DNA from: Planococcus lenghuensis
GTDB taxonomy: Bacteria > Bacillota > Bacilli > Bacillales_A > Planococcaceae
Length of the DNA stretch: 64,000 bases
Assembly: GCF_001999905.1 (NCBI RefSeq)
Contig: NZ_CP019640.1
Span: 3,638,001 to 3,702,000, forward strand
Reading direction: 5' to 3'
Position numbers and translations under genes: made by a program. Within the stretch, counting starts at the first letter, position 1, and each line of letters begins with the position of its first letter. Below, in pieces: positions 1-64,000 of the stretch. The notes under the pieces are model-generated. The model was not told where the DNA came from, searched no databases, and saw only the letters and a program-made list of their open reading frames with translations.

Positions 1-109
1 CAGGCATCGAAAATTCCTGATACTCAGACGGCGACCGCACATCCACCAACACCATTTTTCCTTCTTCAACAAGTGGCATCAGTTCTTCAATTACTATATT
101 TTTAACCAT
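1..109 (-). CDS. Rhodanese-domain protein, partial (possibly tRNA 2-selenouridine synthase MnmH)
   Basis: The first 36 codons of a gene that runs off the left edge. The ATG lies six bases after a GGAGGG ribosome site. The start reads MVKNIVIEELMPLVEEG and continues with VDVRSPSEYQEF, the typical opening of a rhodanese domain. The active-site cysteine loop would lie outside the window. The phrase VDVRSPSEY near the N-terminus is common in MnmH, which exchanges sulfur for selenium in tRNA wobble uridines, but it also occurs in single-domain sulfurtransferases. Too little is visible to choose between them. Confidence 0.6.
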   Translation of the reverse strand, partial: MVKNIVIEELMPLVEEGKMVLVDVRSPSEYQEFSMP

Positions 110-317
110 AATTTCCCTCCAACAGGATCTTGAACCCATCTTGCTATTATACACTAATTCCTGCCGCCCCCCTTATATGCCGATCGGTTCAGTTGCACCC
201 GGACAGCCCATACGGCTTTTTCATCCAGTCCTCCGCTTCCCCTTATTTCCGTTGCCTTTTGATTGGTAACAGATTACAATTTAAATTATTCTGATAATTA
301 AATCAAAGGAGGCGTCT

Positions 318-1289
318 GTGTTGAAAATAGGTGTATTCACCGTGCTGTTTGCAGATAAAAGCTTCGAGGAAATGCTGAAATATGTCTCGTCGAAAGGAGT
401 GGAGGCAATCGAACTTGGAACCGGCGGCTATGGCAGCGACGCCCATTGCAACGTGGATGAATTGCTGGGTGACGAAACCGCTCTGCAGCGCTTTCAGCAA
501 AAAGTCAGCGATCACGGGCTGATGATCAGCGCGCTGAGCTGCCATTCAAATCCGCTCCATCCACAGAAAAAGATTGCAGCGCCTGCCGATGAACTGTTCG
601 ACAAAACGCTCCGGCTTGCAGCCAAGCTGAGCGTCCCGGTCGTCAATACGTTTTCCGGCTGTCCCGGCGACCATGAAAATGCCCTCTATCCGAACTGGCC
701 TGTTTCACCTTGGCCGCATGATTTTCAGGAAGTATTGAAATGGCAATGGGAAGAAAAATTAATTCCATACTGGAAAGAAAAAAATGCGCTGGCAGAATCG
801 CTCAGTGTCAAAATCGGCCTGGAACTGCACGGCGGTTTCTCTGTACATACACCCGCAACGCTGCTGCGGCTTCGGGAAGCCTGCGGTCCAATGATCGGTG
901 CCAATCTTGATCCAAGCCATATGTGGTGGCAGGGAATCGATCCGGTGGAATCCGTCAAAATACTCGGCCGGGAAGGCGCCATCCATCATTTCCATGCAAA
1001 AGATACAGCCATCGACCAGCAGAACATGAACCGCAACGGGCTGACCGACATGACCGAATACTCGGAAATGCGGGATCGGGCCTGGTATTTCAGGACAGTC
1101 GGTTTCGGGCATGATCAAAAGACCTGGGCTGATATCATTAGCGCGTTGCGCCTGTACGATTACGATTATGTTGTAAGCATTGAACATGAGGATGGTCTCA
1201 TGTCTGTTGACGAAGGCTTTACCAAAGCGGTTGAAAACCTGAAGCCGCTGATCGTAAAAGAGTCCGTCGGGCAAATGTGGTGGTCATAA
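318..1289 (+). CDS. Sugar phosphate isomerase/epimerase family TIM-barrel protein
   Basis: A 323-residue protein of the xylose-isomerase-like TIM-barrel superfamily (AP endonuclease 2 fold). Family features visible are the opening MLKIGVFTVLFADKSFEEML, the strand motif IGLELHGGF, ANLDPSHMWWQG and HHFHAKD, which supply the acidic and histidine metal ligands, and VSIEHED near the end. Members isomerise or epimerise sugars or inositol derivatives with a divalent metal; the substrate cannot be told here. AAGGAGG at 306-312 allows either GTG 318 or TTG 321 as start, and TTG has the better spacing. It stands alone and ends at a bidirectional terminator shared with the convergent glycosyltransferase. 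Confidence 0.85.
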   Translation: MLKIGVFTVLFADKSFEEMLKYVSSKGVEAIELGTGGYGSDAHCNVDELLGDETALQRFQQKVSDHGLMISALSCHSNPLHPQKKIAAPADELFDKTLRLAAKLSVPVVNTFSGCPGDHENALYPNWPVSPWPHDFQEVLKWQWEEKLIPYWKEKNALAESLSVKIGLELHGGFSVHTPATLLRLREACGPMIGANLDPSHMWWQGIDPVESVKILGREGAIHHFHAKDTAIDQQNMNRNGLTDMTEYSEMRDRAWYFRTVGFGHDQKTWADIISALRLYDYDYVVSIEHEDGLMSVDEGFTKAVENLKPLIVKESVGQMWWS

Positions 1290-1299
1290 GCATTACGAA

Positions 1300-1337
1300 A
1301 AAGCCATGGACGGCTGCCTGCATCCATGGCTTTGTTT
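1300..1337. terminator. Bidirectional intrinsic terminator
   Basis: An 11-bp perfect stem (aaagccatgga / tccatggcttt) with a 12-base loop sits between two convergent genes. T-rich sequence follows on the plus strand and a run of five T on the minus strand, so it can end both transcripts. Confidence 0.8.
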
Positions 1338-2528
1338 TCATTTGCTTTTGGAAGTTTTTTTTCTTGTCAGCTGTTTATTGCGCCGCCGCAGCCCCGGTTT
1401 TACCAGCCGGTCCTCAGTCGGCTCCAGATTCGACAGCACTTGCTTCAATGCTTGTTCTGTCGGCATTTCGATTTCGCTCAAATAACGCGCAATCTGTTTT
1501 TCGAACTTCGCTCTCAGGAGTTCGTCTTCAAGCATTTGCAGCAGTTTGCCGCTGACGACTTCTTTTTCTGTCAGCGGACAGATCAATTGCTCCTGCTTCA
1601 AATACTCCAAGTTTTCCCGTTCCTGTCCCGGCAGTGCATGAACAGTAAAGATCGGCAGCCCTTTGGCCAGCGCTTCGCTTACTGTAATGCCTCCGGGCTT
1701 TGTGATGATGGCATCCGCCTGGTCGTAAAGCTCATTGATTTTTTTGGTTGAGGAAATATACGGGTATACATCGATATTTTTGTAATTCTTGCTTGTCAGC
1801 AATTTATATAACTTCTCGTTTTTCCCGCAGAGCACGGTAAGTGCCATGTCTTCATGGATTTTCGAGATGAATTCTTCAATATTGCCGAGTCCGATATTGC
1901 CCCCTGCCACCAGCAGCCGTTTTCTTTCATTGCCGGATTGCTTCGTTTTCTTCGAAAATATGGGATGGATCGGAATGCCGGTGATTGTCACGCGGTTCTC
2001 TGAAATTCCGTACTCATCAACAAGCAGTTCCTTGCATGCCCGGTTCGGCACGAAATGATAATCGATATGGGTCTTTCCCCACAGGCTGCTGATGAAGAAA
2101 TCGGTGTAAATATTAATGATAGGCGTTACGAGAAGCCCTTTCATCTTCAAACGGTTTAAGATGCTCGATGGAAAGGAATGGGTGCAGATAATGACATCCG
2201 GCCCCTCTTCCGCGATCAATTCAATCATTTTCCGTTCAAAATAATCGCTGATTCGTTTCATAAACGCATTGTCACTTTTATCTGATGAGGACTTTTCCAT
2301 ACTCTGGTTATAAATATAATGATAAGAGGCAGGAAAATGCTTAATCCATTTTACGTAACTCTTTGAAACCACTGTTTCCAGTCCAGACCCACAATAAGTG
2401 ATCAAATCTCTTTTTCGGCAGTATACTTCACTGAATTCTTCTTCGATAAAATCGGCTACAGTATCCGCGACTTGGTGGTGGCCTGATGGCATCTGGAATA
2501 TCGGCAGAATCAGAACTCGCTGTACCAT
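1338..2528 (-). CDS. MGDG-synthase/UgtP-type glycosyltransferase
   Basis: A 396-residue GT-B glycosyltransferase. The N-terminal half (about residues 15-180) matches the monogalactosyldiacylglycerol-synthase domain: GHHQVADTVADFI, then PDVIICTHSF and a TGIPIHPIF linker. The C-terminal half carries the nucleotide-sugar site, with LLVAGGNIGLGNIEEF, a TKPGGITVSEALAKGLP motif and HALPGQERENLEYL. Relatives include the diacylglycerol glucosyltransferase UgtP and YkoN of B. subtilis. The acceptor is probably a membrane lipid, but this is inference from family. It overlaps the upstream deacetylase gene by 19 bp, so the two are translationally linked. The C-terminus is very basic. Confidence 0.82.
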   Translation of the reverse strand: MVQRVLILPIFQMPSGHHQVADTVADFIEEEFSEVYCRKRDLITYCGSGLETVVSKSYVKWIKHFPASYHYIYNQSMEKSSSDKSDNAFMKRISDYFERKMIELIAEEGPDVIICTHSFPSSILNRLKMKGLLVTPIINIYTDFFISSLWGKTHIDYHFVPNRACKELLVDEYGISENRVTITGIPIHPIFSKKTKQSGNERKRLLVAGGNIGLGNIEEFISKIHEDMALTVLCGKNEKLYKLLTSKNYKNIDVYPYISSTKKINELYDQADAIITKPGGITVSEALAKGLPIFTVHALPGQERENLEYLKQEQLICPLTEKEVVSGKLLQMLEDELLRAKFEKQIARYLSEIEMPTEQALKQVLSNLEPTEDRLVKPGLRRRNKQLTRKKTSKSK

Positions 2529-3304
2529 TCAACAGCCCCCTTTTCTAAGTGCTCTGTGCCTGCTAAAGGTGTCACAGTCAAAAATCGGATGCCTTTTTCC
2601 TTCCTGTCCAAGATAAAAGGCTCCAGGGCGCGCAGCATGACAGCCGGTGCTTCCCGGTCCGCCCCGAATGTTTCCCCGCAATCATGCAGGAGGATAAAAT
2701 CACCGTCCCCTCCCGCCTCGTCCAGCCGGCTATACAATTCCGCTTCTGTTATCCCTTTTTTCCAGTCCCTCGGGATATGTGACCACATGATCACTTGCAA
2801 CTGTTCCCGAAAAAACAGGGAGCAGAGATTGAAATGACCCCAGGGCGGCCGGTAATAGCTTGGCCGTTCACCTGTGATTCCGCTGATCACTTGAATGCTT
2901 TTTGTCAACTGGCGTCTGTAGGCACTCGGCGACAAAAGCCAATTGCTGATATGCCGGAAATGATGGACGCCGATTTCATGGCCTTCTTCATGCATTCGTC
3001 GGATAAGGTCAGGATAGGCTGCCGCTTTTTCGCCTACAACAAAAAACGTGGCGCTGATGTCATGCATTTTCAGCAGATCCAGCAATTGCGGGGTATAGAG
3101 GGGATTGGGCCCATCGTCGAACGTGAGGGCGAGTGTGTTCGGAAGATTACCTTTTTGGCGAATGCCGATAGAAGCGGTTTTGCCGATCATGGTCGGAATA
3201 ACCGTATAGAGTGCAATGGCGGCCAATCCGCCAATGAACAGTTTTTTCACATTTCCCGGTCCCTTCTGTTTTCTGTTTCTGTACGTGCTGCCGTCTTTGT
3301 CCAT
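2510..3304 (-). CDS. Polysaccharide deacetylase (NodB domain)
   Basis: A membrane-anchored carbohydrate esterase family 4 protein. An N-terminal hydrophobic stretch (KKLFIGGLAAIALYTVIP) acts as signal anchor. The NodB domain follows, with LTFDDGPNP (metal/base Asp), HEIGVHHFRH (metal His), YRPPWGH and LLHDCGE. It probably removes acetyl groups from an envelope glycan. The ATG at 3304 has no clear ribosome site. A GTG about 18 codons in, at the start of VKKLFIGG, follows a GAAGGGACCGGG stretch and is a reasonable alternative. It is the first gene of a two-gene unit with the glycosyltransferase. Confidence 0.85.
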   Translation of the reverse strand: MDKDGSTYRNRKQKGPGNVKKLFIGGLAAIALYTVIPTMIGKTASIGIRQKGNLPNTLALTFDDGPNPLYTPQLLDLLKMHDISATFFVVGEKAAAYPDLIRRMHEEGHEIGVHHFRHISNWLLSPSAYRRQLTKSIQVISGITGERPSYYRPPWGHFNLCSLFFREQLQVIMWSHIPRDWKKGITEAELYSRLDEAGGDGDFILLHDCGETFGADREAPAVMLRALEPFILDRKEKGIRFLTVTPLAGTEHLEKGAVEWYSEF

Positions 3305-3749
3305 CGTGATAAGGTTCTGTTGTATTTATACCATTTTTTCGTATTTTTATAAAACAAGTTGAATGGCTGATATGGACCTTGGGCAAAAGACCATACAAGC
3401 CGCTGTTCTTCAAACAGCGGCCATGTTTCTGTATGAAACCTCTTTGCCGGTCACAGCCGACCCCGCAACAGTTTCGCTTCTGCTGCAATTCAGTCTGATT
3501 CCTTTAAATATACCCTAAAAAACAGCGATCATTCCTTGAAACTGTCAGGAAATCCTTTCTTTTCTTCCGGCTTCATTTGTTTCCGCGCTGTACGGCATGT
3601 TTTTGCTGCTCTTTTTTTCATTGATTACTCGGCTCTCCGGCAGCAGGTCAGCCGGATACGCCACCTTTCCGCTTTTCCTGCGTCGAATCCGCATTTCCTC
3701 TCTCTGTACAATGGTCTTTCATTGTTCTATATTGAAACGGGGTGATGGT
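3305..3749. other. Intergenic region with a palindrome
   Basis: About 445 bp without a convincing gene between divergent units. It holds a perfect 9-bp inverted repeat (gccgctgtt at 3399-3407, aacagcggc at 3413-3421) without a T run on either side. Promoters for both flanking genes must lie here, but I cannot place them confidently. Confidence 0.5.
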
Positions 3750-4514
3750 ATGAAAACAATTCTTTACTTAAACACTGAAAACCTCATTGCCGGAATGACA
3801 ATGAAGGATGAGGCCGCTCCGGAAGCCAATAACATGGCACTTCATGCATGCACGGCGCCAGAACGGGTAACGGAAAATCGTCGGAAACTGGCAACTTCAC
3901 TCGGCAGTGAACTGAATGATTTTGTTCTTGCCAATCAAACACACAGCGCTAATTTTCATCGGGTCACTTCACAGGATAAAGGAAAGGGTGCTATTGACAC
4001 AGAGCAGGCACTTGCGGATACGGATGCGCTTTATACTTATGAGCCGGATCTGCTGCTGGGCAGTTTTACGGCTGATTGTGTACCGGTCATGTTCTACAGC
4101 AAAACGAGCAGCCTCACTGGCGTCATTCATTCCGGCTGGCAAGGCACCGTGAAAGAAATCACCTTGAAGCTCTTTGATCATTTACGGATAAATGAACAGA
4201 TCGACCCTGCAGATATTCACATACAGATCGGTGCCGCGTTGAGTCAGGAGAAATTCGAAGTGGATGAAGATGTATATGTAAAATACAAAAATCTCGGCTA
4301 TGCGGATGACTTCATGTACTACAACGACCAGACCGGAAAGTACCATATCGATAACCAATTGACCGTAAAGAAACAGTGTGAGCTGGCAGGAATTCCGGCC
4401 GGCCAGATTGCAGTGGACCGGACTTGCACATTCACCGACCCATCCGGCTTCTCTTACCGTCAGGATAAACAGAGCGGCAGGCATCTCTGCTTCATCAAGA
4501 GAAAAAGCACTTAA
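3750..4514 (+). CDS. Laccase-domain (YfiH/PgeF-type) protein
   Basis: A 254-residue protein of the multicopper-polyphenol-oxidoreductase/YfiH family, whose characterised members act as purine nucleoside phosphorylase/adenosine deaminase or as peptidoglycan-editing factor PgeF. The metal-site triad is visible: QTHSA (His), TADCVPV (Cys) and IHSGWQGT (His). The ATG at 3750 follows a GGGGTGAT ribosome site; upstream in-frame codons have none and would add a non-family extension. In Bacillales a second copy usually sits in the division cluster, and this one is a lone gene elsewhere. The usual GPxIxxCCYEV is replaced by IGAALSQEKFEV, so it may be a divergent paralogue. Confidence 0.8.
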   Translation: MKTILYLNTENLIAGMTMKDEAAPEANNMALHACTAPERVTENRRKLATSLGSELNDFVLANQTHSANFHRVTSQDKGKGAIDTEQALADTDALYTYEPDLLLGSFTADCVPVMFYSKTSSLTGVIHSGWQGTVKEITLKLFDHLRINEQIDPADIHIQIGAALSQEKFEVDEDVYVKYKNLGYADDFMYYNDQTGKYHIDNQLTVKKQCELAGIPAGQIAVDRTCTFTDPSGFSYRQDKQSGRHLCFIKRKST

Positions 4515-4658
4515 TTCTTTCAGCGCACCGGTTTCTTCTTCGGCGCGTTTTTTGTTTCCGGTTTTTCATTTGCTGTCATTCGATTATTCAGCTTGCCCGT
4601 GATACGATAAATTCAACCCTTATTCAATTTGATCCGTATGTCCGGAAGAGGTGAAAAG

Positions 4659-5168
4659 ATGGGCTTTTTCAAACGATTGTTCAATGGAGAAGATCAGGAA
4701 CCGGCGAAAGTGGAAAAGCGGACCCTGCTTAACCTGCGCATCGGCGATTTTGTAACGTATGATCTGACCGATTACGAAGTGACCGGTAAAATCGAGTATG
4801 ATGACGGCGGGTACCGATGGACCGCTTACCAGCTGAACGCCACCGGCCGCATCCTGTGGTTGAGCACAGAGCTGGATGATGAACTTGACGTTGGCATGTA
4901 TGAACCGGTACGGATACCCGGATTCGAGGCAGGTGCCGCTGAAGTTGCTTACGATGGCCGTACCTATTACTTGGAGGAACAGGGACGCGCGCACGTTGAA
5001 GCAGCAGGCACAAGCCGCAATGTCCACGGAAAACATGTGGATTACTACGATTATGCGGATGAAACCGGCGAATCCTTTTTGTCTGTTGAAGTATGGGGCG
5101 GCGATGTGGAAGTAAGCCATGGCCATGAAATTGAAGAGTTCGAAGTCACGATCTTGGCAGGAAGTTAA
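4659..5168 (+). CDS. DUF4178 domain protein
   Basis: A 169-residue acidic soluble protein beginning MGFFKRLFNGEDQE. A DUF4178-type beta-rich domain (about residues 30-160) carries LRIGDFVTYDLTDYEV, a GYRWTAYQL motif and WLSTELDDEL. An AGAGGTG ribosome site supports the ATG at 4659 over in-frame codons upstream. It precedes pspA by 18 bp. DUF4178 proteins often sit beside PspA/YdjG-I-type membrane-stress genes in Bacilli, which suggests a membrane-stress accessory role. No biochemical function is known to me. Confidence 0.75.
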   Translation: MGFFKRLFNGEDQEPAKVEKRTLLNLRIGDFVTYDLTDYEVTGKIEYDDGGYRWTAYQLNATGRILWLSTELDDELDVGMYEPVRIPGFEAGAAEVAYDGRTYYLEEQGRAHVEAAGTSRNVHGKHVDYYDYADETGESFLSVEVWGGDVEVSHGHEIEEFEVTILAGS

Positions 5169-5186
5169 CCGATTGGAGGAGAAGAT

Positions 5187-5858
5187 ATGTTTCAATTTTT
5201 CAAGCGTGTTAAGACGTATATGGGATCAGAACTGAATGCGGCACTGGACAAAGCGGAAGATCCGGTCAAAATGCTGGATCAATTCATGCGGGAGATGTCC
5301 GTCGATATCCGGGAAGCGGAAACGGCGACCGCAAAACAGCTGGCCAATGAGAAAATGCTCAAGAAAAAACTCGATGAAGCTCAGAGCATGGCTGCAAAAC
5401 GCCAACAGCAGGCAGCTGACGCGGTTGAGGCCGGTAATGATGATCTGGCCCGCCGAGCATTGGAAGACAAGCAGAATTACATGAAACAGGCGGATGCCCT
5501 GCAGCCGGCGCATGAACAGGCGGCCGCTGACTCGGCTGCACTGCGCGAAAAACTGGCGGAAATGAAACGCGAGTATGAAGAGATGGAACTTAAAAAGGAT
5601 TCACTGAAAGCGCGTGCGGAATCGGCGAAAACCCGTACGAAAATGAACCGCACTCTCTCTTCTGTCGGGGGCGATGAATCACGTCAGGGTTTTGATCGCA
5701 TGGAAGAAAAAGTGATGCAGTACGAAGCGGAAGCGGAAACATCGGAAGATTTGCGGTCAGGTTCACGAAGCCTGGACGACGAACTCGCTGCACTCAAAAA
5801 AGGCAATGCAGTCGATGACGAGTTGGCTGCACTCAAGCAACAGTTTAAAAAAGAATAG
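5187..5858 (+). CDS. pspA: PspA/IM30 family phage-shock protein
   Basis: A 223-residue, almost wholly alpha-helical coiled-coil protein typical of PspA/LiaH/Vipp1. An N-terminal amphipathic helix (FQFFKRVKTYMGSELNAALD) is followed by AEDPVKMLDQFMREM, the family signature, and long Ala/Glu/Lys-rich heptads. Family members form ESCRT-III-like polymers that support a damaged cytoplasmic membrane. A TTGGAGG ribosome site supports the start. It is co-transcribed with the DUF4178 gene and closed by a terminator. The C-terminus contains two near-identical DDELAALK segments. Confidence 0.9.
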   Translation: MFQFFKRVKTYMGSELNAALDKAEDPVKMLDQFMREMSVDIREAETATAKQLANEKMLKKKLDEAQSMAAKRQQQAADAVEAGNDDLARRALEDKQNYMKQADALQPAHEQAAADSAALREKLAEMKREYEEMELKKDSLKARAESAKTRTKMNRTLSSVGGDESRQGFDRMEEKVMQYEAEAETSEDLRSGSRSLDDELAALKKGNAVDDELAALKQQFKKE

Positions 5859-5865
5859 CGATAAC

Positions 5866-5893
5866 CGGCCCTGTATACATGGGGCCGTTTTCT
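5866..5893 (+). terminator. Terminator after pspA
   Basis: A short G/C stem (cggccc / gggccg) with a loop of about nine bases and a gttttctgttt tail directly after the pspA stop. Confidence 0.7.
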
Positions 5894-5947
5894 GTTTCAC
5901 ATAAAAGCAGCGGACTACCGTAATCAGCTAACGGAAAGGATATGAAC

Positions 5948-6886
5948 ATGAGATTCGGCATTATCGGCACGAACTGGATCACCGATCGCTTCATCAAAGC
6001 CGCCGCCGCACTTCCCGAATTCAGTATCGGAGCCGTCTATTCCAGAACGGAAAAGACCGGCAGGGAATTCGCAGCAAAACATGCGATAGAAAACGTCTAT
6101 ACAGACCTTGCCGCCATGTTTAGAAGCGGCACGATTGAGGCCGTTTATATTGCTTCACCGAACGCTTTCCATGCCCAGCAAAGTATTGAAGCAATGGCAC
6201 ATGGCATCCATGTGCTGTGCGAAAAGCCGGCTGTTACTTCCGTCGAGGAAATGGACCGGATCATCGCCGCTTCCCGGAAACATCAGGTAATGTTCATGGA
6301 AGCGATGAAATCCACAGTCACACCCACTTTTCTCAACCTGAAAGACAAGCTTGGCAAGATCGGCCCGCTCCGGCGCTTTGTGTTCCATTATAATCAATAC
6401 TCTTCCCGCTATGACAAGTACAAGGAAGGCGTCATTGAAAACGCCTTTAAACCTGAACTCGGCAATGGCGCCGGGATGGACTTAGGCGTGTATTGTCTCG
6501 CGCCTGTCGTGCATCTGGCCGGCGAGCCGGACACCATTTTAAAAAACAATTTTTCGCTATCCACCGGTGCGGAAGGACAAGGCAGCATGATTCTAAATTA
6601 CGGGGAGTTCGAAGCGGTCCTGATGTATTCCAAAATTTCCGATTCCCTCCTGCCGAGCGAAATCCAAGGCGAGAACGGCACCATCGAAATCGACCGGATC
6701 AGTGATCCGCAACAAGTTGCGATCCGCTACCGGAATGGCCGGACGGAAGATCTTTCAGTTCCGCAGGAGTTCGATACAATGTATTACGAAACGGCAGAGT
6801 TCATGAATTGTGTAATTAACGGACAAATCGAATCCGCGATCAATACACATGCTCTTTCAAGGGCCGTCATTAAGCTGCTCGTCTGA
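5948..6886 (+). CDS. Gfo/Idh/MocA family oxidoreductase
   Basis: A 312-residue NAD(P)-dependent oxidoreductase. A Rossmann start (MRFGIIGTNWITDRFIKAA) is followed by VYIASPNAFHA, and by HVLCEKPAV with the family's EKP Lys. The C-terminal alpha/beta domain contains GAGMDLGVYCL. The family oxidises sugars, inositols and related alcohols; the substrate is unknown. An ATG at 5942 leaves one base after AAAGGA, while the ATG at 5948 leaves seven, so the latter is preferred. It is a single gene between pspA and the SDR-EthD pair. Confidence 0.85.
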   Translation: MRFGIIGTNWITDRFIKAAAALPEFSIGAVYSRTEKTGREFAAKHAIENVYTDLAAMFRSGTIEAVYIASPNAFHAQQSIEAMAHGIHVLCEKPAVTSVEEMDRIIAASRKHQVMFMEAMKSTVTPTFLNLKDKLGKIGPLRRFVFHYNQYSSRYDKYKEGVIENAFKPELGNGAGMDLGVYCLAPVVHLAGEPDTILKNNFSLSTGAEGQGSMILNYGEFEAVLMYSKISDSLLPSEIQGENGTIEIDRISDPQQVAIRYRNGRTEDLSVPQEFDTMYYETAEFMNCVINGQIESAINTHALSRAVIKLLV

Positions 6887-7030
6887 TTTTCAGGCACACC
6901 CGGATTTTGTATAGCCATCTCCCGCTATGTTTAAATTGCTGAAAAAAAGGAATCCCGTAATTACAGTGATTGGAACATCCATTGCTGTTAATACGGAATC
7001 TAACGATACGTTTAATGGGGGCGGAGATTG

Positions 7031-7804
7031 ATGTATAAAGCAAGTTTTGATTTAAGTGGAAAAACAGCGGTCGTGACAGGTGCCGGCAGAGGAATCGGCC
7101 GGGCTATGGCGGAAGGACTGGCGCATGCCGGTGCGGATGTTGTATTACTTGCCCGTTCTGCTGAAGAGATCGAGCAGGCAGCTTCCGAAATCAACACTGA
7201 AACTGGAAGAAAAACAGTAGCCATCGTCTGTGACGTCACTGACAGTGCATCTGTGAACAGCGCTGTCAATCAGGCGATCGAGCAGTTCGGAAAAATCGAT
7301 ATTTTGATCAATAATGCCGGCACAAGCGTCAGGGAGACGGCTTTCGATTTAGCGGAAGAAGACTGGGATAAAGTCATGGATGTTAATCTGAAGTCCGTCT
7401 TTCTCCTGTCAAAAGCGGTCGGTAAACACATGACAGAGCGACAGTATGGCCGCGTTGTCAATATCGGATCCGTCGCTTCCCGGCTGAGCCTTGCGTCCGG
7501 CACCCCCTATGGCCCCAGCAAAGCTGCAGTCGTTCAATTGACACGGCAGCTGGCCAATGAATGGGCGACGCAAGGTGTGACCGTCAATGCCATCAGCCCA
7601 TGGTTTTTCAAGACATCACTTAATGCACAGGCATTGGATGACGAGGAATTCCGGACGCTGCTGGAAAACCGGACACCGATGAAGCGATTGGGTCAGCTTG
7701 ACGAATTGATCGCACCGGTTTTGATGTTCTGTTCAGATGGTGCCGGATATATCACTGGCCAAAACCTGTTTGTCGATGGCGGCGTCACAAATTACGGATT
7801 TTAG
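7031..7804 (+). CDS. SDR-family oxidoreductase (canonical active site)
   Basis: A 257-residue classical short-chain dehydrogenase. It carries the cofactor motif TGAGRGIG, the NNAG motif, catalytic Ser in NIGSVAS, and the YGPSK motif (Tyr/Lys), followed by NAISPWFFKT. It most resembles gluconate 5-dehydrogenase/FabG-type enzymes; the substrate is unknown. An ATG at 7031 follows GGGGCGGAG, and the TTG just before it is less likely. The EthD-domain gene starts 13 bp downstream, so the pair is one transcription unit. Unlike the two SDRs at 12-15 kb, this one keeps the full catalytic set. Confidence 0.88.
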   Translation: MYKASFDLSGKTAVVTGAGRGIGRAMAEGLAHAGADVVLLARSAEEIEQAASEINTETGRKTVAIVCDVTDSASVNSAVNQAIEQFGKIDILINNAGTSVRETAFDLAEEDWDKVMDVNLKSVFLLSKAVGKHMTERQYGRVVNIGSVASRLSLASGTPYGPSKAAVVQLTRQLANEWATQGVTVNAISPWFFKTSLNAQALDDEEFRTLLENRTPMKRLGQLDELIAPVLMFCSDGAGYITGQNLFVDGGVTNYGF

Positions 7805-7817
7805 AGGAGGAAGATCA

Positions 7818-8120
7818 ATGGCGAAATTTATTGTGCTTTACGAGGAACCGAACGACAAGGATGGATTTGAAAAACATTACATGGACGTTCACATTCCGCT
7901 CGTGAATGAACTGCCGGATATCAAACGTACATCCTTGGACCGCGTTGTCAACGCTGACAATGCCAAAAGTGCTTTTTACCTGCATGTGGAAATTGAATAT
8001 GAGGACCTGGCTACTCTGAATGCATCCCTGTCTTCACCGGCCGGGCAGAAAGTGAAAGAGGATGCAGTCAATCTGGCGCCTTTCCTGCAGGCCCCGCCCC
8101 AAATACTGATTACCGACTGA
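7818..8120 (+). CDS. EthD-family dimeric alpha+beta barrel protein
   Basis: A 100-residue protein starting MAKFIVLYEEPNDKDGFEKHY, then MDVHIPLVNELP, the EthD signature, and ending in a PP-Q-ITD strand. EthD proteins are small ferredoxin-like-fold dimers found with degradation operons (originally ethyl tert-butyl ether). Some bind or isomerise unstable intermediates and others have no assigned activity. An AGAGGAGG site fixes the start. It shares a transcript with the preceding SDR. Confidence 0.82.
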   Translation: MAKFIVLYEEPNDKDGFEKHYMDVHIPLVNELPDIKRTSLDRVVNADNAKSAFYLHVEIEYEDLATLNASLSSPAGQKVKEDAVNLAPFLQAPPQILITD

Positions 8121-8138
8121 ATTGCTGATCGAATTAAA

Positions 8139-8178
8139 AAAAGGCTTCCTGAGAATAACCTCTCAGGAAGCCTTTTCA
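8139..8178. terminator. Bidirectional terminator between EthD gene and dhaM
   Basis: A perfect 16-bp stem (aaaaggcttcctgaga / tctcaggaagcctttt) with a six-base loop lies between convergent genes. A runs on the left and T on the right serve both strands. Confidence 0.88.
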
Positions 8179-8189
8179 AAGTAACTGCC

Positions 8190-8582
8190 TTACGCTTTCT
8201 TCTGATGGCCCCTCGCCCGCTCAGCGGCAGCCAGCACTTCATATACATCCTTGCCGGTCCCGGCTTCCAGACAGGCAACATAGGCACCTTCCACGAATGG
8301 CGCATCTGCGATTTTCACCCGGTCTTCCGAGCCGGATAACTCGATTGCAAGTTCCGCATTCATCATGGCGCTCCCGATATCGAAAAAGACGACAACACCA
8401 TCTCCCTGATCCGCTTCGTCGATCGCCTGCTGGATTTTTTCCAGGCTTGTGCCGATTTCATTATCATCAGTTCCGCCAGCTGCCACGACTGCTGTTTCTT
8501 TGAATACCTGCGTCACCAGATCCTTTACGCCTTCTGCTATTTTATGGCTATGGGAAACGAGCACGATACCGACTTGGCTCAC
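8190..8582 (-). CDS. dhaM: Dihydroxyacetone kinase phosphotransfer subunit DhaM
   Basis: A 130-residue EIIA-mannose-type phosphocarrier. The N-terminal strand GIVLVSHSHKIAEGV carries the phospho-histidine (His11), followed by AAGGTDDNEIGTS and VVVFFDIGSAMMNAE. It passes phosphate from PTS HPr to DhaL-bound ADP, making dihydroxyacetone phosphorylation PEP-dependent. It is the single-domain Gram-positive form rather than the multidomain E. coli form. Its start overlaps the dhaL stop by 4 bp (ATGA), the last gene of dhaK-dhaL-dhaM. Confidence 0.93.
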   Translation of the reverse strand: MSQVGIVLVSHSHKIAEGVKDLVTQVFKETAVVAAGGTDDNEIGTSLEKIQQAIDEADQGDGVVVFFDIGSAMMNAELAIELSGSEDRVKIADAPFVEGAYVACLEAGTGKDVYEVLAAAERARGHQKKA

Positions 8583-9208
8583 AGCTGAACACCTTCTTCT
8601 TTAATGACTTGCGCTAATGATGAAAACAGGTAGTAAGACGAAACCGAACCCGGATCGAGATGACCGATGGAGCGGTCACCTAAATAGGAAGCTCTGCCTT
8701 TTTTAGCTTTCAAGTTTTTCGTATTTTCCATTGCAGCCTTTGCCGCTTCCTCAAAATCGTCTGCATCCAGCGCTTCCCGTCCCTTCAAGTACGTCAGCAG
8801 TGGTGACCAGACATCGACCATCGTCTTATCGCCTTCCTCGGCCTTCCCTCTTAATATAAGTCCGTTCAGGCCGGCTTCTACACCTTCTACAAATGAACCA
8901 TAATCGATTTCCTCTTTCCCTTGCACAGCGCCGGAAAACTTGAGCAATGCCGTTCCAAATAGCGGACCGGCTGCACCGCCCACTTTCGATAACAGCGTCA
9001 TTGACCAGTCTTTAATCAGATCGGCAACCGCTGTGTATTCCGTTGACGAGATTTTATTGACCGTTTCCTGGAATCCCCGGGAAATGTTCGTTCCGTGATC
9101 CCCGTCGCCGATTGCCTGGTCCAGTTCCGATAGATACTCCTTATTTTGCTGGATCTGCTCGTTCGTTTTCATGATCCAAGCCTTTACGTCCTCAACTTTC
9201 AATCCCAT
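8579..9208 (-). CDS. dhaL: Dihydroxyacetone kinase ADP-binding subunit DhaL
   Basis: A 209-residue all-helical DhaL domain. The nucleotide/Mg site is in ELDQAIGDGDHGTNISRG (Asp30, Asp35, Asp37), and GGAAGPLFGTALL and KGRASYLGDRSIGHLDPGS follow. It holds ADP/ATP as a tightly bound cofactor that relays phosphate from DhaM to dihydroxyacetone on DhaK. It lies between dhaK (64-bp gap) and dhaM (4-bp overlap). Confidence 0.94.
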   Translation of the reverse strand: MGLKVEDVKAWIMKTNEQIQQNKEYLSELDQAIGDGDHGTNISRGFQETVNKISSTEYTAVADLIKDWSMTLLSKVGGAAGPLFGTALLKFSGAVQGKEEIDYGSFVEGVEAGLNGLILRGKAEEGDKTMVDVWSPLLTYLKGREALDADDFEEAAKAAMENTKNLKAKKGRASYLGDRSIGHLDPGSVSSYYLFSSLAQVIKEEGVQL

Positions 9209-9272
9209 TCCGCCTCTTCCTTTCGTGATGAAATGAGGAGAAACCTGAATCGGATCCTCCCCTGCTGTTCAC

Positions 9273-10262
9273 TTAAAATCCGAGCGTATTCGTTGGTGCA
9301 GCCAGCAGCTCTTTCAGTTCATCATCCAATTTGAGCAATGTGACCGACAAGCCGGCCATATCGATCGCCGTCATGTATTCGCCGACAAACGTTTTATGGA
9401 CAGTGAATCCTTTTTCTTTCAGGAGATCATTCACTTTGCCGTTCAGGACATACAGCTCCATCAATGGCGTGCCGCCCAATCCGTTGATCATCACGGCTAC
9501 TTCATCACCGCTTTGGTGTACACCATCATCCAATATTTTCTGCACGAGCGTTTCCGCGATTTCATCGGCTGATTTTATTTTATCGCGCGAAATTCCTGGT
9601 TCCCCATGAATGCCCATCCCGATTTCCATTTCATCTTCAGCAATCTGGAAACCGGCTTTCCCGGTCGAAGGGATCGTGGCAGCTGTCAATGCCATCCCCA
9701 TGGATCGCACGTTAGCGACTGTTTTTTCTGCCGTCGCTTTCACTTCGGCCAAACTCGCTCCGCTTTCCGCTTTGGCACCCGCCAGTTTATGAACGAATAA
9801 TGTTCCGGCAATTCCTCTTCTGCCTGTTGTGTATGTACTGTCTTCCACTGCCACATCGTCATTCACGATCACCTTATCGACCCGGATTTCTTCCATTTCC
9901 GCCAGTTCCGCTGCCATTTCGAAATTCATGACATCACCGGTATAGTTCTTGATGATCAGCAAGACGCCTTCTCCGCCATCCACAGCTTTAATCGCTTCCA
10001 ACACCTGATCCGGCGTCGGGGATGTGAAGACTTCACCTGATACCGCAGCATCCAACACGCCTTTTCCGACGAATCCGGCATGTGCCGGTTCATGCCCGCT
10101 TCCGCCTCCACTTACGAGCGCCACTTTCCCTTGAACTGGTGCGTCTGCCCGTGCAATGACCGTTGTTCCTTCCACTCGCTTCAGTAAATCGCCATGTGCA
10201 GCCACCATGCCCTTCAGCATTTCCTCTACAATTTGGTTCGGGTCGTTAATCACTTTTTTCAT
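9273..10262 (-). CDS. dhaK: Dihydroxyacetone kinase substrate-binding subunit DhaK
   Basis: A 329-residue DhaK. The phosphate loop is SGGGSGHEPAHAGF with His57, and GMGIHGEPG holds His219, the residue that forms a hemiaminal bond to dihydroxyacetone in this family. It phosphorylates dihydroxyacetone to DHAP, feeding glycolysis. It is the first gene of dhaKLM; no DhaR/DhaS regulator and no glycerol dehydrogenase lie beside it. A CGGGAGGG ribosome site precedes the ATG. The HpcH/HpaI aldolase gene upstream is separated by a terminator, so the kinase is probably a separate unit. Confidence 0.94.
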   Translation of the reverse strand: MKKVINDPNQIVEEMLKGMVAAHGDLLKRVEGTTVIARADAPVQGKVALVSGGGSGHEPAHAGFVGKGVLDAAVSGEVFTSPTPDQVLEAIKAVDGGEGVLLIIKNYTGDVMNFEMAAELAEMEEIRVDKVIVNDDVAVEDSTYTTGRRGIAGTLFVHKLAGAKAESGASLAEVKATAEKTVANVRSMGMALTAATIPSTGKAGFQIAEDEMEIGMGIHGEPGISRDKIKSADEIAETLVQKILDDGVHQSGDEVAVMINGLGGTPLMELYVLNGKVNDLLKEKGFTVHKTFVGEYMTAIDMAGLSVTLLKLDDELKELLAAPTNTLGF

Positions 10263-10470
10263 CGATGTTCCCTCCCGTTTTTTACTGATGGACCTATTGA
10301 AACATTCTTATTAGTTCAAATATATCCATTCAAGTTCCTGAATGCAATTTCTTTACAGTAAAGATGAATACACTCTTTTCTATCCGAAAAACTGATTTCC
10401 AGTAGCTGATTGTTTGTATCATAAATTGAAAAATATGCTCTGAAGATGTATTCCGGCTATTTTTCTATAA

Positions 10471-10524
10471 CAAAAAACAAAAGCTGCCTTATCAGCCAAT
10501 CCTCGCGACTTAAGACAACTTTTT
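10471..10524 (-). terminator. Terminator of the aldolase/lactonase operon
   Basis: On the minus strand a 13-bp stem with G-U pairs (arms at 10511-10523 and 10479-10491) is followed by TTGTTTTTTG. It lies 18 bp after the aldolase stop. Confidence 0.75.
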
Positions 10525-10541
10525 GTGCATTCTTATTAACT

Positions 10542-11330
10542 TCATTTTTCCCTGCCTTCTTCTCTGAATGCCGCTGCAATTCCTTTCCAGGACACCATCA
10601 GTAATGGCCAGTCAAATCCGACTGCCAGGAAGGACATCCCCTGCTCTGCCCATCGGCGCGCCGCCTCAATATCCCGGCTGAAGATACCGGCAGCCCGGCC
10701 ATTTTGCGTAACCGTCTGAACAGCACCAGCAATCAATTCCGTAACGGCAGGGTTATTGACTTCGCCGGTCACGCCAAGATCCGCTGACAGATCGTAGGGA
10801 CCGAAAAACACACCATCGAGTCCATCGAGCTGTGAAATTCGGTCGATTCGCTTAACAAGATTCACTTTCTCTGCCATGATCCATACGCTCGTCCGGGTAT
10901 TTTCCTCTTTCATAAACGTTGCTGCATCAAGAGTGCCATAACCTGTTCCGGGTACGAACGGATTCAGGCCTCTCGTCCCGAGCGGCGCAAATTTCAGAGT
11001 CCGGATTACATTGCGCACATCTTCCGGCGTCTCAGCGCCGGCAACAATCGCCCCATCCAGCCCCCGGTCAAACAGGCTTCCCAGAAACGGAAGATCTTCC
11101 ATTGAACAGCGAACAAACACACGGAGCGCCAGATTCTGGGCGGTATCCACGAACCTGCCCACAAGTTCCTGTGTCGGCGTGCCATGCTCAATATCAATGA
11201 TAAGAAAATCCAGCCCTGCCGCCGCTGCCACCCGTACCACTTCCGGATCGTGGCCTAATATAAAAGAGCCGACTGCTATACTTCCTTGTTTAGCTTCATG
11301 TTGCCTGTCTTTGTCTGAAGAATTTGCCAC
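10542..11330 (-). CDS. HpcH/HpaI family aldolase
   Basis: A 262-residue class II pyruvate-type aldolase. FIIDIEHG-like LDFLIIDIEHGTPT supplies the catalytic His, MAEKVNLVKRI the metal Glu, and FFGPYDLSADLG the metal Asp and phosphate-loop region. Family members split 2-keto-4-hydroxy acids into pyruvate plus an aldehyde, or condense them. It starts at GTG 11330, seven to ten bases after AAGGAG. It is the last gene of the ten-gene enzyme array, 30 bp after the lactonase and followed by a terminator. A retro-aldol step after a lactone-opening step would make chemical sense. Confidence 0.88.
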   Translation of the reverse strand: MANSSDKDRQHEAKQGSIAVGSFILGHDPEVVRVAAAAGLDFLIIDIEHGTPTQELVGRFVDTAQNLALRVFVRCSMEDLPFLGSLFDRGLDGAIVAGAETPEDVRNVIRTLKFAPLGTRGLNPFVPGTGYGTLDAATFMKEENTRTSVWIMAEKVNLVKRIDRISQLDGLDGVFFGPYDLSADLGVTGEVNNPAVTELIAGAVQTVTQNGRAAGIFSRDIEAARRWAEQGMSFLAVGFDWPLLMVSWKGIAAAFREEGREK

Positions 11331-11360
11331 GATGTCCGACTCCTTCTTTTCAGCATTGGG

Positions 11361-12119
11361 TTATGAATAAAATTGCGGGTATTTCTTCCATTCCTTCCCC
11401 TGTTCCTGATCATGTCCGAAGAAAACCGCAGCCCGCTCTGCTTCCGCGATCTTTTGAAGGCGGGCAATGGACCGGGCTGCTTCCTTCTCGTCTTTCACGG
11501 CAAAAGGAATGCCTTCCTCATAATTTGCCCGGACATACACCGCATCAATCGTCAGGAGGATAGCCCCCGAGTTTCTTGTGCGGACCAGCACCGACTGATG
11601 CCCCGGTGTATGGCCCGGTGTGTGAATCAGTGAGACACCGGGCACCAGTTCCGTGTCTCCTTCAATGATCCGGTAATTCAAATGCGGCGAACGGCAGACA
11701 GCCGGATAAGCGCCCTGCTCCATGGCTACATCATATTCAGCCCGCTGCACAATGATTTCCGTGTCAGGAAACAGCGTATTGCCGCCCGCATGATCAAAAT
11801 GCCAGTGCGTGCTGATGATGCCGGCGAGGTCATCCGGTTCATACCCAGCCAGTGCCAGAACTTGATCGGCCCGGTCGGCTTTACTCATTTCGGGTATGAT
11901 GAGCCCTTCATCTTCCGTTCCCGCAAACATGCCATTCGGATCCGTAATGCAGGAATCCGGCATACCGGTATCCACCAGAAAAAGACCGTCTGTCGTTTCG
12001 ATTAAGTACATCCAGATCGGAAACAGCACCTTCTCGCCCGGCGACAGCCGCGTGTTAAAGACCGACCGATCCACATGGCAAAAACCGGCCGGAAGCAATG
12101 TCAGCTTCTCAACGCTCAT
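11361..12119 (-). CDS. AiiA-type N-acyl-homoserine-lactonase family metallo-hydrolase
   Basis: A 252-residue metallo-beta-lactamase-fold protein that aligns by eye with Bacillus AiiA over its full length. The di-zinc motif HWHFDH gives His105, His107, Asp109 and His110. His170 (TPGHTPGH), Asp192 (LLTIDAVY) and His236 (FFGHD) complete the site, and Tyr195 matches the catalytic AiiA Tyr194. Family members open homoserine or other lactone rings. It could quench acyl-homoserine-lactone signals. However, it sits inside a catabolic-looking operon between an SDR and an aldolase, so a pathway lactone is an equally good substrate. Activity is inferred, not shown. Confidence 0.87.
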   Translation of the reverse strand: MSVEKLTLLPAGFCHVDRSVFNTRLSPGEKVLFPIWMYLIETTDGLFLVDTGMPDSCITDPNGMFAGTEDEGLIIPEMSKADRADQVLALAGYEPDDLAGIISTHWHFDHAGGNTLFPDTEIIVQRAEYDVAMEQGAYPAVCRSPHLNYRIIEGDTELVPGVSLIHTPGHTPGHQSVLVRTRNSGAILLTIDAVYVRANYEEGIPFAVKDEKEAARSIARLQKIAEAERAAVFFGHDQEQGKEWKKYPQFYS

Positions 12120-12155
12120 TTTATCGTTCCCCTTCCGCCACCTATTCTTGCCGGC

Positions 12156-12953
12156 TCACATCGACTGCACAACTCCGCCATCAGCCAGAACCGTCTGGCC
12201 CGTCATATATGAATTTGCCGGTGACAGCAGAAACGCGGCCAGCCTGCCGAACTCTTCCGGGGTTCCGTACCGACCCATCGGCACTTTTTCCTGTTCCGCC
12301 GCCTGGACTTCTTCAAGCGGCCGTCCTTCCCGTTCCGCCCGGGCGCCGTCCAGTGAATCCAAACGGGCAGTCTTGATACGGCCGGGTGCAAGATTCACCA
12401 CTTGGATATTGTCTTTCGCCACTTCCGCCGCCAATGTCTTCAACATCGCTGCTGTGCCGGTGCGGATGGTATTCGACAGAATCAGATTCGGGATCGGCTG
12501 CTTCACGGACATCGATGATACATTCAGAATCTTACCCCCTCCGCTCCGCTTCATGATCGGCAGTGTTTCCCGGACCAGCCGGACGACGCTCATAAGATTG
12601 AGATTAACCGCTGCCAGCCAGTCCTCATCTGAGAATTGTTCAAATTGACCGGCCGGCGGACCGCCCGCATTTGTGACGAGCAGATCGAGGCCGCCGAGCT
12701 GCTGTTCCGCTTTCTTTATCAGTTGCTGGATGTCTCCATTCTTTGTGACATCCGCCGCAATAGGGATGACTGTCCCTTTCTGCACGTTGCAGGTCCGGGA
12801 AATTTCATCTGCAACTTCTTCTAAGCGTTCCTGCCGGCGGCTCGAGATGACCACTTGGCACCCTTCGCTGACGAGCGCTTCTGCAATGGCTCTGCCGAGA
12901 CCTTGCGAGGCAGCTGTAACCAATGCACGCTTTCCTTTTAAACCAATGTCCAC
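12156..12953 (-). CDS. SDR-fold protein lacking catalytic Tyr and Lys (second copy)
   Basis: A 265-residue SDR-fold protein with LVTAASQGLGRA as nucleotide motif (the usual first Gly is Ala), NAGGPPAG, and NVSSMS with the catalytic-type Ser. Thirteen residues after that Ser, where the Tyr should be, there is Ser, and four further on, where the Lys should be, there is Arg (LSNTIR). GTG at 12953 is chosen because GGAGGGAATGAA precedes it; a longer frame to 13025 exists. It lies between YciI and the lactonase. It resembles the FabG-like subgroup with an imperfect catalytic tetrad. Ordinary oxidoreductase chemistry is doubtful. Confidence 0.83.
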   Translation of the reverse strand: MDIGLKGKRALVTAASQGLGRAIAEALVSEGCQVVISSRRQERLEEVADEISRTCNVQKGTVIPIAADVTKNGDIQQLIKKAEQQLGGLDLLVTNAGGPPAGQFEQFSDEDWLAAVNLNLMSVVRLVRETLPIMKRSGGGKILNVSSMSVKQPIPNLILSNTIRTGTAAMLKTLAAEVAKDNIQVVNLAPGRIKTARLDSLDGARAEREGRPLEEVQAAEQEKVPMGRYGTPEEFGRLAAFLLSPANSYMTGQTVLADGGVVQSM

Positions 12954-12978
12954 TTCATTCCCTCCTTCAAAGATCGTT

Positions 12979-13254
12979 CTATTGGCCGCTGATCGGAAAC
13001 GCCAGCGGCTGCCAGGCCCGCACATTTACTGTACGGGCACCTGATGTGACGGCCGGATCCTCATTCGCCAGGTGAAGCGCTTCTTCTTCTGAATCACAAT
13101 TATATATGACGAGACCGCCTGTCTTATCCAAAAACGGTCCCGCTTCAAAAACGCTGCCAGCTTCGTACAGATCGCTGATGTACTGCAGATGCGCCGGCCG
13201 GGATGCCGTGTTTTTCTCCTGATCGACTATGATAAGTTCGGCAAGGTACATCAT
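12979..13254 (-). CDS. YciI family protein
   Basis: A 91-residue ferredoxin-like-fold protein of the YciI family. Visible are ASRPAHLQYISDLYEAG (the conserved RxxHLxyl), FEAGPFLDKTGGLVIY and the C-terminal beta strand VNVRAWQPL. YciI proteins resemble muconolactone isomerase in fold and have a His-Asp pair thought to act in acid-base chemistry, but most have no known substrate. The start overlaps the upstream cupin stop by 4 bp, so the two are translationally coupled. The SDR gene starts 25 bp downstream. Confidence 0.82.
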   Translation of the reverse strand: MMYLAELIIVDQEKNTASRPAHLQYISDLYEAGSVFEAGPFLDKTGGLVIYNCDSEEEALHLANEDPAVTSGARTVNVRAWQPLAFPISGQ

Positions 13255-13670
13255 TGCCCTTTCTCCTTGTTCATAAGTTCCTTGAACGCTTCTCTTGGCG
13301 GTGCGAAGGTGTCGATGCAGACCGCCCCTTCTTCAAGCGCCACAGCACCATGAGGCACATTGCGCGGGATGGTGACGGCATCGCCTTCACCGATCACTTG
13401 TTTTTTATCTCCCACTTCAAATTCGAGCCGGCCTTTGATGACATAGGTAATCTGCTCCTGCGGGTGCTGATGCAGCGGCGCCACTGCGTTCGGCGCAAAT
13501 GTGACATAACTGATCATCACCTGCTGTCCAAAAAACGGATGGAGTGTAACGCCATCCGCCGCTTCAAGCGACTGCATATCCGGCATGTGTTCGAATGTCG
13601 GTTCATAGTCGGCTACATAATCATGTGATACTCCTTCTCGGAAATAATCCCGGTTAACGCCCATGGTCAT
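13251..13670 (-). CDS. Cupin-domain protein (paralogue of the 15.9-kb cupin)
   Basis: A 139-residue single-domain cupin. Motif 1 is PLHQHPQEQITYVIKG (two His, Gln/Glu) and motif 2 is PRNVPHGAV (third His), so a metal site is present. The C-terminus DTFAPPREAFKELM mirrors that of the other cupin in this array, indicating gene duplication. The family covers isomerases, dioxygenases and decarboxylases, so the reaction is open. It overlaps the upstream AhpD/CMD gene by 17 bp and the downstream YciI gene by 4 bp. Confidence 0.86.
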   Translation of the reverse strand: MTMGVNRDYFREGVSHDYVADYEPTFEHMPDMQSLEAADGVTLHPFFGQQVMISYVTFAPNAVAPLHQHPQEQITYVIKGRLEFEVGDKKQVIGEGDAVTIPRNVPHGAVALEEGAVCIDTFAPPREAFKELMNKEKGQ

Positions 13671-14082
13671 CTTCCCCTTTCGGTGTTTCCGGCTGTTCGA
13701 ATTCCAGCTTCAATCCGCTGGAAAAAGCGTTCGTGCCGGAGAAAAAATCAATAATTGAGATCATTTCCATCAGCTGGTCCTCTGTCATGCCAAGTTTTCT
13801 GGCGGCAAAAGAATGGCTGTCGATGCAATAGCTGCAGCCATTGACCATCGAAGTCGTCAGCGCAATGATCTCTTTTGTAAGCGGATCGAGCGTGCCATCA
13901 AGCATGATGGTCTTATACCGTTCCCAGTTCACCCGGAGATAATCCGGCCGAAGCGCCATCGTGCGCCAGATGAGCGGGACTTGTTGCCACCCCCTGATCC
14001 ACTTCATTTCTTCATAAATTTCTTTCACCAGTCCCGTGGCTTCGCTTTCAGGCACTTCATTCACTAAGGCCATTTCATCCAC
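13654..14082 (-). CDS. Carboxymuconolactone decarboxylase/AhpD family protein
   Basis: A 142-residue helical protein. The AhpD core motif CSYCIDSH provides a CxxC pair and His, preceded by LTKEIIALTTSMVNG. The CxxC makes peroxidase/disulfide chemistry (AhpD-like) at least as likely as decarboxylation. The N-terminal VPESEATGLVKEIYEEM is typical of peroxidase-related members. Two ATGs four codons apart are possible; the first lies five bases after AAAGG. It lies 20 bp after the atypical SDR and overlaps the cupin, inside the array. Confidence 0.83.
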   Translation of the reverse strand: MDEMALVNEVPESEATGLVKEIYEEMKWIRGWQQVPLIWRTMALRPDYLRVNWERYKTIMLDGTLDPLTKEIIALTTSMVNGCSYCIDSHSFAARKLGMTEDQLMEMISIIDFFSGTNAFSSGLKLEFEQPETPKGEDDHGR

Positions 14083-14102
14083 GCCTTTCGGTATTTAGTC
14101 TG

Positions 14103-14849
14103 CTAGAGGTACTTGGCCATGCCGCCATCGACATCGATTGCTGTTCCTGTGATATAGGAAGAACGCGCGGAGACGAGGAATGCGACAGCCGCTGCAACTT
14201 CAGCTCCATCTCCGAACCGGCCGAGCGGCACATCAAACGTGCCGATGAGTTCATCAAAAAAGCTTTGCGGCTTCCCTTCCCATTGACCGGAATTAACAAA
14301 TCCGATATTTACAGCATTGACCAGGATGCCGTCCGCTGCGAGTTCCTTCGCCAGCGTTTTCGTTAATGAAATACAGGCCGCCCGGTTTACGCTTGAAGCG
14401 AAAAACCGCTTCTCCGGCTGTTTGCCGAATACCGCTGCCATATTGACAATCCGGCCGCCTGCCGGCATAAACGGCAGAACAGCTCGGGAGAAACGGATAT
14501 AAGACAATTGCTTCACCTGGAAATCCGCTTCCCAGTCTTCATCTGTCAGTGTTTTAAATGTTCCCGGATACGCCTTTCCTGCGTTGTTGACGAGCACGTC
14601 AATACTGCCGAACCGTTCACCGACCGCTTCCACAAAAGCGGTGACTGCCTCAGGATCCGTTACATCGACTGACTCCGCATAAAACCGATCCGGCCCCGCC
14701 TGCTCCTGCAGGCCGGTAAAGTCTTCGACGTGACGGCTGCAGCTTGCCACGATGCAGCCTTCGGCAAGTAATTCCTCGCAGACCGCCCGGCCGATCCCCC
14801 GGGAACCGCCGGTTACAAGCGCCACTTTCCCTTTCAAACCCAATTCCAT
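14103..14849 (-). CDS. SDR-fold protein lacking catalytic Ser, Tyr and Lys (first copy)
   Basis: A 248-residue SDR-fold protein with a full cofactor motif (TGGSRGIGRAV) and NNAG. The catalytic positions are altered: NMAAVFG has Ala for the catalytic Ser, and thirteen and seventeen residues later Ser and Arg stand where Tyr and Lys belong (ASSVNR). The paralogue at 12.2-13.0 kb has the same Ser/Arg substitution. This suggests a shared, non-standard role (isomerase, lyase, binding) rather than random decay. It opens the second block of the array, 121 bp after the aminotransferase and past a hairpin. Confidence 0.83.
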   Translation of the reverse strand: MELGLKGKVALVTGGSRGIGRAVCEELLAEGCIVASCSRHVEDFTGLQEQAGPDRFYAESVDVTDPEAVTAFVEAVGERFGSIDVLVNNAGKAYPGTFKTLTDEDWEADFQVKQLSYIRFSRAVLPFMPAGGRIVNMAAVFGKQPEKRFFASSVNRAACISLTKTLAKELAADGILVNAVNIGFVNSGQWEGKPQSFFDELIGTFDVPLGRFGDGAEVAAAVAFLVSARSSYITGTAIDVDGGMAKYL

Positions 14850-14904
14850 TGTTCTGCTCCTCTCATTCCGCCCGGTCTGTTCCTGCGGATGTCCGTAGAT
14901 TCAT

Positions 14905-14963
14905 TGAAAACAAAGAGACCTCATCAGGGACCGGCTGACCGCCAGTCCCTTCCCGAGGCTCTT
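14905..14963 (-). terminator. Internal hairpin/terminator within the enzyme array
   Basis: After the aminotransferase stop the minus strand forms a long imperfect stem between 14957-14963 and 14913-14919, with inner arms pairing gggac-ggc with gcc-gtccc, followed by TTTGTTTTC. It would end or attenuate the ligase-cupin-aminotransferase transcript before the seven downstream genes. Confidence 0.65.
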
Positions 14964-14970
14964 CGTGGAA

Positions 14971-15933
14971 TTATTTATAGACAGGTGTCAGCCAGTCTGC
15001 ATACCGTTCATCCAGTCCGCGTACCGCTTTATAATATACAGTCTGCAGTTGCGCTGTAATCGATCCGAGTTCACCGCTGCCGACTTTCCGTCGGTCGACG
15101 GATGATACCGACGCAATCTGAACACCCGTCCCAGCTAGGAAAATCTCATCTGCAACGTACAGTTCGGTCCGGTCAACGGCGCGCACTTCGTAAGCGATAC
15201 CAAGATCTTCCGCCACCTGCAGCACGGCCCGGCGCGTGATGCCTTCCAGAATATCTGCGGTGACGGGTGTTGTAATAATCGTATTGTCCCGTACGATGAA
15301 CAGGTTGGAAGAACTGGCTTCTGACAGCTGACCATCGGCTGACAGCATGATCGCTTCGTCATAGCCGTCGGCCGATGCCGCATCATTCGCCAGCGCGGCA
15401 TTAATATAGGCACCGGTCACTTTGGCCCGTGATGGAATCGTATTATCAGAAATGCGCTGCCAGCTTGAGACGACGAGCGCCAAGTCTTCCGTTTTCACAT
15501 AATCCCCCATGGGCACCGTGAAAATCGCCAGTTCATCCCGCAGTCCGCCGAGTGTGACTTTAATGACCCGGGAGGCTTTAAAAGCCATCGGCCGGATATA
15601 GACATTCCCTTGGTACTCGTTTTTCTCGAGCACTTTCACCGTCCACTCCACCAGTTCTTCCGCTGTATAAGGACACTCGATTTTCAGGATGCGGCATGAT
15701 TTGATCAGCCGCTGGAAATGCTCCAGCGCTTTCAGCATATACAGCTGCCCCTGCTCGGCATTCCAGTAGGCCCGGATTCCTTCAAAGCAGCCGGTCCCGT
15801 AGTTTAGTGCATGTGTCGATATGTTGATATTCGCGTTATCCAGCGGCATGATTTCCCCTTTGAAGAAACAGTACCCGCCGGTGATTTCTGCTGTTGGTGA
15901 TGGTCCTTGCGCTGCTGTCTCCCGTGCTGTCAT
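14971..15933 (-). CDS. Class IV PLP aminotransferase, branched-chain type
   Basis: A 320-residue fold-type IV PLP enzyme of the IlvE group. It shows THALNYGTGCFEGIRAYW, YIRPMAFKASRVI, the PLP lysine in SRAKVTGAYINAAL, EASSSNLFIV and LEGITRRAVL. IlvE-type enzymes move amino groups between branched-chain amino acids and 2-oxoglutarate; related members act on other substrates. The start overlaps the upstream cupin stop by 4 bp. Its place between a glutamine-synthetase-like ligase and atypical SDRs suggests a dedicated pathway role rather than general isoleucine/valine synthesis. Confidence 0.88.
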   Translation of the reverse strand: MTARETAAQGPSPTAEITGGYCFFKGEIMPLDNANINISTHALNYGTGCFEGIRAYWNAEQGQLYMLKALEHFQRLIKSCRILKIECPYTAEELVEWTVKVLEKNEYQGNVYIRPMAFKASRVIKVTLGGLRDELAIFTVPMGDYVKTEDLALVVSSWQRISDNTIPSRAKVTGAYINAALANDAASADGYDEAIMLSADGQLSEASSSNLFIVRDNTIITTPVTADILEGITRRAVLQVAEDLGIAYEVRAVDRTELYVADEIFLAGTGVQIASVSSVDRRKVGSGELGSITAQLQTVYYKAVRGLDERYADWLTPVYK

Positions 15934-16394
15934 TTCTCTCCCTCTTCCTCCTCCATTTTACGGAGGGCTTCATCCATCATCTTTTTATAGCCCGTCCGCG
16001 GCGGGGAAAAGATATCAAGCGCTACGCATCCTTTTTCGTATGTAACTGCACCGTGCGGAACGTTCGGCGGCACCACATAGACGTCGCCTTTACGGATCAT
16101 TTTCTTCACGCCATTGAGTTCAAACTCATACTCGCCTTCAATCATCGTCCCGATCTGCTCTTCCGGATGTGAATGGACAGGGGCTACACTGTTCGGCTCC
16201 ATATAAACAAAACTGAGCTGAACATTTTCCCCGAATACCGGTTTCAGTCCGAGCCCTTCCACCACTTTCAGCAGCGGGATATCGTCCGTGTTCAAATGCC
16301 GGGGCTGAAAATCACCGGCCACTTCAACAACATTTTCTTCAGGCGGCGCAAAATAACCGCCTGTCCCGATACCTTCTTTCTTTTCCTTGCTCAT
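15930..16394 (-). CDS. Cupin-domain protein
   Basis: A 154-residue single-domain cupin starting MSKEKKEGIGTG after an AAAGGAGTGG ribosome site. Metal ligands are in PVHSHPEEQIGTMIEG and PPNVPHGAV. The tail DIFSPPRTGYKKMM parallels the cupin at 13.3-13.7 kb. The N-terminal 40 residues (PEENVVEVAGDFQPRHLN) are not found in the paralogue. The catalytic reaction is unknown. It lies 38 bp after the glutamine-synthetase-like gene and overlaps the aminotransferase by 4 bp. Confidence 0.85.
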   Translation of the reverse strand: MSKEKKEGIGTGGYFAPPEENVVEVAGDFQPRHLNTDDIPLLKVVEGLGLKPVFGENVQLSFVYMEPNSVAPVHSHPEEQIGTMIEGEYEFELNGVKKMIRKGDVYVVPPNVPHGAVTYEKGCVALDIFSPPRTGYKKMMDEALRKMEEEEGEK

Positions 16395-16432
16395 CCCATC
16401 CACTCCTTTTGATTTCTCGGCTGTGCATGGCC

Positions 16433-17779
16433 CTAAAACAGGTCTGCATATTCCTCGATTTCCCAATCTGTCACATGATCATTAAAACGGCTGATTTCAT
16501 TTTCCTTCAGCGCGATATAAGCATTCACCGCATCCGCCCCTAAATACTTCGTCAGCGCTTCATCGGCTTTTAACGCCGCTAGAGCTTCCGGCAGGCTGCC
16601 GGGAAGACTCCCCGACCCTTCCACACTGTATGCATCTTCATTATGCACAGGATCCGTGAGCGGCAGTTTCCGTCTGATGCCGTCAAGCCCGGCTGCGTAC
16701 ATGGCCGCCATCATCAAATACGGATTGCAGTCGGCGCCCGGCATCCGGTTTTCAAGACGCGTCCCCTGCCCGCGGGCTTCCGGCACCCGGATCAGGCACA
16801 TGCGGTTCTCGAACCCCCATGTGATGTTCGATGGTGCAAATGTATACGGCCGCAGCCGCCGGTAGCTGTTGATCGACGGGTTGGCAAATGCACAGATGGC
16901 GGCACTGTGTTCAAGCTGGCCGGCGATGAAATGCTTGAATAATTCACTCATTCCATTTTCATCTGCCGCGTCATAAAAAGCATTATCCCCCGACGCCAAT
17001 TCATATAGCGAATGATGGAAATGCGCCCCGCTTCCGCTCAAGCCGGTCAGCGGCTTGGTCATGAACGTTGCAAGCAGGCCGCGTCTGTGCATCAATTCCT
17101 TCGCCGAGGTTTTGTAATAGAAAGCGGCATCCGCCTGGCCGAGTCCCTTATGCGGCTTCATCGAAATCTCATACTGGCCCGGCCCGTACTCCGTGTTGAT
17201 GGCTTCCACTTCAATTCCTACGGATTCCATCGGCACTGATAAATCATAAAGGATTTCATCGACCTGGGACTGCTTCACTTCGGAATAGCATTGCAGGCCT
17301 GTCCATGTCGGTTCATATCCGTCCTTGGCATACTTCTCAAAGACATAGAACTCAAGTTCCGCTGCGCCGAAAGTGGAATATCCTTCCGCTTCGAACTCTT
17401 TCAGCACGTTATGGAGAATACCGCGCGGGTATACGCTGACCGGTTCTCCTTCCAGAGTGAACACATCGGCGATCACACGGGCCGTCTGTTTCGCCCACGG
17501 CACGACCGTAAAAGTCGCGGGATCCACTTTCAGCATCCAGCTGCCGTATCCGCCGGCAAATCCGGCACCCGCCGGCAATACGAAATTAGCTGCCGTATCG
17601 ACCGAGAACATGGCTGATGGATACTGCATTCCCTGCTCAAGTACTTCATCCGTGAATTTCTTCACCGGGATATTCCGGGCTCTTGCCACATTCACCAAAT
17701 CATTAAAAACGACACGGACTATTTTGATGTCTTCATCCCTGATGATTTTTCTGATGTCATCATTGTTCAAGTTTTTCAT
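16433..17779 (-). CDS. Glutamine-synthetase-family ligase (GlnA-like/gamma-glutamyl-amide ligase)
   Basis: A 448-residue protein of the glutamine synthetase superfamily. It carries FGAAELEFYVF (metal Glu), EYGPGQYEISM, GSGAHFHHSLYE, NSYRRLRPYTFAPSNITWG and an R-P motif before NPYLMMAAMYA. It lacks close likeness to the housekeeping enzyme at several positions; for example Tyr and Phe flank the active site in the NSYRRLRPYTF region. Members of this outer group join glutamate to amines such as putrescine, ethanolamine or aniline with ATP. AAAGGAGGG precedes the ATG at 17779. It is the first gene of the array, directly behind the promoter with the inverted repeat. Confidence 0.87.
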   Translation of the reverse strand: MKNLNNDDIRKIIRDEDIKIVRVVFNDLVNVARARNIPVKKFTDEVLEQGMQYPSAMFSVDTAANFVLPAGAGFAGGYGSWMLKVDPATFTVVPWAKQTARVIADVFTLEGEPVSVYPRGILHNVLKEFEAEGYSTFGAAELEFYVFEKYAKDGYEPTWTGLQCYSEVKQSQVDEILYDLSVPMESVGIEVEAINTEYGPGQYEISMKPHKGLGQADAAFYYKTSAKELMHRRGLLATFMTKPLTGLSGSGAHFHHSLYELASGDNAFYDAADENGMSELFKHFIAGQLEHSAAICAFANPSINSYRRLRPYTFAPSNITWGFENRMCLIRVPEARGQGTRLENRMPGADCNPYLMMAAMYAAGLDGIRRKLPLTDPVHNEDAYSVEGSGSLPGSLPEALAALKADEALTKYLGADAVNAYIALKENEISRFNDHVTDWEIEEYADLF

Positions 17780-17853
17780 CAAATCCCTCCTTTTGAATGG
17801 CGAAAGCTGTGGCGACTCTATCTTTATGTACCTTTTGCAAGATGAAATCGTCT

Positions 17854-17898
17854 AGTTAAAATTATATGGACAGACGCCTCCGTAAGTCAATTTTAACT
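17854..17898 (-). promoter_or_regulatory. Sigma-A-type promoter flanked by a perfect inverted repeat
   Basis: The minus strand reads TTGACT (17890-17885), 18 bases, then TATAAT (17866-17861), about 80 bp before the ligase start. Perfect 10-bp inverted arms agttaaaatt (17854-17863) and aattttaact (17889-17898) overlap the -10 and the -35 element. A dimeric repressor bound there would block RNA polymerase. No regulator gene is adjacent. Confidence 0.65.
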
Positions 17899-18007
17899 TT
17901 TTAAAAGATTCTTTCTAATTGAACAATCCGCTTACAGCCAATGATAGAATAAAGGCAGCAGGACTTGATAACTGAAAACTATGATCGACACAGGAGGAAT
18001 TGCTACT

Positions 18008-19933
18008 ATGACTGAAAAAGCGACAGGACCTTATGGCAGCTGGAAGTCGCCTGTCACAACCGATCTGATCGTCCAGGGAACCACACCGCTTGTCAGCACA
18101 GGCCTTCTTGGCCAGGATCTGTATTGGGTGGAAGCCCGCCCGAAAGAAGCCGGACGGAACACCGTCATGCGGCAGGCACAGGACGGCACCGTAACAGAAT
18201 TGACTCCGGCTCCCTATAATGTGCGGACGCGTGTGCATGAATATGGAGGGATCTCTTACTGCTTTCTCGGCGGCGCACTGTATTTCTCGAATTTCGATGA
18301 TAACTTCCTGTATGTCCGCAGTGAAGATGGTGACATTGAACGCATAACGACCGATTCGAATCTTCGCTATGCGGACCCGGCAGTGGATGTCCGGAAGCAG
18401 CGGACGTACTGGGTGCGTGAAGATCATACAGAATCGGCGATTGCTGCTGAAACAACGATCGTCGTCATGGACACGGACGGGGGTAATGAACGCATCGTCG
18501 TCTCGGGCAGCGACTTCTATTCAAGCCCGCGTCTCAGTCCTGATGGCAGTCAGCTCGCCTATCTTACGTGGCAGCATCCTAATATGCCATGGGATGAGTC
18601 CGAGCTGTGGGTAGCCGATCTGGCTGAAGATGGAACGCTGCTGAACGCCAAGCGGGTTGCAGGCGGTTCCGGTGAATCCGTCACACAGCCTGTCTGGTCG
18701 CCGGACGGAATGCTCTACTTTGCATCGGACCGCTCGAATTGGTGGAATATCATGCGGATCAATGGCGGCAATGCAGAAACGGTCTATGCAAAAGATGCGG
18801 AGTTTGCATCGCCCGGCTGGATGTTCGGTATTTCGGATTACGCCTTCATTGATGACACGGTCATCATATGCACATACACCGATAAAGGAGTCAAACATTT
18901 GGCGAAAATCGATGTCGTAACCGGGGCATTGATCCCAATGGAAACAGCGTACACATTTTTCTCTTCCATTCATTCGAATGGCAGTGATGCTGTATTCATC
19001 GCGGCTTCACCGACAGAGTTTCCGCGCATCGTCCGGATGAACACCAAAGACCAGCTTGCTGTAATTAAGGCTTCAGCGGAATTGTCAGTGGATAAATCCT
19101 ACATTTCACAGCCTGAAACCATCGAGTACCCGACAGCAGACGGCAAGACGGCATATGCTTTCTACTATCGCCCGCACAATCCGGAATATGCAGCCCCGGC
19201 GGACGAGAAACCGCCCCTCCTTGTGCATGTGCATGGCGGGCCAACCGGCATGACGACTGCCATTTTGAACTTAGTGAAGCAGTACTGGACGAGTCGCGGC
19301 TTTGCACTTGTTGATGTGAACTACGGCGGCTCTGCCGGCTTCGGCCGGGAATACCGTGAGCGGCTGAAAGGCAATTGGGGAATCACTGATGTCGAGGACA
19401 GCGCGAACGCTGTACGTTATTTGATCGAAAAAGGGGAAGTTGACGGCAGCCGGGTCGCCATTTCAGGCGGCAGTGCCGGCGGCTATACGACGCTCGCGTC
19501 ACTTGTGTTTACGGACGTGTACAGCGCGGGTGCCAGTCATTTCGGACTGAGTGAACTTGAAGTATTCGTAAAAGAAACCCATAAGTTTGAGTCCCGGTAC
19601 TTGCACGGGCTGATTGGCCCCTACCCGGAAGCCAAGGATGTATATGCTGAGCGTTCACCGATCAATTTCACAGACCGGCTGTCGTGCCCGGTCATCTTCT
19701 TTCAGGGCCTTGAAGACAAAATTGTCCTGCCGAATCAGGCGGAAGGGATGGTTGAGGCGTTAAAGGAAAAAGGGCTGCCGGTTGCTTATTTGGCATTTGA
19801 AGGCGAAGGACACGGGTTCAGGAAATCCACGAACATTAAACGCGCCATTGAAGGGGAATTTTATTTCTACAGCCGGATCTTCGGTTTTGAACCGGCTCAA
19901 GCAATTGAACCGGTGGAAATTCTGAATGCCTGA
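18008..19933 (+). CDS. S9 family (prolyl-oligopeptidase-type) serine peptidase
   Basis: A 641-residue cytosolic peptidase. Its N-terminal beta-propeller has WD-like repeats such as SSPRLSPDGSQLAYLTW and VTQPVWSPDGMLYF. A C-terminal alpha/beta-hydrolase domain follows, with LVHVHGGPTG (oxyanion region), ISGGSAGGY (Ser489), GLEDKIV (Asp570) and GEGHGF (His602). This is the S9C acylaminoacyl-peptidase-like group, which releases N-terminal residues from short peptides. AGGAGG at 17992-17997 supports the ATG at 18008, not the ATG at 17981. It diverges from the enzyme array. Confidence 0.9.
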   Translation: MTEKATGPYGSWKSPVTTDLIVQGTTPLVSTGLLGQDLYWVEARPKEAGRNTVMRQAQDGTVTELTPAPYNVRTRVHEYGGISYCFLGGALYFSNFDDNFLYVRSEDGDIERITTDSNLRYADPAVDVRKQRTYWVREDHTESAIAAETTIVVMDTDGGNERIVVSGSDFYSSPRLSPDGSQLAYLTWQHPNMPWDESELWVADLAEDGTLLNAKRVAGGSGESVTQPVWSPDGMLYFASDRSNWWNIMRINGGNAETVYAKDAEFASPGWMFGISDYAFIDDTVIICTYTDKGVKHLAKIDVVTGALIPMETAYTFFSSIHSNGSDAVFIAASPTEFPRIVRMNTKDQLAVIKASAELSVDKSYISQPETIEYPTADGKTAYAFYYRPHNPEYAAPADEKPPLLVHVHGGPTGMTTAILNLVKQYWTSRGFALVDVNYGGSAGFGREYRERLKGNWGITDVEDSANAVRYLIEKGEVDGSRVAISGGSAGGYTTLASLVFTDVYSAGASHFGLSELEVFVKETHKFESRYLHGLIGPYPEAKDVYAERSPINFTDRLSCPVIFFQGLEDKIVLPNQAEGMVEALKEKGLPVAYLAFEGEGHGFRKSTNIKRAIEGEFYFYSRIFGFEPAQAIEPVEILNA

Positions 19934-20108
19934 CAATGAACCGAAGGCCTCCGGCACAGGCGGACGGACCGGCATCTGATCCATCCGACTCTGCCGATTC
20001 TTTCGGATTTCCTGCATCATTTTCCCTCCCTATGCATGGATACAGGGATAACTGGGAATACACGTATTGTATGCCTGATTTCTTCAGGCCATCTTGTCAT
20101 GTTAATTT

Positions 20109-20138
20109 TTGCAGGATAAACCGGAAAACTGATACACT
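20109..20138 (+). promoter_or_regulatory. Probable promoter of the class I aldolase gene
   Basis: TTGCAG at 20109-20114 and TACACT at 20133-20138 are separated by 18 bases, 63 bp before the aldolase start. This is a moderate match to sigma-A sites. Nothing else recognisable is in the 267-bp gap. Confidence 0.45.
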
Positions 20139-20200
20139 ATTCAGTGAACGGCTTTCCTTGCATTTAATTTTTAGAAAAAATTACTGAAGGAGCTGAAACC

Positions 20201-21088
20201 ATGAATCAGAAGCAATTCGATGTCATTAAAAACGGAAAAGGTTTTATCGCCGCATTGGACCAAAGCGGCGGCAGTACACCGAAAGCACTGGCACTTTATG
20301 GCGTTTCCGAGGCCTCGTATCAGACCGATGAAGAGATGTTCGACCTTGTCCACAAAATGCGTTCACGGATCGTCACATCGCCCGCTTTTACATCCGACCA
20401 CATTCTTGGCGCCATCCTGTTTGAACAGACGATGGACCGCAAAGTTGAGGGCAAGTATACTCCTGACTACCTGTGGGAAGAAAAAGGAGTCGTGCCCTTC
20501 CTGAAAGTCGATAAAGGGCTCGCCGATGAATCCGATGGCGTTCAGCTTATGAAACCGAATCCGGGTCTTGATGACCTGCTGAAACGGGCGAACGAGCGCA
20601 ATATTTTCGGAACGAAAATGCGTTCCGTCGTCAAAGCGGCCAACCGTGAAGGCATCAGACAAGTTGTCGACCAGCAATTCGAAGTCGGCAAGCAGATCCT
20701 GGCGGCCGGTCTGGTACCGATCATTGAACCTGAAGTCGATATCAACATCAATGATAAAGCGGAAGCGGAAGCGATTCTGAAAGAAGAAATCCTCCGCGAA
20801 CTTGACCAGCTCAGTGAAGATCAGAATGTCATGCTGAAACTGTCAATACCGACAGAAGACAATTTCTATAAAGAGCTTATCGAGCATCCGCGCGTTGTGC
20901 GGGTTGTCGCCCTGTCCGGCGGTTATCCCCGTGCAGAAGCGAACGACCGGCTCAGAGCCAATAACGGCCTGATCGCCAGCTTCTCCCGTGCGCTGTCTGA
21001 AGGCTTGAATGACCATCAGTCCGACGAGGAGTTCAACAAGACACTGAAAGATTCCGTGCAGCAGATCTACGATGCGTCGGTATCCTGA
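20201..21088 (+). CDS. fda: Fructose-bisphosphate aldolase class I
   Basis: A 295-residue class I aldolase of the type found in staphylococci. [17 protein letters not shown] at the N-terminus is characteristic. [17 protein letters not shown] follows, the Schiff-base region lies around [10 protein letters not shown], and the [10 protein letters not shown] phosphate loop is near the C-terminus. It splits fructose 1,6-bisphosphate into DHAP and glyceraldehyde 3-phosphate without metal. The GAAGGAGCTGAAACC ribosome site is clear. The product of the dhaKLM reaction, DHAP, is a substrate of this enzyme, though the two are 10 kb apart. Confidence 0.93.
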
Positions 21089-21104
21089 TGACCAATAAAT
21101 AAGA

Positions 21105-21146
21105 AAAGGCGTGCAGCAAGGTTACTCTTGCCTGCACGCTTTTTTG
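21105..21146 (+). terminator. Terminator after the class I aldolase
   Basis: The stem ggcgtgcag...caag / cttg.cctgcacgc with a short loop is followed by a TTTTTTG tail. Confidence 0.85.
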
Positions 21147-21543
21147 ACGGGTTTTTATGTATGCTTACAGCGCCTGTCCCTTCTCCGGAGGTTTTATCGA
21201 TTCAACGACAAAAAACACGTTACCTTTGGGTAACGTGTTTTTTCATACTTTGCGGCGTCCAAGCCATGTTCACAGCATGTTCCCCCGAAGGAGTGCTTGT
21301 CCGTCTTACGCAAACGAGCTCATCGCGTCCTTAACACTACAGCATGCCGGCAGGTGTGTCAATGCTGCTGTTCGGAAAGCCTCTTTTTCGCCAATTATTA
21401 CGTGATGAATCAGGAATGTTTCTTGGCATACAGTCTCGCGCTTTCCGCCTTTTTTCAAGCGCTTGTCACATAATGTTCACTTACGAAAAAATTTTCATAC
21501 CGATAGACTTAAGCTTATCTTTAATGAAAAGGAGAGAGATAAT
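21147..21543. other. Intergenic region with an orphan hairpin
   Basis: About 400 bp without a credible gene. It contains a perfect hairpin at 21210-21244 (aaaaaacacgttac / gtaacgtgtttttt) that looks like a bidirectional terminator but has no adjacent gene. It may be a relic of a lost gene or the end of a small RNA. Short frames here lack ribosome sites. Confidence 0.5.
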
Positions 21544-22032
21544 TTGCCCACAAATAAAAAAGAAGGCCTTTTATTCGGCTTGATGATGGTGTTCGGCATG
21601 GTGCTGTTCATGTACACCTATAATTTGGTGATGGAAGGATTATGGAAGGAATTGTCCATTGCAGCAATCGCTCTGCAGTTCCTGATTACCCTAATGGTCG
21701 CTTTCATTGTTGAGTCGTTCCTGATCGGTCCATTGGCTGGCGGATTTGTATCCAAGCTCCGCTACGATAAATCGAAAAAATGGAAGAACATTCTCGCCAT
21801 GTCCGGGTGCATGGTTACCGGTATGGTTCTGACCATGTCCGTGTTCGGGTTGGCCGTGAAATTCATGATCAGCGGAATCGACGGTTCACTGCTGTCTGAC
21901 TACGTGCAGCTAGTCGGCCAGAACTTCATCATGGCTCTCCCGGTCCAATTACTGATCGTCGGACCGATCGCCAGATGGGTTCTTACAGCATTCATACAGA
22001 ATGGAGCTCATCCTGAGACTGTCATCAGCTGA
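21544..22032 (+). CDS. DUF2798 membrane protein
   Basis: A 162-residue membrane protein with two related halves, each with two hydrophobic segments: GLLFGLMMVFGMVLFMYTY, FLITLMVAFIVESFLIGPLAGGF, then MSGCMVTGMVLTMSVFGLAV and FIMALPVQLLIVGPIARW. The repeated FI..LPVQL/.GP.A pattern is the DUF2798 signature. TTG at 21544 is chosen because AAAAGGAG lies nine bases upstream; there is no ATG with a ribosome site. The function is unknown. Confidence 0.75.
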   Translation: MPTNKKEGLLFGLMMVFGMVLFMYTYNLVMEGLWKELSIAAIALQFLITLMVAFIVESFLIGPLAGGFVSKLRYDKSKKWKNILAMSGCMVTGMVLTMSVFGLAVKFMISGIDGSLLSDYVQLVGQNFIMALPVQLLIVGPIARWVLTAFIQNGAHPETVIS

Positions 22033-22232
22033 ACAGGTGCTCACAAAGAACACCCAATATTCTTCGCTTTTCCGATTGGATAGGTGGATGAACAGATTGA
22101 ACATTTATGAATCACTTCGGTTTATCAGCCTGACCCCTAAGTTTTATCTAAAACTGATCCTTTTAAACAGTCCAGTGCTTTGCTAAAGTTAGCGGTACAA
22201 TCAATGACTGATTTGAAAGGAAGGATAGAATC

Positions 22233-22766
22233 ATGCAAAAAGCAACAACGTATTCAAATGCACGCACTTTTAATCTGATTTTGACATCCATGTCAATCGC
22301 TCTTGTATTTGTGGCAACACTCCTGCTGAATATCCGGCTGCCAATTGCAGCAAATGGCGGGCTCGTTCACCTTGGCACGGCGATGCTCTTCATTATCTCC
22401 ATGCTGCTCGGTCCGAAAAAAGGCGCCGTTGCCGGTGCTGTCGGAATGGGGTTATTCGACTTAGTCTCCGGCTGGACCCTGTGGGCACCGATTACATTTA
22501 TTGCCCGTGGCCTGCAGGGATATGTCGTCGGGAAGATCGCCTGGATGAACGGCCGCAATGGCAACAGTGTTGGTTTTAACATAGTTGCTGCAATCATATC
22601 GATTCCTCTCATGCTGGCAATCTATTATGTCGGTGAAGCTATTATCTACAGCAGCTGGATCATACCGGCCGCATCGATTCCCGGTAATATCGTCCAAAAC
22701 GCCGTAGGGCTTGCCATTGCGATTCCTGTGGTAATCGCACTTAAAAAAGTTCCATTTTTTAAATAA
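22233..22766 (+). CDS. ECF transporter S component
   Basis: A 177-residue integral membrane protein with five to six hydrophobic helices. It carries IRLPIAANGGLVHLGTAM, GPKKGAVAGAVGMGLFDLVSGW and an ITFIARGLQGYVVG segment, the signature of energy-coupling-factor substrate-binding proteins of the YpaA/riboflavin-like group. It captures a vitamin or similar micronutrient and works with shared EcfA/EcfT components encoded elsewhere. I see no riboswitch in the 200 bp upstream that would name the ligand. GAAAGGAAGG precedes the start. Confidence 0.82.
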   Translation: MQKATTYSNARTFNLILTSMSIALVFVATLLLNIRLPIAANGGLVHLGTAMLFIISMLLGPKKGAVAGAVGMGLFDLVSGWTLWAPITFIARGLQGYVVGKIAWMNGRNGNSVGFNIVAAIISIPLMLAIYYVGEAIIYSSWIIPAASIPGNIVQNAVGLAIAIPVVIALKKVPFFK

Positions 22767-22790
22767 GCTCAGTTAAGCGGTCAATAATCA

Positions 22791-22836
22791 TAAAAGCGTT
22801 CCTGTCATCTTCCGGACGACGGGAACGCTTTTATTT
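22791..22836 (+). terminator. Terminator after the ECF S-component gene
   Basis: A 16-bp stem with one G-U pair (taaaagcgttcctgtc / gacgggaacgctttta) is followed by T-rich sequence. Confidence 0.85.
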
Positions 22837-22958
22837 CAGAGAAAGTCCTCTCCCGTACTTTTATGTCGATACCGGTGCCAATCAAGGAGAAAGGTTTCTC
22901 AAAACCCGCTGATGGGAAAAAAGATATAACAAGTAACCACAGGAAACGGAGTGACAGT

Positions 22959-23903
22959 ATGCAAAAAATCACCCAGGCCTATCTCGAAGATGTGTTGCAG
23001 AAGAGCCGGCCTTATTCCCAAAAAGGTAAAGTGGCCAGTTATATTCCGGAACTGAGTGAAGCAGATCCAACTACGCTCGGCGTTACGCTGATAGAGTGCG
23101 GGGGTGAAAGCTATTCAGCCGGTGATCATGAACAAACATTCACTCTCCAAAGCATTTCAAAAGTGCTGAGCCTGCTCTTGGCCCTTGAAGATCAAGGCAA
23201 GGACAAGGTTTTTTCCATCGTAGGCCAAGAGCCGACCGGCGACCCGTTCAATACAGTGGAGTATTTGGAGACCGAAGCAAAGGACAAGCCCTTCAATCCG
23301 ATGGTCAATTCCGGTGCAATCGCCGTCAGTTCGATGATCAAAGGCCGGAATGTCGATGAGCGGTTTGGGCGGATCCTGGATTTCATCCGGCAGATTTCCG
23401 GCAATCCAAACCTGACGCTGAATGAAGAGGTTTACCAGTCTGAGAAAAAGACAGGGGCCCATAACCGCTCGCTCGCCTATTTCATGCAGAGCATCGGGAT
23501 TCTCGGACCGGAAGTTGAAGATATACTGGATTTGTATTTTCGGTTCAATTCAATTGATGTGACCGTTCATGACTTGGCGAATATCGGCTGTCTCCTGGCG
23601 AACCGCGGAAAACGACCGGGCAGGAACGACTGGCTCGTATCCGAAAAGTATGTTGAAACTGCTGTAACGATCATGTTCATGGCTGGCATGTATAATGCAT
23701 CCGGTGAATTTGCCATCGAAGTCGGCTTTCCGAGCAAGAGCGGTGTCAGCGGCGGTATCATGAGTCTTGTTCCGGGTCAGATGGGCATCGGTGTGATCGG
23801 ACCCGCCATCGGCAACCGGGGCAATAGCACAGCCGGCGTCCAGGTGCTCAAGACATTATCCGATGATCTTCAGCTGCATCTGTTCCGGGACCGGCTGCTG
23901 TGA
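22959..23903 (+). CDS. glsA: Glutaminase A
   Basis: A 314-residue serine-dependent glutaminase with a beta-lactamase-like fold. The catalytic S-x-x-K is SISK (Ser65, Lys68). NPMVNSGAIA, EVYQSEKKT (family Glu/Ser/Glu), GCLLANRGKRP and KSGVSGGIMSLVPG (late Ser) are visible. It converts glutamine to glutamate and ammonia. The ATG at 22959 follows ACGGAGTGAC. Its own terminator follows. A frame reaching back to 22863 has no ribosome site. Confidence 0.94.
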   Translation: MQKITQAYLEDVLQKSRPYSQKGKVASYIPELSEADPTTLGVTLIECGGESYSAGDHEQTFTLQSISKVLSLLLALEDQGKDKVFSIVGQEPTGDPFNTVEYLETEAKDKPFNPMVNSGAIAVSSMIKGRNVDERFGRILDFIRQISGNPNLTLNEEVYQSEKKTGAHNRSLAYFMQSIGILGPEVEDILDLYFRFNSIDVTVHDLANIGCLLANRGKRPGRNDWLVSEKYVETAVTIMFMAGMYNASGEFAIEVGFPSKSGVSGGIMSLVPGQMGIGVIGPAIGNRGNSTAGVQVLKTLSDDLQLHLFRDRLL

Positions 23904-23989
23904 TCCCTTACTGATAGATGTATACCTGAAAAATGAGTTATTCCGTGCACTCTTATCACAACGAGGCGATCCAAAACGCCACTTAAATC

Positions 23990-24035
23990 AAAGACAGGGA
24001 AGAATAACCGATTGGTTTTCTCTCCCTGTCTTTTT
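23990..24035 (+). terminator. Terminator after glsA
   Basis: Arms aaagacaggga and tccctgtcttt form an 11-bp stem followed by T residues. Confidence 0.8.
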
Positions 24036-24140
24036 AGCACACGGTTTTTCTGAAAGTGACGGGCCATGGCAATGTCGTATTGCTTGCAATGAGTCTGGGC
24101 AGGCGAAAAGAAAACGAATTTCTCAGCGAATCCATTACAG

Positions 24141-24170
24141 AAAAAACCCTCCCGAAATAAGTTCGGGAGA
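24141..24170 (-). terminator. Terminator after mqo
   Basis: On the minus strand the stem ctcccgaa / ttcgggag is followed by GGTTTTTTC, about 30 bp after the mqo stop. Confidence 0.85.
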
Positions 24171-24202
24171 GCCGGCAATTCAGTTGCTCATTTTCAGTTT
24201 GT

Positions 24203-25711
24203 TCAGCTCAGTTTATAAACCGGTTCTCTTTTAGCCAATCCGAGTGTCTCGGCCGTTTCGGCGTGGACTTCCCGGAAAAGTTCCGGATTGTCATTCAGTG
24301 ACACACCGTAGGAAGGAATCATTTCCTTGATTTTCGGTTCCCATGCTTCCAAATGCTGCGGGAAGCATTTCTTGAAGATCTCGAGCATTGCATGGACAGC
24401 TGTCGAAGCGCCTGGAGAAGCACCAAGCAGTGCAGCGATGGAGCCGTCTTCAGCTGTGACAATCTCCGTGCCGAACTGAAGCGTCCCTTTTCCTCCGGCT
24501 TCCGTATCTTTGATCACCTGCACCCGCTGCCCCGCTGTCACCGTCCGCCAGTCTTCGCTTTTTGCATCGGGAACAAACGCACGTAATTCATCCATCCGTT
24601 TTTCATCCGACAGCAGCACTTGCTGGATCAGATATTTCGTCAACGGTATTTCTTTTGCGCCTGCAGACAGCATCGTCAGCAGGTTTGCCGGTTTGACAGA
24701 ACCGATCAAATCCAAGTAAGAACCTGTTTTCAGGAACTTCGGCGAGAAGCCGGCATACGGACCGAACAGCAATGTCTTTTTATGATCGATAAATCGCGTA
24801 TCAAGATGCGGCACAGACATCGGCGGCGCGCCGACCTGGGCTTTGCCGTAAACTTTCGCATGATGCCGTTCCACGACTTCCGGGTTATCACAGACAAGGA
24901 ACAGCCCGCTCACCGGGAATCCGCCGATTTTCTTCGACTCCGGGATACCGGTTTTCTGCAATAGCGGCAAACTTCCGCCTCCGCCGCCGATAAATACGAA
25001 TTTTGCTGTATGGTACTCGATTTTATTGTTCGCGATGTCATGGACTTTCACTTCCCACGAGCCATCAGCCGTGCGTTTGATATCCTGGACACTATGCTCA
25101 TAATGGACGGCGATGTTTTCACCGGCTAAGTGATTGAACAGCATACGGGTCAGTTCACCGAAATTGACGTCCGTTCCGGAGTCGATTTTCGTTGCCGCAA
25201 TCGGTTCATCCGCTGAACGCCCTTCCATAATCAGCGGAATCCATTCTTTCAATTTGGCGGGATCCTCGGAAAACTCCATTCCTTGGAACAACGGACTGGC
25301 TGAAAGCGCTTCAAAACGCTTTTTCAGGAACGTCACATTTTCCTCTCCGCGCACCATGCTCATATGCGGCAGCGACATGATAAAATCCTCTGGATTGCTG
25401 ATCCGCTTGTTATTGACGAGGAACGACCAGAACTGTCGCGACAGCTGGAACTGCTCATTCACTTTGATCGCTTTTGTGATATCGATGGAGCCATCCGGCT
25501 TTTCCGGTGTGTAGTTCAACTCACACAATGCAGCATGGCCTGTACCCGCGTTATTCCATTCATTCGAGCTTTCTGCTCCCGGGCCTGAGAGTTTTTCAAA
25601 TACATTGATTTCCCACTCCGGCGCTAATTCTTTCAGCAAGGATCCCAGAGTCGCACTCATGACTCCGGCACCAATCATAATAACGTCTGTTTTTTTCGGC
25701 ATGTCACTCAT
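24203..25711 (-). CDS. mqo: Malate:quinone oxidoreductase
   Basis: A 502-residue FAD-dependent peripheral membrane enzyme that oxidises malate to oxaloacetate and reduces quinone in the TCA cycle. Visible are an N-terminal FAD motif ([20 protein letters not shown]), [22 protein letters not shown] (family signature), [20 protein letters not shown] and [16 protein letters not shown] near the C-terminus. The length is usual for the family. AGGAAGGG lies four bases before the first ATG; a second ATG three codons on is possible. Confidence 0.96.
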
Positions 25712-26083
25712 TATACCCTTCCTTATCCCCTATAGTGGCAAAAAAGAATAGCATTCCAGACAACGCCGCCATAAGCAGGCCCGCATCCGGAAGGCTCACC
25801 TTTTCCGTCTTTCGTATAACCATATCATAAGCTGTGTCCATTCTTCACTGATTGCATTCTGTTCATGGTACTCACTGGCTGGGCAAGCATCGAAAGGTTC
25901 AGACCAATGCCCCTTCTCTGCTGTAAAAACTCAATCTTATTATTAAATAATTATAGACTTTCCCGCGAACATTCACAAGACCCCGCCATATCCGGAAGGA
26001 AAAACATCCAGTGCGGGTGGAATAATCCACAGCACTGGCGTTCATTTACGGAGCAGCCTGTCAATTTCATCTCCCACTGCTGA
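25712..26083. other. Intergenic region upstream of mqo
   Basis: About 370 bp between mqo and the end of the mannitol operon. It has no frame with a plausible ribosome site and no structured RNA that I recognise. The mqo promoter must lie in its left part. Confidence 0.45.
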
Positions 26084-26131
26084 TAAAAAAACATCTCCTG
26101 CAGCCGGCAATGCCCGCGCGGGAGATGCTTT
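26084..26131 (-). terminator. Terminator of the mannitol operon
   Basis: On the minus strand the stem aagcatctccc...ggagatgtt with a G/C-rich interior loop is followed by TTTTTTATC, downstream of mtlD. Confidence 0.8.
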
Positions 26132-26158
26132 CCTTTTTCCTCCTGATGCCGCTTTAAC

Positions 26159-27301
26159 TTATTTCGTTTTCAGCAACTCATACTGGCGTATAATTTCTTC
26201 AGTGATTTCACTGTCTTCAGGCAATCCGCTCACGCTGTTCAGGACGCTTGTCAATCCGTCGCGCTGAACCATCTCCTGCAGCTGTACAGCTTCTTCATCT
26301 TCCGGATTGTCGAATAATAAAGCGGCGGCGATGGCTTTTGCCATATTCATATAAGACAGCCCCGCTTTTTGCGCCTGTGTCGCGGGACGGATGAGCCGGT
26401 CTTCAGGTCCCAGTTTCCGGATCGGCGCCCGTCCCACCCGTGTGACGCCATCATTCAAGTATGGATTTTTGAAGCGTTCGATATTCTTGTTGATATATTC
26501 AAGATGTTCCGCTTCATCCAGACCGTATTCCTTTACCAGGTAAGCGCCTGTCTCTTTCAGCGTTTCTCTGACCTGCTGCTCGATGTCCGGGTCGGCCAGT
26601 GTCTGGTCGATGGTCTCTTTTCCTTCCAGGTAGCCGAGATAAGCAATGACAGCATGACCTGTATTTACTGTAAATAGTTTCCGTTCAATGAAAGGCGCCA
26701 GCTCGGCTACAAGCTTCATCCCTTCCACATGCGGAATCTCTTCTGTTGTTTCGACGACCCATTCATAATAAGGCTCGACAAGCACATCGAGTGACTCCTG
26801 GTCTTGGATCGGAACGATGCGGTCCACAGCAGAATTAAAGAAGTAGACCTTTTCTTCCAGCCCCGCTTTTACTTCGTCATCGAGGTGTTCCATAACATGC
26901 GCTTTCAGAATATCGGTCGCACCGATCTGATTTTCACACGCAATAATATACAATTTATCGTCGGTCGCATTTACACGCGCGGTGATCCCCCGGGCAATCA
27001 AAGGAGCGATTCGCGGTAAAATAGTCGGACCGATTGCAGTCGTCACATAGGCGGCGCTTTGGATTGCGCCAATAACCGCATCTTCCTGATGCATGTTATT
27101 TAATCCGGATACATTTTCAATCGTCATCGTTTCTTCTTCCGGCTGGGCGAGCCTGACTTCATACGTGCCCAGATCATTCAGCTTGCCGATGACCTGTTCT
27201 GCAATATCAACGAACGTGACGTGATAGCCTGACTGGGCGAAGAGTGCGCCGATAAAGCCCCGGCCGATATTTCCGGCACCAAAGTGAACAGTTTGTTTCA
27301 T
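26159..27301 (-). CDS. mtlD: Mannitol-1-phosphate 5-dehydrogenase
   Basis: A 380-residue polyol dehydrogenase that oxidises mannitol 1-phosphate to fructose 6-phosphate with NAD. The start MKQTVHFGAGNIGRGFIG contains the Rossmann glycines; VYFFNSAVDRIVP, KLFTVNTGHAVIAYLGYL and DGVTRVGRAPIRKL, typical of MtlD, follow. The ATG at 27301 lies nine bases after AAAGGA, better than the two ATGs before it. It begins 6 bp after the mtlR stop, the last gene of mtlA-mtlR-mtlD. Confidence 0.95.
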   Translation of the reverse strand: MKQTVHFGAGNIGRGFIGALFAQSGYHVTFVDIAEQVIGKLNDLGTYEVRLAQPEEETMTIENVSGLNNMHQEDAVIGAIQSAAYVTTAIGPTILPRIAPLIARGITARVNATDDKLYIIACENQIGATDILKAHVMEHLDDEVKAGLEEKVYFFNSAVDRIVPIQDQESLDVLVEPYYEWVVETTEEIPHVEGMKLVAELAPFIERKLFTVNTGHAVIAYLGYLEGKETIDQTLADPDIEQQVRETLKETGAYLVKEYGLDEAEHLEYINKNIERFKNPYLNDGVTRVGRAPIRKLGPEDRLIRPATQAQKAGLSYMNMAKAIAAALLFDNPEDEEAVQLQEMVQRDGLTSVLNSVSGLPEDSEITEEIIRQYELLKTK

Positions 27302-27306
27302 TATCA

Positions 27307-29358
27307 TCATTCCTTTATCAGATTATGTTGAAGATAGTCCAAAAACAGATCTTCGAGTTTCTTTCGGATCATGTTCTCATTGGAAGAAGAAAAAATCATC
27401 ATCGCTACGTCACTCTCGATCAGGCTCGAGCTGATGAGACTGAGGATCTCTTGCTCTCTGACACTCATGCTCACCGGAGCCAGCATCAGCAGCAGATTAT
27501 TCATGTGTACGGTCTCGCCATCCATCCCTTTGATCGGGCACGGTTTATCGAGATGCGCCACTTGGAAGATCAGTTCCCGGATACTTTCGTCCCGGCAGTG
27601 GAAAAGACCGATATTCGTATCCGGAATTCCGAGACCGCCTTTCTTTTCGCGCTCTTCCAGTTCACGCTGCACGCTTTCCGGATTGGTGATCAGTCCGTCC
27701 CGCGTGCTTTGTTCGACCATTTCCTGCAGCACGAGCCGATGATCTGCGACTTGCTGTTTTCTGTAGACTTTTAAATTAGTCAGAATCGATTCCATACTGG
27801 AATGGACATCCTTTATCTCCTGCAGGAGTGTCTGCACGTTCGGCTGGTTCGGCTGGGCAGGCTCTTCAAACTGATTTCCGGCGTTCAAATACCGTTTTCT
27901 GCTGATGATCTTCTCCAAATGATCCTGCAGATAATTTTCGATATCCCGGATGTCCCTGTCACTCAACAATGGACTCACCATAATATAATCCACGTCTGTA
28001 ACCGGAAGGCGAATAGTGGAAATCACAATGTCATAATCATGGAAGTTGCCGGATTGAAAATCATTGATCGACGAAATGGCGACAGAATCGATTTCAACCA
28101 ATTCCTTTTGGATCCGGCTTGCCAGCATTTTCGATGTGCCGATGCCTGTCGGACAAACAACAATAGCGTTGAGCTTGATCCGCTCTTCATTCATCAGCAG
28201 CGCTGATCCGAAATGCAGGACGATGAACGCGATCTCATCCGCCGGGAAATCGATATCCGGAAACTCGGTTTCCAGGCTTTTCTTGACCGCCATGAACAGC
28301 ATCGGATATTTTCTTTTAATCTCTTCCGTCAGCGGATTAAACAGTTCCAATTTTTGTTTCAGCCGGAAAATGGACGGTCCCATATGCGCCAGCAGTCCCT
28401 GGTACAGAGAGAAATCGTCAGCGAGATTCACATGCAGGCTGGATGAAACGTCGAGAATCATATTCTTGATCAATTTGCCCAGCAATACATTATCGTAATA
28501 AACCAAATCAGCCGCTTGAACTTTTGATCCCCGCAGGATGATTGATAGAAAATGAATATCGCTGCCCGTCAGCGCGATGGAGAGAGCTGATTCCAGCTCA
28601 TCGGCTACTCCGTTTATCAATTCATATTCACTTGTGTATTCATTTGCCGTTTCATCTTCCTGCTGCAGCAAAAACCCCTGCTCTGTCCGCTGGATCGTCA
28701 GGCAGGTATGGATAACCAGCCCGATATAATCGCTGTCCGCCAGTCTTCCCTGCTCTTTGTTGATCTTTTCATTCACCAGTCCATCGACCAGCGTCAGATA
28801 CCGGGGAGAAAAATAACCGAGTACGTTTCCTTCCATCGGTTTCCCCAGTTGAAGCTGGTACAGGTTTTCAATGATTTCTTCATAAAAGTGAATGAGAAAA
28901 TAGTTTGCAAGTGCGTGCCGCTTATTGGCTTCTTCTCCACCCACTTCCACGCCGACACCTCTTTTGCGGGTCAACGTAATGGAGAATTTACCGATCCATT
29001 CGGCCAGATCATTCAAATAAGCCGACAGCGTAGCTGTGCTGACACCGAGCTGGTTTGCCAGCACCTGCTTTTTGAAGGACGGACCGTCATGCAGCAGGGT
29101 GATGAGCAGATTCAGCTTCCGTTCTTCCGGCGTTTCATCGGTGGGCCGGACACTCGTCAAATTTTGGATGAGCCGGTAAATCTGTTCGTTTTTCCCGTCA
29201 ATGAAGAGGCCGTCGTTCGCCGTCCGCTTCAGCACCAGATCAAATTGCATCAACAGCTTCTCCACGGATTTCAAATCCCGCTGGATTGTCCGGACACTCA
29301 CATTCAAATACGTCGACAGCGAATGGACTGTATGTTTGCCGGATGTCCGTACAATCAA
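27307..29358 (-). CDS. mtlR: PRD-containing transcriptional activator MtlR (start uncertain)
   Basis: A regulator with two helix-turn-helix regions (second at about residues 92-118), two PTS-regulation domains (His325 in LLAHMGPSIF), an EIIB-like domain (Cys402 in VVCPTGIGTSK) and a C-terminal EIIA-like domain (His587 in GLFHCRD). These correspond to the regulated His342 and Cys419 of B. subtilis MtlR, offset by 17. The TTG at 29358 is the first standard start codon in frame, but it cuts into the first helix: REKSIIEL is encoded upstream. True initiation probably lies at 29388-29394 behind GGGAGAGG. It activates mannitol genes according to PTS phosphorylation state. Confidence 0.88.
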   Translation of the reverse strand: MIVRTSGKHTVHSLSTYLNVSVRTIQRDLKSVEKLLMQFDLVLKRTANDGLFIDGKNEQIYRLIQNLTSVRPTDETPEERKLNLLITLLHDGPSFKKQVLANQLGVSTATLSAYLNDLAEWIGKFSITLTRKRGVGVEVGGEEANKRHALANYFLIHFYEEIIENLYQLQLGKPMEGNVLGYFSPRYLTLVDGLVNEKINKEQGRLADSDYIGLVIHTCLTIQRTEQGFLLQQEDETANEYTSEYELINGVADELESALSIALTGSDIHFLSIILRGSKVQAADLVYYDNVLLGKLIKNMILDVSSSLHVNLADDFSLYQGLLAHMGPSIFRLKQKLELFNPLTEEIKRKYPMLFMAVKKSLETEFPDIDFPADEIAFIVLHFGSALLMNEERIKLNAIVVCPTGIGTSKMLASRIQKELVEIDSVAISSINDFQSGNFHDYDIVISTIRLPVTDVDYIMVSPLLSDRDIRDIENYLQDHLEKIISRKRYLNAGNQFEEPAQPNQPNVQTLLQEIKDVHSSMESILTNLKVYRKQQVADHRLVLQEMVEQSTRDGLITNPESVQRELEEREKKGGLGIPDTNIGLFHCRDESIRELIFQVAHLDKPCPIKGMDGETVHMNNLLLMLAPVSMSVREQEILSLISSSLIESDVAMMIFSSSNENMIRKKLEDLFLDYLQHNLIKE

Positions 29359-29468
29359 TTCAATAATGGATTTTTCCCTAAATGTGATAAATATGCCTCT
29401 CCCTCATTTCGCTTTGAATTTTCCTTCCCTGTAAGATCTTAATCGCGGATTCCGAAAATCAGAATAGC

Positions 29469-29495
29469 ACAAAAAGGCAGGAAATCCCGCCTTTC
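29469..29495 (-). terminator. Hairpin between mtlA and mtlR
   Basis: The minus strand reads aaaggcgggatttcctgccttttt, a short stem with T run just after mtlA. It may lower mtlR/mtlD transcription relative to mtlA. Confidence 0.7.
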
Positions 29496-29508
29496 TGCGC
29501 TGATGCTA

Positions 29509-31494
29509 TTAGCTTCTGTTGATGATCTCTTTCACTTCTTTTGCTGTTTTGGCTTGGACCAGTTCATCCACGTTCTCCTGCTCGGCACAAATTACTGCAA
29601 TGCCGGACAGGATTTCCAGATGGGTACCGTCCTTGCCGGCAATCCCGAAGATCAGTTTTGCGGACTCTCCATCAAAGTCTACCCCGTTCGGAACCTGGAC
29701 AACCGTAAAACCGGATTTGATGACCGCTTTTTTCGCCGCTTCGGTTCCGTGTGGAATCGCTACGTTATTGCCCATATAGGTAGTGGTGATTTCTTCCCGT
29801 TTGAGCATTTCCTCCACGTAGGATTCTTCCACGTAACCGCCCCGGACAAGCGCTTCACCGGCAAACCGGATCGCTTCTTCTTTTGTGGCGAATTCCTGGT
29901 TGATGAAGATGTTTTCTTCCAGCAAGAGGCTGTCCTCTTCCTCTTCTGCCATATGTGGTGTGGTGCCCACTGCGTCTGTCTCAGACTCTTCAACGAGTTC
30001 CACTTGCGGTTCTGCAACACCGCTATCGCTTTTCAGATTTTCGATCAATCTATCATATTCCGGGCTCGACAGGAAATTATCCACGGAAATGTGATACGCA
30101 TCCGGTGCTTTGTTTTCAGCCCGCGGCGTCAGTTTCTCTTGGGTGATAATGATTTGTGCGTCAGAAGGGATGTTGCTGATGGCGGTATTGGTAACTGTGA
30201 TATCCATATCCGCTTCTTTCACCTTTTTCTTCAGGAGCGACGCACCCATGGCACTGGAACCCATACCGGCATCACAGGCGAATACAATCTTGTGTACGTT
30301 GCTTGGCATTACCCCGCTGCCCGATGCAGTTCCTGCTGCTCCGGCAGTGGGCGCAACGCCACCAGCCGTAAGGCCAGCAACCGAACTTTTCTTGCCTTTC
30401 ATCTGTTCCATTTTCGCTGTTGCCGCACTGATATCTTCGTCTGTTTCTTTGCTCGCTTTCAATACGGTTGCTGAAATCAGGAACGACACCGTTGCTGCAA
30501 CCAGTACCGCCGCGTAATTGGCAAGGAGGACCAGGAATTCCGGTGTGACTGCAGTGATTGCAATTATGCTGCCCGGAGATGCAGGTGCAACCAATCCGCC
30601 ATTAAGCAATACGAGGGTAAAGACACCGCTCATACCGCCTGCGATGACAGATAAGAGCAGCATCGGCTTCATCAGCACGTATGGGAAGTAGATTTCGTGA
30701 ATCCCGCCGATGAAATGGATGATCGCCGCCCCTGGTGCCGACTGTTTCGCCACGCCTTTTCCGAACAGCATGAATGCGAGCAGGACACCAAGACCCGGTC
30801 CTGGATTGGCTTCCAGCAGGAATAAGACCGATTTTCCCGTCTCCTGAACTTGCTCCAGTCCGATCGGTGTCAGGATTCCGTGGTTGATGGCATTGTTCAG
30901 GAACAGGATTTTTCCGGGTTCAATCAGGATGCTCGTCAATGGCAGCAATCCCGTATCGACCAGCCAGTCAACTCCCAAAGTCAGTAACTCTGTGACAGCT
31001 GCCACAATCGGGCCGATGATCCAGTAAGCAAAAAGGGCGAGGGCCGCCCCCAGGATACCGGCAGAGAAGTTATTGACGAGCATCTCAAAGCCCGTCCGGA
31101 TTTTCCCTTCAATCAGCTGGTCAAACTTCTTGATGACAAATCCGCCAGTCGGTCCCATCAGCATAGCTCCTAAAAACATCGGGGTATCCGGAGCTCCGAC
31201 GATTACGCCCATCGTCGCAATTGCACCAACGACACCACCGCGCTGATCATAGATGAGTCTGCCTCCTGTATACCCGATAAGCAGCGGCAGCAAGTACGTG
31301 ATCATCGGACCGACCAGTTCGGCCAGACGTTCATTCGGGAAGAACCCGGTTGGTATGAATAATGCAGTGATCAATCCCCAGGCGATGAACGCGCCGATGT
31401 TCGGCAGTACCATTGAGCTTAAGAAATTGCCGAATTTCTGCACTGCAACTTTTGCGTTTCCGCGACCGTTTGGACGATCCGCTGTGCGAGTCAT
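29509..31494 (-). CDS. mtlA: PTS mannitol transporter, EIICBA
   Basis: A 661-residue fused permease. The N-terminal EIIC part (to about residue 340) is hydrophobic with NNAINHGILTPIG and GGIHEIYFPYVLMKP. The EIIB part holds Cys in IVFACDAGMGSSAMG. The C-terminal EIIA part holds His in NNVAIPHGTEAAKKAV. It imports mannitol as mannitol 1-phosphate. B. subtilis has a separate mtlF for EIIA, whereas here EIIA is fused as in E. coli and no mtlF is present. The ATG at 31494 follows GGAAGGATC; longer frames upstream have no site. Confidence 0.95.
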   Translation of the reverse strand: MTRTADRPNGRGNAKVAVQKFGNFLSSMVLPNIGAFIAWGLITALFIPTGFFPNERLAELVGPMITYLLPLLIGYTGGRLIYDQRGGVVGAIATMGVIVGAPDTPMFLGAMLMGPTGGFVIKKFDQLIEGKIRTGFEMLVNNFSAGILGAALALFAYWIIGPIVAAVTELLTLGVDWLVDTGLLPLTSILIEPGKILFLNNAINHGILTPIGLEQVQETGKSVLFLLEANPGPGLGVLLAFMLFGKGVAKQSAPGAAIIHFIGGIHEIYFPYVLMKPMLLLSVIAGGMSGVFTLVLLNGGLVAPASPGSIIAITAVTPEFLVLLANYAAVLVAATVSFLISATVLKASKETDEDISAATAKMEQMKGKKSSVAGLTAGGVAPTAGAAGTASGSGVMPSNVHKIVFACDAGMGSSAMGASLLKKKVKEADMDITVTNTAISNIPSDAQIIITQEKLTPRAENKAPDAYHISVDNFLSSPEYDRLIENLKSDSGVAEPQVELVEESETDAVGTTPHMAEEEEDSLLLEENIFINQEFATKEEAIRFAGEALVRGGYVEESYVEEMLKREEITTTYMGNNVAIPHGTEAAKKAVIKSGFTVVQVPNGVDFDGESAKLIFGIAGKDGTHLEILSGIAVICAEQENVDELVQAKTAKEVKEIINRS

Positions 31495-31558
31495 ATGATC
31501 CTTCCTTTCGTAAAGGCAATTTTTTTGCTGTTGTCTCCACTTCATCATAGAGTAGAGA

Positions 31559-31572
31559 TGAAGGCGTTTTCA
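31559..31572 (-). promoter_or_regulatory. Probable catabolite-responsive element (cre) upstream of mtlA
   Basis: TGAAGGCGTTTTCA fits the CcpA consensus TGWAANCGNTNWCA with one mismatch and lies 65 bp before the mtlA start. A second palindrome, ctttgtc (31590-31596) and gacaaag (31608-31614), lies just upstream and could be the MtlR operator. Both assignments are by pattern only. Confidence 0.5.
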
Positions 31573-31740
31573 ATGTTTAAGAAAGTCAACTTTGTCGTGC
31601 TCTTGATGACAAAGCTGGTGTTTCTGTTTCCTCTTATTCCCTAAGTCATATGACAATAATTTCTCACAGGAACAGGACTAGAAAGCAGAAGCATTTACAT
31701 ACATTCCTGCTGCAATTCAATATAGTATGAAAACAAAATT

Positions 31741-31772
31741 TAAAAAACCTCCACCCGATCCGGGCAGAGGTT
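31741..31772 (-). terminator. Terminator after nhaC
   Basis: On the minus strand the stem aacctctgcccg / cgggtggaggtt with G-U pairs is followed by TTTTTTA, 15 bp after the antiporter stop. Confidence 0.8.
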
Positions 31773-31786
31773 CAATCACTAAAAAA

Positions 31787-33241
31787 TTATATTTTCGCAA
31801 ATTCGCCTGCGACTTTCTTTTCTGTTTTCTTTTTTTCTTCCGTATCTTCCATTTTCGTCATCGTCAGTCCTGTAACACCATAGAACAGTGAAACGAGCGG
31901 TGTAATCATCGCCAGGAAGCAGAATGGAAGATAGACGCTAACCGGTACACCGAGCGTAGCTGCTGTGAAAATGCCGGCTCCCGTCCATGGGATGAGTGCG
32001 CCGCCCTGTGTGCCTGTGTCTTCAAGCACTCTTGACAGGTTCTCCGGCCTCAAATTCAATCGCTCATAAACCGGTCGCATGATCGTTCCGCCCATGACGA
32101 TTGAGAAGTAGATAGAACCACCGATCGCCAATGCCACATAGCTTATAATAATCGTAACAAAGGTGAGGACACCTGTGCTTTCAATTTTATGGATAAACGG
32201 TGCAACGAGTGCTTCCAATACGCCTGCTTGCGCCATCATGCCGCCCAAGCCAAGAGCAAATAAGAACAAAGCGACAAGTGCGAACATGCTGCTTAATCCG
32301 CCCCGCACCAATAAGCTGTCGACAATTTCAATTCCGGATTCCACTGAATAGCCGCCATAGAAGAAATCAACAGTTTGAGTGAACGAGAACCCCTGATAGA
32401 AAATGGCAACCAGGCCGCCGACTGCCGTTCCGATAAAAATTGACGGAAGCGCCGGTTTTTTCAGCATGAGCAGTCCGACCAGCACAATGATTGGAATCAT
32501 CGGGACAAGCCCGAGGCTGAAATTGTCTGCGAGGAACGCTGTCAGCTGTGTAACACTTTGTTCGTTCACAGTAGCGGCCGTATATTTCAGCCCCATGAAT
32601 GTGAAGATGATCGCTGAAATGATAAAAGCCGGTACAGTTGTCCAAAGCATATGTCTAATGTGTGTGAATAAATCGGTTTCCACAACGGTCGGTGTTAAAT
32701 TCGTTGTGTCTGACAACGGTGACATCTTGTCTCCGAAATAGGCGCCGCTTATAATCGCCCCTGCGGTAAGCCCGACCGGCACGCCCAGCGTGGCACCAAC
32801 ACCCATCAGCGCAATCCCTGCTGTCCCGATGGTTCCCCATGAAGTGCCTGTCGCCAGTGATACCAATGAACAAAAAACCAAAGCTGTCACCAGAAAGAAT
32901 TGAGGCGAAATCGTTTCAATTCCATAGTAAATCAGTGTAGGTACGGTTCCGGATGCAATCCATGCACCGATTAAAATACCGACGGTCAGTAAAATCAGCG
33001 CGGGCTGTAACGCCTTGCTCATCGATGTGGTCATCGATTGCTCTACTTGTTTGTAGGTGAATCCCAGTCCCATCATGAATGGAACCAGCACAAGTACGCC
33101 GATAAACATCAGAATTTGAATCGGTGCATCAAATGCGAGAATTCCAATGGCGATGATTGCAGCCACTGTTCCCAGCATAGCCAATGCATACAAAAATGAT
33201 GGTTTCTTAATATTATTTTCTTCAATATCCGTTTCCAACAA
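31787..33241 (-). CDS. nhaC: NhaC-type Na+/H+ antiporter
   Basis: A 484-residue integral membrane protein with about twelve hydrophobic helices. SLATGTSWGTIGTAGIALMGVG is the NhaC family signature, SGAYFGDKMSPLSDTTNL the probable ion site with acidic residues, and GTQGGALIPWTGAGIF lies near the end. It exchanges cytoplasmic sodium for protons, possibly malate/lactate-coupled as in MleN/YheL relatives. The C-terminus is Lys/Glu-rich and cytosolic. It is a single gene with its own terminator. Confidence 0.9.
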   Translation of the reverse strand: MLETDIEENNIKKPSFLYALAMLGTVAAIIAIGILAFDAPIQILMFIGVLVLVPFMMGLGFTYKQVEQSMTTSMSKALQPALILLTVGILIGAWIASGTVPTLIYYGIETISPQFFLVTALVFCSLVSLATGTSWGTIGTAGIALMGVGATLGVPVGLTAGAIISGAYFGDKMSPLSDTTNLTPTVVETDLFTHIRHMLWTTVPAFIISAIIFTFMGLKYTAATVNEQSVTQLTAFLADNFSLGLVPMIPIIVLVGLLMLKKPALPSIFIGTAVGGLVAIFYQGFSFTQTVDFFYGGYSVESGIEIVDSLLVRGGLSSMFALVALFLFALGLGGMMAQAGVLEALVAPFIHKIESTGVLTFVTIIISYVALAIGGSIYFSIVMGGTIMRPVYERLNLRPENLSRVLEDTGTQGGALIPWTGAGIFTAATLGVPVSVYLPFCFLAMITPLVSLFYGVTGLTMTKMEDTEEKKKTEKKVAGEFAKI

Positions 33242-33675
33242 ACCACTCCTTAGTTTTTTTATCTGGGATTGGTCTGCAATTCATCTTACGGGGAGAAACC
33301 CTGAATATGTTGTAAAATGAAGGATTGGGGGATCCAGGCAGAATCCCATAACCGTTGTCACAATGGTAATTACATGAGACCTTCAGGGCGAAAGGAATCA
33401 TCGGAAATTCTTATGTAAGATACCTTGTCATCGACCACTGTATAAACGGTATATGCACATTTTACCAAAGAACTGAATGCTTTGCAAACCACCCTCCTAC
33501 AGCCGCAAGGACCAAGCATATCATGTCATTTCCCAACCCGGATATCTTATTCAAATTAATGTATTAATATGCTTTCCGGCACAACGGAGTGTTAGCGTTT
33601 TTTAAATTTGGACAGCGTTTTATCAGCATCTATACTTCCCGGGAATTTATCATATTTTTTGTTTTTGGGCATTAA
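33242..33675. other. Intergenic region upstream of nhaC
   Basis: About 430 bp. I searched the minus strand for lysine, sodium and c-di-AMP riboswitch cores and saw none. No credible gene is present. The A+T-rich stretch at 33541-33600 adjoins the repeat element. Confidence 0.45.
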
Positions 33676-34207
33676 AAAGGGGCTGTCCAAAAAGCCCTTA
33701 GGCGTATCTTGCTCAGATGTTCTTCCATAATGGAACGGCTTCTGCTGCACAAACACCCGCTTGCTCCTGCGCAAGCGAGTCGCAGATAAAATCGTTTGCC
33801 GCGGACGAACGGCCAAGCCTCCTCTGCCGGCTCCGCCGGCATGCGGAGTCTTGATCCGTCCGTTTTTCCGCAGGCAAGCTGAGGGCTCTTGAAGAGCCCT
33901 CAGCTTTGCGACGAAGCTAGCGAAGCGATGCAGGAGCAGTCTGGGTTTTCGCATTTCTGCTGGCTTCTGCCGTTCCAAGCTAGTTAAAGGAGACAACCAT
34001 GTAGAATGCATAAAGGCGGGAAGACCGGCGGCGACTCCTGCGGGACTAGCACGAGCTGAAGACCCTGGACCGAGCATAGCGAGGGAAGCGGCTAAAGCCG
34101 TGCCCGCGGAAAGCGTCCGCCGGGCCGAACCCCAGCTACTTCTTTACGAATAGAAAAAAGGGCTGCCCCGGAGGTCGTTTTTCATGACCTTTTCGGACAG
34201 CCCCTAA
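33676..34207. repeat. MITE-like intergenic element with terminal inverted repeats
   Basis: Perfect arms ggggctgtcc (33679-33688) and ggacagcccc (34195-34204), extended imperfectly by A/G-rich bases, bound a G+C-rich 525-bp core without a transposase. The core holds two inversely oriented copies of a recurrent Bacillales intergenic motif: 'ggcgactcctgcggga' near 34030 and 'ccgcggacgaacggccaagcctc' type sequence near 33800. The right end (34150-34204) also folds into a terminator-like hairpin. Open frames across it are chance, since they consist of the repeat itself. Confidence 0.65.
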
Positions 34208-34222
34208 TAGGTTGAGCTGTAG

Positions 34223-34411
34223 TTATTGGTTCCGTTCCAGCTCCTGGTACTCTTTCATATACGGGCCTTCCTCAGCCACTGCCGAGTGATAGAGCGCTTT
34301 GATCGCCAAGTTCTTTTCCAGGCCCATGTCTTTTTTGATGCGCTTCAGTTCATCATGCAATTCCCGGTGCTCGTTGATCAGCTTCGTCATTGCCGTTTTA
34401 TTGTATTTCAT
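34223..34411 (-). CDS. Small hypothetical helical protein
   Basis: A 62-residue, highly charged, predicted helical protein (MKYNKTAMTKLINEHREL start). The CTAGGAGGTGACAGC ribosome site is excellent, which supports translation. It begins 11 bp after the stop of the RlmI-type methyltransferase and is probably co-transcribed with it. I do not recognise a family. Confidence 0.65.
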   Translation of the reverse strand: MKYNKTAMTKLINEHRELHDELKRIKKDMGLEKNLAIKALYHSAVAEEGPYMKEYQELERNQ

Positions 34412-34422
34412 GCTGTCACCTC

Positions 34423-35619
34423 CTAGTTCATTATCTTGATGAACACTACTTTTAAATAATTGAATTCCGGATAGTTATGCGGAACCTTGAAATCCTCCGG
34501 CAACTGGTGCTCTTCCAAAATTTTATAACGGGTATTCGTTTCAGTGAATGCTTTATCGATAAAGGATTTGAATTTTTTCATGTTGAAGCTGGCATTATTG
34601 GTCGATGCAATAATCATCCCGCGGTCACTGGTGATTTTCAGCGTATCCTTAAGCAATTTCGGATAGTCTTTTGCAGTGCTGAACGTCTTTTTCTTCGTGC
34701 GCGCGAAGCTCGGCGGATCGAGTACGACGACATCGAATTTCAGCCCGTGACGCGCGGCATAGCTGAAGTAATCGAAGACATCCATCACCTTGATATCCTG
34801 GGCTTCAAAATCAATGCCGTTTACAGCGAACTGCTCAATCGTTTTCGGCCGGCTGCGTTTTGCGAGGTCCACGCTTGTCGTCTCCGTCGCACCGCCAAGG
34901 ACGGCAGCAATTGAAAATGCACCTGTATAGGAAAATGTATTTAGCACTGTTTTTCCGTCTGCGTACTTGTCCCGCAACGCTTTCCGGACTTCCCGCTGAT
35001 CGAGGAAAATTCCGGTCATGGCACCATCGTTTAAATCGACGGCAAAACTCATTCCGTTCTCTTGGACAATCAGCGGGAACTCCCCCCGCTCCCCGGACAC
35101 ATAATCATCCTGTTCCACATACTGGCCGTTGGTATCGAAGCGCAGTTTCTCGTATATTCCGCGCGGTGCCGCTACTTCTTTTAACGCTTCGTACACTTCT
35201 TTACGGAATGAATAAATGCCTTCACTGTACCAGTTCACAACATAAAAATCGGCATAGAAATCGATGATCAGCCCGCCGATGCCATCGCCTTCACCATTAA
35301 ACATACGGAATGCTGTCGTATCCTCAGCTGCGTAAAGATGATGTCGTTCAGCTATTGCTTTCCTGATCTTTCCGGCGAAGAACCGGCTGTCGATTTCCTC
35401 TTTTTCACTGCGGGTCAGCACCCAACCGATTCCTTTGTTCTGCAGGCCATAATAACCTGTTGCGACATAATTACCTGTTGAATCGGTCAGACGCAGTAAG
35501 TTCCCCTCTTTTGGCAGCACCCCCGGTTTCTCCAGTGCATCTTTTAAAACCAACGGATAGCCATTTTTAATCGCTTTAGCCGAAGCCGGTTTTAATTGAA
35601 GTTCTGCTGACTGTCTCAT
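34423..35619 (-). CDS. RlmI-type class I rRNA methyltransferase
   Basis: A 398-residue protein with an N-terminal PUA RNA-binding domain (about residues 10-90), an EEHI-like middle region, and a C-terminal Rossmann methyltransferase. Motifs are VLNTFSYTGAFSIAA (SAM site), VVLDPPSFARTKKKTF (motif IV) and MIIASTNNASFNM. It corresponds to E. coli RlmI (23S m5C1962) and B. subtilis YwbD; the target in this organism is inferred. Confidence 0.88.
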   Translation of the reverse strand: MRQSAELQLKPASAKAIKNGYPLVLKDALEKPGVLPKEGNLLRLTDSTGNYVATGYYGLQNKGIGWVLTRSEKEEIDSRFFAGKIRKAIAERHHLYAAEDTTAFRMFNGEGDGIGGLIIDFYADFYVVNWYSEGIYSFRKEVYEALKEVAAPRGIYEKLRFDTNGQYVEQDDYVSGERGEFPLIVQENGMSFAVDLNDGAMTGIFLDQREVRKALRDKYADGKTVLNTFSYTGAFSIAAVLGGATETTSVDLAKRSRPKTIEQFAVNGIDFEAQDIKVMDVFDYFSYAARHGLKFDVVVLDPPSFARTKKKTFSTAKDYPKLLKDTLKITSDRGMIIASTNNASFNMKKFKSFIDKAFTETNTRYKILEEHQLPEDFKVPHNYPEFNYLKVVFIKIMN

Positions 35620-35677
35620 TACGTCACCCTTACTGTCATATTAGTCTCTTCATTATGGCATTTTTACCGCCAAAATG

Positions 35678-35716
35678 AAAAAAAGCCGACGATTCATCCA
35701 CAGATAAATCGCCAGC
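35678..35716 (-). terminator. Terminator after the LURP-one gene
   Basis: On the minus strand the stem gctggcgatt / aatcgtcggc with G-U pairs is followed by TTTTTTTC, about 40 bp after the stop. Confidence 0.75.
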
Positions 35717-35755
35717 TCTTCATTTTGCATTGAATGTCAGAATGTTTTCCTGCTT

Positions 35756-36250
35756 TTATGTCGCGGCTGAAGAAGCTGCTGCCTGATCCGCCTTTACACA
35801 ATCAATCGCGACAGTGAGGGCAATGAGTACAGTCTCCCATTCCTCATTTACAACTTGAACCCTGTAACTGTCTCCCCACGAAAACCATTCCTTGCTCACA
35901 TTGCCGACCGCCTGTCCATGCTGAAGCACTTCAAAATCCATATCCCACCAATTGCCCTGCACTTCCATGCCAGCCGTATCAATCACATAGCGGGCCTTGA
36001 AAAAAGAAAATTCCTTCTTGATCGTCAGCACTTCCTGCCCGTTCACTTCCACAAAGAATTTCGGCAGAAAACTGAACGTCTTTTTCGTAATGACCGCCAC
36101 TTCATCTCTTTCAGTGTTCAGGATAGCGAATGTCTTTGGAATTCGCAGAAAGCTCCCTTCCACATAATAGGCATCCTTTCCCTGCTGGTCCTTTACTGTG
36201 AACTTGCCGCTTAAACTAAGGACTTTTTGCTTGATGTAGAGCTGTCTCAT
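35756..36250 (-). CDS. LURP-one-related (LOR) family protein
   Basis: A 164-residue beta-rich protein of the LURP-one/Tubby-like fold. KQKVLSLSGKFTVKD, YYVEGSFLRIPKTF, KKTFSFLPKFFVEVNG and EWFSWGDSYRVQV are typical repeats of this family. Relatives include B. subtilis YxjI. It may bind membrane phospholipid as Tubby proteins do, but no function is established. A single gene with a clear GAAAGGAGC ribosome site and a terminator. The last residues are an Ala/Ser tail. Confidence 0.78.
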   Translation of the reverse strand: MRQLYIKQKVLSLSGKFTVKDQQGKDAYYVEGSFLRIPKTFAILNTERDEVAVITKKTFSFLPKFFVEVNGQEVLTIKKEFSFFKARYVIDTAGMEVQGNWWDMDFEVLQHGQAVGNVSKEWFSWGDSYRVQVVNEEWETVLIALTVAIDCVKADQAAASSAAT

Positions 36251-36365
36251 GAATGTGCTCCTTTCTGCAACGTCTCTATTGTTTTAAAACAACCATGTTA
36301 GTCAAAGAGGAAAGTCAGGCTGTCCGTATGTATGCTTTTTCAGTACCGGATACTAAGCAGCAGCA

Positions 36366-37145
36366 TCATTCATTATTCATGAAGTTCTGCTTCGCCAAGT
36401 AATTCAGCACCGTCTGTGAAAACCGGGTATGGGTTTCCTTCGTATATTTAGCGATCGTATAGATTTGCGCAAGATTTTTCAATTCCAGCTCTTCAGTCAT
36501 CTCTTTCAGTTTCGGAACAGCCATATAGCGCTCCCAGCCCTTTTCATTTCGCTCTTTATAGATTTCGGTTATTTCTTCATCTGTGTAATCCTGGTACTGG
36601 TCGTAATGAACAAGGCCATGCCGTGGAAGCCGGTCCCGCGGTGCAGGATTTTCTGCTGGATACCCAAGTGAATATCCCACAATCGGCACAACGTTTTCCG
36701 GCAGGTTCAGGATTTCACCGATCTGATCACAATTGGCGAGCGTCGAACCCATGTAACAGACGCCGAGGCCGGCATTTTCCGCTGCCAGCGCGCAATTCTG
36801 CGCAGCCAATGTCGCGTCAATGGCTCCGATCATCAGGCTCATAAAATTGTCGAAATGCACAGGCGCGTCATTGAGGGCAAGCCATTTCCGCATCCGGTTA
36901 AAATCTGCGCAGAATGTTACCAGTACCGGTGCATCCACTACCATGGACTGCTCCATGTGCGGTTCATACAATTTTTTCTTAAGTTCTTTATCTCTCGTTA
37001 CAATTATCGAGTAGGTTTGCATGTTCCCGCTTGAAGAAGCCCGAATTCCCGCTTCCAATATTTCATCCAGCAGGTCCTGGCTGACTTCCCTGTCTTCGTA
37101 TTCCCGTATGGATCGGTGTCCATGGATTACATCGGTCAATTCCAA
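36366..37145 (-). CDS. NADPH-dependent nitroreductase/flavin reductase (NfrA-like)
   Basis: An FMN-binding nitroreductase-fold protein of about 259 residues: HGHRSIREYEDREVS (FMN phosphate Arg), ASSSGNMQTYSI, MIGAIDATLAAQNCALAAENAGLGVCYMG and GYSLGYPAENPAPRDRLP. Members reduce nitroaromatics, quinones or flavin with NADPH. Three starts compete. GTG 37154 and ATG 37151 lie too close to AAGGAG, while TTG 37145 has eight-base spacing and gives the family-like start MELTDVIHGHRS, so it is preferred. Confidence 0.87.
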   Translation of the reverse strand: MELTDVIHGHRSIREYEDREVSQDLLDEILEAGIRASSSGNMQTYSIIVTRDKELKKKLYEPHMEQSMVVDAPVLVTFCADFNRMRKWLALNDAPVHFDNFMSLMIGAIDATLAAQNCALAAENAGLGVCYMGSTLANCDQIGEILNLPENVVPIVGYSLGYPAENPAPRDRLPRHGLVHYDQYQDYTDEEITEIYKERNEKGWERYMAVPKLKEMTEELELKNLAQIYTIAKYTKETHTRFSQTVLNYLAKQNFMNNE

Positions 37146-37301
37146 ATTCATCACTCCTTGTTAAAACTATAGCATTATAAGTGTTCTGAAATTAAAGTTT
37201 TTTAGAATACTGTAAGAATTCATGATCACCCTTTTCCATGACAAGTCAGAACGGAATTCCAATGTCAGAAACTGCATTAAAGGATTATCCAATACCTTCT
37301 C

Positions 37302-38489
37302 CTATTCCAGCAGCTCTTCCGGAAGCAGTTTGAAGCCTTCAATCATCGTATCTTCTTCCACTTCGATCAGCAGACAGCGCTTGCCGTTGTAATTGACCTC
37401 TTTGACATACCGCAAATCCTGCGGGCTGATTTTAATATCAGCTACTTTCGTGCTGATCTTGATCGACTTGGACGCATAGCTTGGGATGACATGACTCGCC
37501 TTCATTTCATAACTCGTATCTTCGACCACTTGCTGAAAAGCCATTTCCACTTTTTCCGCGCTTACATCTTTTACACCGCTCGCCTTCAGCACGCGTGCGA
37601 CTTCTTTCGTATCCAAAACTGGTGCGCTCTGTTCTTCGTCCTCTGCTTCCGCCATTAAGGCGCTGTTGATTTCATCGTATATACCGGCGAGTGTTTTCGA
37701 ATTTACTTCCTCGCCAATGACGGTTTTGACGATTTCTTCAAACACTGCTTTATCTTCCTCAGCTGTCATGATTTCATTGCCGTTCAGCACATTCTCGATA
37801 AACTGGAAGTCCGGTTTATTCACTTTGCTTGCCGAATAAAGGATGTGATTGACGTCTGCGGCATTGTCCGTGAAGCACGGGAACAGAAACCCGCCGATCG
37901 GAGAAGCCAGCTTAATGATGGGATCTGTCAGCAGATTCGACTTGAACTCCCGCCCGGCAAAGTCAAATACCAATGAGTTCTTTGGCAGTTCGGTCTGGTT
38001 CATGCTGCTGAGGATGAAAGGCGTAGTATACATTTCATCCCGCATGTCGACTTCCGTTTCATCCGGCGCGCGTTTCGTCGTTTTAAAGTAATTTCCGCGG
38101 ATGAACGTAATGACCATGTCTTTCTCATACTGTCTGTCCTGAATCACCTTCAAAGCGATTCCTTGCATCTCCGCTTTCCATTCATCGGCATCATCCGCAT
38201 GGAGCCCATCATATAACAGCCGCTGCGTGTGGTCCGTCTGCCCTTCTTCCTGCGGCTGAAACCTCACTTCAAACAGCTTCTCATCCAGCTTCCCGCCCAA
38301 TACCTTTTTAAAATTGGCAAGGAACAGTTCTTGCTGCTCCCGGTCCAATAAGGAAAATGAGCGGCTCTCCTCATGGAAGATCTCGTCGCTCTCCTGCTTG
38401 ATATAAACATTATAAATATCGGTGATTGTCAGTAAATCCGTATCCAATTTAAATCGTTTGCGAATATCCGCTATGTCCTTCTTATTCAT
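37302..38489 (-). CDS. DUF4317 family protein, intact copy
   Basis: A 395-residue soluble acidic protein starting MNKKDIADIRKRFKLDTDLL, a sequence conserved in the DUF4317 family of Firmicutes. Other segments are ESRSFSLLDREQQELFL, FIRGNYFKTTKR, SPIGGFLFPCFTDN and a C-terminal YVKEVNYNGKRCLLIEVEED. Function unknown to me. A second, frameshifted copy lies at 43.2-44.4 kb. Both are preceded by the same packed TATAAT-hairpin-T7 leader. The start codon is 12 bases after GGGAG, a loose site. Confidence 0.8.
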   Translation of the reverse strand: MNKKDIADIRKRFKLDTDLLTITDIYNVYIKQESDEIFHEESRSFSLLDREQQELFLANFKKVLGGKLDEKLFEVRFQPQEEGQTDHTQRLLYDGLHADDADEWKAEMQGIALKVIQDRQYEKDMVITFIRGNYFKTTKRAPDETEVDMRDEMYTTPFILSSMNQTELPKNSLVFDFAGREFKSNLLTDPIIKLASPIGGFLFPCFTDNAADVNHILYSASKVNKPDFQFIENVLNGNEIMTAEEDKAVFEEIVKTVIGEEVNSKTLAGIYDEINSALMAEAEDEEQSAPVLDTKEVARVLKASGVKDVSAEKVEMAFQQVVEDTSYEMKASHVIPSYASKSIKISTKVADIKISPQDLRYVKEVNYNGKRCLLIEVEEDTMIEGFKLLPEELLE

Positions 38490-38529
38490 CTCAAATTCCA
38501 ACTCCCTGGCCAATTAAGTTCATGCTGTG

Positions 38530-38586
38530 TACAAAAAAAGAGCATCCAAGGCGGTTTTCAGCCTCCGATACTCTTTCATTATAACA
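38530..38586 (-). promoter_or_regulatory. Extended -10 promoter overlapping a terminator hairpin (copy 1)
   Basis: The minus strand reads TGTTATAAT (38586-38578), then a stem (arms 38576-38561 and 38552-38537) and TTTTTTTG. The hairpin can terminate the aldo/keto reductase transcript. The TATAAT right before it could start the DUF4317 transcript inside the stem. The same arrangement precedes the second DUF4317 copy. Confidence 0.55.
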
Positions 38587-38621
38587 AGATTCGTGATCAA
38601 AACAGGCCCGTGATACGAAAC

Positions 38622-39461
38622 TTATACTTTATCAAATTCATCCGGATCAGCGAACATGCGCTGGTCTTTATTCAAGGTATTGATTTTGTCCATATCCTCT
38701 TGAGAAAGCTCGAAATCGAATACATCGGCATTTTCAGCAATGCGGTGAGGCTTCGTTGATTTTGGAATCGTCACTACCCCCGTTTGGATATCCCAGCGGA
38801 TGATAATTTGGGCGGGTGATTTATCGTATTTTTTGGCGATTTCGACTAACGCCGGTTCATCGAGCAGCCCGCCTTGCATCAGTGGTGACCATGCTTCAAG
38901 CTGGATGCTGTGCTTTTTACAGAAATCATGCAATTCCCGCTGATTGAATCGCGGATGGTATTCCACTTGATTGACCATTGGCACGACTTCACTATTCGCA
39001 ATTACTTCTTCAAGGTGATGCACTTTAAAGTTACTTACCCCAATCGCACGGACCCGGCCATCCTTATAAAGCTGCTCCAATGCTTTCCAGGTCTCGACGA
39101 ACTTGCCTTGTGAAGGAAGCGGCCAGTGGATCAAATAAAGATCCAGATAATCCAACCCCAGTTTCTCCATACTTTTATCAAAAGCTGCAAGGGTCGCTTC
39201 GTAGCCTTGATTGGAATTCCAGACTTTTGTCGTGATAAATAATTCTTCTCTCGGTACAGCGGACTCAGCAATCGCTTGGCCGACTCCTTCTTCATTGCCA
39301 TAAATGGCGGCCGTATCAATGCTTCTGTAGCCCGCTTCAAGAGCCGCTTTAACTGAATTGACTACTTCCGCTCCATCTTCCACCTTAAAGACGCCTAAGC
39401 CCAGCCAAGGCATCTTTACACCGTTATGTAAGGTGGTTGTACTTTGGATGTTATTCGACAT
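38622..39461 (-). CDS. Aldo/keto reductase (AKR5-type)
   Basis: A 279-residue NADPH-dependent TIM-barrel reductase. The catalytic tetrad is visible: Asp and Tyr in SIDTAAIYGNEEGVG, Lys in ITTKVWNSNQG, His in LYLIHWPLP. The NADPH motif IPKSTKPHRIAENADVF follows. It is close to YvgN/YtbE-type methylglyoxal/glyoxal reductases. The ATG at 39461 follows AGAAGGAGTGAC. Confidence 0.92.
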   Translation of the reverse strand: MSNNIQSTTTLHNGVKMPWLGLGVFKVEDGAEVVNSVKAALEAGYRSIDTAAIYGNEEGVGQAIAESAVPREELFITTKVWNSNQGYEATLAAFDKSMEKLGLDYLDLYLIHWPLPSQGKFVETWKALEQLYKDGRVRAIGVSNFKVHHLEEVIANSEVVPMVNQVEYHPRFNQRELHDFCKKHSIQLEAWSPLMQGGLLDEPALVEIAKKYDKSPAQIIIRWDIQTGVVTIPKSTKPHRIAENADVFDFELSQEDMDKINTLNKDQRMFADPDEFDKV

Positions 39462-39589
39462 GTGTGTCACTCCTTCTGTAAAATATCCTGTTATATGTGC
39501 TAATTTCATAAATCATCTGTTTCAAAAAGTGCAGACTGCTTTCCTATCCGCTATTCCTCTAAAAAATCAATTTGTAAATGCATCAAAAA

Positions 39590-39713
39590 GTTGGACGGAC
39601 GGGAACCCGTTCGCTTTCCGCAGACTGACCGGCAAGCCTCACCGCCCGTTCCGTGCGGCGGGATCTTGCCTGCCAGTTATTCCGCAGGAGTCTCACAAGT
39701 TCCCGTTCCTTCT
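39590..39713. repeat. Copy of the Bacillales intergenic repeat
   Basis: A G+C-rich block with 'cgctttccgcagac', 'ggcaagcctc', 'gcgggatcttgcc' and 'ttccgcaggagtct' in the same order as one half of the 33.7-kb element, in inverse orientation to its 34.0-kb half. The outer ends ggacgggaac and gttcccgttcc are imperfectly complementary. No gene is present. Confidence 0.55.
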
Positions 39714-39749
39714 AAAATGAAAAAGAACGGTTTCTATAGATAGATAGAA

Positions 39750-40598
39750 TTACAGATTTACGTAGTTTCTCCACTTATGCACCGGTTCCCAGTTCAGAAG
39801 GTTCTTCGCCTTCTCATTGTTTAACAGCGGTTCGAATCCTGTCAGTTCTTTTTTGAAATCGGTTACACTCGGGAAGCATCTTTCCATTAACTCTTTGCTC
39901 TCGATATCCATGCTCGTTTCATCAGCGCCAATATTAAGAGCAACAGAACCAAGTCCATCCGTCTCGACGGCCAGCCGGTAAGCGGTCGCCGCATCGCGGG
40001 TATCGATATAACTCCATAAAATCGGTTTTCGCTGTTCAGGATCATGGATGAACCCAGGGAAATTCTCATACATTTCAGGTGAAATGACATTTCCCAGTCG
40101 GAATGATACGACTTGCATTCCCGTTCTGCGATAAATCGTATCAGCAGTTTTTTCGTTTACAATCTTGGATAAGCCATAGCTTTCTTCCGGCAATTGCGGA
40201 TGCTCTTCATCTATCGGCACGTATTGCGGCTGTAAATCCTGCTTCGAAAAACAAATGCCATATGATGATTCACTTGATGAAATCACGGCTTTTTTGATTC
40301 CTAAACTTCCTGCAGCTTCTAAAATATTATATGTGGACATGACGTTATTCTGGAAAGTCACTTCGTTTGGATGGGAATAAGCAACCGGGATCGCCGCCAA
40401 ATGGACGACTGCATCCGCACCAGCCAATGCCCCATATACTTCACCCAGATTCGTTAAATCCGTTATGACCGTTCTGCAAAGAGCTTCTTTTGGGTGCTTA
40501 ATATCCGCGTTAACAACCTCATATCCCTGCTCCAGAAATTCTTTTATAACATCTCGGCCAAGCAAACCACTTCCGCCTGTTACAACTACCTTTGGCAT
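39750..40598 (-). CDS. NAD-dependent epimerase/dehydratase (extended SDR)
   Basis: A 282-residue extended SDR. PKVVVTGGSGLLGRDVIKEF is the NAD motif, DAVVHLAAIPVAYSHPNEV the second strand, and SSESSYG plus YGLSK the Ser/Tyr/Lys site. SFRLGNVISPEMYENFP and the C-terminal LNWEPVHKW follow. It resembles UDP-glucose 4-epimerase-like proteins, but the short length points to a sugar-acid or nucleotide-sugar dehydrogenase/epimerase of unknown substrate. The ATG at 40598 lies six bases after GGAGGG. Confidence 0.85.
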   Translation of the reverse strand: MPKVVVTGGSGLLGRDVIKEFLEQGYEVVNADIKHPKEALCRTVITDLTNLGEVYGALAGADAVVHLAAIPVAYSHPNEVTFQNNVMSTYNILEAAGSLGIKKAVISSSESSYGICFSKQDLQPQYVPIDEEHPQLPEESYGLSKIVNEKTADTIYRRTGMQVVSFRLGNVISPEMYENFPGFIHDPEQRKPILWSYIDTRDAATAYRLAVETDGLGSVALNIGADETSMDIESKELMERCFPSVTDFKKELTGFEPLLNNEKAKNLLNWEPVHKWRNYVNL

Positions 40599-41078
40599 TT
40601 TCATCCCTCCACTTTCTTAGACCATTAAGACACGGTGTACCCGGCTTCCTGAATTGCGAAAGTAAAAGTAAAATCGCATCTCACTTTGTTTACCCTTTGT
40701 CCAAACTAAATATACGCATAAGTTTCTTTATTTTCAAGTAACTCTTATTTTGGCCTGACCAGTTTAAAGATAGATCGGTTGCTGAATTCAAGCTTAAATA
40801 AAAAACAATTCCTATGGATTTTTTAGGAATCGCCTTTCTCAAAACTTTGTTTATTAGCAACAGGACCCAACGTATTATTTAGTCTCTGAAAAACCAAGCC
40901 GCTTAATAAATATGCCAATTTTTAGTGACATACATCACAGTTCGATTTTATTAAGGATGCTACCATTATTAATATGGTTAGATAATAATCTTCTGACCGT
41001 ATCAGGTTTTTCCTCACTGTTTTTTTATACTATTACATTCTTCTTAATAAAGGGAGATTGCATAAAGGAGAGGTAGAA
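40599..41078. other. A+T-rich intergenic region before the PAS gene
   Basis: About 480 bp, markedly richer in A+T than neighbours, with no gene. It contains the Fnr-type site and presumably the PAS-gene promoter. Confidence 0.5.
40924..40939. promoter_or_regulatory. Fnr/Crp-type operator
   Basis: AGTGA-CATACA-TCACA matches the Gram-positive Fnr consensus TGTGA-N6-TCACA at all but the first base. It lies 155 bp before the PAS-protein gene in an A+T-rich 480-bp intergenic region. A likely -10 (TATACT near 41028) lies downstream, so the spacing is long for a class II activator and the site could serve a farther promoter. Confidence 0.5.
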
Positions 41079-41558
41079 ATGTCTGAAGGTAAATTGTCAG
41101 AATTAATTAGTCCTGAAGCTATCGTCAATTTCGAAACAGGTGCAATCAAAGCAAGCACTTTGGATTCGATTATCAACCTGTTACCATTCGAAATGGGTTT
41201 TTGCGATGCGGATGACATTTTCCGTTGGTATTCAAACAATCCAGACCGCGTCCATGGTCGCCGTAAAGAAGCGATTGGTTGTCATGTGCTTGAGCTTCAC
41301 CCGAGAGTAGCTCACCACGTTGAAAAGCTGTTGAATGATTTCCGCTCGGGAGCACGCGACGACTGGGAGTTCTGGTTCCCAAAACGCTCTGGCGAAGAGG
41401 CCGGCCAAATTTACCAAAAATTCATGGCGGTCCGTGACGAAAACGGAAAATACCTTGGATGTATGGATGTAACCGTAAATATCGACCTTTTCCAAGGAAA
41501 AGAAGGGAAAAACACCCCTGAGACTATTGATGAATTTATAGCTGTTAATCCTAAATGA
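41079..41558 (+). CDS. PAS-domain protein
   Basis: A 159-residue protein that is essentially one PAS domain. INLLPFEMGFCDADDIFRWYSNN, RKEAIGCHVLELHPRVAHHVEKLL, DDWEFWFPKRSG and MAVRDENGKYLGCMDVTVNI are the PAS strands, closely resembling the C-terminal PAS of DUF438 hemerythrin-like proteins. HPRVAHHV offers possible heme or ligand histidines. AAAGGAGAGG fixes the start at 41079. A stand-alone redox or gas sensor is a reasonable guess, supported by the upstream Fnr-type site. No output domain is present, so a partner is needed. Confidence 0.8.
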   Translation: MSEGKLSELISPEAIVNFETGAIKASTLDSIINLLPFEMGFCDADDIFRWYSNNPDRVHGRRKEAIGCHVLELHPRVAHHVEKLLNDFRSGARDDWEFWFPKRSGEEAGQIYQKFMAVRDENGKYLGCMDVTVNIDLFQGKEGKNTPETIDEFIAVNPK

Positions 41559-41588
41559 AAAACATCTTTTCAATTTGAAAAGCCGTAA

Positions 41589-41628
41589 AAAACGCACTGG
41601 ATTCCCCAATCCAGTGCGTTTTCTTTAT
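41589..41628 (+). terminator. Terminator after the PAS gene
   Basis: A perfect 15-bp stem (aaaacgcactggatt / aatccagtgcgtttt) with a four-base loop and a TCTTTAT tail. Confidence 0.9.
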
Positions 41629-41778
41629 ACAAGCTCTTCCAAGTCTTGGATTCTTTCGAGAATTGAAGTAATAAATTAAGCCGTAGGTTCTTTTACAAAA
41701 CTATCCCTAATTGTGATATTCTCCAATAAAACCCATTGATACGTAAAAATTTAAAGCAGGGTTTGCCTCCCTCGCCCT

Positions 41779-42735
41779 TCATTCATTAATAACCATTTGT
41801 GCTATCCTTACAATCTGCAACTCCTCCTGAACATCGTTTATTGACGTAATCGTGTCCCTGGATTGTTGTGCTATTTCATCAGGCAGAGCCTGAATCTGTT
41901 CTTTAGAAGTTGTCAACTCCTTTTCCAAGTCTGCATGTACAATTGCCCCGTTTTTAGAATCCCCTTCATTGTCTTTCCAAAACTGAATTGCATTTAATGC
42001 AGTTTCTCCGGTTTCTTCTATTGAATCAAGAGAGGATTTGACTGTATTTACTGCTATTAAAATAGTTGAAGACAGTTCAAAAACTTCATGGGCTTCTATA
42101 GTCAAATCTCTTAAATCTTCAATTTGATAAACCAAGTTTGAGTTCAACTCTTGTTCAATTCGAAGCAGCTGTTCAATGCTTTTTTCCTTTTGATATTCTT
42201 CGTACAATGAATTCAATTTCTGATGAGAATCGCTCATCTCTTGCTGGATGACGGTTAAATTCTCCATACCGAGTAAGATGCCATCAATTTCAGCAATTCC
42301 ATTCTGCGCAAAAGCTAATTCATCACTTATTTTACTTACGACTGGTACATTGACGAAGCTACTGACTTCTATAGTAGCGGTAATGACAGTATCAAATTCC
42401 CTTGTTGCATCTCTGATGGGGGCTATGTTTCCATCCAGCCACTTAATATTTTCACTGATTAAGTTTAAATCTTTATTATATTTTTCCAGGTCTTTAATTA
42501 TTTTTGGTATCTCTGTTTCGATTACTTTTAACGAACTCTCCCTTGCTTCAATCATTTGGTTCTTCATAGCATTTACTTCTGTTGAATCACTGGTATCATT
42601 ATCGGTAGCCATTCGACTGGCTGCATAGCCGATCAACCCTGAAACGAACATTGAAGAAATTATTGTAAGGGGAAACAAATACTTTCGAAACCTCTTTTTT
42701 GATTCAGGCTTTACCCTTTTCTTTTCCAGTTCCAT
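41779..42735 (-). CDS. Membrane-anchored coiled-coil protein
   Basis: A 318-residue protein. A basic N-terminus is followed by one transmembrane segment (YLFPLTIISSMFVSGLIGYA). Nearly the whole rest is long acidic coiled coil facing outward, e.g. ETEIPKIIKDLEKYNKDLN and LVYQIEDLRDLTIEAHEVF. The pattern is like the sensor or linker part of a chemoreceptor without its signalling tip. I do not recognise a family. A+T-rich codons unlike the flanking core genes. AGGGAGAGAG precedes the ATG. Confidence 0.65.
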   Translation of the reverse strand: MELEKKRVKPESKKRFRKYLFPLTIISSMFVSGLIGYAASRMATDNDTSDSTEVNAMKNQMIEARESSLKVIETEIPKIIKDLEKYNKDLNLISENIKWLDGNIAPIRDATREFDTVITATIEVSSFVNVPVVSKISDELAFAQNGIAEIDGILLGMENLTVIQQEMSDSHQKLNSLYEEYQKEKSIEQLLRIEQELNSNLVYQIEDLRDLTIEAHEVFELSSTILIAVNTVKSSLDSIEETGETALNAIQFWKDNEGDSKNGAIVHADLEKELTTSKEQIQALPDEIAQQSRDTITSINDVQEELQIVRIAQMVINE

Positions 42736-42899
42736 TTGTCGCTCTCTCCCTGTTTCTTACTGATATCCTCTAGTGATAGACTCTCAATATGTAATGTGTA
42801 TTTCTTACTTCCCCGAACTTTCAGTCCCTCTTCAACCTCCATGTCCAGAGCTAATTTTTCATTTCTTCGACCGCCTCCATTGCCAGTTCCGCCTATCAA
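42711..42899 (-). CDS. Possible small or remnant ORF overlapping the coiled-coil gene
   Basis: A 62-codon frame that ends 25 bp inside the coiled-coil gene. Its C-terminal part (SKKYTLHIESLSLEDISKKQ) looks protein-like, and a Met-Glu-Val start follows a weak TGGAGG-type site. It could be a short coupled leader gene or the end of a lost upstream gene. I do not recognise it. Confidence 0.25.
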   Translation of the reverse strand: MIGGTGNGGGRRNEKLALDMEVEEGLKVRGSKKYTLHIESLSLEDISKKQGESDKWNWKRKG

Positions 42900-43229
42900 A
42901 CACCGATGCCGCTACTTGCCGCATATCAACCAATGAACGGTTCTTTTGTTATTTCTCGATGAAGGTTGAATATTCCTTCTAAATTTTACCTTCTCCTCTT
43001 GGCGCTTGGTATGAGAAATTTACTATTAGGAAATTGAGGAAACATAGCACGAAAGAAATTTATAAGAATAAGAGAACATAAAAAAGACAAGTCGTCACAC
43101 AACCTGTCTCTTTCATCTTTTGGCTTCAAAGCTACCTTATTCTTTTTTTTACTCTGTTTCTTTTCCCCTCACTTATGATACGGTTCTCCGCAGCCAGACT
43201 AAATGAGGTTTATTTCATGCCTCTTTCTT
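42900..43229. other. Intergenic region around the DUF4317 pseudogene end
   Basis: About 330 A+T-rich bp with no gene. It contains a minus-strand terminator at 43080-43108 (gacaggt / acttgtc stem with G-U pair, then TTTTTT) that would close the DUF4317-copy transcript. Confidence 0.5.
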
Positions 43230-44383
43230 CTACTCCAATTCCTCTTCCGCAATCAGCTTGAACCCTTCGATGATCGTGTCTTCTTCCACTTCAATCAGCA
43301 AACAGCGCTTGCCGTTGTAATTGACTTCTTTGACGTAACGTAAGTCTTGCGGGCTGATCTTGATATCCGCGACTTTCGGGCTGATTTTAATCGATTTCGA
43401 AGCGTAGCTTGGCACAATGTGGCTCGCTTTCATCTCATAATTGCGGTCTTCCACAACCTGCTGGAATGCCCGCTCCACTTTTTCCGTGCTCAAACCCTTC
43501 ACGCCGCTCGCTTTCAGCACACGCTCCATTTCTTTCGCATCCAGTACCAGCGTCTCTTCGTCTTCGTCGTCGTACTCTTCATCCACCACCAGCATGGCGT
43601 TGATTTCGTCGTAGACGTTGGCCAGCGTTTTTGAATTCACTTCATCCCCGATGACCGCTTTGACGATTTCATCGCCGTTCAGCACGTTCTCGATAAACTG
43701 GAAATCCGGTTTATTCACCTTGCTCGTCGCGTAAAGAACGTGATGGATGTCCGCCACATTATCTGTAAAGCTCGGGAACAAGACTCCGCCGATTGGCGAA
43801 GTCAGTTTGATGACCGGATCCGTCACCAGATTCGACTTGAATTCCTTCTCGACGAAATCAAACACTAGTGAACTTTTCGGCAGTTCGGTCGTGTTCATGC
43901 TGCACAGGATAAACGGCGTCGTGAATACTTCATCGCGCATATCGATCTCCGTTTCATCCGCTTCGCGCTTCGTCGTCTTAAAATAAGTCCCGCGAATGAA
44001 AGTGACCACCATGTCCTTTTCATACTGTTTGTCCTGCACCATCTTCACAGCAAGCTGCTGCATATTCTCTAGCCACTCAGCCTTATCATCTGCCTCAAGC
44101 ACTTCGTAGAGAAGATGCTGCGTGTGGTCCGTCTGCCATTCTTCCTGCGGCTGGAACTTCACTTCAAACAACTTCTGATCCAACTTTCCGCCCAATACCT
44201 TTTGAAGTTAGCAAGAAACAGTTCCTGCTGCTCCCGGTCCAACAAAGAAAAGGAACGGCTTTCTTCGTGAAAGATTTCACTGCTTTCCTTTTGGATATAT
44301 ACATTATAAATTTCAGCGATTTTCAATAAATCCGTATCCAGCTTAAATCGCTTGCGGATATCGGCTATGTCTTTCTTATTCAT
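43230..44383 (-). pseudogene. DUF4317 family protein, second copy, frameshifted
   Basis: A paralogue of the 37.3-38.5 kb gene with high similarity throughout. Reading starts MNKKDIADIRKRFKLDTDLL at 44383. It slips after ELFLANF because a run of A has one base fewer than in the intact copy (CTTCAAAAGG versus TTTTAAAAAGG), near 44205. It then resumes in another frame with GGKLDQKLFEVKFQPQEE to the end at 43230. Relative to the intact copy it also lacks about twelve residues after VLNGDEI. It may be a decayed duplicate, a base-calling error or a slippage site. Confidence 0.75.
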
Positions 44384-44425
44384 CTCTAATTCCAACTCCC
44401 TGGCTAGTAAAATCTGTGTTGCGCA

Positions 44426-44480
44426 CAAAAAAAGAGCATCCAAAGGCTGGGTCAGCTTTTGGCGCTCTTGCATTATAACA
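44426..44480 (-). promoter_or_regulatory. Extended -10 promoter overlapping a terminator hairpin (copy 2)
   Basis: Minus strand TGTTATAAT (44480-44472), then a stem with arms at 44469-44453 and 44449-44432, then TTTTTTTG. Base changes relative to copy 1 keep the stem paired. It also lies just after the deaminase stop and can act as its terminator. Confidence 0.55.
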
Positions 44481-44514
44481 ACTATTGGGGGAAATGATGG
44501 TGGGTAGACAGCAC

Positions 44515-45018
44515 TTAAATTAAAAGAATACGGCTGTTCCGTTTCGTCTCATGCAACCGCCGATGGAGCTGGTGAACCATTTCCGCGAGTTCCGGAACAG
44601 GGCCGTCGATTACCGGATCTTTTATTACATCGTCAATAGCCAGATTCCGGACAGGGGACGGCGGAACGCCAATATCGCTCAACCAGCCGCTTAATTGTTC
44701 CGATGAACTTGCGTAAACAATCCTGCCGAGGCCGACCCAGCCGTGAGCCGCCGCACACATCGGACAATATTCGCCAGACGTATAAACCGTCGCCTTGCTT
44801 CGTTCTTCAAGAGATATATTATTTGCCGCCCACCTGGCAATCGCAAATTCGGGATGTTGCGTATGGTCGCCTCCCGCCACGTGATTATGGTCTTCAAAAA
44901 GCACTTCACCATCAGCTGAAACCAGCACGGATCCGAATGGCTCGTCACCTTTCTCCAAAGCCGTTTCCGCCAATTCCACACAACGGTGCAAATGCTTTAA
45001 GTCGGTTTCGGTGATCAT
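44515..45018 (-). CDS. Nucleoside/guanine-type deaminase (CDA family)
   Basis: A 167-residue zinc deaminase. The zinc ligands are in QHPEFAIA (His and catalytic Glu) and EYCPMCAAAHGWVG (two Cys). The PMCAAA sequence with HPE instead of HAE is typical of guanine/cytosine-type nucleoside deaminases outside TadA. The C-terminal region NLAIDDVIKDPVIDGPVPELAEMVHQLHRR is specific to this subgroup. The exact base or nucleoside is unknown. It is a single gene in the accessory stretch. Confidence 0.83.
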   Translation of the reverse strand: MITETDLKHLHRCVELAETALEKGDEPFGSVLVSADGEVLFEDHNHVAGGDHTQHPEFAIARWAANNISLEERSKATVYTSGEYCPMCAAAHGWVGLGRIVYASSSEQLSGWLSDIGVPPSPVRNLAIDDVIKDPVIDGPVPELAEMVHQLHRRLHETKRNSRILLI

Positions 45019-45077
45019 TTTAGGTTCTCCTTTGGGCTTGTCATCTTACATTTCACTTTTCAGATTAATACTTTTTT

Positions 45078-46325
45078 CTACTTGTAATCATTTTTTGGTC
45101 CCGCATCCATTACAACTTCTACCATATTTGATGACCCAAGCTTAAGTTTAGGCCGGTATTCTGAATTTGGCTTACTATAAAGCTCTATTGGACTTATAAT
45201 AACGCCATCTTGTGTATTCTGAAGTATTCCCGGCACACACGTGTAAATTCTATCATTATTATTTGCATTTTTGGAAGATATGGTAACGGAAGTTCCGCTG
45301 TGATTATCTATACTCATGGATACCTTGTATCTGTAGAATGAGCCTGTTCCATTTGATTGAGCAGAATAAACCACAGGAACCACTGCAAGAATATCATTCG
45401 TTAGCCTTATTTTAATAACTTCTGTCTTCACTGATCCACTGTTTCTCGCAACATCCCCCATATGCTCTACCGCCCCGTTGCCAAACCGACTGAGAGGAGG
45501 GGTCCCCGTCGCCCCAAACATAGCTATATCTACCTGCTTACCATTCTTTGTGTAGACTAAAGCATATATATCATAATCTGTTCCAGTCTTCCAGGATACT
45601 GTAGCCGTGATTTCTGGTGTTTTATCAATTATTATAGGCTTTTGACCTTTACTGAGATTTATATTACCCTTTACTTTTTCAAGGTTTACGGATGACAGAG
45701 CATTTTGGCTGCTTTTATTTTCTGGTACTGGTGGGATTTTCTTAGGTTCTTTTGGTGCCTGTTCAGCAACAGCTTTAGGTGAAGAAGGTTTTTGTTCCTC
45801 GTCAGAATTAATCTCAACACCGTAATTTTTACATAGACCTTCAAGACCAGAATCAAATCCACGCCAGATTGATTTTGCCTTTGTTTGGCCATTCCTTAAA
45901 TATAATTCTAAGACTACTATCCCATTTTCCTTCGTGAAGTCAGAGGGGGTTAACTGGATACTGATATCATCGGTACGTATCTCTGCCTTTAAATTTTTTA
46001 CATTTGAAAAACCGGTATTATTATCTTCTGTAAGCGTAATAGCTATTTTAGTAATACCTTGAGGGACTTTACTTAAGTCAAAATCAATTTTATGTACTCT
46101 TGTATTCCCTACTTTCGCAGCTGGCATAAGAGTGGCAGCTCCAGAAGAACTCTTTGGTTGATTATAAAATATAATTCCACTATCTCCTTGTACCTTCTCT
46201 AAATCCGTTAAGAGGAAAGCTGTTAAGGAAATATCTATTGTATTTGAAATTTCGTAGCTCACAGTAACATTACCTTTTGGAGAATTTAAAACTGTGTTTG
46301 CCCCCATTTGAAGCAATTGATTCAT
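45078..46325 (-). CDS. TerD-TerA fusion, tellurium/stress-resistance-type protein
   Basis: A 415-residue cytosolic protein with two Ter-type domains. Residues about 1-175 are TerD-like (VSYEISNTIDISLTAFLL, GITKIAITLTEDN, VVLELYLRNGQ). A Pro/Lys-rich linker (about 175-215) leads to a TerA-like domain (VKGNINLSKGQKPIIIDK, WKTGTDYDIYALVY, GAVEHMGDVARNSG, VMDAGPKNDYK). Ter proteins bind Ca2+ in general-stress, tellurite and phage-related systems. The usual partners TerB, TerC and TerF are absent here. Codon use is A+T-rich, suggesting acquisition. Confidence 0.8.
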   Translation of the reverse strand: MNQLLQMGANTVLNSPKGNVTVSYEISNTIDISLTAFLLTDLEKVQGDSGIIFYNQPKSSSGAATLMPAAKVGNTRVHKIDFDLSKVPQGITKIAITLTEDNNTGFSNVKNLKAEIRTDDISIQLTPSDFTKENGIVVLELYLRNGQTKAKSIWRGFDSGLEGLCKNYGVEINSDEEQKPSSPKAVAEQAPKEPKKIPPVPENKSSQNALSSVNLEKVKGNINLSKGQKPIIIDKTPEITATVSWKTGTDYDIYALVYTKNGKQVDIAMFGATGTPPLSRFGNGAVEHMGDVARNSGSVKTEVIKIRLTNDILAVVPVVYSAQSNGTGSFYRYKVSMSIDNHSGTSVTISSKNANNNDRIYTCVPGILQNTQDGVIISPIELYSKPNSEYRPKLKLGSSNMVEVVMDAGPKNDYK

Positions 46326-46613
46326 TTAAATCACTCCTTCTTCATTTATACATAGATTGCCTAACTGTTTTAAAGAATTTTTATTCTTCTTGATAACGAC
46401 TAACAATAATTTTTTCTTAATAGATTTCTGTTTATTAGACCATTCATCAACTCTGCTTTATTGTATCAAAAATTTACATTTCGATGAAATATATCTAATT
46501 GTATTTAATCAGAAAAATTTAACAAAAAGAGGCATTAATTTTCTTTAATGCCTCTTTCTACTTCATTATATTTTCTAAAACTAACCCGATTAACATAAAT
46601 TTAAAATTCTCAT

Positions 46614-47093
46614 CTATTTGTGATAAGGCTCCCCCTTCATAATCCTGAACGCCCGGTACACCTGCTCCACAAGAATCAGCCGCATGAGCTGATGCGGGAA
46701 TGTCATCGGGCTGAAGGATAGTTTTTCATTAGAACGGCGAAGCACATCATCATGCAGACCAAGTGATCCACCAATCACAAAGTAGATTTTACTTTTACCG
46801 TAGGTCATGAGCTTTTCGATGTCTTCTGCCAGTTGCTCCGATGTCTTCATTTTTCCTTCGATGGCCAGCGCGATGACATGAGCGTCCGCCGGGATTTTTG
46901 CCAGGATTCGTTCCCCTTCTTTTTTCTTCACGATTTCCATGTCAGCCTCACTGAGTGTCTCCGGTGCTTTTTCATCCGCGATCTCCACCTCAGAAATTCT
47001 GGCATAGGCACCGAGCCGTTTGACATATTCGGCAATTCCTTGCTTTAGGTATTTTTCCTTTAACTTGCCAACTGATACAATGACGATATTCAC
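46614..47093 (-). CDS. rlmH: 23S rRNA (pseudouridine-1915 N3)-methyltransferase RlmH
   Basis: A 159-residue SPOUT methyltransferase: [20 protein letters not shown] at the N-terminus, [18 protein letters not shown], then the knot motifs [14 protein letters not shown] and [20 protein letters not shown], ending [14 protein letters not shown]. It is full length and highly conserved. It modifies pseudouridine 1915 in helix 69. The position downstream of the wal/htrA region is conserved in Bacilli. DnaA boxes begin just upstream of its start. Confidence 0.97.
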
Positions 47094-47128
47094 AGGTTAT
47101 CCACCTTTATCGGTTATTTATAAACAAG

Positions 47129-47871
47129 TTATCCACAGAAGTTACACACATATCCACAGAATTCCGCAAGATGTTGTGCTTAATTATCGGTCAGCCACAA
47201 CATAAATCGCTGGCTGTTCACAATACGCGCAAACTGTGGATAACTTTTCTTCTTCAGACAATTCTGTAAGAATAGGATAACTTTCCGTTTGTGCGACCAT
47301 GTCATCAAGTGCCCGTTCTATATGGGTTTTGCAGCTATTTATCTTCATTTTTCTCCATCCTTTCGATATCCGAATAATCCCCAGAGTTATACACAGTTTA
47401 TTAAGATTTATCCACAGCCTATTGTAACAGACACAAATGCCCACTGAAAAGCCGCATCCTCTATGCCTTTAGTTATCAACAGTTTTGAAAAGTTATCCAC
47501 AATTCCCGATTCTGCTTTTTCCGAACAATTGCAGCTTCATTTGCCTGCTCTTCTATTTTTCAACTATTATCCTATCCTTTCGAAATACGACCTTTTTCTT
47601 CTTAATCAGAAACAGTGATTTCCATAGCCAAAAAATAAAAAAACCTGGAATAGCTCTTGATCGGCCATTCCAGGAAAATGCATATCTTACTTCTATTCCA
47701 ACCACTTATCCACAATACCCCCGACTGTTCTTCTTCTACATATCTGCACTATCTGTCAGCACAAGCTCAAATTCCATCAATTCACCATTCCGGTATGCAG
47801 AAACCATGAGCGTATCGCCGATTTGGGTCTCGTTATACAGATGCTGGCGAAGTTCAAGCATGTTATCCACA
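47129..47871. promoter_or_regulatory. Cluster of DnaA boxes between rlmH and htrA
   Basis: Exact TTATCCACA 9-mers lie at 47129, 47408, 47493, 47706 and 47863, and on the other strand (TGTGGATAA) at 47235. One-mismatch sites lie at 47099, 47150, 47387 (TTATACACA) and 47473. A further exact box at 49056 and a near box at 49068 lie beyond htrA. The 386-bp gap before htrA (47349-47735) has no other gene. The density fits a DnaA-binding regulatory cluster near oriC. Confidence 0.75.
47184..47348 (-). CDS. CxxH/CxxC small protein
   Basis: A 54-residue protein with KINSCKTHIERALDD (C-x-x-H) and VCAYCEQPAIYVV (C-x-x-C), giving a likely zinc ribbon-type site. It belongs to the small CxxH/CxxC family seen beside rlmH in many Bacilli. 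The ATG at 47348 follows GGATGGAGAAAA. Function unknown. A DnaA box lies inside the coding sequence at 47235. Confidence 0.82.
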   Translation of the reverse strand: MKINSCKTHIERALDDMVAQTESYPILTELSEEEKLSTVCAYCEQPAIYVVADR

Positions 47872-48947
47872 GCTTCTCCATCCATTTCAACGATGACATC
47901 GGACGGCTGAAGGCCGGCAGCTGCTGCAGGTGTGCCTTCAATCACCGATTCAATTACGACACCACTCTTCACATCGGCCGGCAGACCAAACTCTGATGCC
48001 CGGTATGATTGCGGCACTTCCATCAGATCAACCAGTGTTACACCCATCGCCGGCCGTTCAACTGTGCCTGTCGCTTCCAATGACTCGATGATGGGGATAA
48101 CTGAATTAATCGGAATCGCAAATCCAATCCCTTCCACGGTTGAAGTCGCAACTTTCATCGAGTTGATGCCGACCAGCTTGCCGTCCAGATTGATCAGGGC
48201 GCCGCCGCTGTTTCCCGGATTGATCGCAGCGTCTGTCTGAAGGACTTCCGCCTGCCAATCGGTTACTTGGTCTGCATTCAAATCTACTGGTACCACCCGT
48301 TCCAAGCCTGAAATGACGCCGGTTGTAATCGAGCCAAAGAAGCTGAGGCCAAGCGGGCTGCCAATGGCGATAACCGGCTCTCCAAGATTAAGTGTGGATG
48401 AATCCCCTAATTCGGCTACCGTTCCGACCCGCTCTGCATCCATCGATAACACGGCGAGGTCTGTCCAGATATCACTGCCTAAAATTTCCGCTGCCACTTT
48501 CGAACCGTCCGTCAGCGTCACTTCCACTTCGGAAGCGCCATCGATAACATGATGATTCGTAATGACATAAGCCGTCCCATTTTCCACTTTATAAATAACA
48601 CCGGAGCCTGTTCCGGCTGCCTGGGCCTCTTCAGAATCAGACCAGAAGTTCCCTGCGGTCTGCAGATTGGTCACGCCTACAACGGCTTCAGCTGCGACAT
48701 CCACGGCCTCTGTTACGTCGGTCGTAATTGTTGTTGCTGTCTGTACAAGCGGCTCTGCTTCCCCGGTAACGGCGGTCGCAGCCGCTCCGCTGTCCTGACC
48801 CGGAATAAGGCCCGGAGCAGCAATGAACAGTCCCCAAACGAGACCGGCACCTGCCAGTACGCCGCCCATTCCAGCAAAGAATACACTTGCCCGGTTCGGC
48901 TTTTTTTGCCTGCGCCGCCCTGGCGGAAACGGATCATAATAATCCAT
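47736..48947 (-). CDS. htrA: HtrA-type serine protease with PDZ domain
   Basis: A 403-residue membrane-anchored protease: a basic N-terminus, a transmembrane helix (SVFFAGMGGVLAGAGLVWGLFI), a trypsin-like domain with VITNHHVIDGA (His), WTDLAVLSM (Asp) and DAAINPGNSGGALIN (Ser), then one PDZ domain (about residues 300-400) with GVVIESVIEGTPAAAAGLQPSDVIVEMDG. It corresponds to HtrC/YycK downstream of the wal operon and degrades misfolded proteins at the membrane surface. The wal terminator separates it from walJ. Confidence 0.94.
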   Translation of the reverse strand: MDYYDPFPPGRRRQKKPNRASVFFAGMGGVLAGAGLVWGLFIAAPGLIPGQDSGAAATAVTGEAEPLVQTATTITTDVTEAVDVAAEAVVGVTNLQTAGNFWSDSEEAQAAGTGSGVIYKVENGTAYVITNHHVIDGASEVEVTLTDGSKVAAEILGSDIWTDLAVLSMDAERVGTVAELGDSSTLNLGEPVIAIGSPLGLSFFGSITTGVISGLERVVPVDLNADQVTDWQAEVLQTDAAINPGNSGGALINLDGKLVGINSMKVATSTVEGIGFAIPINSVIPIIESLEATGTVERPAMGVTLVDLMEVPQSYRASEFGLPADVKSGVVIESVIEGTPAAAAGLQPSDVIVEMDGEAVDNMLELRQHLYNETQIGDTLMVSAYRNGELMEFELVLTDSADM

Positions 48948-49071
48948 TCTATCTCATCCTTCCGTTACTTTTCGTCATAATTTTATCACAAGCGCCGGCT
49001 TTTTTGATTGCATGAAGCCTGGCCTGTCTTCCTGTATTCCCACTCCCGCTTAAAATTATCCACATTTTTAT

Positions 49072-49101
49072 ACACAAAAAGCCCGGCATTAAGCCGGGCT
49101 T
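49072..49101 (-). terminator. Terminator of the wal operon
   Basis: On the minus strand a perfect stem aagcccggc / gccgggctt with a five-base loop is followed by TTTTGTG. Confidence 0.85.
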
Positions 49102-49441
49102 GAAGGTACAGATAAAAGTGACAGAATTAGTAGAATAAGTTGAGCCTTCTCTCACTCTAACGGGATTTCTCTCTTCACCAAGAAACGCACTTGAATCTTT
49201 TCATCATTGAAGAATGAAGTAATTCATCACTGATGACAGAAAGAAAAAACTGGAATTGACTGCTGGAAGAAAGAGTGGCAGGCGGCGACTCCAGCTACAG
49301 GCCGCTGCCTGAAAGCAAATTCATGTCCAAGAATTGGGGGTCACTGCACAGCTGCATGACCCCCTTCCTGTGGACCCGAAAGCGAGCGGATTGGCGCCAT
49401 TGACCTGGTTCTAATCCTGCGCTGGTCCGGTCTTTTTCCTT
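49102..49441. repeat. Degenerate intergenic repeat and G/C hairpin
   Basis: About 340 bp without a gene. Positions 49281-49398 carry 'ggcggcgactcc' and 'gaaagcgagcggattggcgcc', fragments of the same repeat as at 34.0 kb. Inside it a strong hairpin pairs gggggtca (49336-49343) with tgaccccc (49357-49364). No T run follows, so it is not an ordinary terminator. Confidence 0.5.
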
Positions 49442-50230
49442 CTACACATCGACTAATTCTGTCGGCAGATTGGCGTCTGTATCGAATAAGATGATCTGTT
49501 CACCAATCGCGATGTCCTTCGACTCGAGCGTCTGTTCGACACTCATCCGCGCAAGATCTTTCATGTTATTGTCACGGCTCAAGTGGGATAAATACATTCT
49601 GGCCGGTTTGTCTCCCAGCACTTCACTCATCGCCACCGCTGCATCTTCATTGGATACGTGGCCGACATCGCTTAAGATCCGCCGCTTCACCGACCAGGGA
49701 TAACGCCCCATCTGCAGCATGCCGACATCGTGATTGCTCTCAAAGACAAATGCATCCGAGGCTTTAATAATGCCTTTCATTCTATCGCTCACGTAGCCGG
49801 TGTCCGTGATAAGGGCAAGCTTTCGTCCACTTTCATGAAAGACATAGAACATCGGATCTGCCGCATCATGCGAAACGGCGAATGATTCAATATCAAGCGA
49901 TCCGAACGATTTCACTGTTTCCATATCAAAGTGAAAACGCTGATCGGTCGGTATGGCTCCGACGAGTCCATCCATCGCCGACCATGTTTTTTCATTGGCA
50001 TAAATCGGTAATCCGTACTTGCGTGCAATGATGCCGAGCCCTTTGATATGGTCGGAATGTTCATGGGTCACCAGTACACCATCCAAATCCCGCATATTCT
50101 TTCCGATTGCCTGAAAGAGGGTTTCCATCTTACGGCCGCTCAGACCGGCATCCACCAGAAACGAGCGGCCGCCGCTTTCCACATAGATGGCATTTCCGCT
50201 CGACCCGCTTGCGAGTACACTAAAGCGCAT
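49442..50230 (-). CDS. walJ: MBL-fold hydrolase WalJ (YycJ)
   Basis: A 262-residue metallo-beta-lactamase-fold exonuclease-like protein. Its start [19 protein letters not shown] is diagnostic, and [14 protein letters not shown] holds the metal ligands, followed by [22 protein letters not shown] and [10 protein letters not shown]. It is the last gene of walRKHIJ. Family work links it to coordination of cell division with replication and to DNA-end processing. It starts 17 bp after walI. Confidence 0.95.
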
Positions 50231-50247
50231 ATCTCTCTATCTCCTAA

Positions 50248-51078
50248 CTATTGTCCTGCTGGCTGTGGCGGCGGCAGCTGGATCACGCCGCCTCCCACTG
50301 CATTTACAAAATATTCTTCAGTTGTTCCGTCTGCCAGTTCAGCTTGGATCCGCCATGTCGGCACGAACGTGTAAATATCTCCCTGGGCCTGCGTCAGCAC
50401 CGAGTAGGATGAATACCCCAACTCCACGGAAGTGATCTCTGTCCCGATTTGCAGCGCTTTTCCCTGATACAGGTTTTGAATCGCTTCTTCTGCACTGCTG
50501 AGCGATTTTTCCTGATCACCCGGATCGATATCAGTCAGCATTGTCTGACTATAGCCGAAAATTTCGTTGTCCTCATCGTCCCAGCTGACAATCAGCCGGC
50601 CTTCTTCGCTGTAATACAATGGCCGGTCATCCACTTCATCAATCACTTGAAAATACGTGGCTTGATTCAATGTGGTGTTGATATCCCATAAAACATATTC
50701 CTCGCTGTTCGGGATGTACGTATCCACAAAAGCCTGCACTTCTTCAGCTGTTTCCGCATCACTGATCGGCACCGGATTATTCAGGAATACGTTCAATACA
50801 TTTCCTTCGACAACTTCCCGGATGGAGCCTTCCGGCACAGCGTATTCCGACATTGCATACTGGAACTCGCGGGCACTGATATAAGGCAGTGATTCCACTT
50901 CCTGCGGCAAATCATCCGGGTATGTGATGTCATCTTCTATCAGCCGCTCTTCAATCGTTCCCTCATCATACTTCTGGACGTTTGCCCGTGCATACTTATC
51001 CAGGTAAAGCGTGTACAGGAACAGGTTCAAAATGGCAAAAACAATAATGAAAATAGTTTTCGTTTTACTCCAGTCCAT
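50248..51078 (-). CDS. walI: Two-component system regulatory protein WalI (YycI)
   Basis: A 276-residue bitopic membrane protein with a short cytosolic start (MDWSKTKTIFIIVFAILNLFLY, the transmembrane helix) and a large outer domain. The YycI region includes ISAREFQYAM, PISDAETAEEV, YSEEGRLIVSWDDEDNEIFG and FVPTWRI. With WalH it forms a complex that adjusts WalK activity at the septum. It overlaps walH by 14 bp. Confidence 0.94.
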   Translation of the reverse strand: MDWSKTKTIFIIVFAILNLFLYTLYLDKYARANVQKYDEGTIEERLIEDDITYPDDLPQEVESLPYISAREFQYAMSEYAVPEGSIREVVEGNVLNVFLNNPVPISDAETAEEVQAFVDTYIPNSEEYVLWDINTTLNQATYFQVIDEVDDRPLYYSEEGRLIVSWDDEDNEIFGYSQTMLTDIDPGDQEKSLSSAEEAIQNLYQGKALQIGTEITSVELGYSSYSVLTQAQGDIYTFVPTWRIQAELADGTTEEYFVNAVGGGVIQLPPPQPAGQ

Positions 51079-52357
51079 TGACTATGCCTCCTGCATCAGC
51101 ATCTACAACCGGCAGCCAGGCATCTTCCGTCTGATAATACCAAGCCGGTTTCAGTACGAGCACCCGCTGGTCTGCACTTATTGTCATCTGATACGCCGGA
51201 ACAATGTTCTGCACTTCTTCAAGTTCCAGTCCTTCGAGTTCCCTCACTTCTTCCGCCGCTTCTATCCCTGACGCCAGCAAGGCCTGCTCCACATTCTGAG
51301 TCACAAGGGCGTCAAGTTCATAATACGGGCGAAGATACACATACACCCCTCTATTCCCCCACCATTGCTCAATCGTCGTCTCCAGCGTATCACTGAATAC
51401 CGGGAGCCCAGCGACGAACAATTGGTATTGGATATTCTGATCCAGCGGTTTGATCCCGAAGTAGCGGTAATCATCTGTCCAGCCGCCATGTTCATTCAGA
51501 AAGTCCAGCGTGTTGAAAACCAGTTCCGACATGATCGCCGGATCGCCTGTCCGAACTTCCGCCTGAACGAAGCTTAGGCTTTTTGTTTCGGTATCTTGTG
51601 TAATATATCCGTTCGGGTCATCTCCTGATCCCTCGGCCGATTCCACCAGAACTTCATGGAATTGCTCATACATCTCTTCAGGAAAATATGAGTAAATCGG
51701 CAATTGCAGCGGTTCAGCGGGCACAAACACCGGCCACATGCCGACGTTTTCCGCTAATGCATAGACCGGATAATCAGCCGCGGCTGCAACCACCCGGTCC
51801 TGGAAATTTTGCAATGTGCTCGGCGCCACAATAGCGGTATAGATCCGGTTCGACGTTGTATCGATAAAGTAAAGCGCCGGCTCCCCTGCTGTGATTCCGC
51901 CCCAATTAATCACGACCCGGTCAAATGAAGCTTCCGGAATGCTCGATTCCACACTGAACTGCATGTAAGCATCATATACCGGGAATGGCACAGGTGCGGG
52001 ATACTGCAGGACGACGCTGTTTTCATTGTACAGAAAACTTGCCAGCTGATCAGCTGATGTTTCCTCCGCAAGCAGTGTCACATCGCTGATGATCCATTCA
52101 CGCAATGCTGAACGGATAAAACTGATTTCTTCTGCTTCGATTGTACCGGTTGTTACATCTTCTCCGTGAAACAGGATTTTCAGCGGTTTCACGACTTCTT
52201 CCAGTGTCCGGGTTTCCGCAATCGGCTCTTCCAGCACTTCCGGCTGGTCGAATGTATCCAGGTTCGGTTTATACGTCCAGACGGTAAAGGTGAGGTAGAC
52301 ACTGAGCACTACAAGTGCCAGCAATATAGCAGATTTTATCTGCTCTACGTATTTCAC
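51065..52357 (-). CDS. walH: Two-component system regulatory protein WalH (YycH)
   Basis: A 430-residue single-span membrane protein: VKYVEQIKSAILLALVVLSVYLTFTVW anchor followed by a large outer YycH region (FHGEDVTTGTIEAEEISFI, YFIDTTSNRIYTAIV, HGGWTDDYRYFGI). It restrains or modulates WalK together with WalI. Start: the GTG at 52357 overlaps the walK stop (GTGA) and lies nine bases after GGAGG inside walK; another GTG six bases earlier is too close to that site. Confidence 0.93.
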   Translation of the reverse strand: MKYVEQIKSAILLALVVLSVYLTFTVWTYKPNLDTFDQPEVLEEPIAETRTLEEVVKPLKILFHGEDVTTGTIEAEEISFIRSALREWIISDVTLLAEETSADQLASFLYNENSVVLQYPAPVPFPVYDAYMQFSVESSIPEASFDRVVINWGGITAGEPALYFIDTTSNRIYTAIVAPSTLQNFQDRVVAAAADYPVYALAENVGMWPVFVPAEPLQLPIYSYFPEEMYEQFHEVLVESAEGSGDDPNGYITQDTETKSLSFVQAEVRTGDPAIMSELVFNTLDFLNEHGGWTDDYRYFGIKPLDQNIQYQLFVAGLPVFSDTLETTIEQWWGNRGVYVYLRPYYELDALVTQNVEQALLASGIEAAEEVRELEGLELEEVQNIVPAYQMTISADQRVLVLKPAWYYQTEDAWLPVVDADAGGIVNGLE

Positions 52358-54177
52358 TCCCACTCACCTCCGTCTTCAGACTCGATCGGCAGCGTGAAGA
52401 AAATCGATGTGCCTTTTCCTTCCCGGCTTTCTGCCCAAATATCGCCGCCATGGAACTTGATCATTTCCTTCGCAATGGCCAGCCCGAGACCCGTTCCTCC
52501 CATTGCACGTGAACGTGCACGGTCAACGCGGTAGAAGCGTTCGAAAATCCGTTCGACATTCTCTTTCGGGATACCCATCCCCTGGTCAGCGATCCGGACA
52601 AGTAGCTCATCATTGCGCAATGACACATCAAAGCGGATAGTGCCGCCTTCCGGGGAATACTTCAGGGCATTTGAAATGATATTATCAATGACCTGCGTCA
52701 GTTTATCCGTGTCAATTTCCACAAAATACGCTTTATCCGGCAGCTTGCGTTTAAAGAGGACATTCTGCGATTTCGACATTTCAAAACGGTCAATGATGCG
52801 GTTGAAAAACCGGTTGAATTCAACGACTTCTTTATTCAGATCGGATTCTTCCGCATCCATTTTCGATAACTGAAGCAAGTCGTTGACGAGGCGGATCATC
52901 CGTTCCGTCTCGGTCTGTGTGACGTTCAGGAACATGGGCGCAATTTCTTTATCTTCCCATGCCCCTTCCGCCAGTGCTTCCAGGTAGCTGCGCATCGTGG
53001 TCAGCGGCGTTCGGAGCTCGTGGGAGACGTTCGCCACGAATTCCCGCCGCTCCACGTCGATCCGCTCCTGTTCGGTGTTGTCATGAAGAACTGCAATGAG
53101 CCCATTTACGAAGCCGGTCTCTTTTTGAATGACCGAAAAACTTGTCCGGAGCACCGTACTGTCATCCGCTGTGCTGAAATCAAGGTTGAGCGCTTCTTTC
53201 ATATGAATCAGGTCTTCAAATGAATATTCTTCTTCAAGCTGCAGCACTTCTGTAACAGGACGGCCCAGCACTGTTTCACGTGGAACATTCAGCAACGTCA
53301 GAGCCGTGTTATTGATCAGGTTGATGCGTCCCCGTCTGTCGGTGGATAAAACGCCATCCGTCATGTTCGACAGGACCGATGCCAGTTTCCGCCGTTCGCT
53401 TTCCGTGGACTGCTGGGATTCCTGGAGCCGGTTGGTCAAGTTATTGAACGCCTTGGCCAGTTGCCCGATTTCATCATCCCCGTAGATTTTTACTTTTCGT
53501 GAGAAATTTCCTTTGGCCATCGTCTGGGCCTGTCTGCGCATATCTGAAATCGGCAGGGAAATGGTTCTGGCAATCAGTACACCGAGCACGGCGGTAATCA
53601 GAAGCGCGACTGCTGTGGCGCCTGCAAGGATGGAATTGATCTGGCTCATCTGCTCGTAGACCTGCTCTTCAATGTCCGCTTTCACAAGCAGCGCACCAAT
53701 CACTTCCCCTTGATTGGAAAAGGCGGAGAAGGGCTGGACCAGCACCCAGATCCGATTGCCCTCGTAGTCGTATACCTGCTGATAAGGCGTGCCGGCCATG
53801 ATTGCTTCCTGTGCCAGTTCGTTCGCTGACCGCTGCCCCACGATGGACTGGTTGCTTGATGATGCCCGGATCCGGTACCGGTTATCGATGACCTGCACTT
53901 CGATAATATCTTCTGAATCCAGACCGCTCAGTACTGACCGCAGACTCTGTTCAACTGTAAGATCATTTTCATCCCGGTTCCTCAGAAATTCCTCCCGGAC
54001 ATTGACCTCTACGAGATTAATCCGGTCCTGAATGGAAGTCTCGAAGTTATCAATCATTTTCGTCTCCAGTTCCCGGGCGAAATAAATCCCGATAATCTGA
54101 ATCGCGATCAGAATGAGCAGGATGTAGATCAGCACAACTTTCAAATGGATCGATTTGAAGAAATTAACTTTCTGCAT
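52354..54177 (-). CDS. walK: Cell-wall sensor histidine kinase WalK
   Basis: A 607-residue kinase: transmembrane helix 1 (VVLIYILLILIAIQIIGIYF), an extracytoplasmic PAS-like domain, transmembrane helix 2 near residue 190, HAMP (SLPISDMRRQAQTMAKGNFS), cytosolic PAS (NMTDGVLSTDRRGRINLIN), HisKA with FVANVSHELRTPLTT, and HATPase with IISNALKYSPEGG, ADQGMGIP and GGTGLGLAIAKE. It phosphorylates WalR to govern peptidoglycan hydrolases. It begins 5 bp after walR. Confidence 0.97.
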   Translation of the reverse strand: MQKVNFFKSIHLKVVLIYILLILIAIQIIGIYFARELETKMIDNFETSIQDRINLVEVNVREEFLRNRDENDLTVEQSLRSVLSGLDSEDIIEVQVIDNRYRIRASSSNQSIVGQRSANELAQEAIMAGTPYQQVYDYEGNRIWVLVQPFSAFSNQGEVIGALLVKADIEEQVYEQMSQINSILAGATAVALLITAVLGVLIARTISLPISDMRRQAQTMAKGNFSRKVKIYGDDEIGQLAKAFNNLTNRLQESQQSTESERRKLASVLSNMTDGVLSTDRRGRINLINNTALTLLNVPRETVLGRPVTEVLQLEEEYSFEDLIHMKEALNLDFSTADDSTVLRTSFSVIQKETGFVNGLIAVLHDNTEQERIDVERREFVANVSHELRTPLTTMRSYLEALAEGAWEDKEIAPMFLNVTQTETERMIRLVNDLLQLSKMDAEESDLNKEVVEFNRFFNRIIDRFEMSKSQNVLFKRKLPDKAYFVEIDTDKLTQVIDNIISNALKYSPEGGTIRFDVSLRNDELLVRIADQGMGIPKENVERIFERFYRVDRARSRAMGGTGLGLAIAKEMIKFHGGDIWAESREGKGTSIFFTLPIESEDGGEWE

Positions 54178-54182
54178 TCCGC

Positions 54183-54890
54183 TTACTCCTGTTCAGGATT
54201 GCGGAGGTAATATCCGACACCGCGGCGCGTTACAATCCAGGCTGGATGGCTCGGATTATCTTCGATTTTCTCCCGAAGCCGGCGGATGGTCACATCCACT
54301 GTCCGGACATCACCGAAATAATCATATCCCCACACCGTCTGCAGCAGATGCTCGCGCGTCATTACCTGTCCTGTGTGTTTGCCCAGGTAATGCAGCAATT
54401 CGAATTCCCGGTGAGTCAATTCAATCGTCTCATCCCGCTTCAATACAAGATAAGCATCCGGCTGGATGATCAGTGAACCGATCGTAATGTCGTTCGTTGC
54501 CGGCGCTTCTTCTTCTGCTGGTACAGCGTCCTGCCGCCGCAGGTTCGCTTTCACCCGCGCAACCAATTCCCGGGTCGAGAACGGTTTTGTGACATAATCA
54601 TCGGCTCCGAGTTCCAGGCCGAGCACTTTATCGATTTCTGAATCCTTCGCTGTCAGCATGATGATCGGAAAATCGAATTTCTTCCGCACTTCCCGGCATA
54701 CTTCCATGCCATCCCGGTTCGGCAGCATGATATCAAGCAGCATCAGATCCGGCACCACTTCTCCTGCGAGGCGGACTGCCTCATCGCCATCATATGCACA
54801 TACCACATTAAAGCCTTCTTTTTTCAAATTGAACTGCAATATATCCGCAATCGGTTTCTCGTCATCCACTACTAAAATGGTTTTACTCAT
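54183..54890 (-). CDS. walR: Essential response regulator WalR
   Basis: A 235-residue OmpR-type regulator. The receiver domain has [15 protein letters not shown], the phospho-acceptor Asp53 in [10 protein letters not shown] and Lys in [14 protein letters not shown]. The C-terminal winged helix has [12 protein letters not shown] and [16 protein letters not shown]. The ATG at 54890 follows GGGGGAGA; an in-frame extension upstream lacks a site. It is the first gene of the wal operon and controls cell-wall metabolism genes. Confidence 0.98.
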
Positions 54891-55008
54891 TACGTTTCTC
54901 CCCCATCTTATTTGTGCTTGGCTCCATGGCTCTGCACAATTGACCGTCCCTTCCATTTTACCATTGTTCAGGAATTAACGCACTTTGCCCTTACCTTGCT
55001 GAAAACAG

Positions 55009-55034
55009 CGAAAAGACCGGCGGAAGCCGGTCTT
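55009..55034 (-). terminator. Terminator between asnB and walR
   Basis: On the minus strand a perfect aagaccggc / gccggtctt stem with a four-base loop is followed by TTCG; the U tract is short. Confidence 0.7.
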
Positions 55035-55188
55035 CACATTCTAATTTCATTGAGACAGGCTTTCCCTCGCCTGTTCTCACACTTGAATTTTATTAAAAAA
55101 GATACTTTATTATTATACAACTTCCGTGATCCCCATGCAACTTCCGCGGGATATCAACCTTTCCGGTCCCCTGGCTGGCCGGCAGCAA

Positions 55189-57009
55189 TCAACCGAAATA
55201 TCTCTTATGCCAGACAAGGAACATGAAAATCGTCCATATCTTCCTTCCGTTATTCGCTTTCTCTTCATAATGGTCCTGCAACAGTTCCAGTATTTTCTTC
55301 TGGTCAAAAAATTGAGCTGCAGCTTCACTGTTAAAAGCTTCATTAATCTGTGTGTAATATTTTTCTTCCCGGATCCAATGGCGGATCGGCACAGGAAATC
55401 CGATTTTCTTGCGGTTGGCCGATTCTTTTGGAAGAGCCCGTCCGGCTGCCAGGCGGAAAGCGTATTTCGTGTCGATGTCGTTAATCCGATAATGAGACGG
55501 AACTTTCGCCGCTGCATTCATGACTTCCCGGTCCAGAAACGGAACGCGGAGTTCAATGGAATGCGCCATGCTCATTTTATCCGCTTTTAATAAAATATCA
55601 TCCACGAGCCATAGATGAAGGTCCAAATGCTGCATTTTTGTAATATCGTCTTCCTGTTCAACTTGTTCATAATACGGACGGACGATTTCTTTCACGGATG
55701 GCCCTTTCTTGTAAGGCGCTTTCAGAAGTGAAGCAGCTTCCCGTTCCTGAAAGATTTTTGCCTGGCCGATAAACCAGTCCTCCACAGGACGTCCGCCTTT
55801 CACCATCAGATTTTTCCCCCGCACTTCCGGCAGCATTCGAGCAATGCTGCCAAGCGGTCTCCGGAAGAAGCCCGGCAATTGTTTATACTTTTTCAGCGCC
55901 GGCGTTGTGTCATATTCCGCGTAGCCGCCGAATAATTCATCCGCCCCTTCGCCTGACAATACGACGGTTACGTCTTTTCGTGCCAGTCCGGCAAGAAAAT
56001 ACAGCGGAACAATCGAAGGATTGGAATGCGGTTCATCCATCATATACTGGATTTCATCCAGCTTTTCAAAACAGGCATCCGCATCCAGCACTTCATTGAC
56101 GTTTTCGATTCCCAACTCATCGGACAGCGCTTTCGCATTATCGATTTCCGAGAAATTCCGGTCGCTGAATCCGACCGTAAACGTCTTATTCGGCCGGAGA
56201 ACGGAGGCCACGTAGCTGGAATCGACGCCGCTGGACAGGAACGAACCGACTTTCACATCACTGATCCGGTGTGCTTCTACTGACTCCCGGACAACCTGAT
56301 CGATCTCTTCCACCAATTCTTCCAACGGCTGTGTCTCCGGCTGGAACTTCGGAGACCAATAGCGCTGGATCGTCAGCTTGCCATTCTGATACGTCATGGA
56401 ATGAGCAGCCGGCAGCTTGAATACCCCTTTGAAGAAGGTCTCATTCAGCACTGGGAACTGGAATGTCAAATATGGTTTCAGTGCCTGTTCGTTCAATTCT
56501 TTTATAAAATGAGGATGGGGCAAAAAGCTTTTGATTTCCGAACCGAATAACAATGTGCCATTCATCTCGGCATAGTAAAACGGCTTGATGCCGAACATGT
56601 CCCGTGCTGCAAACAGCTTCTTTTCTTTACGGTCCCAAATGACGAATGCGAACATTCCCCGCAATTTCTTCACGAGCTCTTCCCCGTACTCCTCATAGCC
56701 ATGAATAAGCACTTCACTGTCGGTATGTGTTGCGAATGTGTGGCCCTTTGCAATCAGTTCTTCCCGCAATTGCATGAAATTATAAATCTCGCCATTGAAG
56801 ATCAGGACAGAGGACTCATCTTCGTTATAAAGCGGCTGATGGCCTGCTTCGAGATCAATGATACTCAGGCGCCGAAACCCGAGGGCCGCTTCATCTTCGA
56901 TAAATGTCCCTGAAGAATCCGGTCCCCGGTGTATGATTCGATCCATCATCTGTTCCAAGACAGCTGGCGTGTTATCCGTTTTTCCGATAAAACCCGTAAA
57001 TCCACACAA
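55189..57009 (-). CDS. asnB: Asparagine synthase (glutamine-hydrolysing)
   Basis: A 606-residue class II amidotransferase. The N-terminal glutaminase domain begins MCGFTGFIG with catalytic Cys2 and contains FNGEIYNF and THTDSEVLIHGYEEYG. The C-terminal synthetase domain has SFLSSGVDSSYVAS (ATP PP-loop), LSGEGADELFGGY and SIELRVPFLDREVM. It makes asparagine from aspartate and glutamine. It sits between walR and purA, where B. subtilis has no such gene. Own terminators on both sides suggest a single-gene unit. Confidence 0.94.
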   Translation of the reverse strand: MCGFTGFIGKTDNTPAVLEQMMDRIIHRGPDSSGTFIEDEAALGFRRLSIIDLEAGHQPLYNEDESSVLIFNGEIYNFMQLREELIAKGHTFATHTDSEVLIHGYEEYGEELVKKLRGMFAFVIWDRKEKKLFAARDMFGIKPFYYAEMNGTLLFGSEIKSFLPHPHFIKELNEQALKPYLTFQFPVLNETFFKGVFKLPAAHSMTYQNGKLTIQRYWSPKFQPETQPLEELVEEIDQVVRESVEAHRISDVKVGSFLSSGVDSSYVASVLRPNKTFTVGFSDRNFSEIDNAKALSDELGIENVNEVLDADACFEKLDEIQYMMDEPHSNPSIVPLYFLAGLARKDVTVVLSGEGADELFGGYAEYDTTPALKKYKQLPGFFRRPLGSIARMLPEVRGKNLMVKGGRPVEDWFIGQAKIFQEREAASLLKAPYKKGPSVKEIVRPYYEQVEQEDDITKMQHLDLHLWLVDDILLKADKMSMAHSIELRVPFLDREVMNAAAKVPSHYRINDIDTKYAFRLAAGRALPKESANRKKIGFPVPIRHWIREEKYYTQINEAFNSEAAAQFFDQKKILELLQDHYEEKANNGRKIWTIFMFLVWHKRYFG

Positions 57010-57220
57010 TTCTAAAACCCCATTCGTTTATGTAATAAGCTTTTTCGCTTTAAAAATCTATTTTTGCAGTTCATAAGAAGTATACAATTCTCCCTCTATT
57101 TTTACCATTCTTACTTGAGCTGCATTTCAAGGAATTTTCTGATTGGCACTGCCCTACCCGCCTTGCCATTCTGACTCCGTTTGTTTTCGGCTGTACGGCG
57201 GAATTCCCAAGAAAGAAAAG

Positions 57221-57272
57221 AAACTCATGCCACTTCACAGTATTTCTGCTGCGTGACATGAGTTTTTTCTTT
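57221..57272 (-). terminator. Terminator after purA
   Basis: The stem aaactcatg.cac / gtg.catgagttt encloses about twenty bases. A T-rich tail occurs on both strands, so it may also act on plus-strand transcripts. Confidence 0.75.
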
Positions 57273-57337
57273 TTGTCCAATAGTTCATTTGAACATTTTA
57301 TCTGCTTATCGGAACTGTCTGTAAAAGATGGGTGCTG

Positions 57338-58624
57338 TTACCGCCAGACACTGGTGACGATATTCGTCTGGCTGCGGTCCGGTCCAACGGAGAAGATTGA
57401 CAGCGGCACACCTGTCAGCTGGGCGATCCGCTCCAGGTAATGGCGCGCTGCAGCCGGCAGTTCATCCAAAGACTTGCACTCTGTAATATCTTCTTGCCAG
57501 CCTGGCATTTCCTCATAAACCGGCTCACATTCTGCAAGCAGCCGGAGATTGGCCGGATATTCTGTGATCAATTCCCCGTTATGCCGGTATGCTGTACAGA
57601 TCTTGACGGTGTCCAGTCCGCTCAGCACATCGATGGAATTGACGGTCAGATCCGTCAGACCGCTCACCCGTCGTGCATGACGGACAACGACGCTGTCAAA
57701 CCAGCCAATCCGGCGTGGACGGCCGGTTGTCGTCCCGTACTCTTTTCCGACTTCCCGAATCCGGTCACCGGTCTCGTCGAACAGCTCGGTAGGGAATGGA
57801 CCATCTCCAACCCGGGATGTATACGCCTTACAGACACCGATGACATGGGAAATGGAAGTCGGGCCGACACCGGCCCCGATCGTAACACCGCCCGCCACCG
57901 GGTTTGATGAAGTGACGAATGGATATGTGCCTTGGTCAATATCAAGCATTACTCCCTGTGCGCCTTCAAACAGCACACGACGGCCTTCGTCCAACGCATC
58001 ATTCAGCACTTTTGAAGTATCCGTTACATATTTGGCGATTTCCTGGCCGTAACCATAGTATTCTTCCAGGATATCTTCGATTTTGAATCCTTCTGTTTCA
58101 TACATGCGCTCAAACATCCGGTTCTTGTCGGCCAGGTTGTGCTGCAGTTTTTCTTCGAACACTTCGCGGTCAAGCAAGTCGGCAATACGGATGCCGACAC
58201 GGGCTGCTTTGTCCATATACGCAGGCCCGATTCCCTTCCCGGTCGTTCCGATTTTATTGGCACCGCGGCGTGTCTCTTCCGCTTCGTCCTGCTTGATATG
58301 ATACGGCAGGATAACATGCGCCCGGTTGGAGATGCGCAGGTTATCCGTCGGGACTCCGCGTTCATGGAGCCCTTTCAATTCTTTCACTAGCGCTTTCGGA
58401 TCAATCACCATACCGTTGCCGATGACCGAAATTTTTTGCTGATAAAAAATACCGGATGGAATCAAATGCAGTTTATATGTTTCGCCCCCGAATTTAATCG
58501 TATGTCCTGCGTTATTGCCGCCTTGGTAACGCGCAATGACTTCCGCATGCTCTGATAAAAAATCCGTGATTTTTCCTTTTCCTTCGTCTCCCCATTGCGT
58601 TCCCACTACTACAACCGATGTCAT
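57338..58624 (-). CDS. purA: Adenylosuccinate synthetase
   Basis: A 428-residue GTP-dependent enzyme joining IMP and aspartate in AMP synthesis. [19 protein letters not shown] is the P-loop with catalytic Asp; GGNNAGHTI with catalytic His follows, then [38 protein letters not shown] and [13 protein letters not shown]. Full length. Own promoter and terminator. Confidence 0.98.
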
Positions 58625-58667
58625 TGAGGCACCTCCGTTAGGCTTCCGCCCTGTTTCAAACAGCTTA

Positions 58668-58697
58668 ATTGTAGCAGTGCTTTCTGAATGTAGTCAA
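58668..58697 (-). promoter_or_regulatory. Sigma-A promoter of purA
   Basis: On the minus strand TTGACT (58697-58692) and TACAAT (58673-58668) are separated by 18 bases, about 44 bp before the purA start. Confidence 0.65.
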
Positions 58698-58707
58698 TGG
58701 TAAAAGT

Positions 58708-58756
58708 AAAAAAACACGAACTAATAATTGTCGTCAGACAAATATCGTTCGTGTTT
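58708..58756 (-). terminator. Terminator after dnaC
   Basis: The stem aaacacgaac / gttcgtgttt has an inner ttgtc/gacaa stem and a TTTTTTTAC tail on the minus strand. It lies directly upstream of the purA promoter. Confidence 0.85.
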
Positions 58757-58816
58757 CAGAAATATTACATTCGTAAGCAGATGCCCTTGGCTTCTGCAGC
58801 GCCAGCATTTTTTTAG

Positions 58817-60169
58817 TTAGGCAGGTGCTGATTCATGCTGTGCCCAGTCGATCGTGACAAACTTATTGTACTCTTTGACGAATGCGAGTTTGACCGTGCC
58901 GACCGGGCCGTTCCGCTGCTTGGCGATAATGATTTCAATCATGTTCTGATCTTCTGTTTCCTTGTCATAATAATCTTCCCGGTACAGGAAGGAAACAATA
59001 TCGGCATCCTGCTCGATCGATCCGGATTCCCGGAGATCGGACATCATTGGCCGTTTGTCCTGTCGCTGCTCTACGCCGCGGGACAGCTGGGACAAGGCGA
59101 TTACCGGCACTTGCAGTTCCCGGGCGAGCCCTTTCAGGGAACGGGAGATTTCCGAGACCTCCTGCTGCCGGTTTTCGCCCGGCCGTCCATTCCCTTGGAT
59201 CAGCTGCAGATAATCAATCAGAATCATGCCGAGTCCGTGTTCCTGTTTGAGCCGTCTGCATTTAGCCCGGATTTCATTGATCCGCACGCCTGGCGTATCA
59301 TCAATGAAAATTCCGGAATTCGACAGACTGCCCATCGCCATCGTCAGCTTTCGCCAGTCTTCATTCTGCAGCGCTCCAGTTCGAAGTATCTGTGCATCGA
59401 TATTGCCTTCTGCGCACAGCATACGCATGACAAGCTGCTCCGCACCCATCTCCAAGGAGAAAATCGCCACATTTTCATCCGTCTTGGTCGCCACGTTTTG
59501 CGCCACATTCAGTGCAAAAGCGGTTTTTCCGACAGAAGGCCGCGCTGCAACGATAATCAGGTCATTGCGCTGGAAACCGGCTGTGATGCGGTCAAGGTCA
59601 CGGAAACCGGTCGGAATTCCGGTGACATCCCCTTTTCGTGTGTGGAGCATCTCAATATTGTCATACGTATTAACAAGCACATCTTTGATGTGTTTGAAGT
59701 CACCGGCATTTTTCCGGCTGGATACTTCCATCATCTTCTTTTCAGCTTCCGACAGGAGTGCTTCCACTTCATCTTCACGTGTGAATCCATCTTCCACAAT
59801 TGATGTGGCTGTTCGGATCAGGCGGCGAAGCAATGCTTTTTCTTCTACGATATTTGCATAATGCACTGCATTAGCAGCAGTCGGAACGGAGTTGGCGATT
59901 TCCGCCAGGTACGAAATACCGCCGACATCCTCCAGCTCCCGTTTGGCCGATAACTCTTCAGTGACTGTAACAACGTCAATCGCTTTCCCCCGGTCATTCA
60001 GTGCAAGCATTGTGCTGAAGATCTTTTGATGGGCCAGCCGGTAAAAATCTTCCGGCATAACAATTTCAGCTACTGTGATCAATGCCTGCGGCTCCAGGAA
60101 AACTGCCCCGATGACCGATTGTTCCGCCTCGTAATTATGCGGCGGAACGCGATCGATGGCTTCGTTCAT
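58817..60169 (-). CDS. dnaC: Replicative DNA helicase (DnaB family, Bacillus DnaC)
   Basis: A 450-residue hexameric 5'-3' helicase. The N-terminal domain begins DRVPPHNYEAEQSVIGAVFLEP; the RecA-like domain has IVAARPSVGKTAFALNVAQN (Walker A), MILIDYLQLIQG (Walker B) and VIALSQLSRGVEQRQDKRPMMSDLRESGSIEQDAD. It unwinds DNA at the fork. It follows rplI by 14 bp in one operon. Confidence 0.98.
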   Translation of the reverse strand: MNEAIDRVPPHNYEAEQSVIGAVFLEPQALITVAEIVMPEDFYRLAHQKIFSTMLALNDRGKAIDVVTVTEELSAKRELEDVGGISYLAEIANSVPTAANAVHYANIVEEKALLRRLIRTATSIVEDGFTREDEVEALLSEAEKKMMEVSSRKNAGDFKHIKDVLVNTYDNIEMLHTRKGDVTGIPTGFRDLDRITAGFQRNDLIIVAARPSVGKTAFALNVAQNVATKTDENVAIFSLEMGAEQLVMRMLCAEGNIDAQILRTGALQNEDWRKLTMAMGSLSNSGIFIDDTPGVRINEIRAKCRRLKQEHGLGMILIDYLQLIQGNGRPGENRQQEVSEISRSLKGLARELQVPVIALSQLSRGVEQRQDKRPMMSDLRESGSIEQDADIVSFLYREDYYDKETEDQNMIEIIIAKQRNGPVGTVKLAFVKEYNKFVTIDWAQHESAPA

Positions 60170-60183
60170 CCACTTTTTCCCCC

Positions 60184-60633
60184 TTATGCTTCTTCGGTAA
60201 CGTGGACTTTGAGCGTTGCTGTCACTTCAGGGTGCAGCTTGACCGGAATGTTCGTGTAACCGAGTGCCCGGATGGCATCTCCGAGTTCCATTTTCCGCTT
60301 ATCCAGCTTGATGCCGTGTGACCGCTCCAATTCCTTTGCGACTTGCTTTGTTGTGATAGAACCGAACAGCCGGCCGCCTTCACCTGATTTTGCTGTCAAT
60401 TCAACGGTAAGGGCTTCAAGGCGATCTTTTAATGCCTCTGCTTCCTTCAGCTCATTGGCTGCTTCTTTTTGTTCTTTCTTTTTCTGGCCTTCAAGCTGAC
60501 TGACGGCTGCCTGATTGGCTTCCACCGCCAGGTTATTTTTCAGGAGGTAATTATGGGCATAACCATCTGCCACATTTTTTACTTCTCCTTTTTTTCCTTT
60601 TCCTTTTACATCCTTCAGGAATATGACCTTCAT
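60184..60633 (-). CDS. rplI: Ribosomal protein L9
   Basis: A 149-residue protein: [21 protein letters not shown] with [16 protein letters not shown], a long connecting helix, and a C-terminal domain with [16 protein letters not shown] and [27 protein letters not shown]. It binds 23S rRNA near the L1 stalk base. Its start overlaps the gdpP stop by 4 bp (ATGA). Confidence 0.98.
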
Positions 60634-62614
60634 TGTGTTGATCCTCCTTCAGTTTGGTTTGAGATTGCCTGTTTCAGCCGGGCAATTGCCTCTTCAATCG
60701 TCACATTGGCAATCTGGACGGCTGCGTTTGTCAGGTGCCCTCCGCCTCCAAGTTCTTCCATGATTACCTGGACGTTAATATCGCCGAGTGAACGCGCGCT
60801 GATCCCGACACTGTTTTCACTTCTTTCTGCTATTACAAACGAGGCACCTACCCCTTTAAGCGTCAGCAGGATATCAGCCGTTTGCGCGATCAGTACCGGA
60901 TTGTACGTGCGGCCTGTTTCCCCCCGGGCAATGGCAATGCCGTCACCGAAGAATTCGACTGTCTGCACAATTTTCGCACGTTCCACATACGTATCGAGAT
61001 CTTCTTTCAGCAGACGCTGGACCAGTACGGTATCAGCACCGTTCGCCCGCAGGTGGGAAGCCGCTTCAAATGTCCGCGCTCCCGTGCGGAGCGTAAAGCT
61101 TTTCGTATCAACTATGATTCCTGCAAGCATCGCTGTCGCTTCAAGCATTGACAGTTTTTCATGCTTCGGCTGATACTCCAGCAGCTCCGTCACCAGTTCA
61201 GAAGTTGATGAGGCATAAGGTTCCATATAAACAAGGAGTGTATTCGTGATGAATTCCTCCCCCCGGCGGTGATGGTCGATTACGACGACTTTCTCCATCC
61301 GGTTCAAGAGCCGCTCGTCGATGACCATGGACGGTTTATGGGTGTCCACGACTACCAGCAGTGAATTTTCCGTTATTTCCTGAATCGCGTCATCTGATGA
61401 TATGAATTTATCGTACAGCGCAGGATCCCGCTCAATTTCATCCATGAGCCGCATGACACTGCGATCGTAATTATCAAAATCAATGACTACCCGGCCTGTA
61501 ACACCATTCATGGCAGCCATTTTTGCGACGCCGACGGCTGAGCCGATGGCATCCATATCCGGCAGCTGATGGCCCATGATGAACACCTGATCGCTTTCCT
61601 GGATCAAATCACGGAGCGCATGTGAAATGACGCGCGCCCGCACCCGTGTCCTTTTTTCAACCGGGTTTGTTTTGCCTCCATAGAAGCGGACTTTTCCGCT
61701 CGGATGCTTGATGGCTACTTGGTCTCCGCCGCGTCCGAGAACAAGATCAAGGCCGGACTGGGCCAGTTCACCTAATTCCACAAGAGAGCCTGAGCCGGCT
61801 CCAACACCAATGGACAGTGTGAGCGCCAGGTTTTCTTTTGACGTCACCTCGCGGATATTGTCCAATATCGTGAATTTAGTCTGTTCAAGTTCTTTTAGAA
61901 TGGACTCATTGAACACAGCCATGAAACGATCAGCAGAGACCCGTTTCACGAAAATCCCATGTTCCGCCCCCATTCATTGATCAGTGATGTCACCAGGCTG
62001 TTCAGCTTGCTGCGCATCTGATCATCCATTCCTTGAGCAAGTTCATCGTAATTGTCAATGAACAAAATACCGAGCACTGTCCGGTCTTCATAATACAGTG
62101 TTTCGATTTCCACTTGTTCCGTAATATCGAATAAATAAAGCAGCCGGTCATTCACCTTGTAATGGACCCGATATTTCCGGCCATTTAAAGAGACGGACAT
62201 ATCTGTCAGTCCTTCTGTTTTAACAAGTGTATGGAACTCGCCGGACAGTGAAAACAGCGAGGTGCCAAGCAAGGAATCCTGCTCCAGCTGCTCTGTGATA
62301 TAGGGATTCGCCCATTCAATATTAAAATCTTCGTTAACAAGCATAATTCCAAGCGGCATTTCCAGAAGTGCTTCTTCCCCCACCTTTTTCATCCGGTAAG
62401 AAAGGGATTCAATCCGCTTTTCAGTCTCCCTGAAGTTTTTTTCTTCTGCATACCAGGCAGCGGAGAAAGCTGCAGCGAACAGTATGAGAAAAAAGAACGC
62501 CAGCCATTCTGACCAGACTGACAGCAGCATGGCTGCAGCGATTCCGGTTAGGAACAATGCAAGAACCGGATACCTGAGGCTCCGTTTCTTTAAAAAGTCC
62601 GACATTCTTTTCAA
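60630..62614 (-). pseudogene. gdpP: c-di-AMP phosphodiesterase GdpP, frameshifted
   Basis: Two overlapping frames together make one GdpP (YybT) of normal length (about 660 residues). The first (62614 to 61946) has two transmembrane helices, a PAS domain and the start of a degenerate GGDEF domain. The second (from about 61973 to 60630) resumes with AEHGIFVKRVSADRFMAV, completes GGDEF, and carries the DHH domain (GHQLPDMDAIGSAVG, VVIDHHRRGEEF) and DHHA1 (GGGGHLTNAA). The break lies at a run of five G (61967-61971): one more G would restore the frame. It may be a sequencing artefact or a loss-of-function mutation. Confidence 0.85.
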
Positions 62615-62618
62615 CTCC

Positions 62619-63569
62619 TTATTTCCGGTCAGGCTTGTTCGCCTGCTCTACCCATCCCCGTACATTAAAGCCAAGATCGATAATCCCGACAATTACTGTA
62701 AAACCGGCAAGCGGTAACGCAAGAACAGTTGCCAGGATTGCCGCCCATTTCGGCCATCCCTGCTGATAAATGTAGAAGTGGTAAAATGAAATTCCCTGCA
62801 GGAACAACAGAACCTGCAAGAGCACTGAAGCGTTCAGAAATGCCATGTATGTCATGGTTCCCAGCTCTGGGCTGAACAAATACGGTGCGAGCAGTACGAC
62901 TAAATAATACCATAAAATGCTTTTTGGCAATTTCATATTCCGGAATGGCGGAAATTTCGGCACAGGCACATCCAGCCGTCTTAAAAGCGGCAGATTCACC
63001 AGCAGAACGAGCCAATTAAGCAGGAAAACCGTCAGAATCAGCCAGAACGGCAAAAGAGCCTCAATGGTGAAAAGCCACTCCGCCAGCCGTTCATCATACC
63101 CTTCCGGCAACCTGCCAAGTTCTTCCGCCTGTCTGCCGAATTCTTCACCGAGCGTTTTTGCCTGCACCAAGTACTGTTCAAATACGTTCACGCCTAAAAA
63201 TAAAACAGCCGCCGCGTATTGTACAATAACACTCGCCAGCAGTACAAGCGCAGATGCCAGAAACAAAAACAATTTACTCTTTTTCTGGTGAATGGACAAG
63301 CCGATGGCCAAGCCGAGCGGAACGTAAGCCAGTGCAAGCGGCAGTGCAGGCAGTCCGCCGATTATAAACGTTAACAGCGTCGCAGCTGCTGAAAACAGCA
63401 ATGATGCTCTTGTGCCATACTTCGCGCTGTACCAGGCGACAGGCAGCGCCAGAAATAGCATCGTTACCATATTCAGAACCGGTACATACACAGAAGCTGC
63501 TGCCAGCACAGTGAAAATTGCTGCCATCATTGCGCCTTGGGTCAGTTGTTTCGTTTTATTATTCGCCAT
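62619..63569 (-). CDS. yybS: YybS family (DUF2232) membrane protein
   Basis: A 316-residue polytopic membrane protein with about eight hydrophobic segments. QGAMMAAIFTVLAAASVYVPVLNMV resembles ECF S-components; a loop EEFGRQAEELGRLPEGYDE follows. It lies 4 bp before gdpP, the same order as in B. subtilis. Function unknown. Confidence 0.88.
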   Translation of the reverse strand: MANNKTKQLTQGAMMAAIFTVLAAASVYVPVLNMVTMLFLALPVAWYSAKYGTRASLLFSAAATLLTFIIGGLPALPLALAYVPLGLAIGLSIHQKKSKLFLFLASALVLLASVIVQYAAAVLFLGVNVFEQYLVQAKTLGEEFGRQAEELGRLPEGYDERLAEWLFTIEALLPFWLILTVFLLNWLVLLVNLPLLRRLDVPVPKFPPFRNMKLPKSILWYYLVVLLAPYLFSPELGTMTYMAFLNASVLLQVLLFLQGISFYHFYIYQQGWPKWAAILATVLALPLAGFTVIVGIIDLGFNVRGWVEQANKPDRK

Positions 63570-63767
63570 AATGCTGCGTCAGCAAACCCTCTTTCAATTT
63601 TAAGTTCATCCGTGTAATTGTACCACGATTGCAGACACTGAACAAAAAAGCCGGCACGTAAACAGAACGGCTGTTCCACTGCATTTCCTGCTGCGCTCCG
63701 TTCTCTTTATGTTTGCTTTATGAGGCATTTTAGCCTTGTATTTTGTCAGCGTATGCCAAGTCAGGCC

Positions 63768-63799
63768 AAAAAAAAGAATCCCTGCTGCTGCAGAGATTC
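63768..63799 (-). terminator. Terminator after rpsR
   Basis: On the minus strand the stem gaatctctgc / gcagggattc with one G-U pair and a four-base loop is followed by eight T. It ends the rpsF-ssb-rpsR-type operon. Confidence 0.88.
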
Positions 63800-63819
63800 C
63801 TGTCTTAGTATGAAGCTGC

Positions 63820-64000
63820 TTATCTTTCTTCCGCAACGAATGGAAGAAGACCCATGATGCGTGCACGTTTAACTGCGACTGTCAGCTTGCGCTGCCATTT
63901 CGCACTTGTTCCCGTTACACGGCGTGGCAAGATTTTGCCTCGCTCAGAGATAAACTTTCTCAGCAGATCAACATCTTTATAGTCGATATGCGTGATATTG
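63820..64000 (-). CDS. rpsR: Ribosomal protein S18, 3' part
   Basis: The last 60 codons of rpsR, running off the right edge. The sequence [37 protein letters not shown] and [18 protein letters not shown] is diagnostic of S18 of the small ribosomal subunit. The upstream partners rpsF and ssb are expected just beyond the window. Confidence 0.97.

Follow-up and report, generated by a model that had tools for sequence, protein, structure and literature searches.

An ordered ten-enzyme array with a GS-like ligase and an AiiA-type lactonase in Planococcus lenghuensis, probably acquired horizontally

The window, i.e., the 64,000-nucleotide stretch of Planococcus lenghuensis DNA analysed here, carries an array of ten open reading frames (ORFs) which an ORF scan placed on the minus strand from 17779 to 10542. 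A preliminary description had named ten enzyme families on one strand, and both the strand and the families, the latter assigned with Pfam and NCBIfam, were borne out. Read in the direction of the minus strand, the array encodes a predicted GS-like gamma-glutamyl ligase (16433–17779) that forms its own subfamily and has altered ammonium-site residues; cupin 1 (cup1; 15930–16394), with an HxHxxEQ...H motif; a class IV aminotransferase (AT; 14971–15933), IlvE/BCAT-like by NCBIfam score; SDR1 (14103–14849); an AhpD/CMD protein (13654–14082), with CxxC...H; cupin 2 (cup2; 13251–13670), a paralog of cupin 1; a YciI-family protein (12979–13254), assigned by Pfam and orthologs; SDR2 (12156–12953); an AiiA-type metallo-lactonase (11361–12119), assigned by NCBIfam score and solved relatives; and an HpcH/HpaI aldolase (10542–11330), assigned by Pfam/NCBIfam and orthologs.

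For cup1 and SDR2 the longest ORF extends too far 5'; their starts were set with ortholog support at ATG 16394 (preceded by AAAGGAG) and GTG 12953 (preceded by AGGAGG), while the GS start was set at ATG 17779, preceded by AAAGGAGG. With these starts, genes overlap by 4 bp (cup1-AT), 17 bp (CMD-cup2) and 4 bp (cup2-YciI), and are otherwise spaced by gaps of 38 bp (GS-cup1), 121 bp (AT-SDR1), 20 bp (SDR1-CMD), 25 bp (YciI-SDR2), 36 bp (SDR2-AiiA) and 30 bp (AiiA-HpcH). The tight spacing described earlier (overlaps of 4–17 bp and gaps of 20–38 bp) holds for most junctions but not for AT-SDR1. The earlier estimate of one or two operons was right because this lone 121-bp gap folds into a strong hairpin followed by TTTC (14910–14966, minus strand; − 51.4 kcal/mol, z − 4.1, 0/200 shuffles equally stable), a possible attenuator or partial terminator. 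A promoter-like site, TTGACT-18-TATAAT (11/12; 17861–17890, minus strand), lies approximately 80 bp 5' of the GS start codon and scored best among the 20 that the scan found. Its -35 and -10 boxes are overlapped by a perfect 10-bp inverted repeat, AGTTAAAATT/AATTTTAACT (17854–17898, 25 bp between arms), which is the longest among 9 pairs found and a candidate operator. A terminator scan placed a terminator-like hairpin 3' of HpcH (10482–10497, minus strand). Promoter-like sites numbered 20 against 13.0 (sd 3.9) in shuffles and terminator-like sites 8 against 15.2, and alone such sites are weak evidence.

The GS-like ligase was confirmed as a member of its family, with the flap glutamate and a second residue of the ammonium site lost. 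It falls below the cutoffs for PuuA (289.6 bits vs 650; NF045547), GlnA type I (302.6 vs 429; TIGR00653) and GlnA type III (284.4 vs 470; TIGR03105). In a MAFFT alignment with GlnA-type rows (449-aa numbering) it keeps E142/E144, E198/E205, H254, R332 and E344/R346, presumably catalytic and metal-binding residues, their roles being assigned from StGS. We take the flap Glu of GS to be residue 327, and 357 to be the Glu of TRLENR, which the GS-like ligase keeps. The flap itself, PGYEAP in GlnA, is PYTFAP in 5/5 orthologs; SDM (Asp64) of GlnA has become SWM in both MAFFT and HMMER alignments; and a glycine-rich loop is inserted relative to GlnA at about residues 68–80. The DGSSI motif is gone, and the Asp50' stretch is placed differently by MAFFT and HMMER, an unsafe alignment; the nearby FSxDT motif has an Asp62 that might take over its role. 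One publication (PMC11335346) describes organic-amine ligases that have lost GS ammonium-site residues and gained an extra N-terminal loop; for GoaS/GmaS/NpaA1-type ligases it gives loss of the Glu flap (printed as Glu357) and of the catalytic Asp50', the loop being a 15th motif that lines the amine pocket. The changed flap of the array's ligase agrees with this, and its inserted loop may correspond to the 15th motif. Judged by its residues, the array's ligase is unlikely to use ammonia and may gamma-glutamylate an organic amine or amino acid.

The other enzymes range from conventional to atypical. By family, the AT is assigned as a branched-chain-type aminotransferase, scoring above two such cutoffs (344.4 bits vs 279 for NF005146; 295.2 vs 245.6 for TIGR01122). 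The AiiA-type lactonase also clears its cutoff (386.2 bits vs 375; NF045699) with the HxHxDH metal motif intact, its closest solved relatives are the AiiA entries 2br6 and 2a7m, and the orthologs of AiiA, HpcH and CMD carry the expected catalytic motifs. The classical SDR tetrad is Asn-Ser-Tyr-Lys. Both SDRs of the array are without its catalytic Tyr and Lys, and the changed residues are conserved, as K-A-S-R in 5/5 orthologs of SDR1 and N-S-S-R in 4/4 of SDR2; with SDR1 as profile query, no PDB entry came up at E<=1e-50.

The order GS-cup1-AT-SDR1-CMD-cup2-YciI-SDR2-AiiA recurs in two related genomes, one of them that of Alicyclobacillus mengziensis (loci L031 and L052), with nine of the ten genes in order at 57–77% identity except for an inserted IclR gene. 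A Bacillota MAG (L032) has a reduced version and an Alicyclobacillus MAG, the HOT MAG (L103/L033), a split one, with GS and its permease on a different contig from cup1-SDR2. Identities to the relatives' copies are 57–81%, lower for HpcH (43–50%), which belongs to the set but is divergently oriented in L031, L052 and L103; cup1-AT-SDR1 remains grouped in all five genomes compared. On the L032 contig YciI and HpcH are unmatched and SDR2 matches SDR1 alone, and on L103 neither CMD nor AiiA has a match, therefore these steps are not obligatory there. Against the earlier concern that the neighbours might be an accidental run, the gene order at L031 and L052 confirms that the array is a real conserved multigene unit, beyond chance.

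The distribution is very patchy. A GS ortholog occurs in 1/261 genomes of the host's order vs 4/59 of the A. mengziensis order, so that the conservation sought in other Planococcaceae was absent from the host's order but present in that of A. mengziensis. These counts make horizontal transfer likely, and since most of the set stands in the same order in a few distant acid-loving bacteria, it appears to be a real pathway that the host probably acquired horizontally. Genomes listed under two numbers, recognised by identical coordinates, were counted once (G153=G527, G173=G135, G174=G445, G175=G503, G188=G614, G209=G606, G157=G598, G206=G621). One further genome, G832, carries a GS at 65%, which is uninformative because it is cut by the contig end and its neighbours are unrelated.

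Plasmid records matched GS (1), CMD (63), cup2 (53) and SDR1 (44). Among the matches listed (1/1, 25/63, 25/53 and 25/44, respectively), five neighbourhoods were opened in addition to that of the GS match, the window proteins being compared with three of them, and these five contained neither the full cassette nor a substrate clue. Plasmids of Shinella (a class IV AT beside CMD; 41% CMD and 25% AT identity), Gemmatirosa (a cupin beside an SDR2-like gene; 33% and 43%) and Caballeronia (a Rieske oxygenase accompanied by cupin, IclR and SDR genes) were set aside as partial echoes of the array only. In both L031 and L052 an S9 peptidase lies 3' of AiiA, and the window encodes an S9 protein of its own, divergently, at 17981–19933; the peptidase was dropped as a common part because only the C-terminal part matches, at 23% identity. 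A LigB dioxygenase, beside L103 only and separated from it by an opposite-strand aldo/keto reductase, was not counted as part of the pathway.

The preliminary description had also noted the lack of a transporter or regulator; this holds within the array, but the relatives add an APC permease (AA_permease_2), an IclR regulator and, in three of the four, a one-domain Ntn amidotransferase-like protein. The host is without an ortholog of the permease (E<=1e-30) or of the Ntn protein (E<=1e-5), therefore its version is incomplete or rewired. Its two IclR paralogs, at only 29 and 36% identity, were rejected as orthologs of the relatives' IclR, the 36% copy lying among genes unlike those of the array. 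Cys2 of the Ntn protein is invariant (3/3, with starts chosen by hand). By sequence, the protein reaches 24 bits against the EgtC model TIGR03442 (cutoff 218.65), is also below Pfam cutoffs, and has no PDB relative at E<=0.01. Its structural model (pLDDT 65) matches PurF (Z 18.3), EgtC (Z 18.1) and GlmS (Z 17.5) in a tie, with rmsd 3.0 for PurF and EgtC, which points to a predicted class II Ntn amidotransferase fold of the PurF/EgtC/GlmS type; the protein is possibly a gamma-glutamyl hydrolase.

In line with the earlier statement that no named pathway has such a gene set, none was found by literature word searches, and neither the array nor its sister operon was described, among the matches listed. 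The sister operon, found in Bacillota as well as on a single plasmid that bears the label Arthrobacter citreus, comprises a sigma-54 activator, a GS-like gene, an FmdA/AmdA amidase of the formamidase family and an APC permease. Its GS proteins are the nearest relatives of the array GS (42–50% identity) and come mostly with the permease, whereas cupins, aminotransferase, SDRs, CMD, YciI and HpcH are lacking; the GS tree contained 31 rows, namely the window, 29 hand-picked loci and one partial second GS of L032. Aniline and 1-naphthylamine catabolism (AtdA1-A2, NpaA1; a gamma-glutamylanilide synthase plus a GAT-like enzyme) has a glutaminase-type partner, like the Ntn protein of the array's relatives, although we take AtdA2 to be a class I amidotransferase, as opposed to the predicted class II Ntn fold of that protein. 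Aniline dioxygenase-type operons have Rieske dioxygenase subunits, of which there are none among the array's ten proteins, and the array's cupin, SDR, lactonase and aldolase genes are additional to the aniline set. The GS-like ligase of the aniline route has an altered ammonium site, like that of the array, and an extra N-terminal loop to which the array's insertion may correspond, the array's GS being compared with NpaA1 by description; both the aniline and the ethanolamine routes pair a GS-like ligase with a GAT-like enzyme (PMC11335346, PMC6529630). Streptomyces has gamma-glutamylation pathways for ethanolamine (GlnA4) and polyamines (GlnA3/PuuA), and the window GS scores far below the PuuA and GlnA models. 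In the consulted part of one source, the glnA4 cluster combines its ligase with a putative transporter, an SDR and a glutamine amidotransferase; the array is without an aldehyde dehydrogenase and has an AT, a lactonase and an aldolase that this part does not name for glnA4 (PMC6529630).

From the observed gene set, its conservation and distribution, the families and the active-site residues kept or lost, we infer the direction, substrate and step order of a route. Our preferred reading, a tentative one to which we give a little less than an even chance, is a horizontally acquired catabolic operon that gamma-glutamylates and then degrades a lactone-forming amine or amino acid. The substrate, a primary amine or an amino acid, would be taken up, in the relatives but not in the window host through the APC permease. 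The GS-like ligase would then couple its amino group, using ATP, to the gamma-carboxyl group of a glutamate. Remodelling of the carbon skeleton would fall to the metal cupins, YciI, the AhpD-like protein and both atypical SDRs, and the AiiA-type enzyme would open a lactone. The Ntn protein carried by three of the four relatives would be suited to the subsequent removal of the gamma-glutamyl group, a step for which the window host would have to use another enzyme. Lastly, the BCAT-like enzyme would transfer the amino group to 2-oxoglutarate, and cleavage of the resulting hydroxy-oxo acid by the HpcH aldolase would yield an aldehyde together with pyruvate or another 2-oxo acid. The catabolic option of the preliminary description is favoured by the relatives' amino-acid-type permease, IclR and Ntn protein and by the amidase, mostly with a permease, that accompanies the sister GS clade; the order of its steps stays conjectural.

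The genes might instead run in the biosynthetic direction, HpcH joining pyruvate and an aldehyde to a 4-hydroxy-2-oxo acid, the AT converting this to a gamma-hydroxy amino acid, cupins and SDRs tailoring it, and the GS-like ligase capping it as a gamma-glutamyl derivative, with the lactonase in self-protection or processing. Bacilysin genes bacABCDEFG bring cupin, SDR, aminotransferase and ligase together, a resemblance to which a weak match of cupin 2 to BacB (37 bits) and the patchy distribution can be added. BacF, however, is a class I aminotransferase, BacD an ATP-grasp ligase and BacA a prephenate decarboxylase, whereas Pfam found neither of the latter two families among the ten proteins, which include an IlvE-type aminotransferase, a lactonase and an aldolase. 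Nor is there an NRPS or PKS part among them or an efflux gene among the conserved genes; with the permease and IclR in the relatives, and a sister GS clade that accompanies an amidase and mostly a permease, this weakens the bacilysin-like reading put forward earlier and leaves biosynthesis unlikely.

Still less probable, in our judgement, are two adjacent functions, an amine ligase/AT unit (GS-cup1-AT) and a lactone/keto-acid unit (SDR1 to HpcH), on either side of the hairpin. The 121-bp gap, the separate GS-permease contig of the HOT MAG and the divergent HpcH would fit this division, but cup1-AT-SDR1 runs across the gap in five of five genomes, and the hairpin was not seen in the corresponding gaps of L031, L052 and L103. 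The AiiA AHL lactonase is known from the Bacillus cereus group, and the array copy might open AHLs or lactone toxins in quorum quenching or detoxification, with the other enzymes salvaging the pieces (homoserine by transamination, aldol cleavage). Its cutoff score and solved relatives agree with this, as does an AiiA-like gene that ends one sister GS operon (L059). Yet the array copy is embedded in conserved metabolic genes and missing from L103, no acylase family occurs among the ten proteins, and cupins, SDRs, YciI and a GS-like ligase would be superfluous to a homoserine route. Neighbours of 11 of 13 further AiiA-type loci (G184 and G115 being left out) were compared for a clue to the substrate, and at none of the 11 was there a GS, cupin, AT, CMD, YciI or HpcH match nearby, the matches seen there being distant SDRs (25–29%; L137, L139), an S9 protein (L135) and a sigma-54 activator (37%; L134). 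We regard quorum quenching or detoxification as very unlikely.

Returning to the catabolic reading, the array would define a transferable pathway not found described, with an entry enzyme that is clear and assayable. Its GS clade matches GS-family NCBIfam models without reaching their cutoffs, and the sister clade underlies a second operon. The absence of the usual Tyr/Lys from both conserved SDRs is a chemical puzzle of its own, and in this genomic setting the AHL-lactonase homolog seems to serve metabolism and not quorum quenching. A bolder proposal, which we consider doubtful, is that this is a gamma-glutamyl-shielded degradation pathway new in Bacillota. The Tyr/Lys-less SDRs would catalyse non-standard reactions of a lactone-forming amine in its glutamylated form, and the AiiA-type lactonase would be devoted to metabolism, so that catabolism of this kind may be one ancestral use of AHL lactonases.

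The ten genes are as the preliminary description had them, with every ORF encoded on the minus strand, from 17782 down to 10542. Pfam and NCBIfam assign them to a GS catalytic domain (the GS-like ligase, GS), Cupin_2 twice (cup1, cup2), a class IV aminotransferase (AT), two SDRs, an AhpD/CMD protein (CMD), YciI, an AiiA-type metallo-lactonase (AiiA) and HpcH/HpaI (HpcH). Against NCBIfam cutoffs, AT exceeds two of the IlvE type and AiiA scores 386 bits (cutoff 375). The GS gene starts at an ATG at 17779 (minus strand), preceded by AAAGGAGG, and the starts of cup1 (16394, minus) and SDR2 (12953, minus) were moved inward on the basis of ribosome-site-like motifs and orthologs. Directly downstream on the same strand are Dak1, Dak2 and EIIA-man genes (dihydroxyacetone kinase, PTS type; 8190-10262).

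Conservation of gene order, named in that description as a check on the array, is borne out in relatives. Scanning a single genome per species gave three close (73-78%) and three distant GS relatives. Alicyclobacillus mengziensis (L031) and the related genome G171 (L052) share the order GS, IclR, cup1, AT, SDR1, CMD, cup2, YciI, SDR2, AiiA. Ahead of GS, HpcH and a small gene for an amidotransferase-like protein are divergent, and an APC permease gene lies beyond. Elsewhere the cluster is reduced or split. In the Bacillota MAG DX2.bin20 (L032) it comprises permease, amidohydrolase, a second GS-like gene, amidotransferase-like gene, GS, IclR, cup1, AT, SDR1, CMD, cup2 and AiiA, and YciI, a true SDR2 and HpcH had no match on the 12.9-kb contig. 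In the Alicyclobacillus MAG HOT.MB2.91 the genes fall on two contigs: L103 retains cup1-AT-SDR1-cup2-YciI-SDR2 and, divergently oriented, HpcH, and L033 carries GS and the permease. Counting the window, GS, cup1, AT, SDR1 and cup2 occur at the loci of all five genomes, CMD, YciI, SDR2, AiiA, HpcH and the permease each in four, and IclR and the amidotransferase-like gene each in three. Identity to the window proteins is 57-81%, and lower for HpcH (43, 44 and 50%). Two neighbours were also recorded, an Amidohydrolase_2 and second GS-like gene adjoining the L032 cluster (2217-5053), a pair resembling a split FluG, and a LigB-family ring-cleaving dioxygenase close to the L103 cassette (4160-4990).

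The GS-like ligase offers the clearest lead to the mechanism. In an alignment against GlnA-type sequences, among them the GlnA of the host, the residues for catalysis and metal binding are retained, but the flap motif PGYEAP has become PYTFAP, SDM has become SWM, and a glycine-rich loop is inserted. The Asp50' stretch of GS has no safe alignment, as MAFFT and HMMER differ on DGSSI, and the nearby Asp62 may stand in. The ligase scores well below the cutoffs of the PuuA, GlnA and type III GS models. We number the flap Glu of GS 327. In PMC11335346 it is printed as Glu357, and organic-amine ligases such as NpaA1 are described there as having lost Asp50' and the Glu flap and as having a large amine pocket lined by an N-terminal loop. 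The Glu taken as position 357 is kept in the window ligase.

The relatives' amidotransferase-like protein has an invariant Met-Cys at its N-terminus, given the starts we chose, and scores below the Pfam and EgtC cutoffs. Its model, of modest confidence (pLDDT 65), fits PurF (Z 18.3), EgtC (Z 18.1, rmsd 3.0, 197 aligned) and the GlmS glutaminase domain (Z 17.5) equally well. Because it is a lone domain of EgtC size, we infer a gamma-glutamyl amide hydrolase as its simplest reading. According to PMC11335346 and PMC6529630, GS-like ligase and GAT-like enzyme together make up the aniline pattern, and the Streptomyces ethanolamine pattern combines ligase, transporter and amidotransferase.

The sister clade of the window GS and its orthologs belongs to another operon, which we opened at 15 distinct loci (L037, L054-L061, L063, L064, L089-L091, L151). 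At all 15, genes for an FmdA/AmdA amidase and a sigma-54 activator adjoin the sister GS gene, as does an APC permease at 14, L054 having a partial permease match only. An AiiA-like lactonase follows at L059, and one locus is on a plasmid labelled Arthrobacter citreus. Literature word searches gave no description of this operon.

The remaining enzymes would fit remodelling and cleavage. AiiA has an intact metal motif, and its closest solved structures are AiiA entries; HpcH keeps the HpaI-typical His, Arg, Glu and Asp positions. CMD is AhpD-like, since it has CxxC...H and exceeds the AhpD-domain cutoff, and an HxHxxEQ...H motif is common to the two cupins. The glycine motif is intact in SDR1 and SDR2, but their catalytic Tyr and Lys are replaced by Ser and Arg in 5/5 SDR1 and 4/4 SDR2 orthologs, so the change is conserved and not decay. 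Further AiiA-type lactonase genes (L129-L139, mostly in the A. mengziensis order) lie away from GS, cupin and aminotransferase genes, one (L134) adjoining a sigma-54 activator gene. On a Shinella plasmid (L066, 6096-7381), a class IV aminotransferase gene has a CMD gene (41% identical to the window CMD) immediately after it, amid sugar-transport-type genes.

About 80 bp upstream of GS is the highest-scoring promoter-like site of the scan (11/12), and a terminator-like hairpin lies downstream of HpcH; such sites alone prove little, with 20 promoter-like found against 13.0 in shuffles and 8 terminator-like against 15.2. A 10-bp perfect inverted repeat (17854-17898) spanning the -35 and -10 boxes of this site is a candidate operator, although it has no adjacent regulator gene. 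The one long gap, the 121 bp separating AT from SDR1, folds much more stably than shuffles (z -4.1, 0/200) and contains a strong RNA hairpin (14910-14966), so read-through may be partial. The hairpin is not seen in the gaps of the three relatives inspected (L031, L052, L103).

The distribution of GS orthologs points to horizontal transfer. At E<=1e-115, the host is the one genome among 261 of its order with the ortholog, and 9/59 genomes of the A. mengziensis order match the GS model, four with orthologs (at least 960 bits) and five with the sister type only. Matches were found in 12/398 genomes of the class sample (two with orthologs) and 3/289 of the phylum sample (two of them carrying ortholog-like genes, one of which is truncated at a contig end). 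In the GS tree, the window GS and four A. mengziensis-order orthologs form one clade (99/99), and its sister clade has 14 members (100/99). The GC signal is weak, the operon having 53.2% against 48.2% for the window, with six measured neighbour genes at 48.6-53.1% and overlapping third-position GC. The host genome has no ortholog of the permease (E<=1e-30) or the amidotransferase-like protein (E<=1e-5), and only distant IclR paralogs; it thus carries the core without the relatives' genes for import, regulation and likely deglutamylation.

The reading we favour most, at somewhat under even chances, is that a lactone-forming amine or amino acid is catabolised via gamma-glutamylated intermediates, with final transamination and aldol cleavage. 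Biosynthesis of a gamma-glutamyl compound, to which the same ligase would contribute, is appreciably less probable. That the array is two adjoining functions is unlikely, and a quorum-quenching cassette, built around the lactonase, is more unlikely still. The array is counted among the gamma-glutamylation pathways, as a new form.
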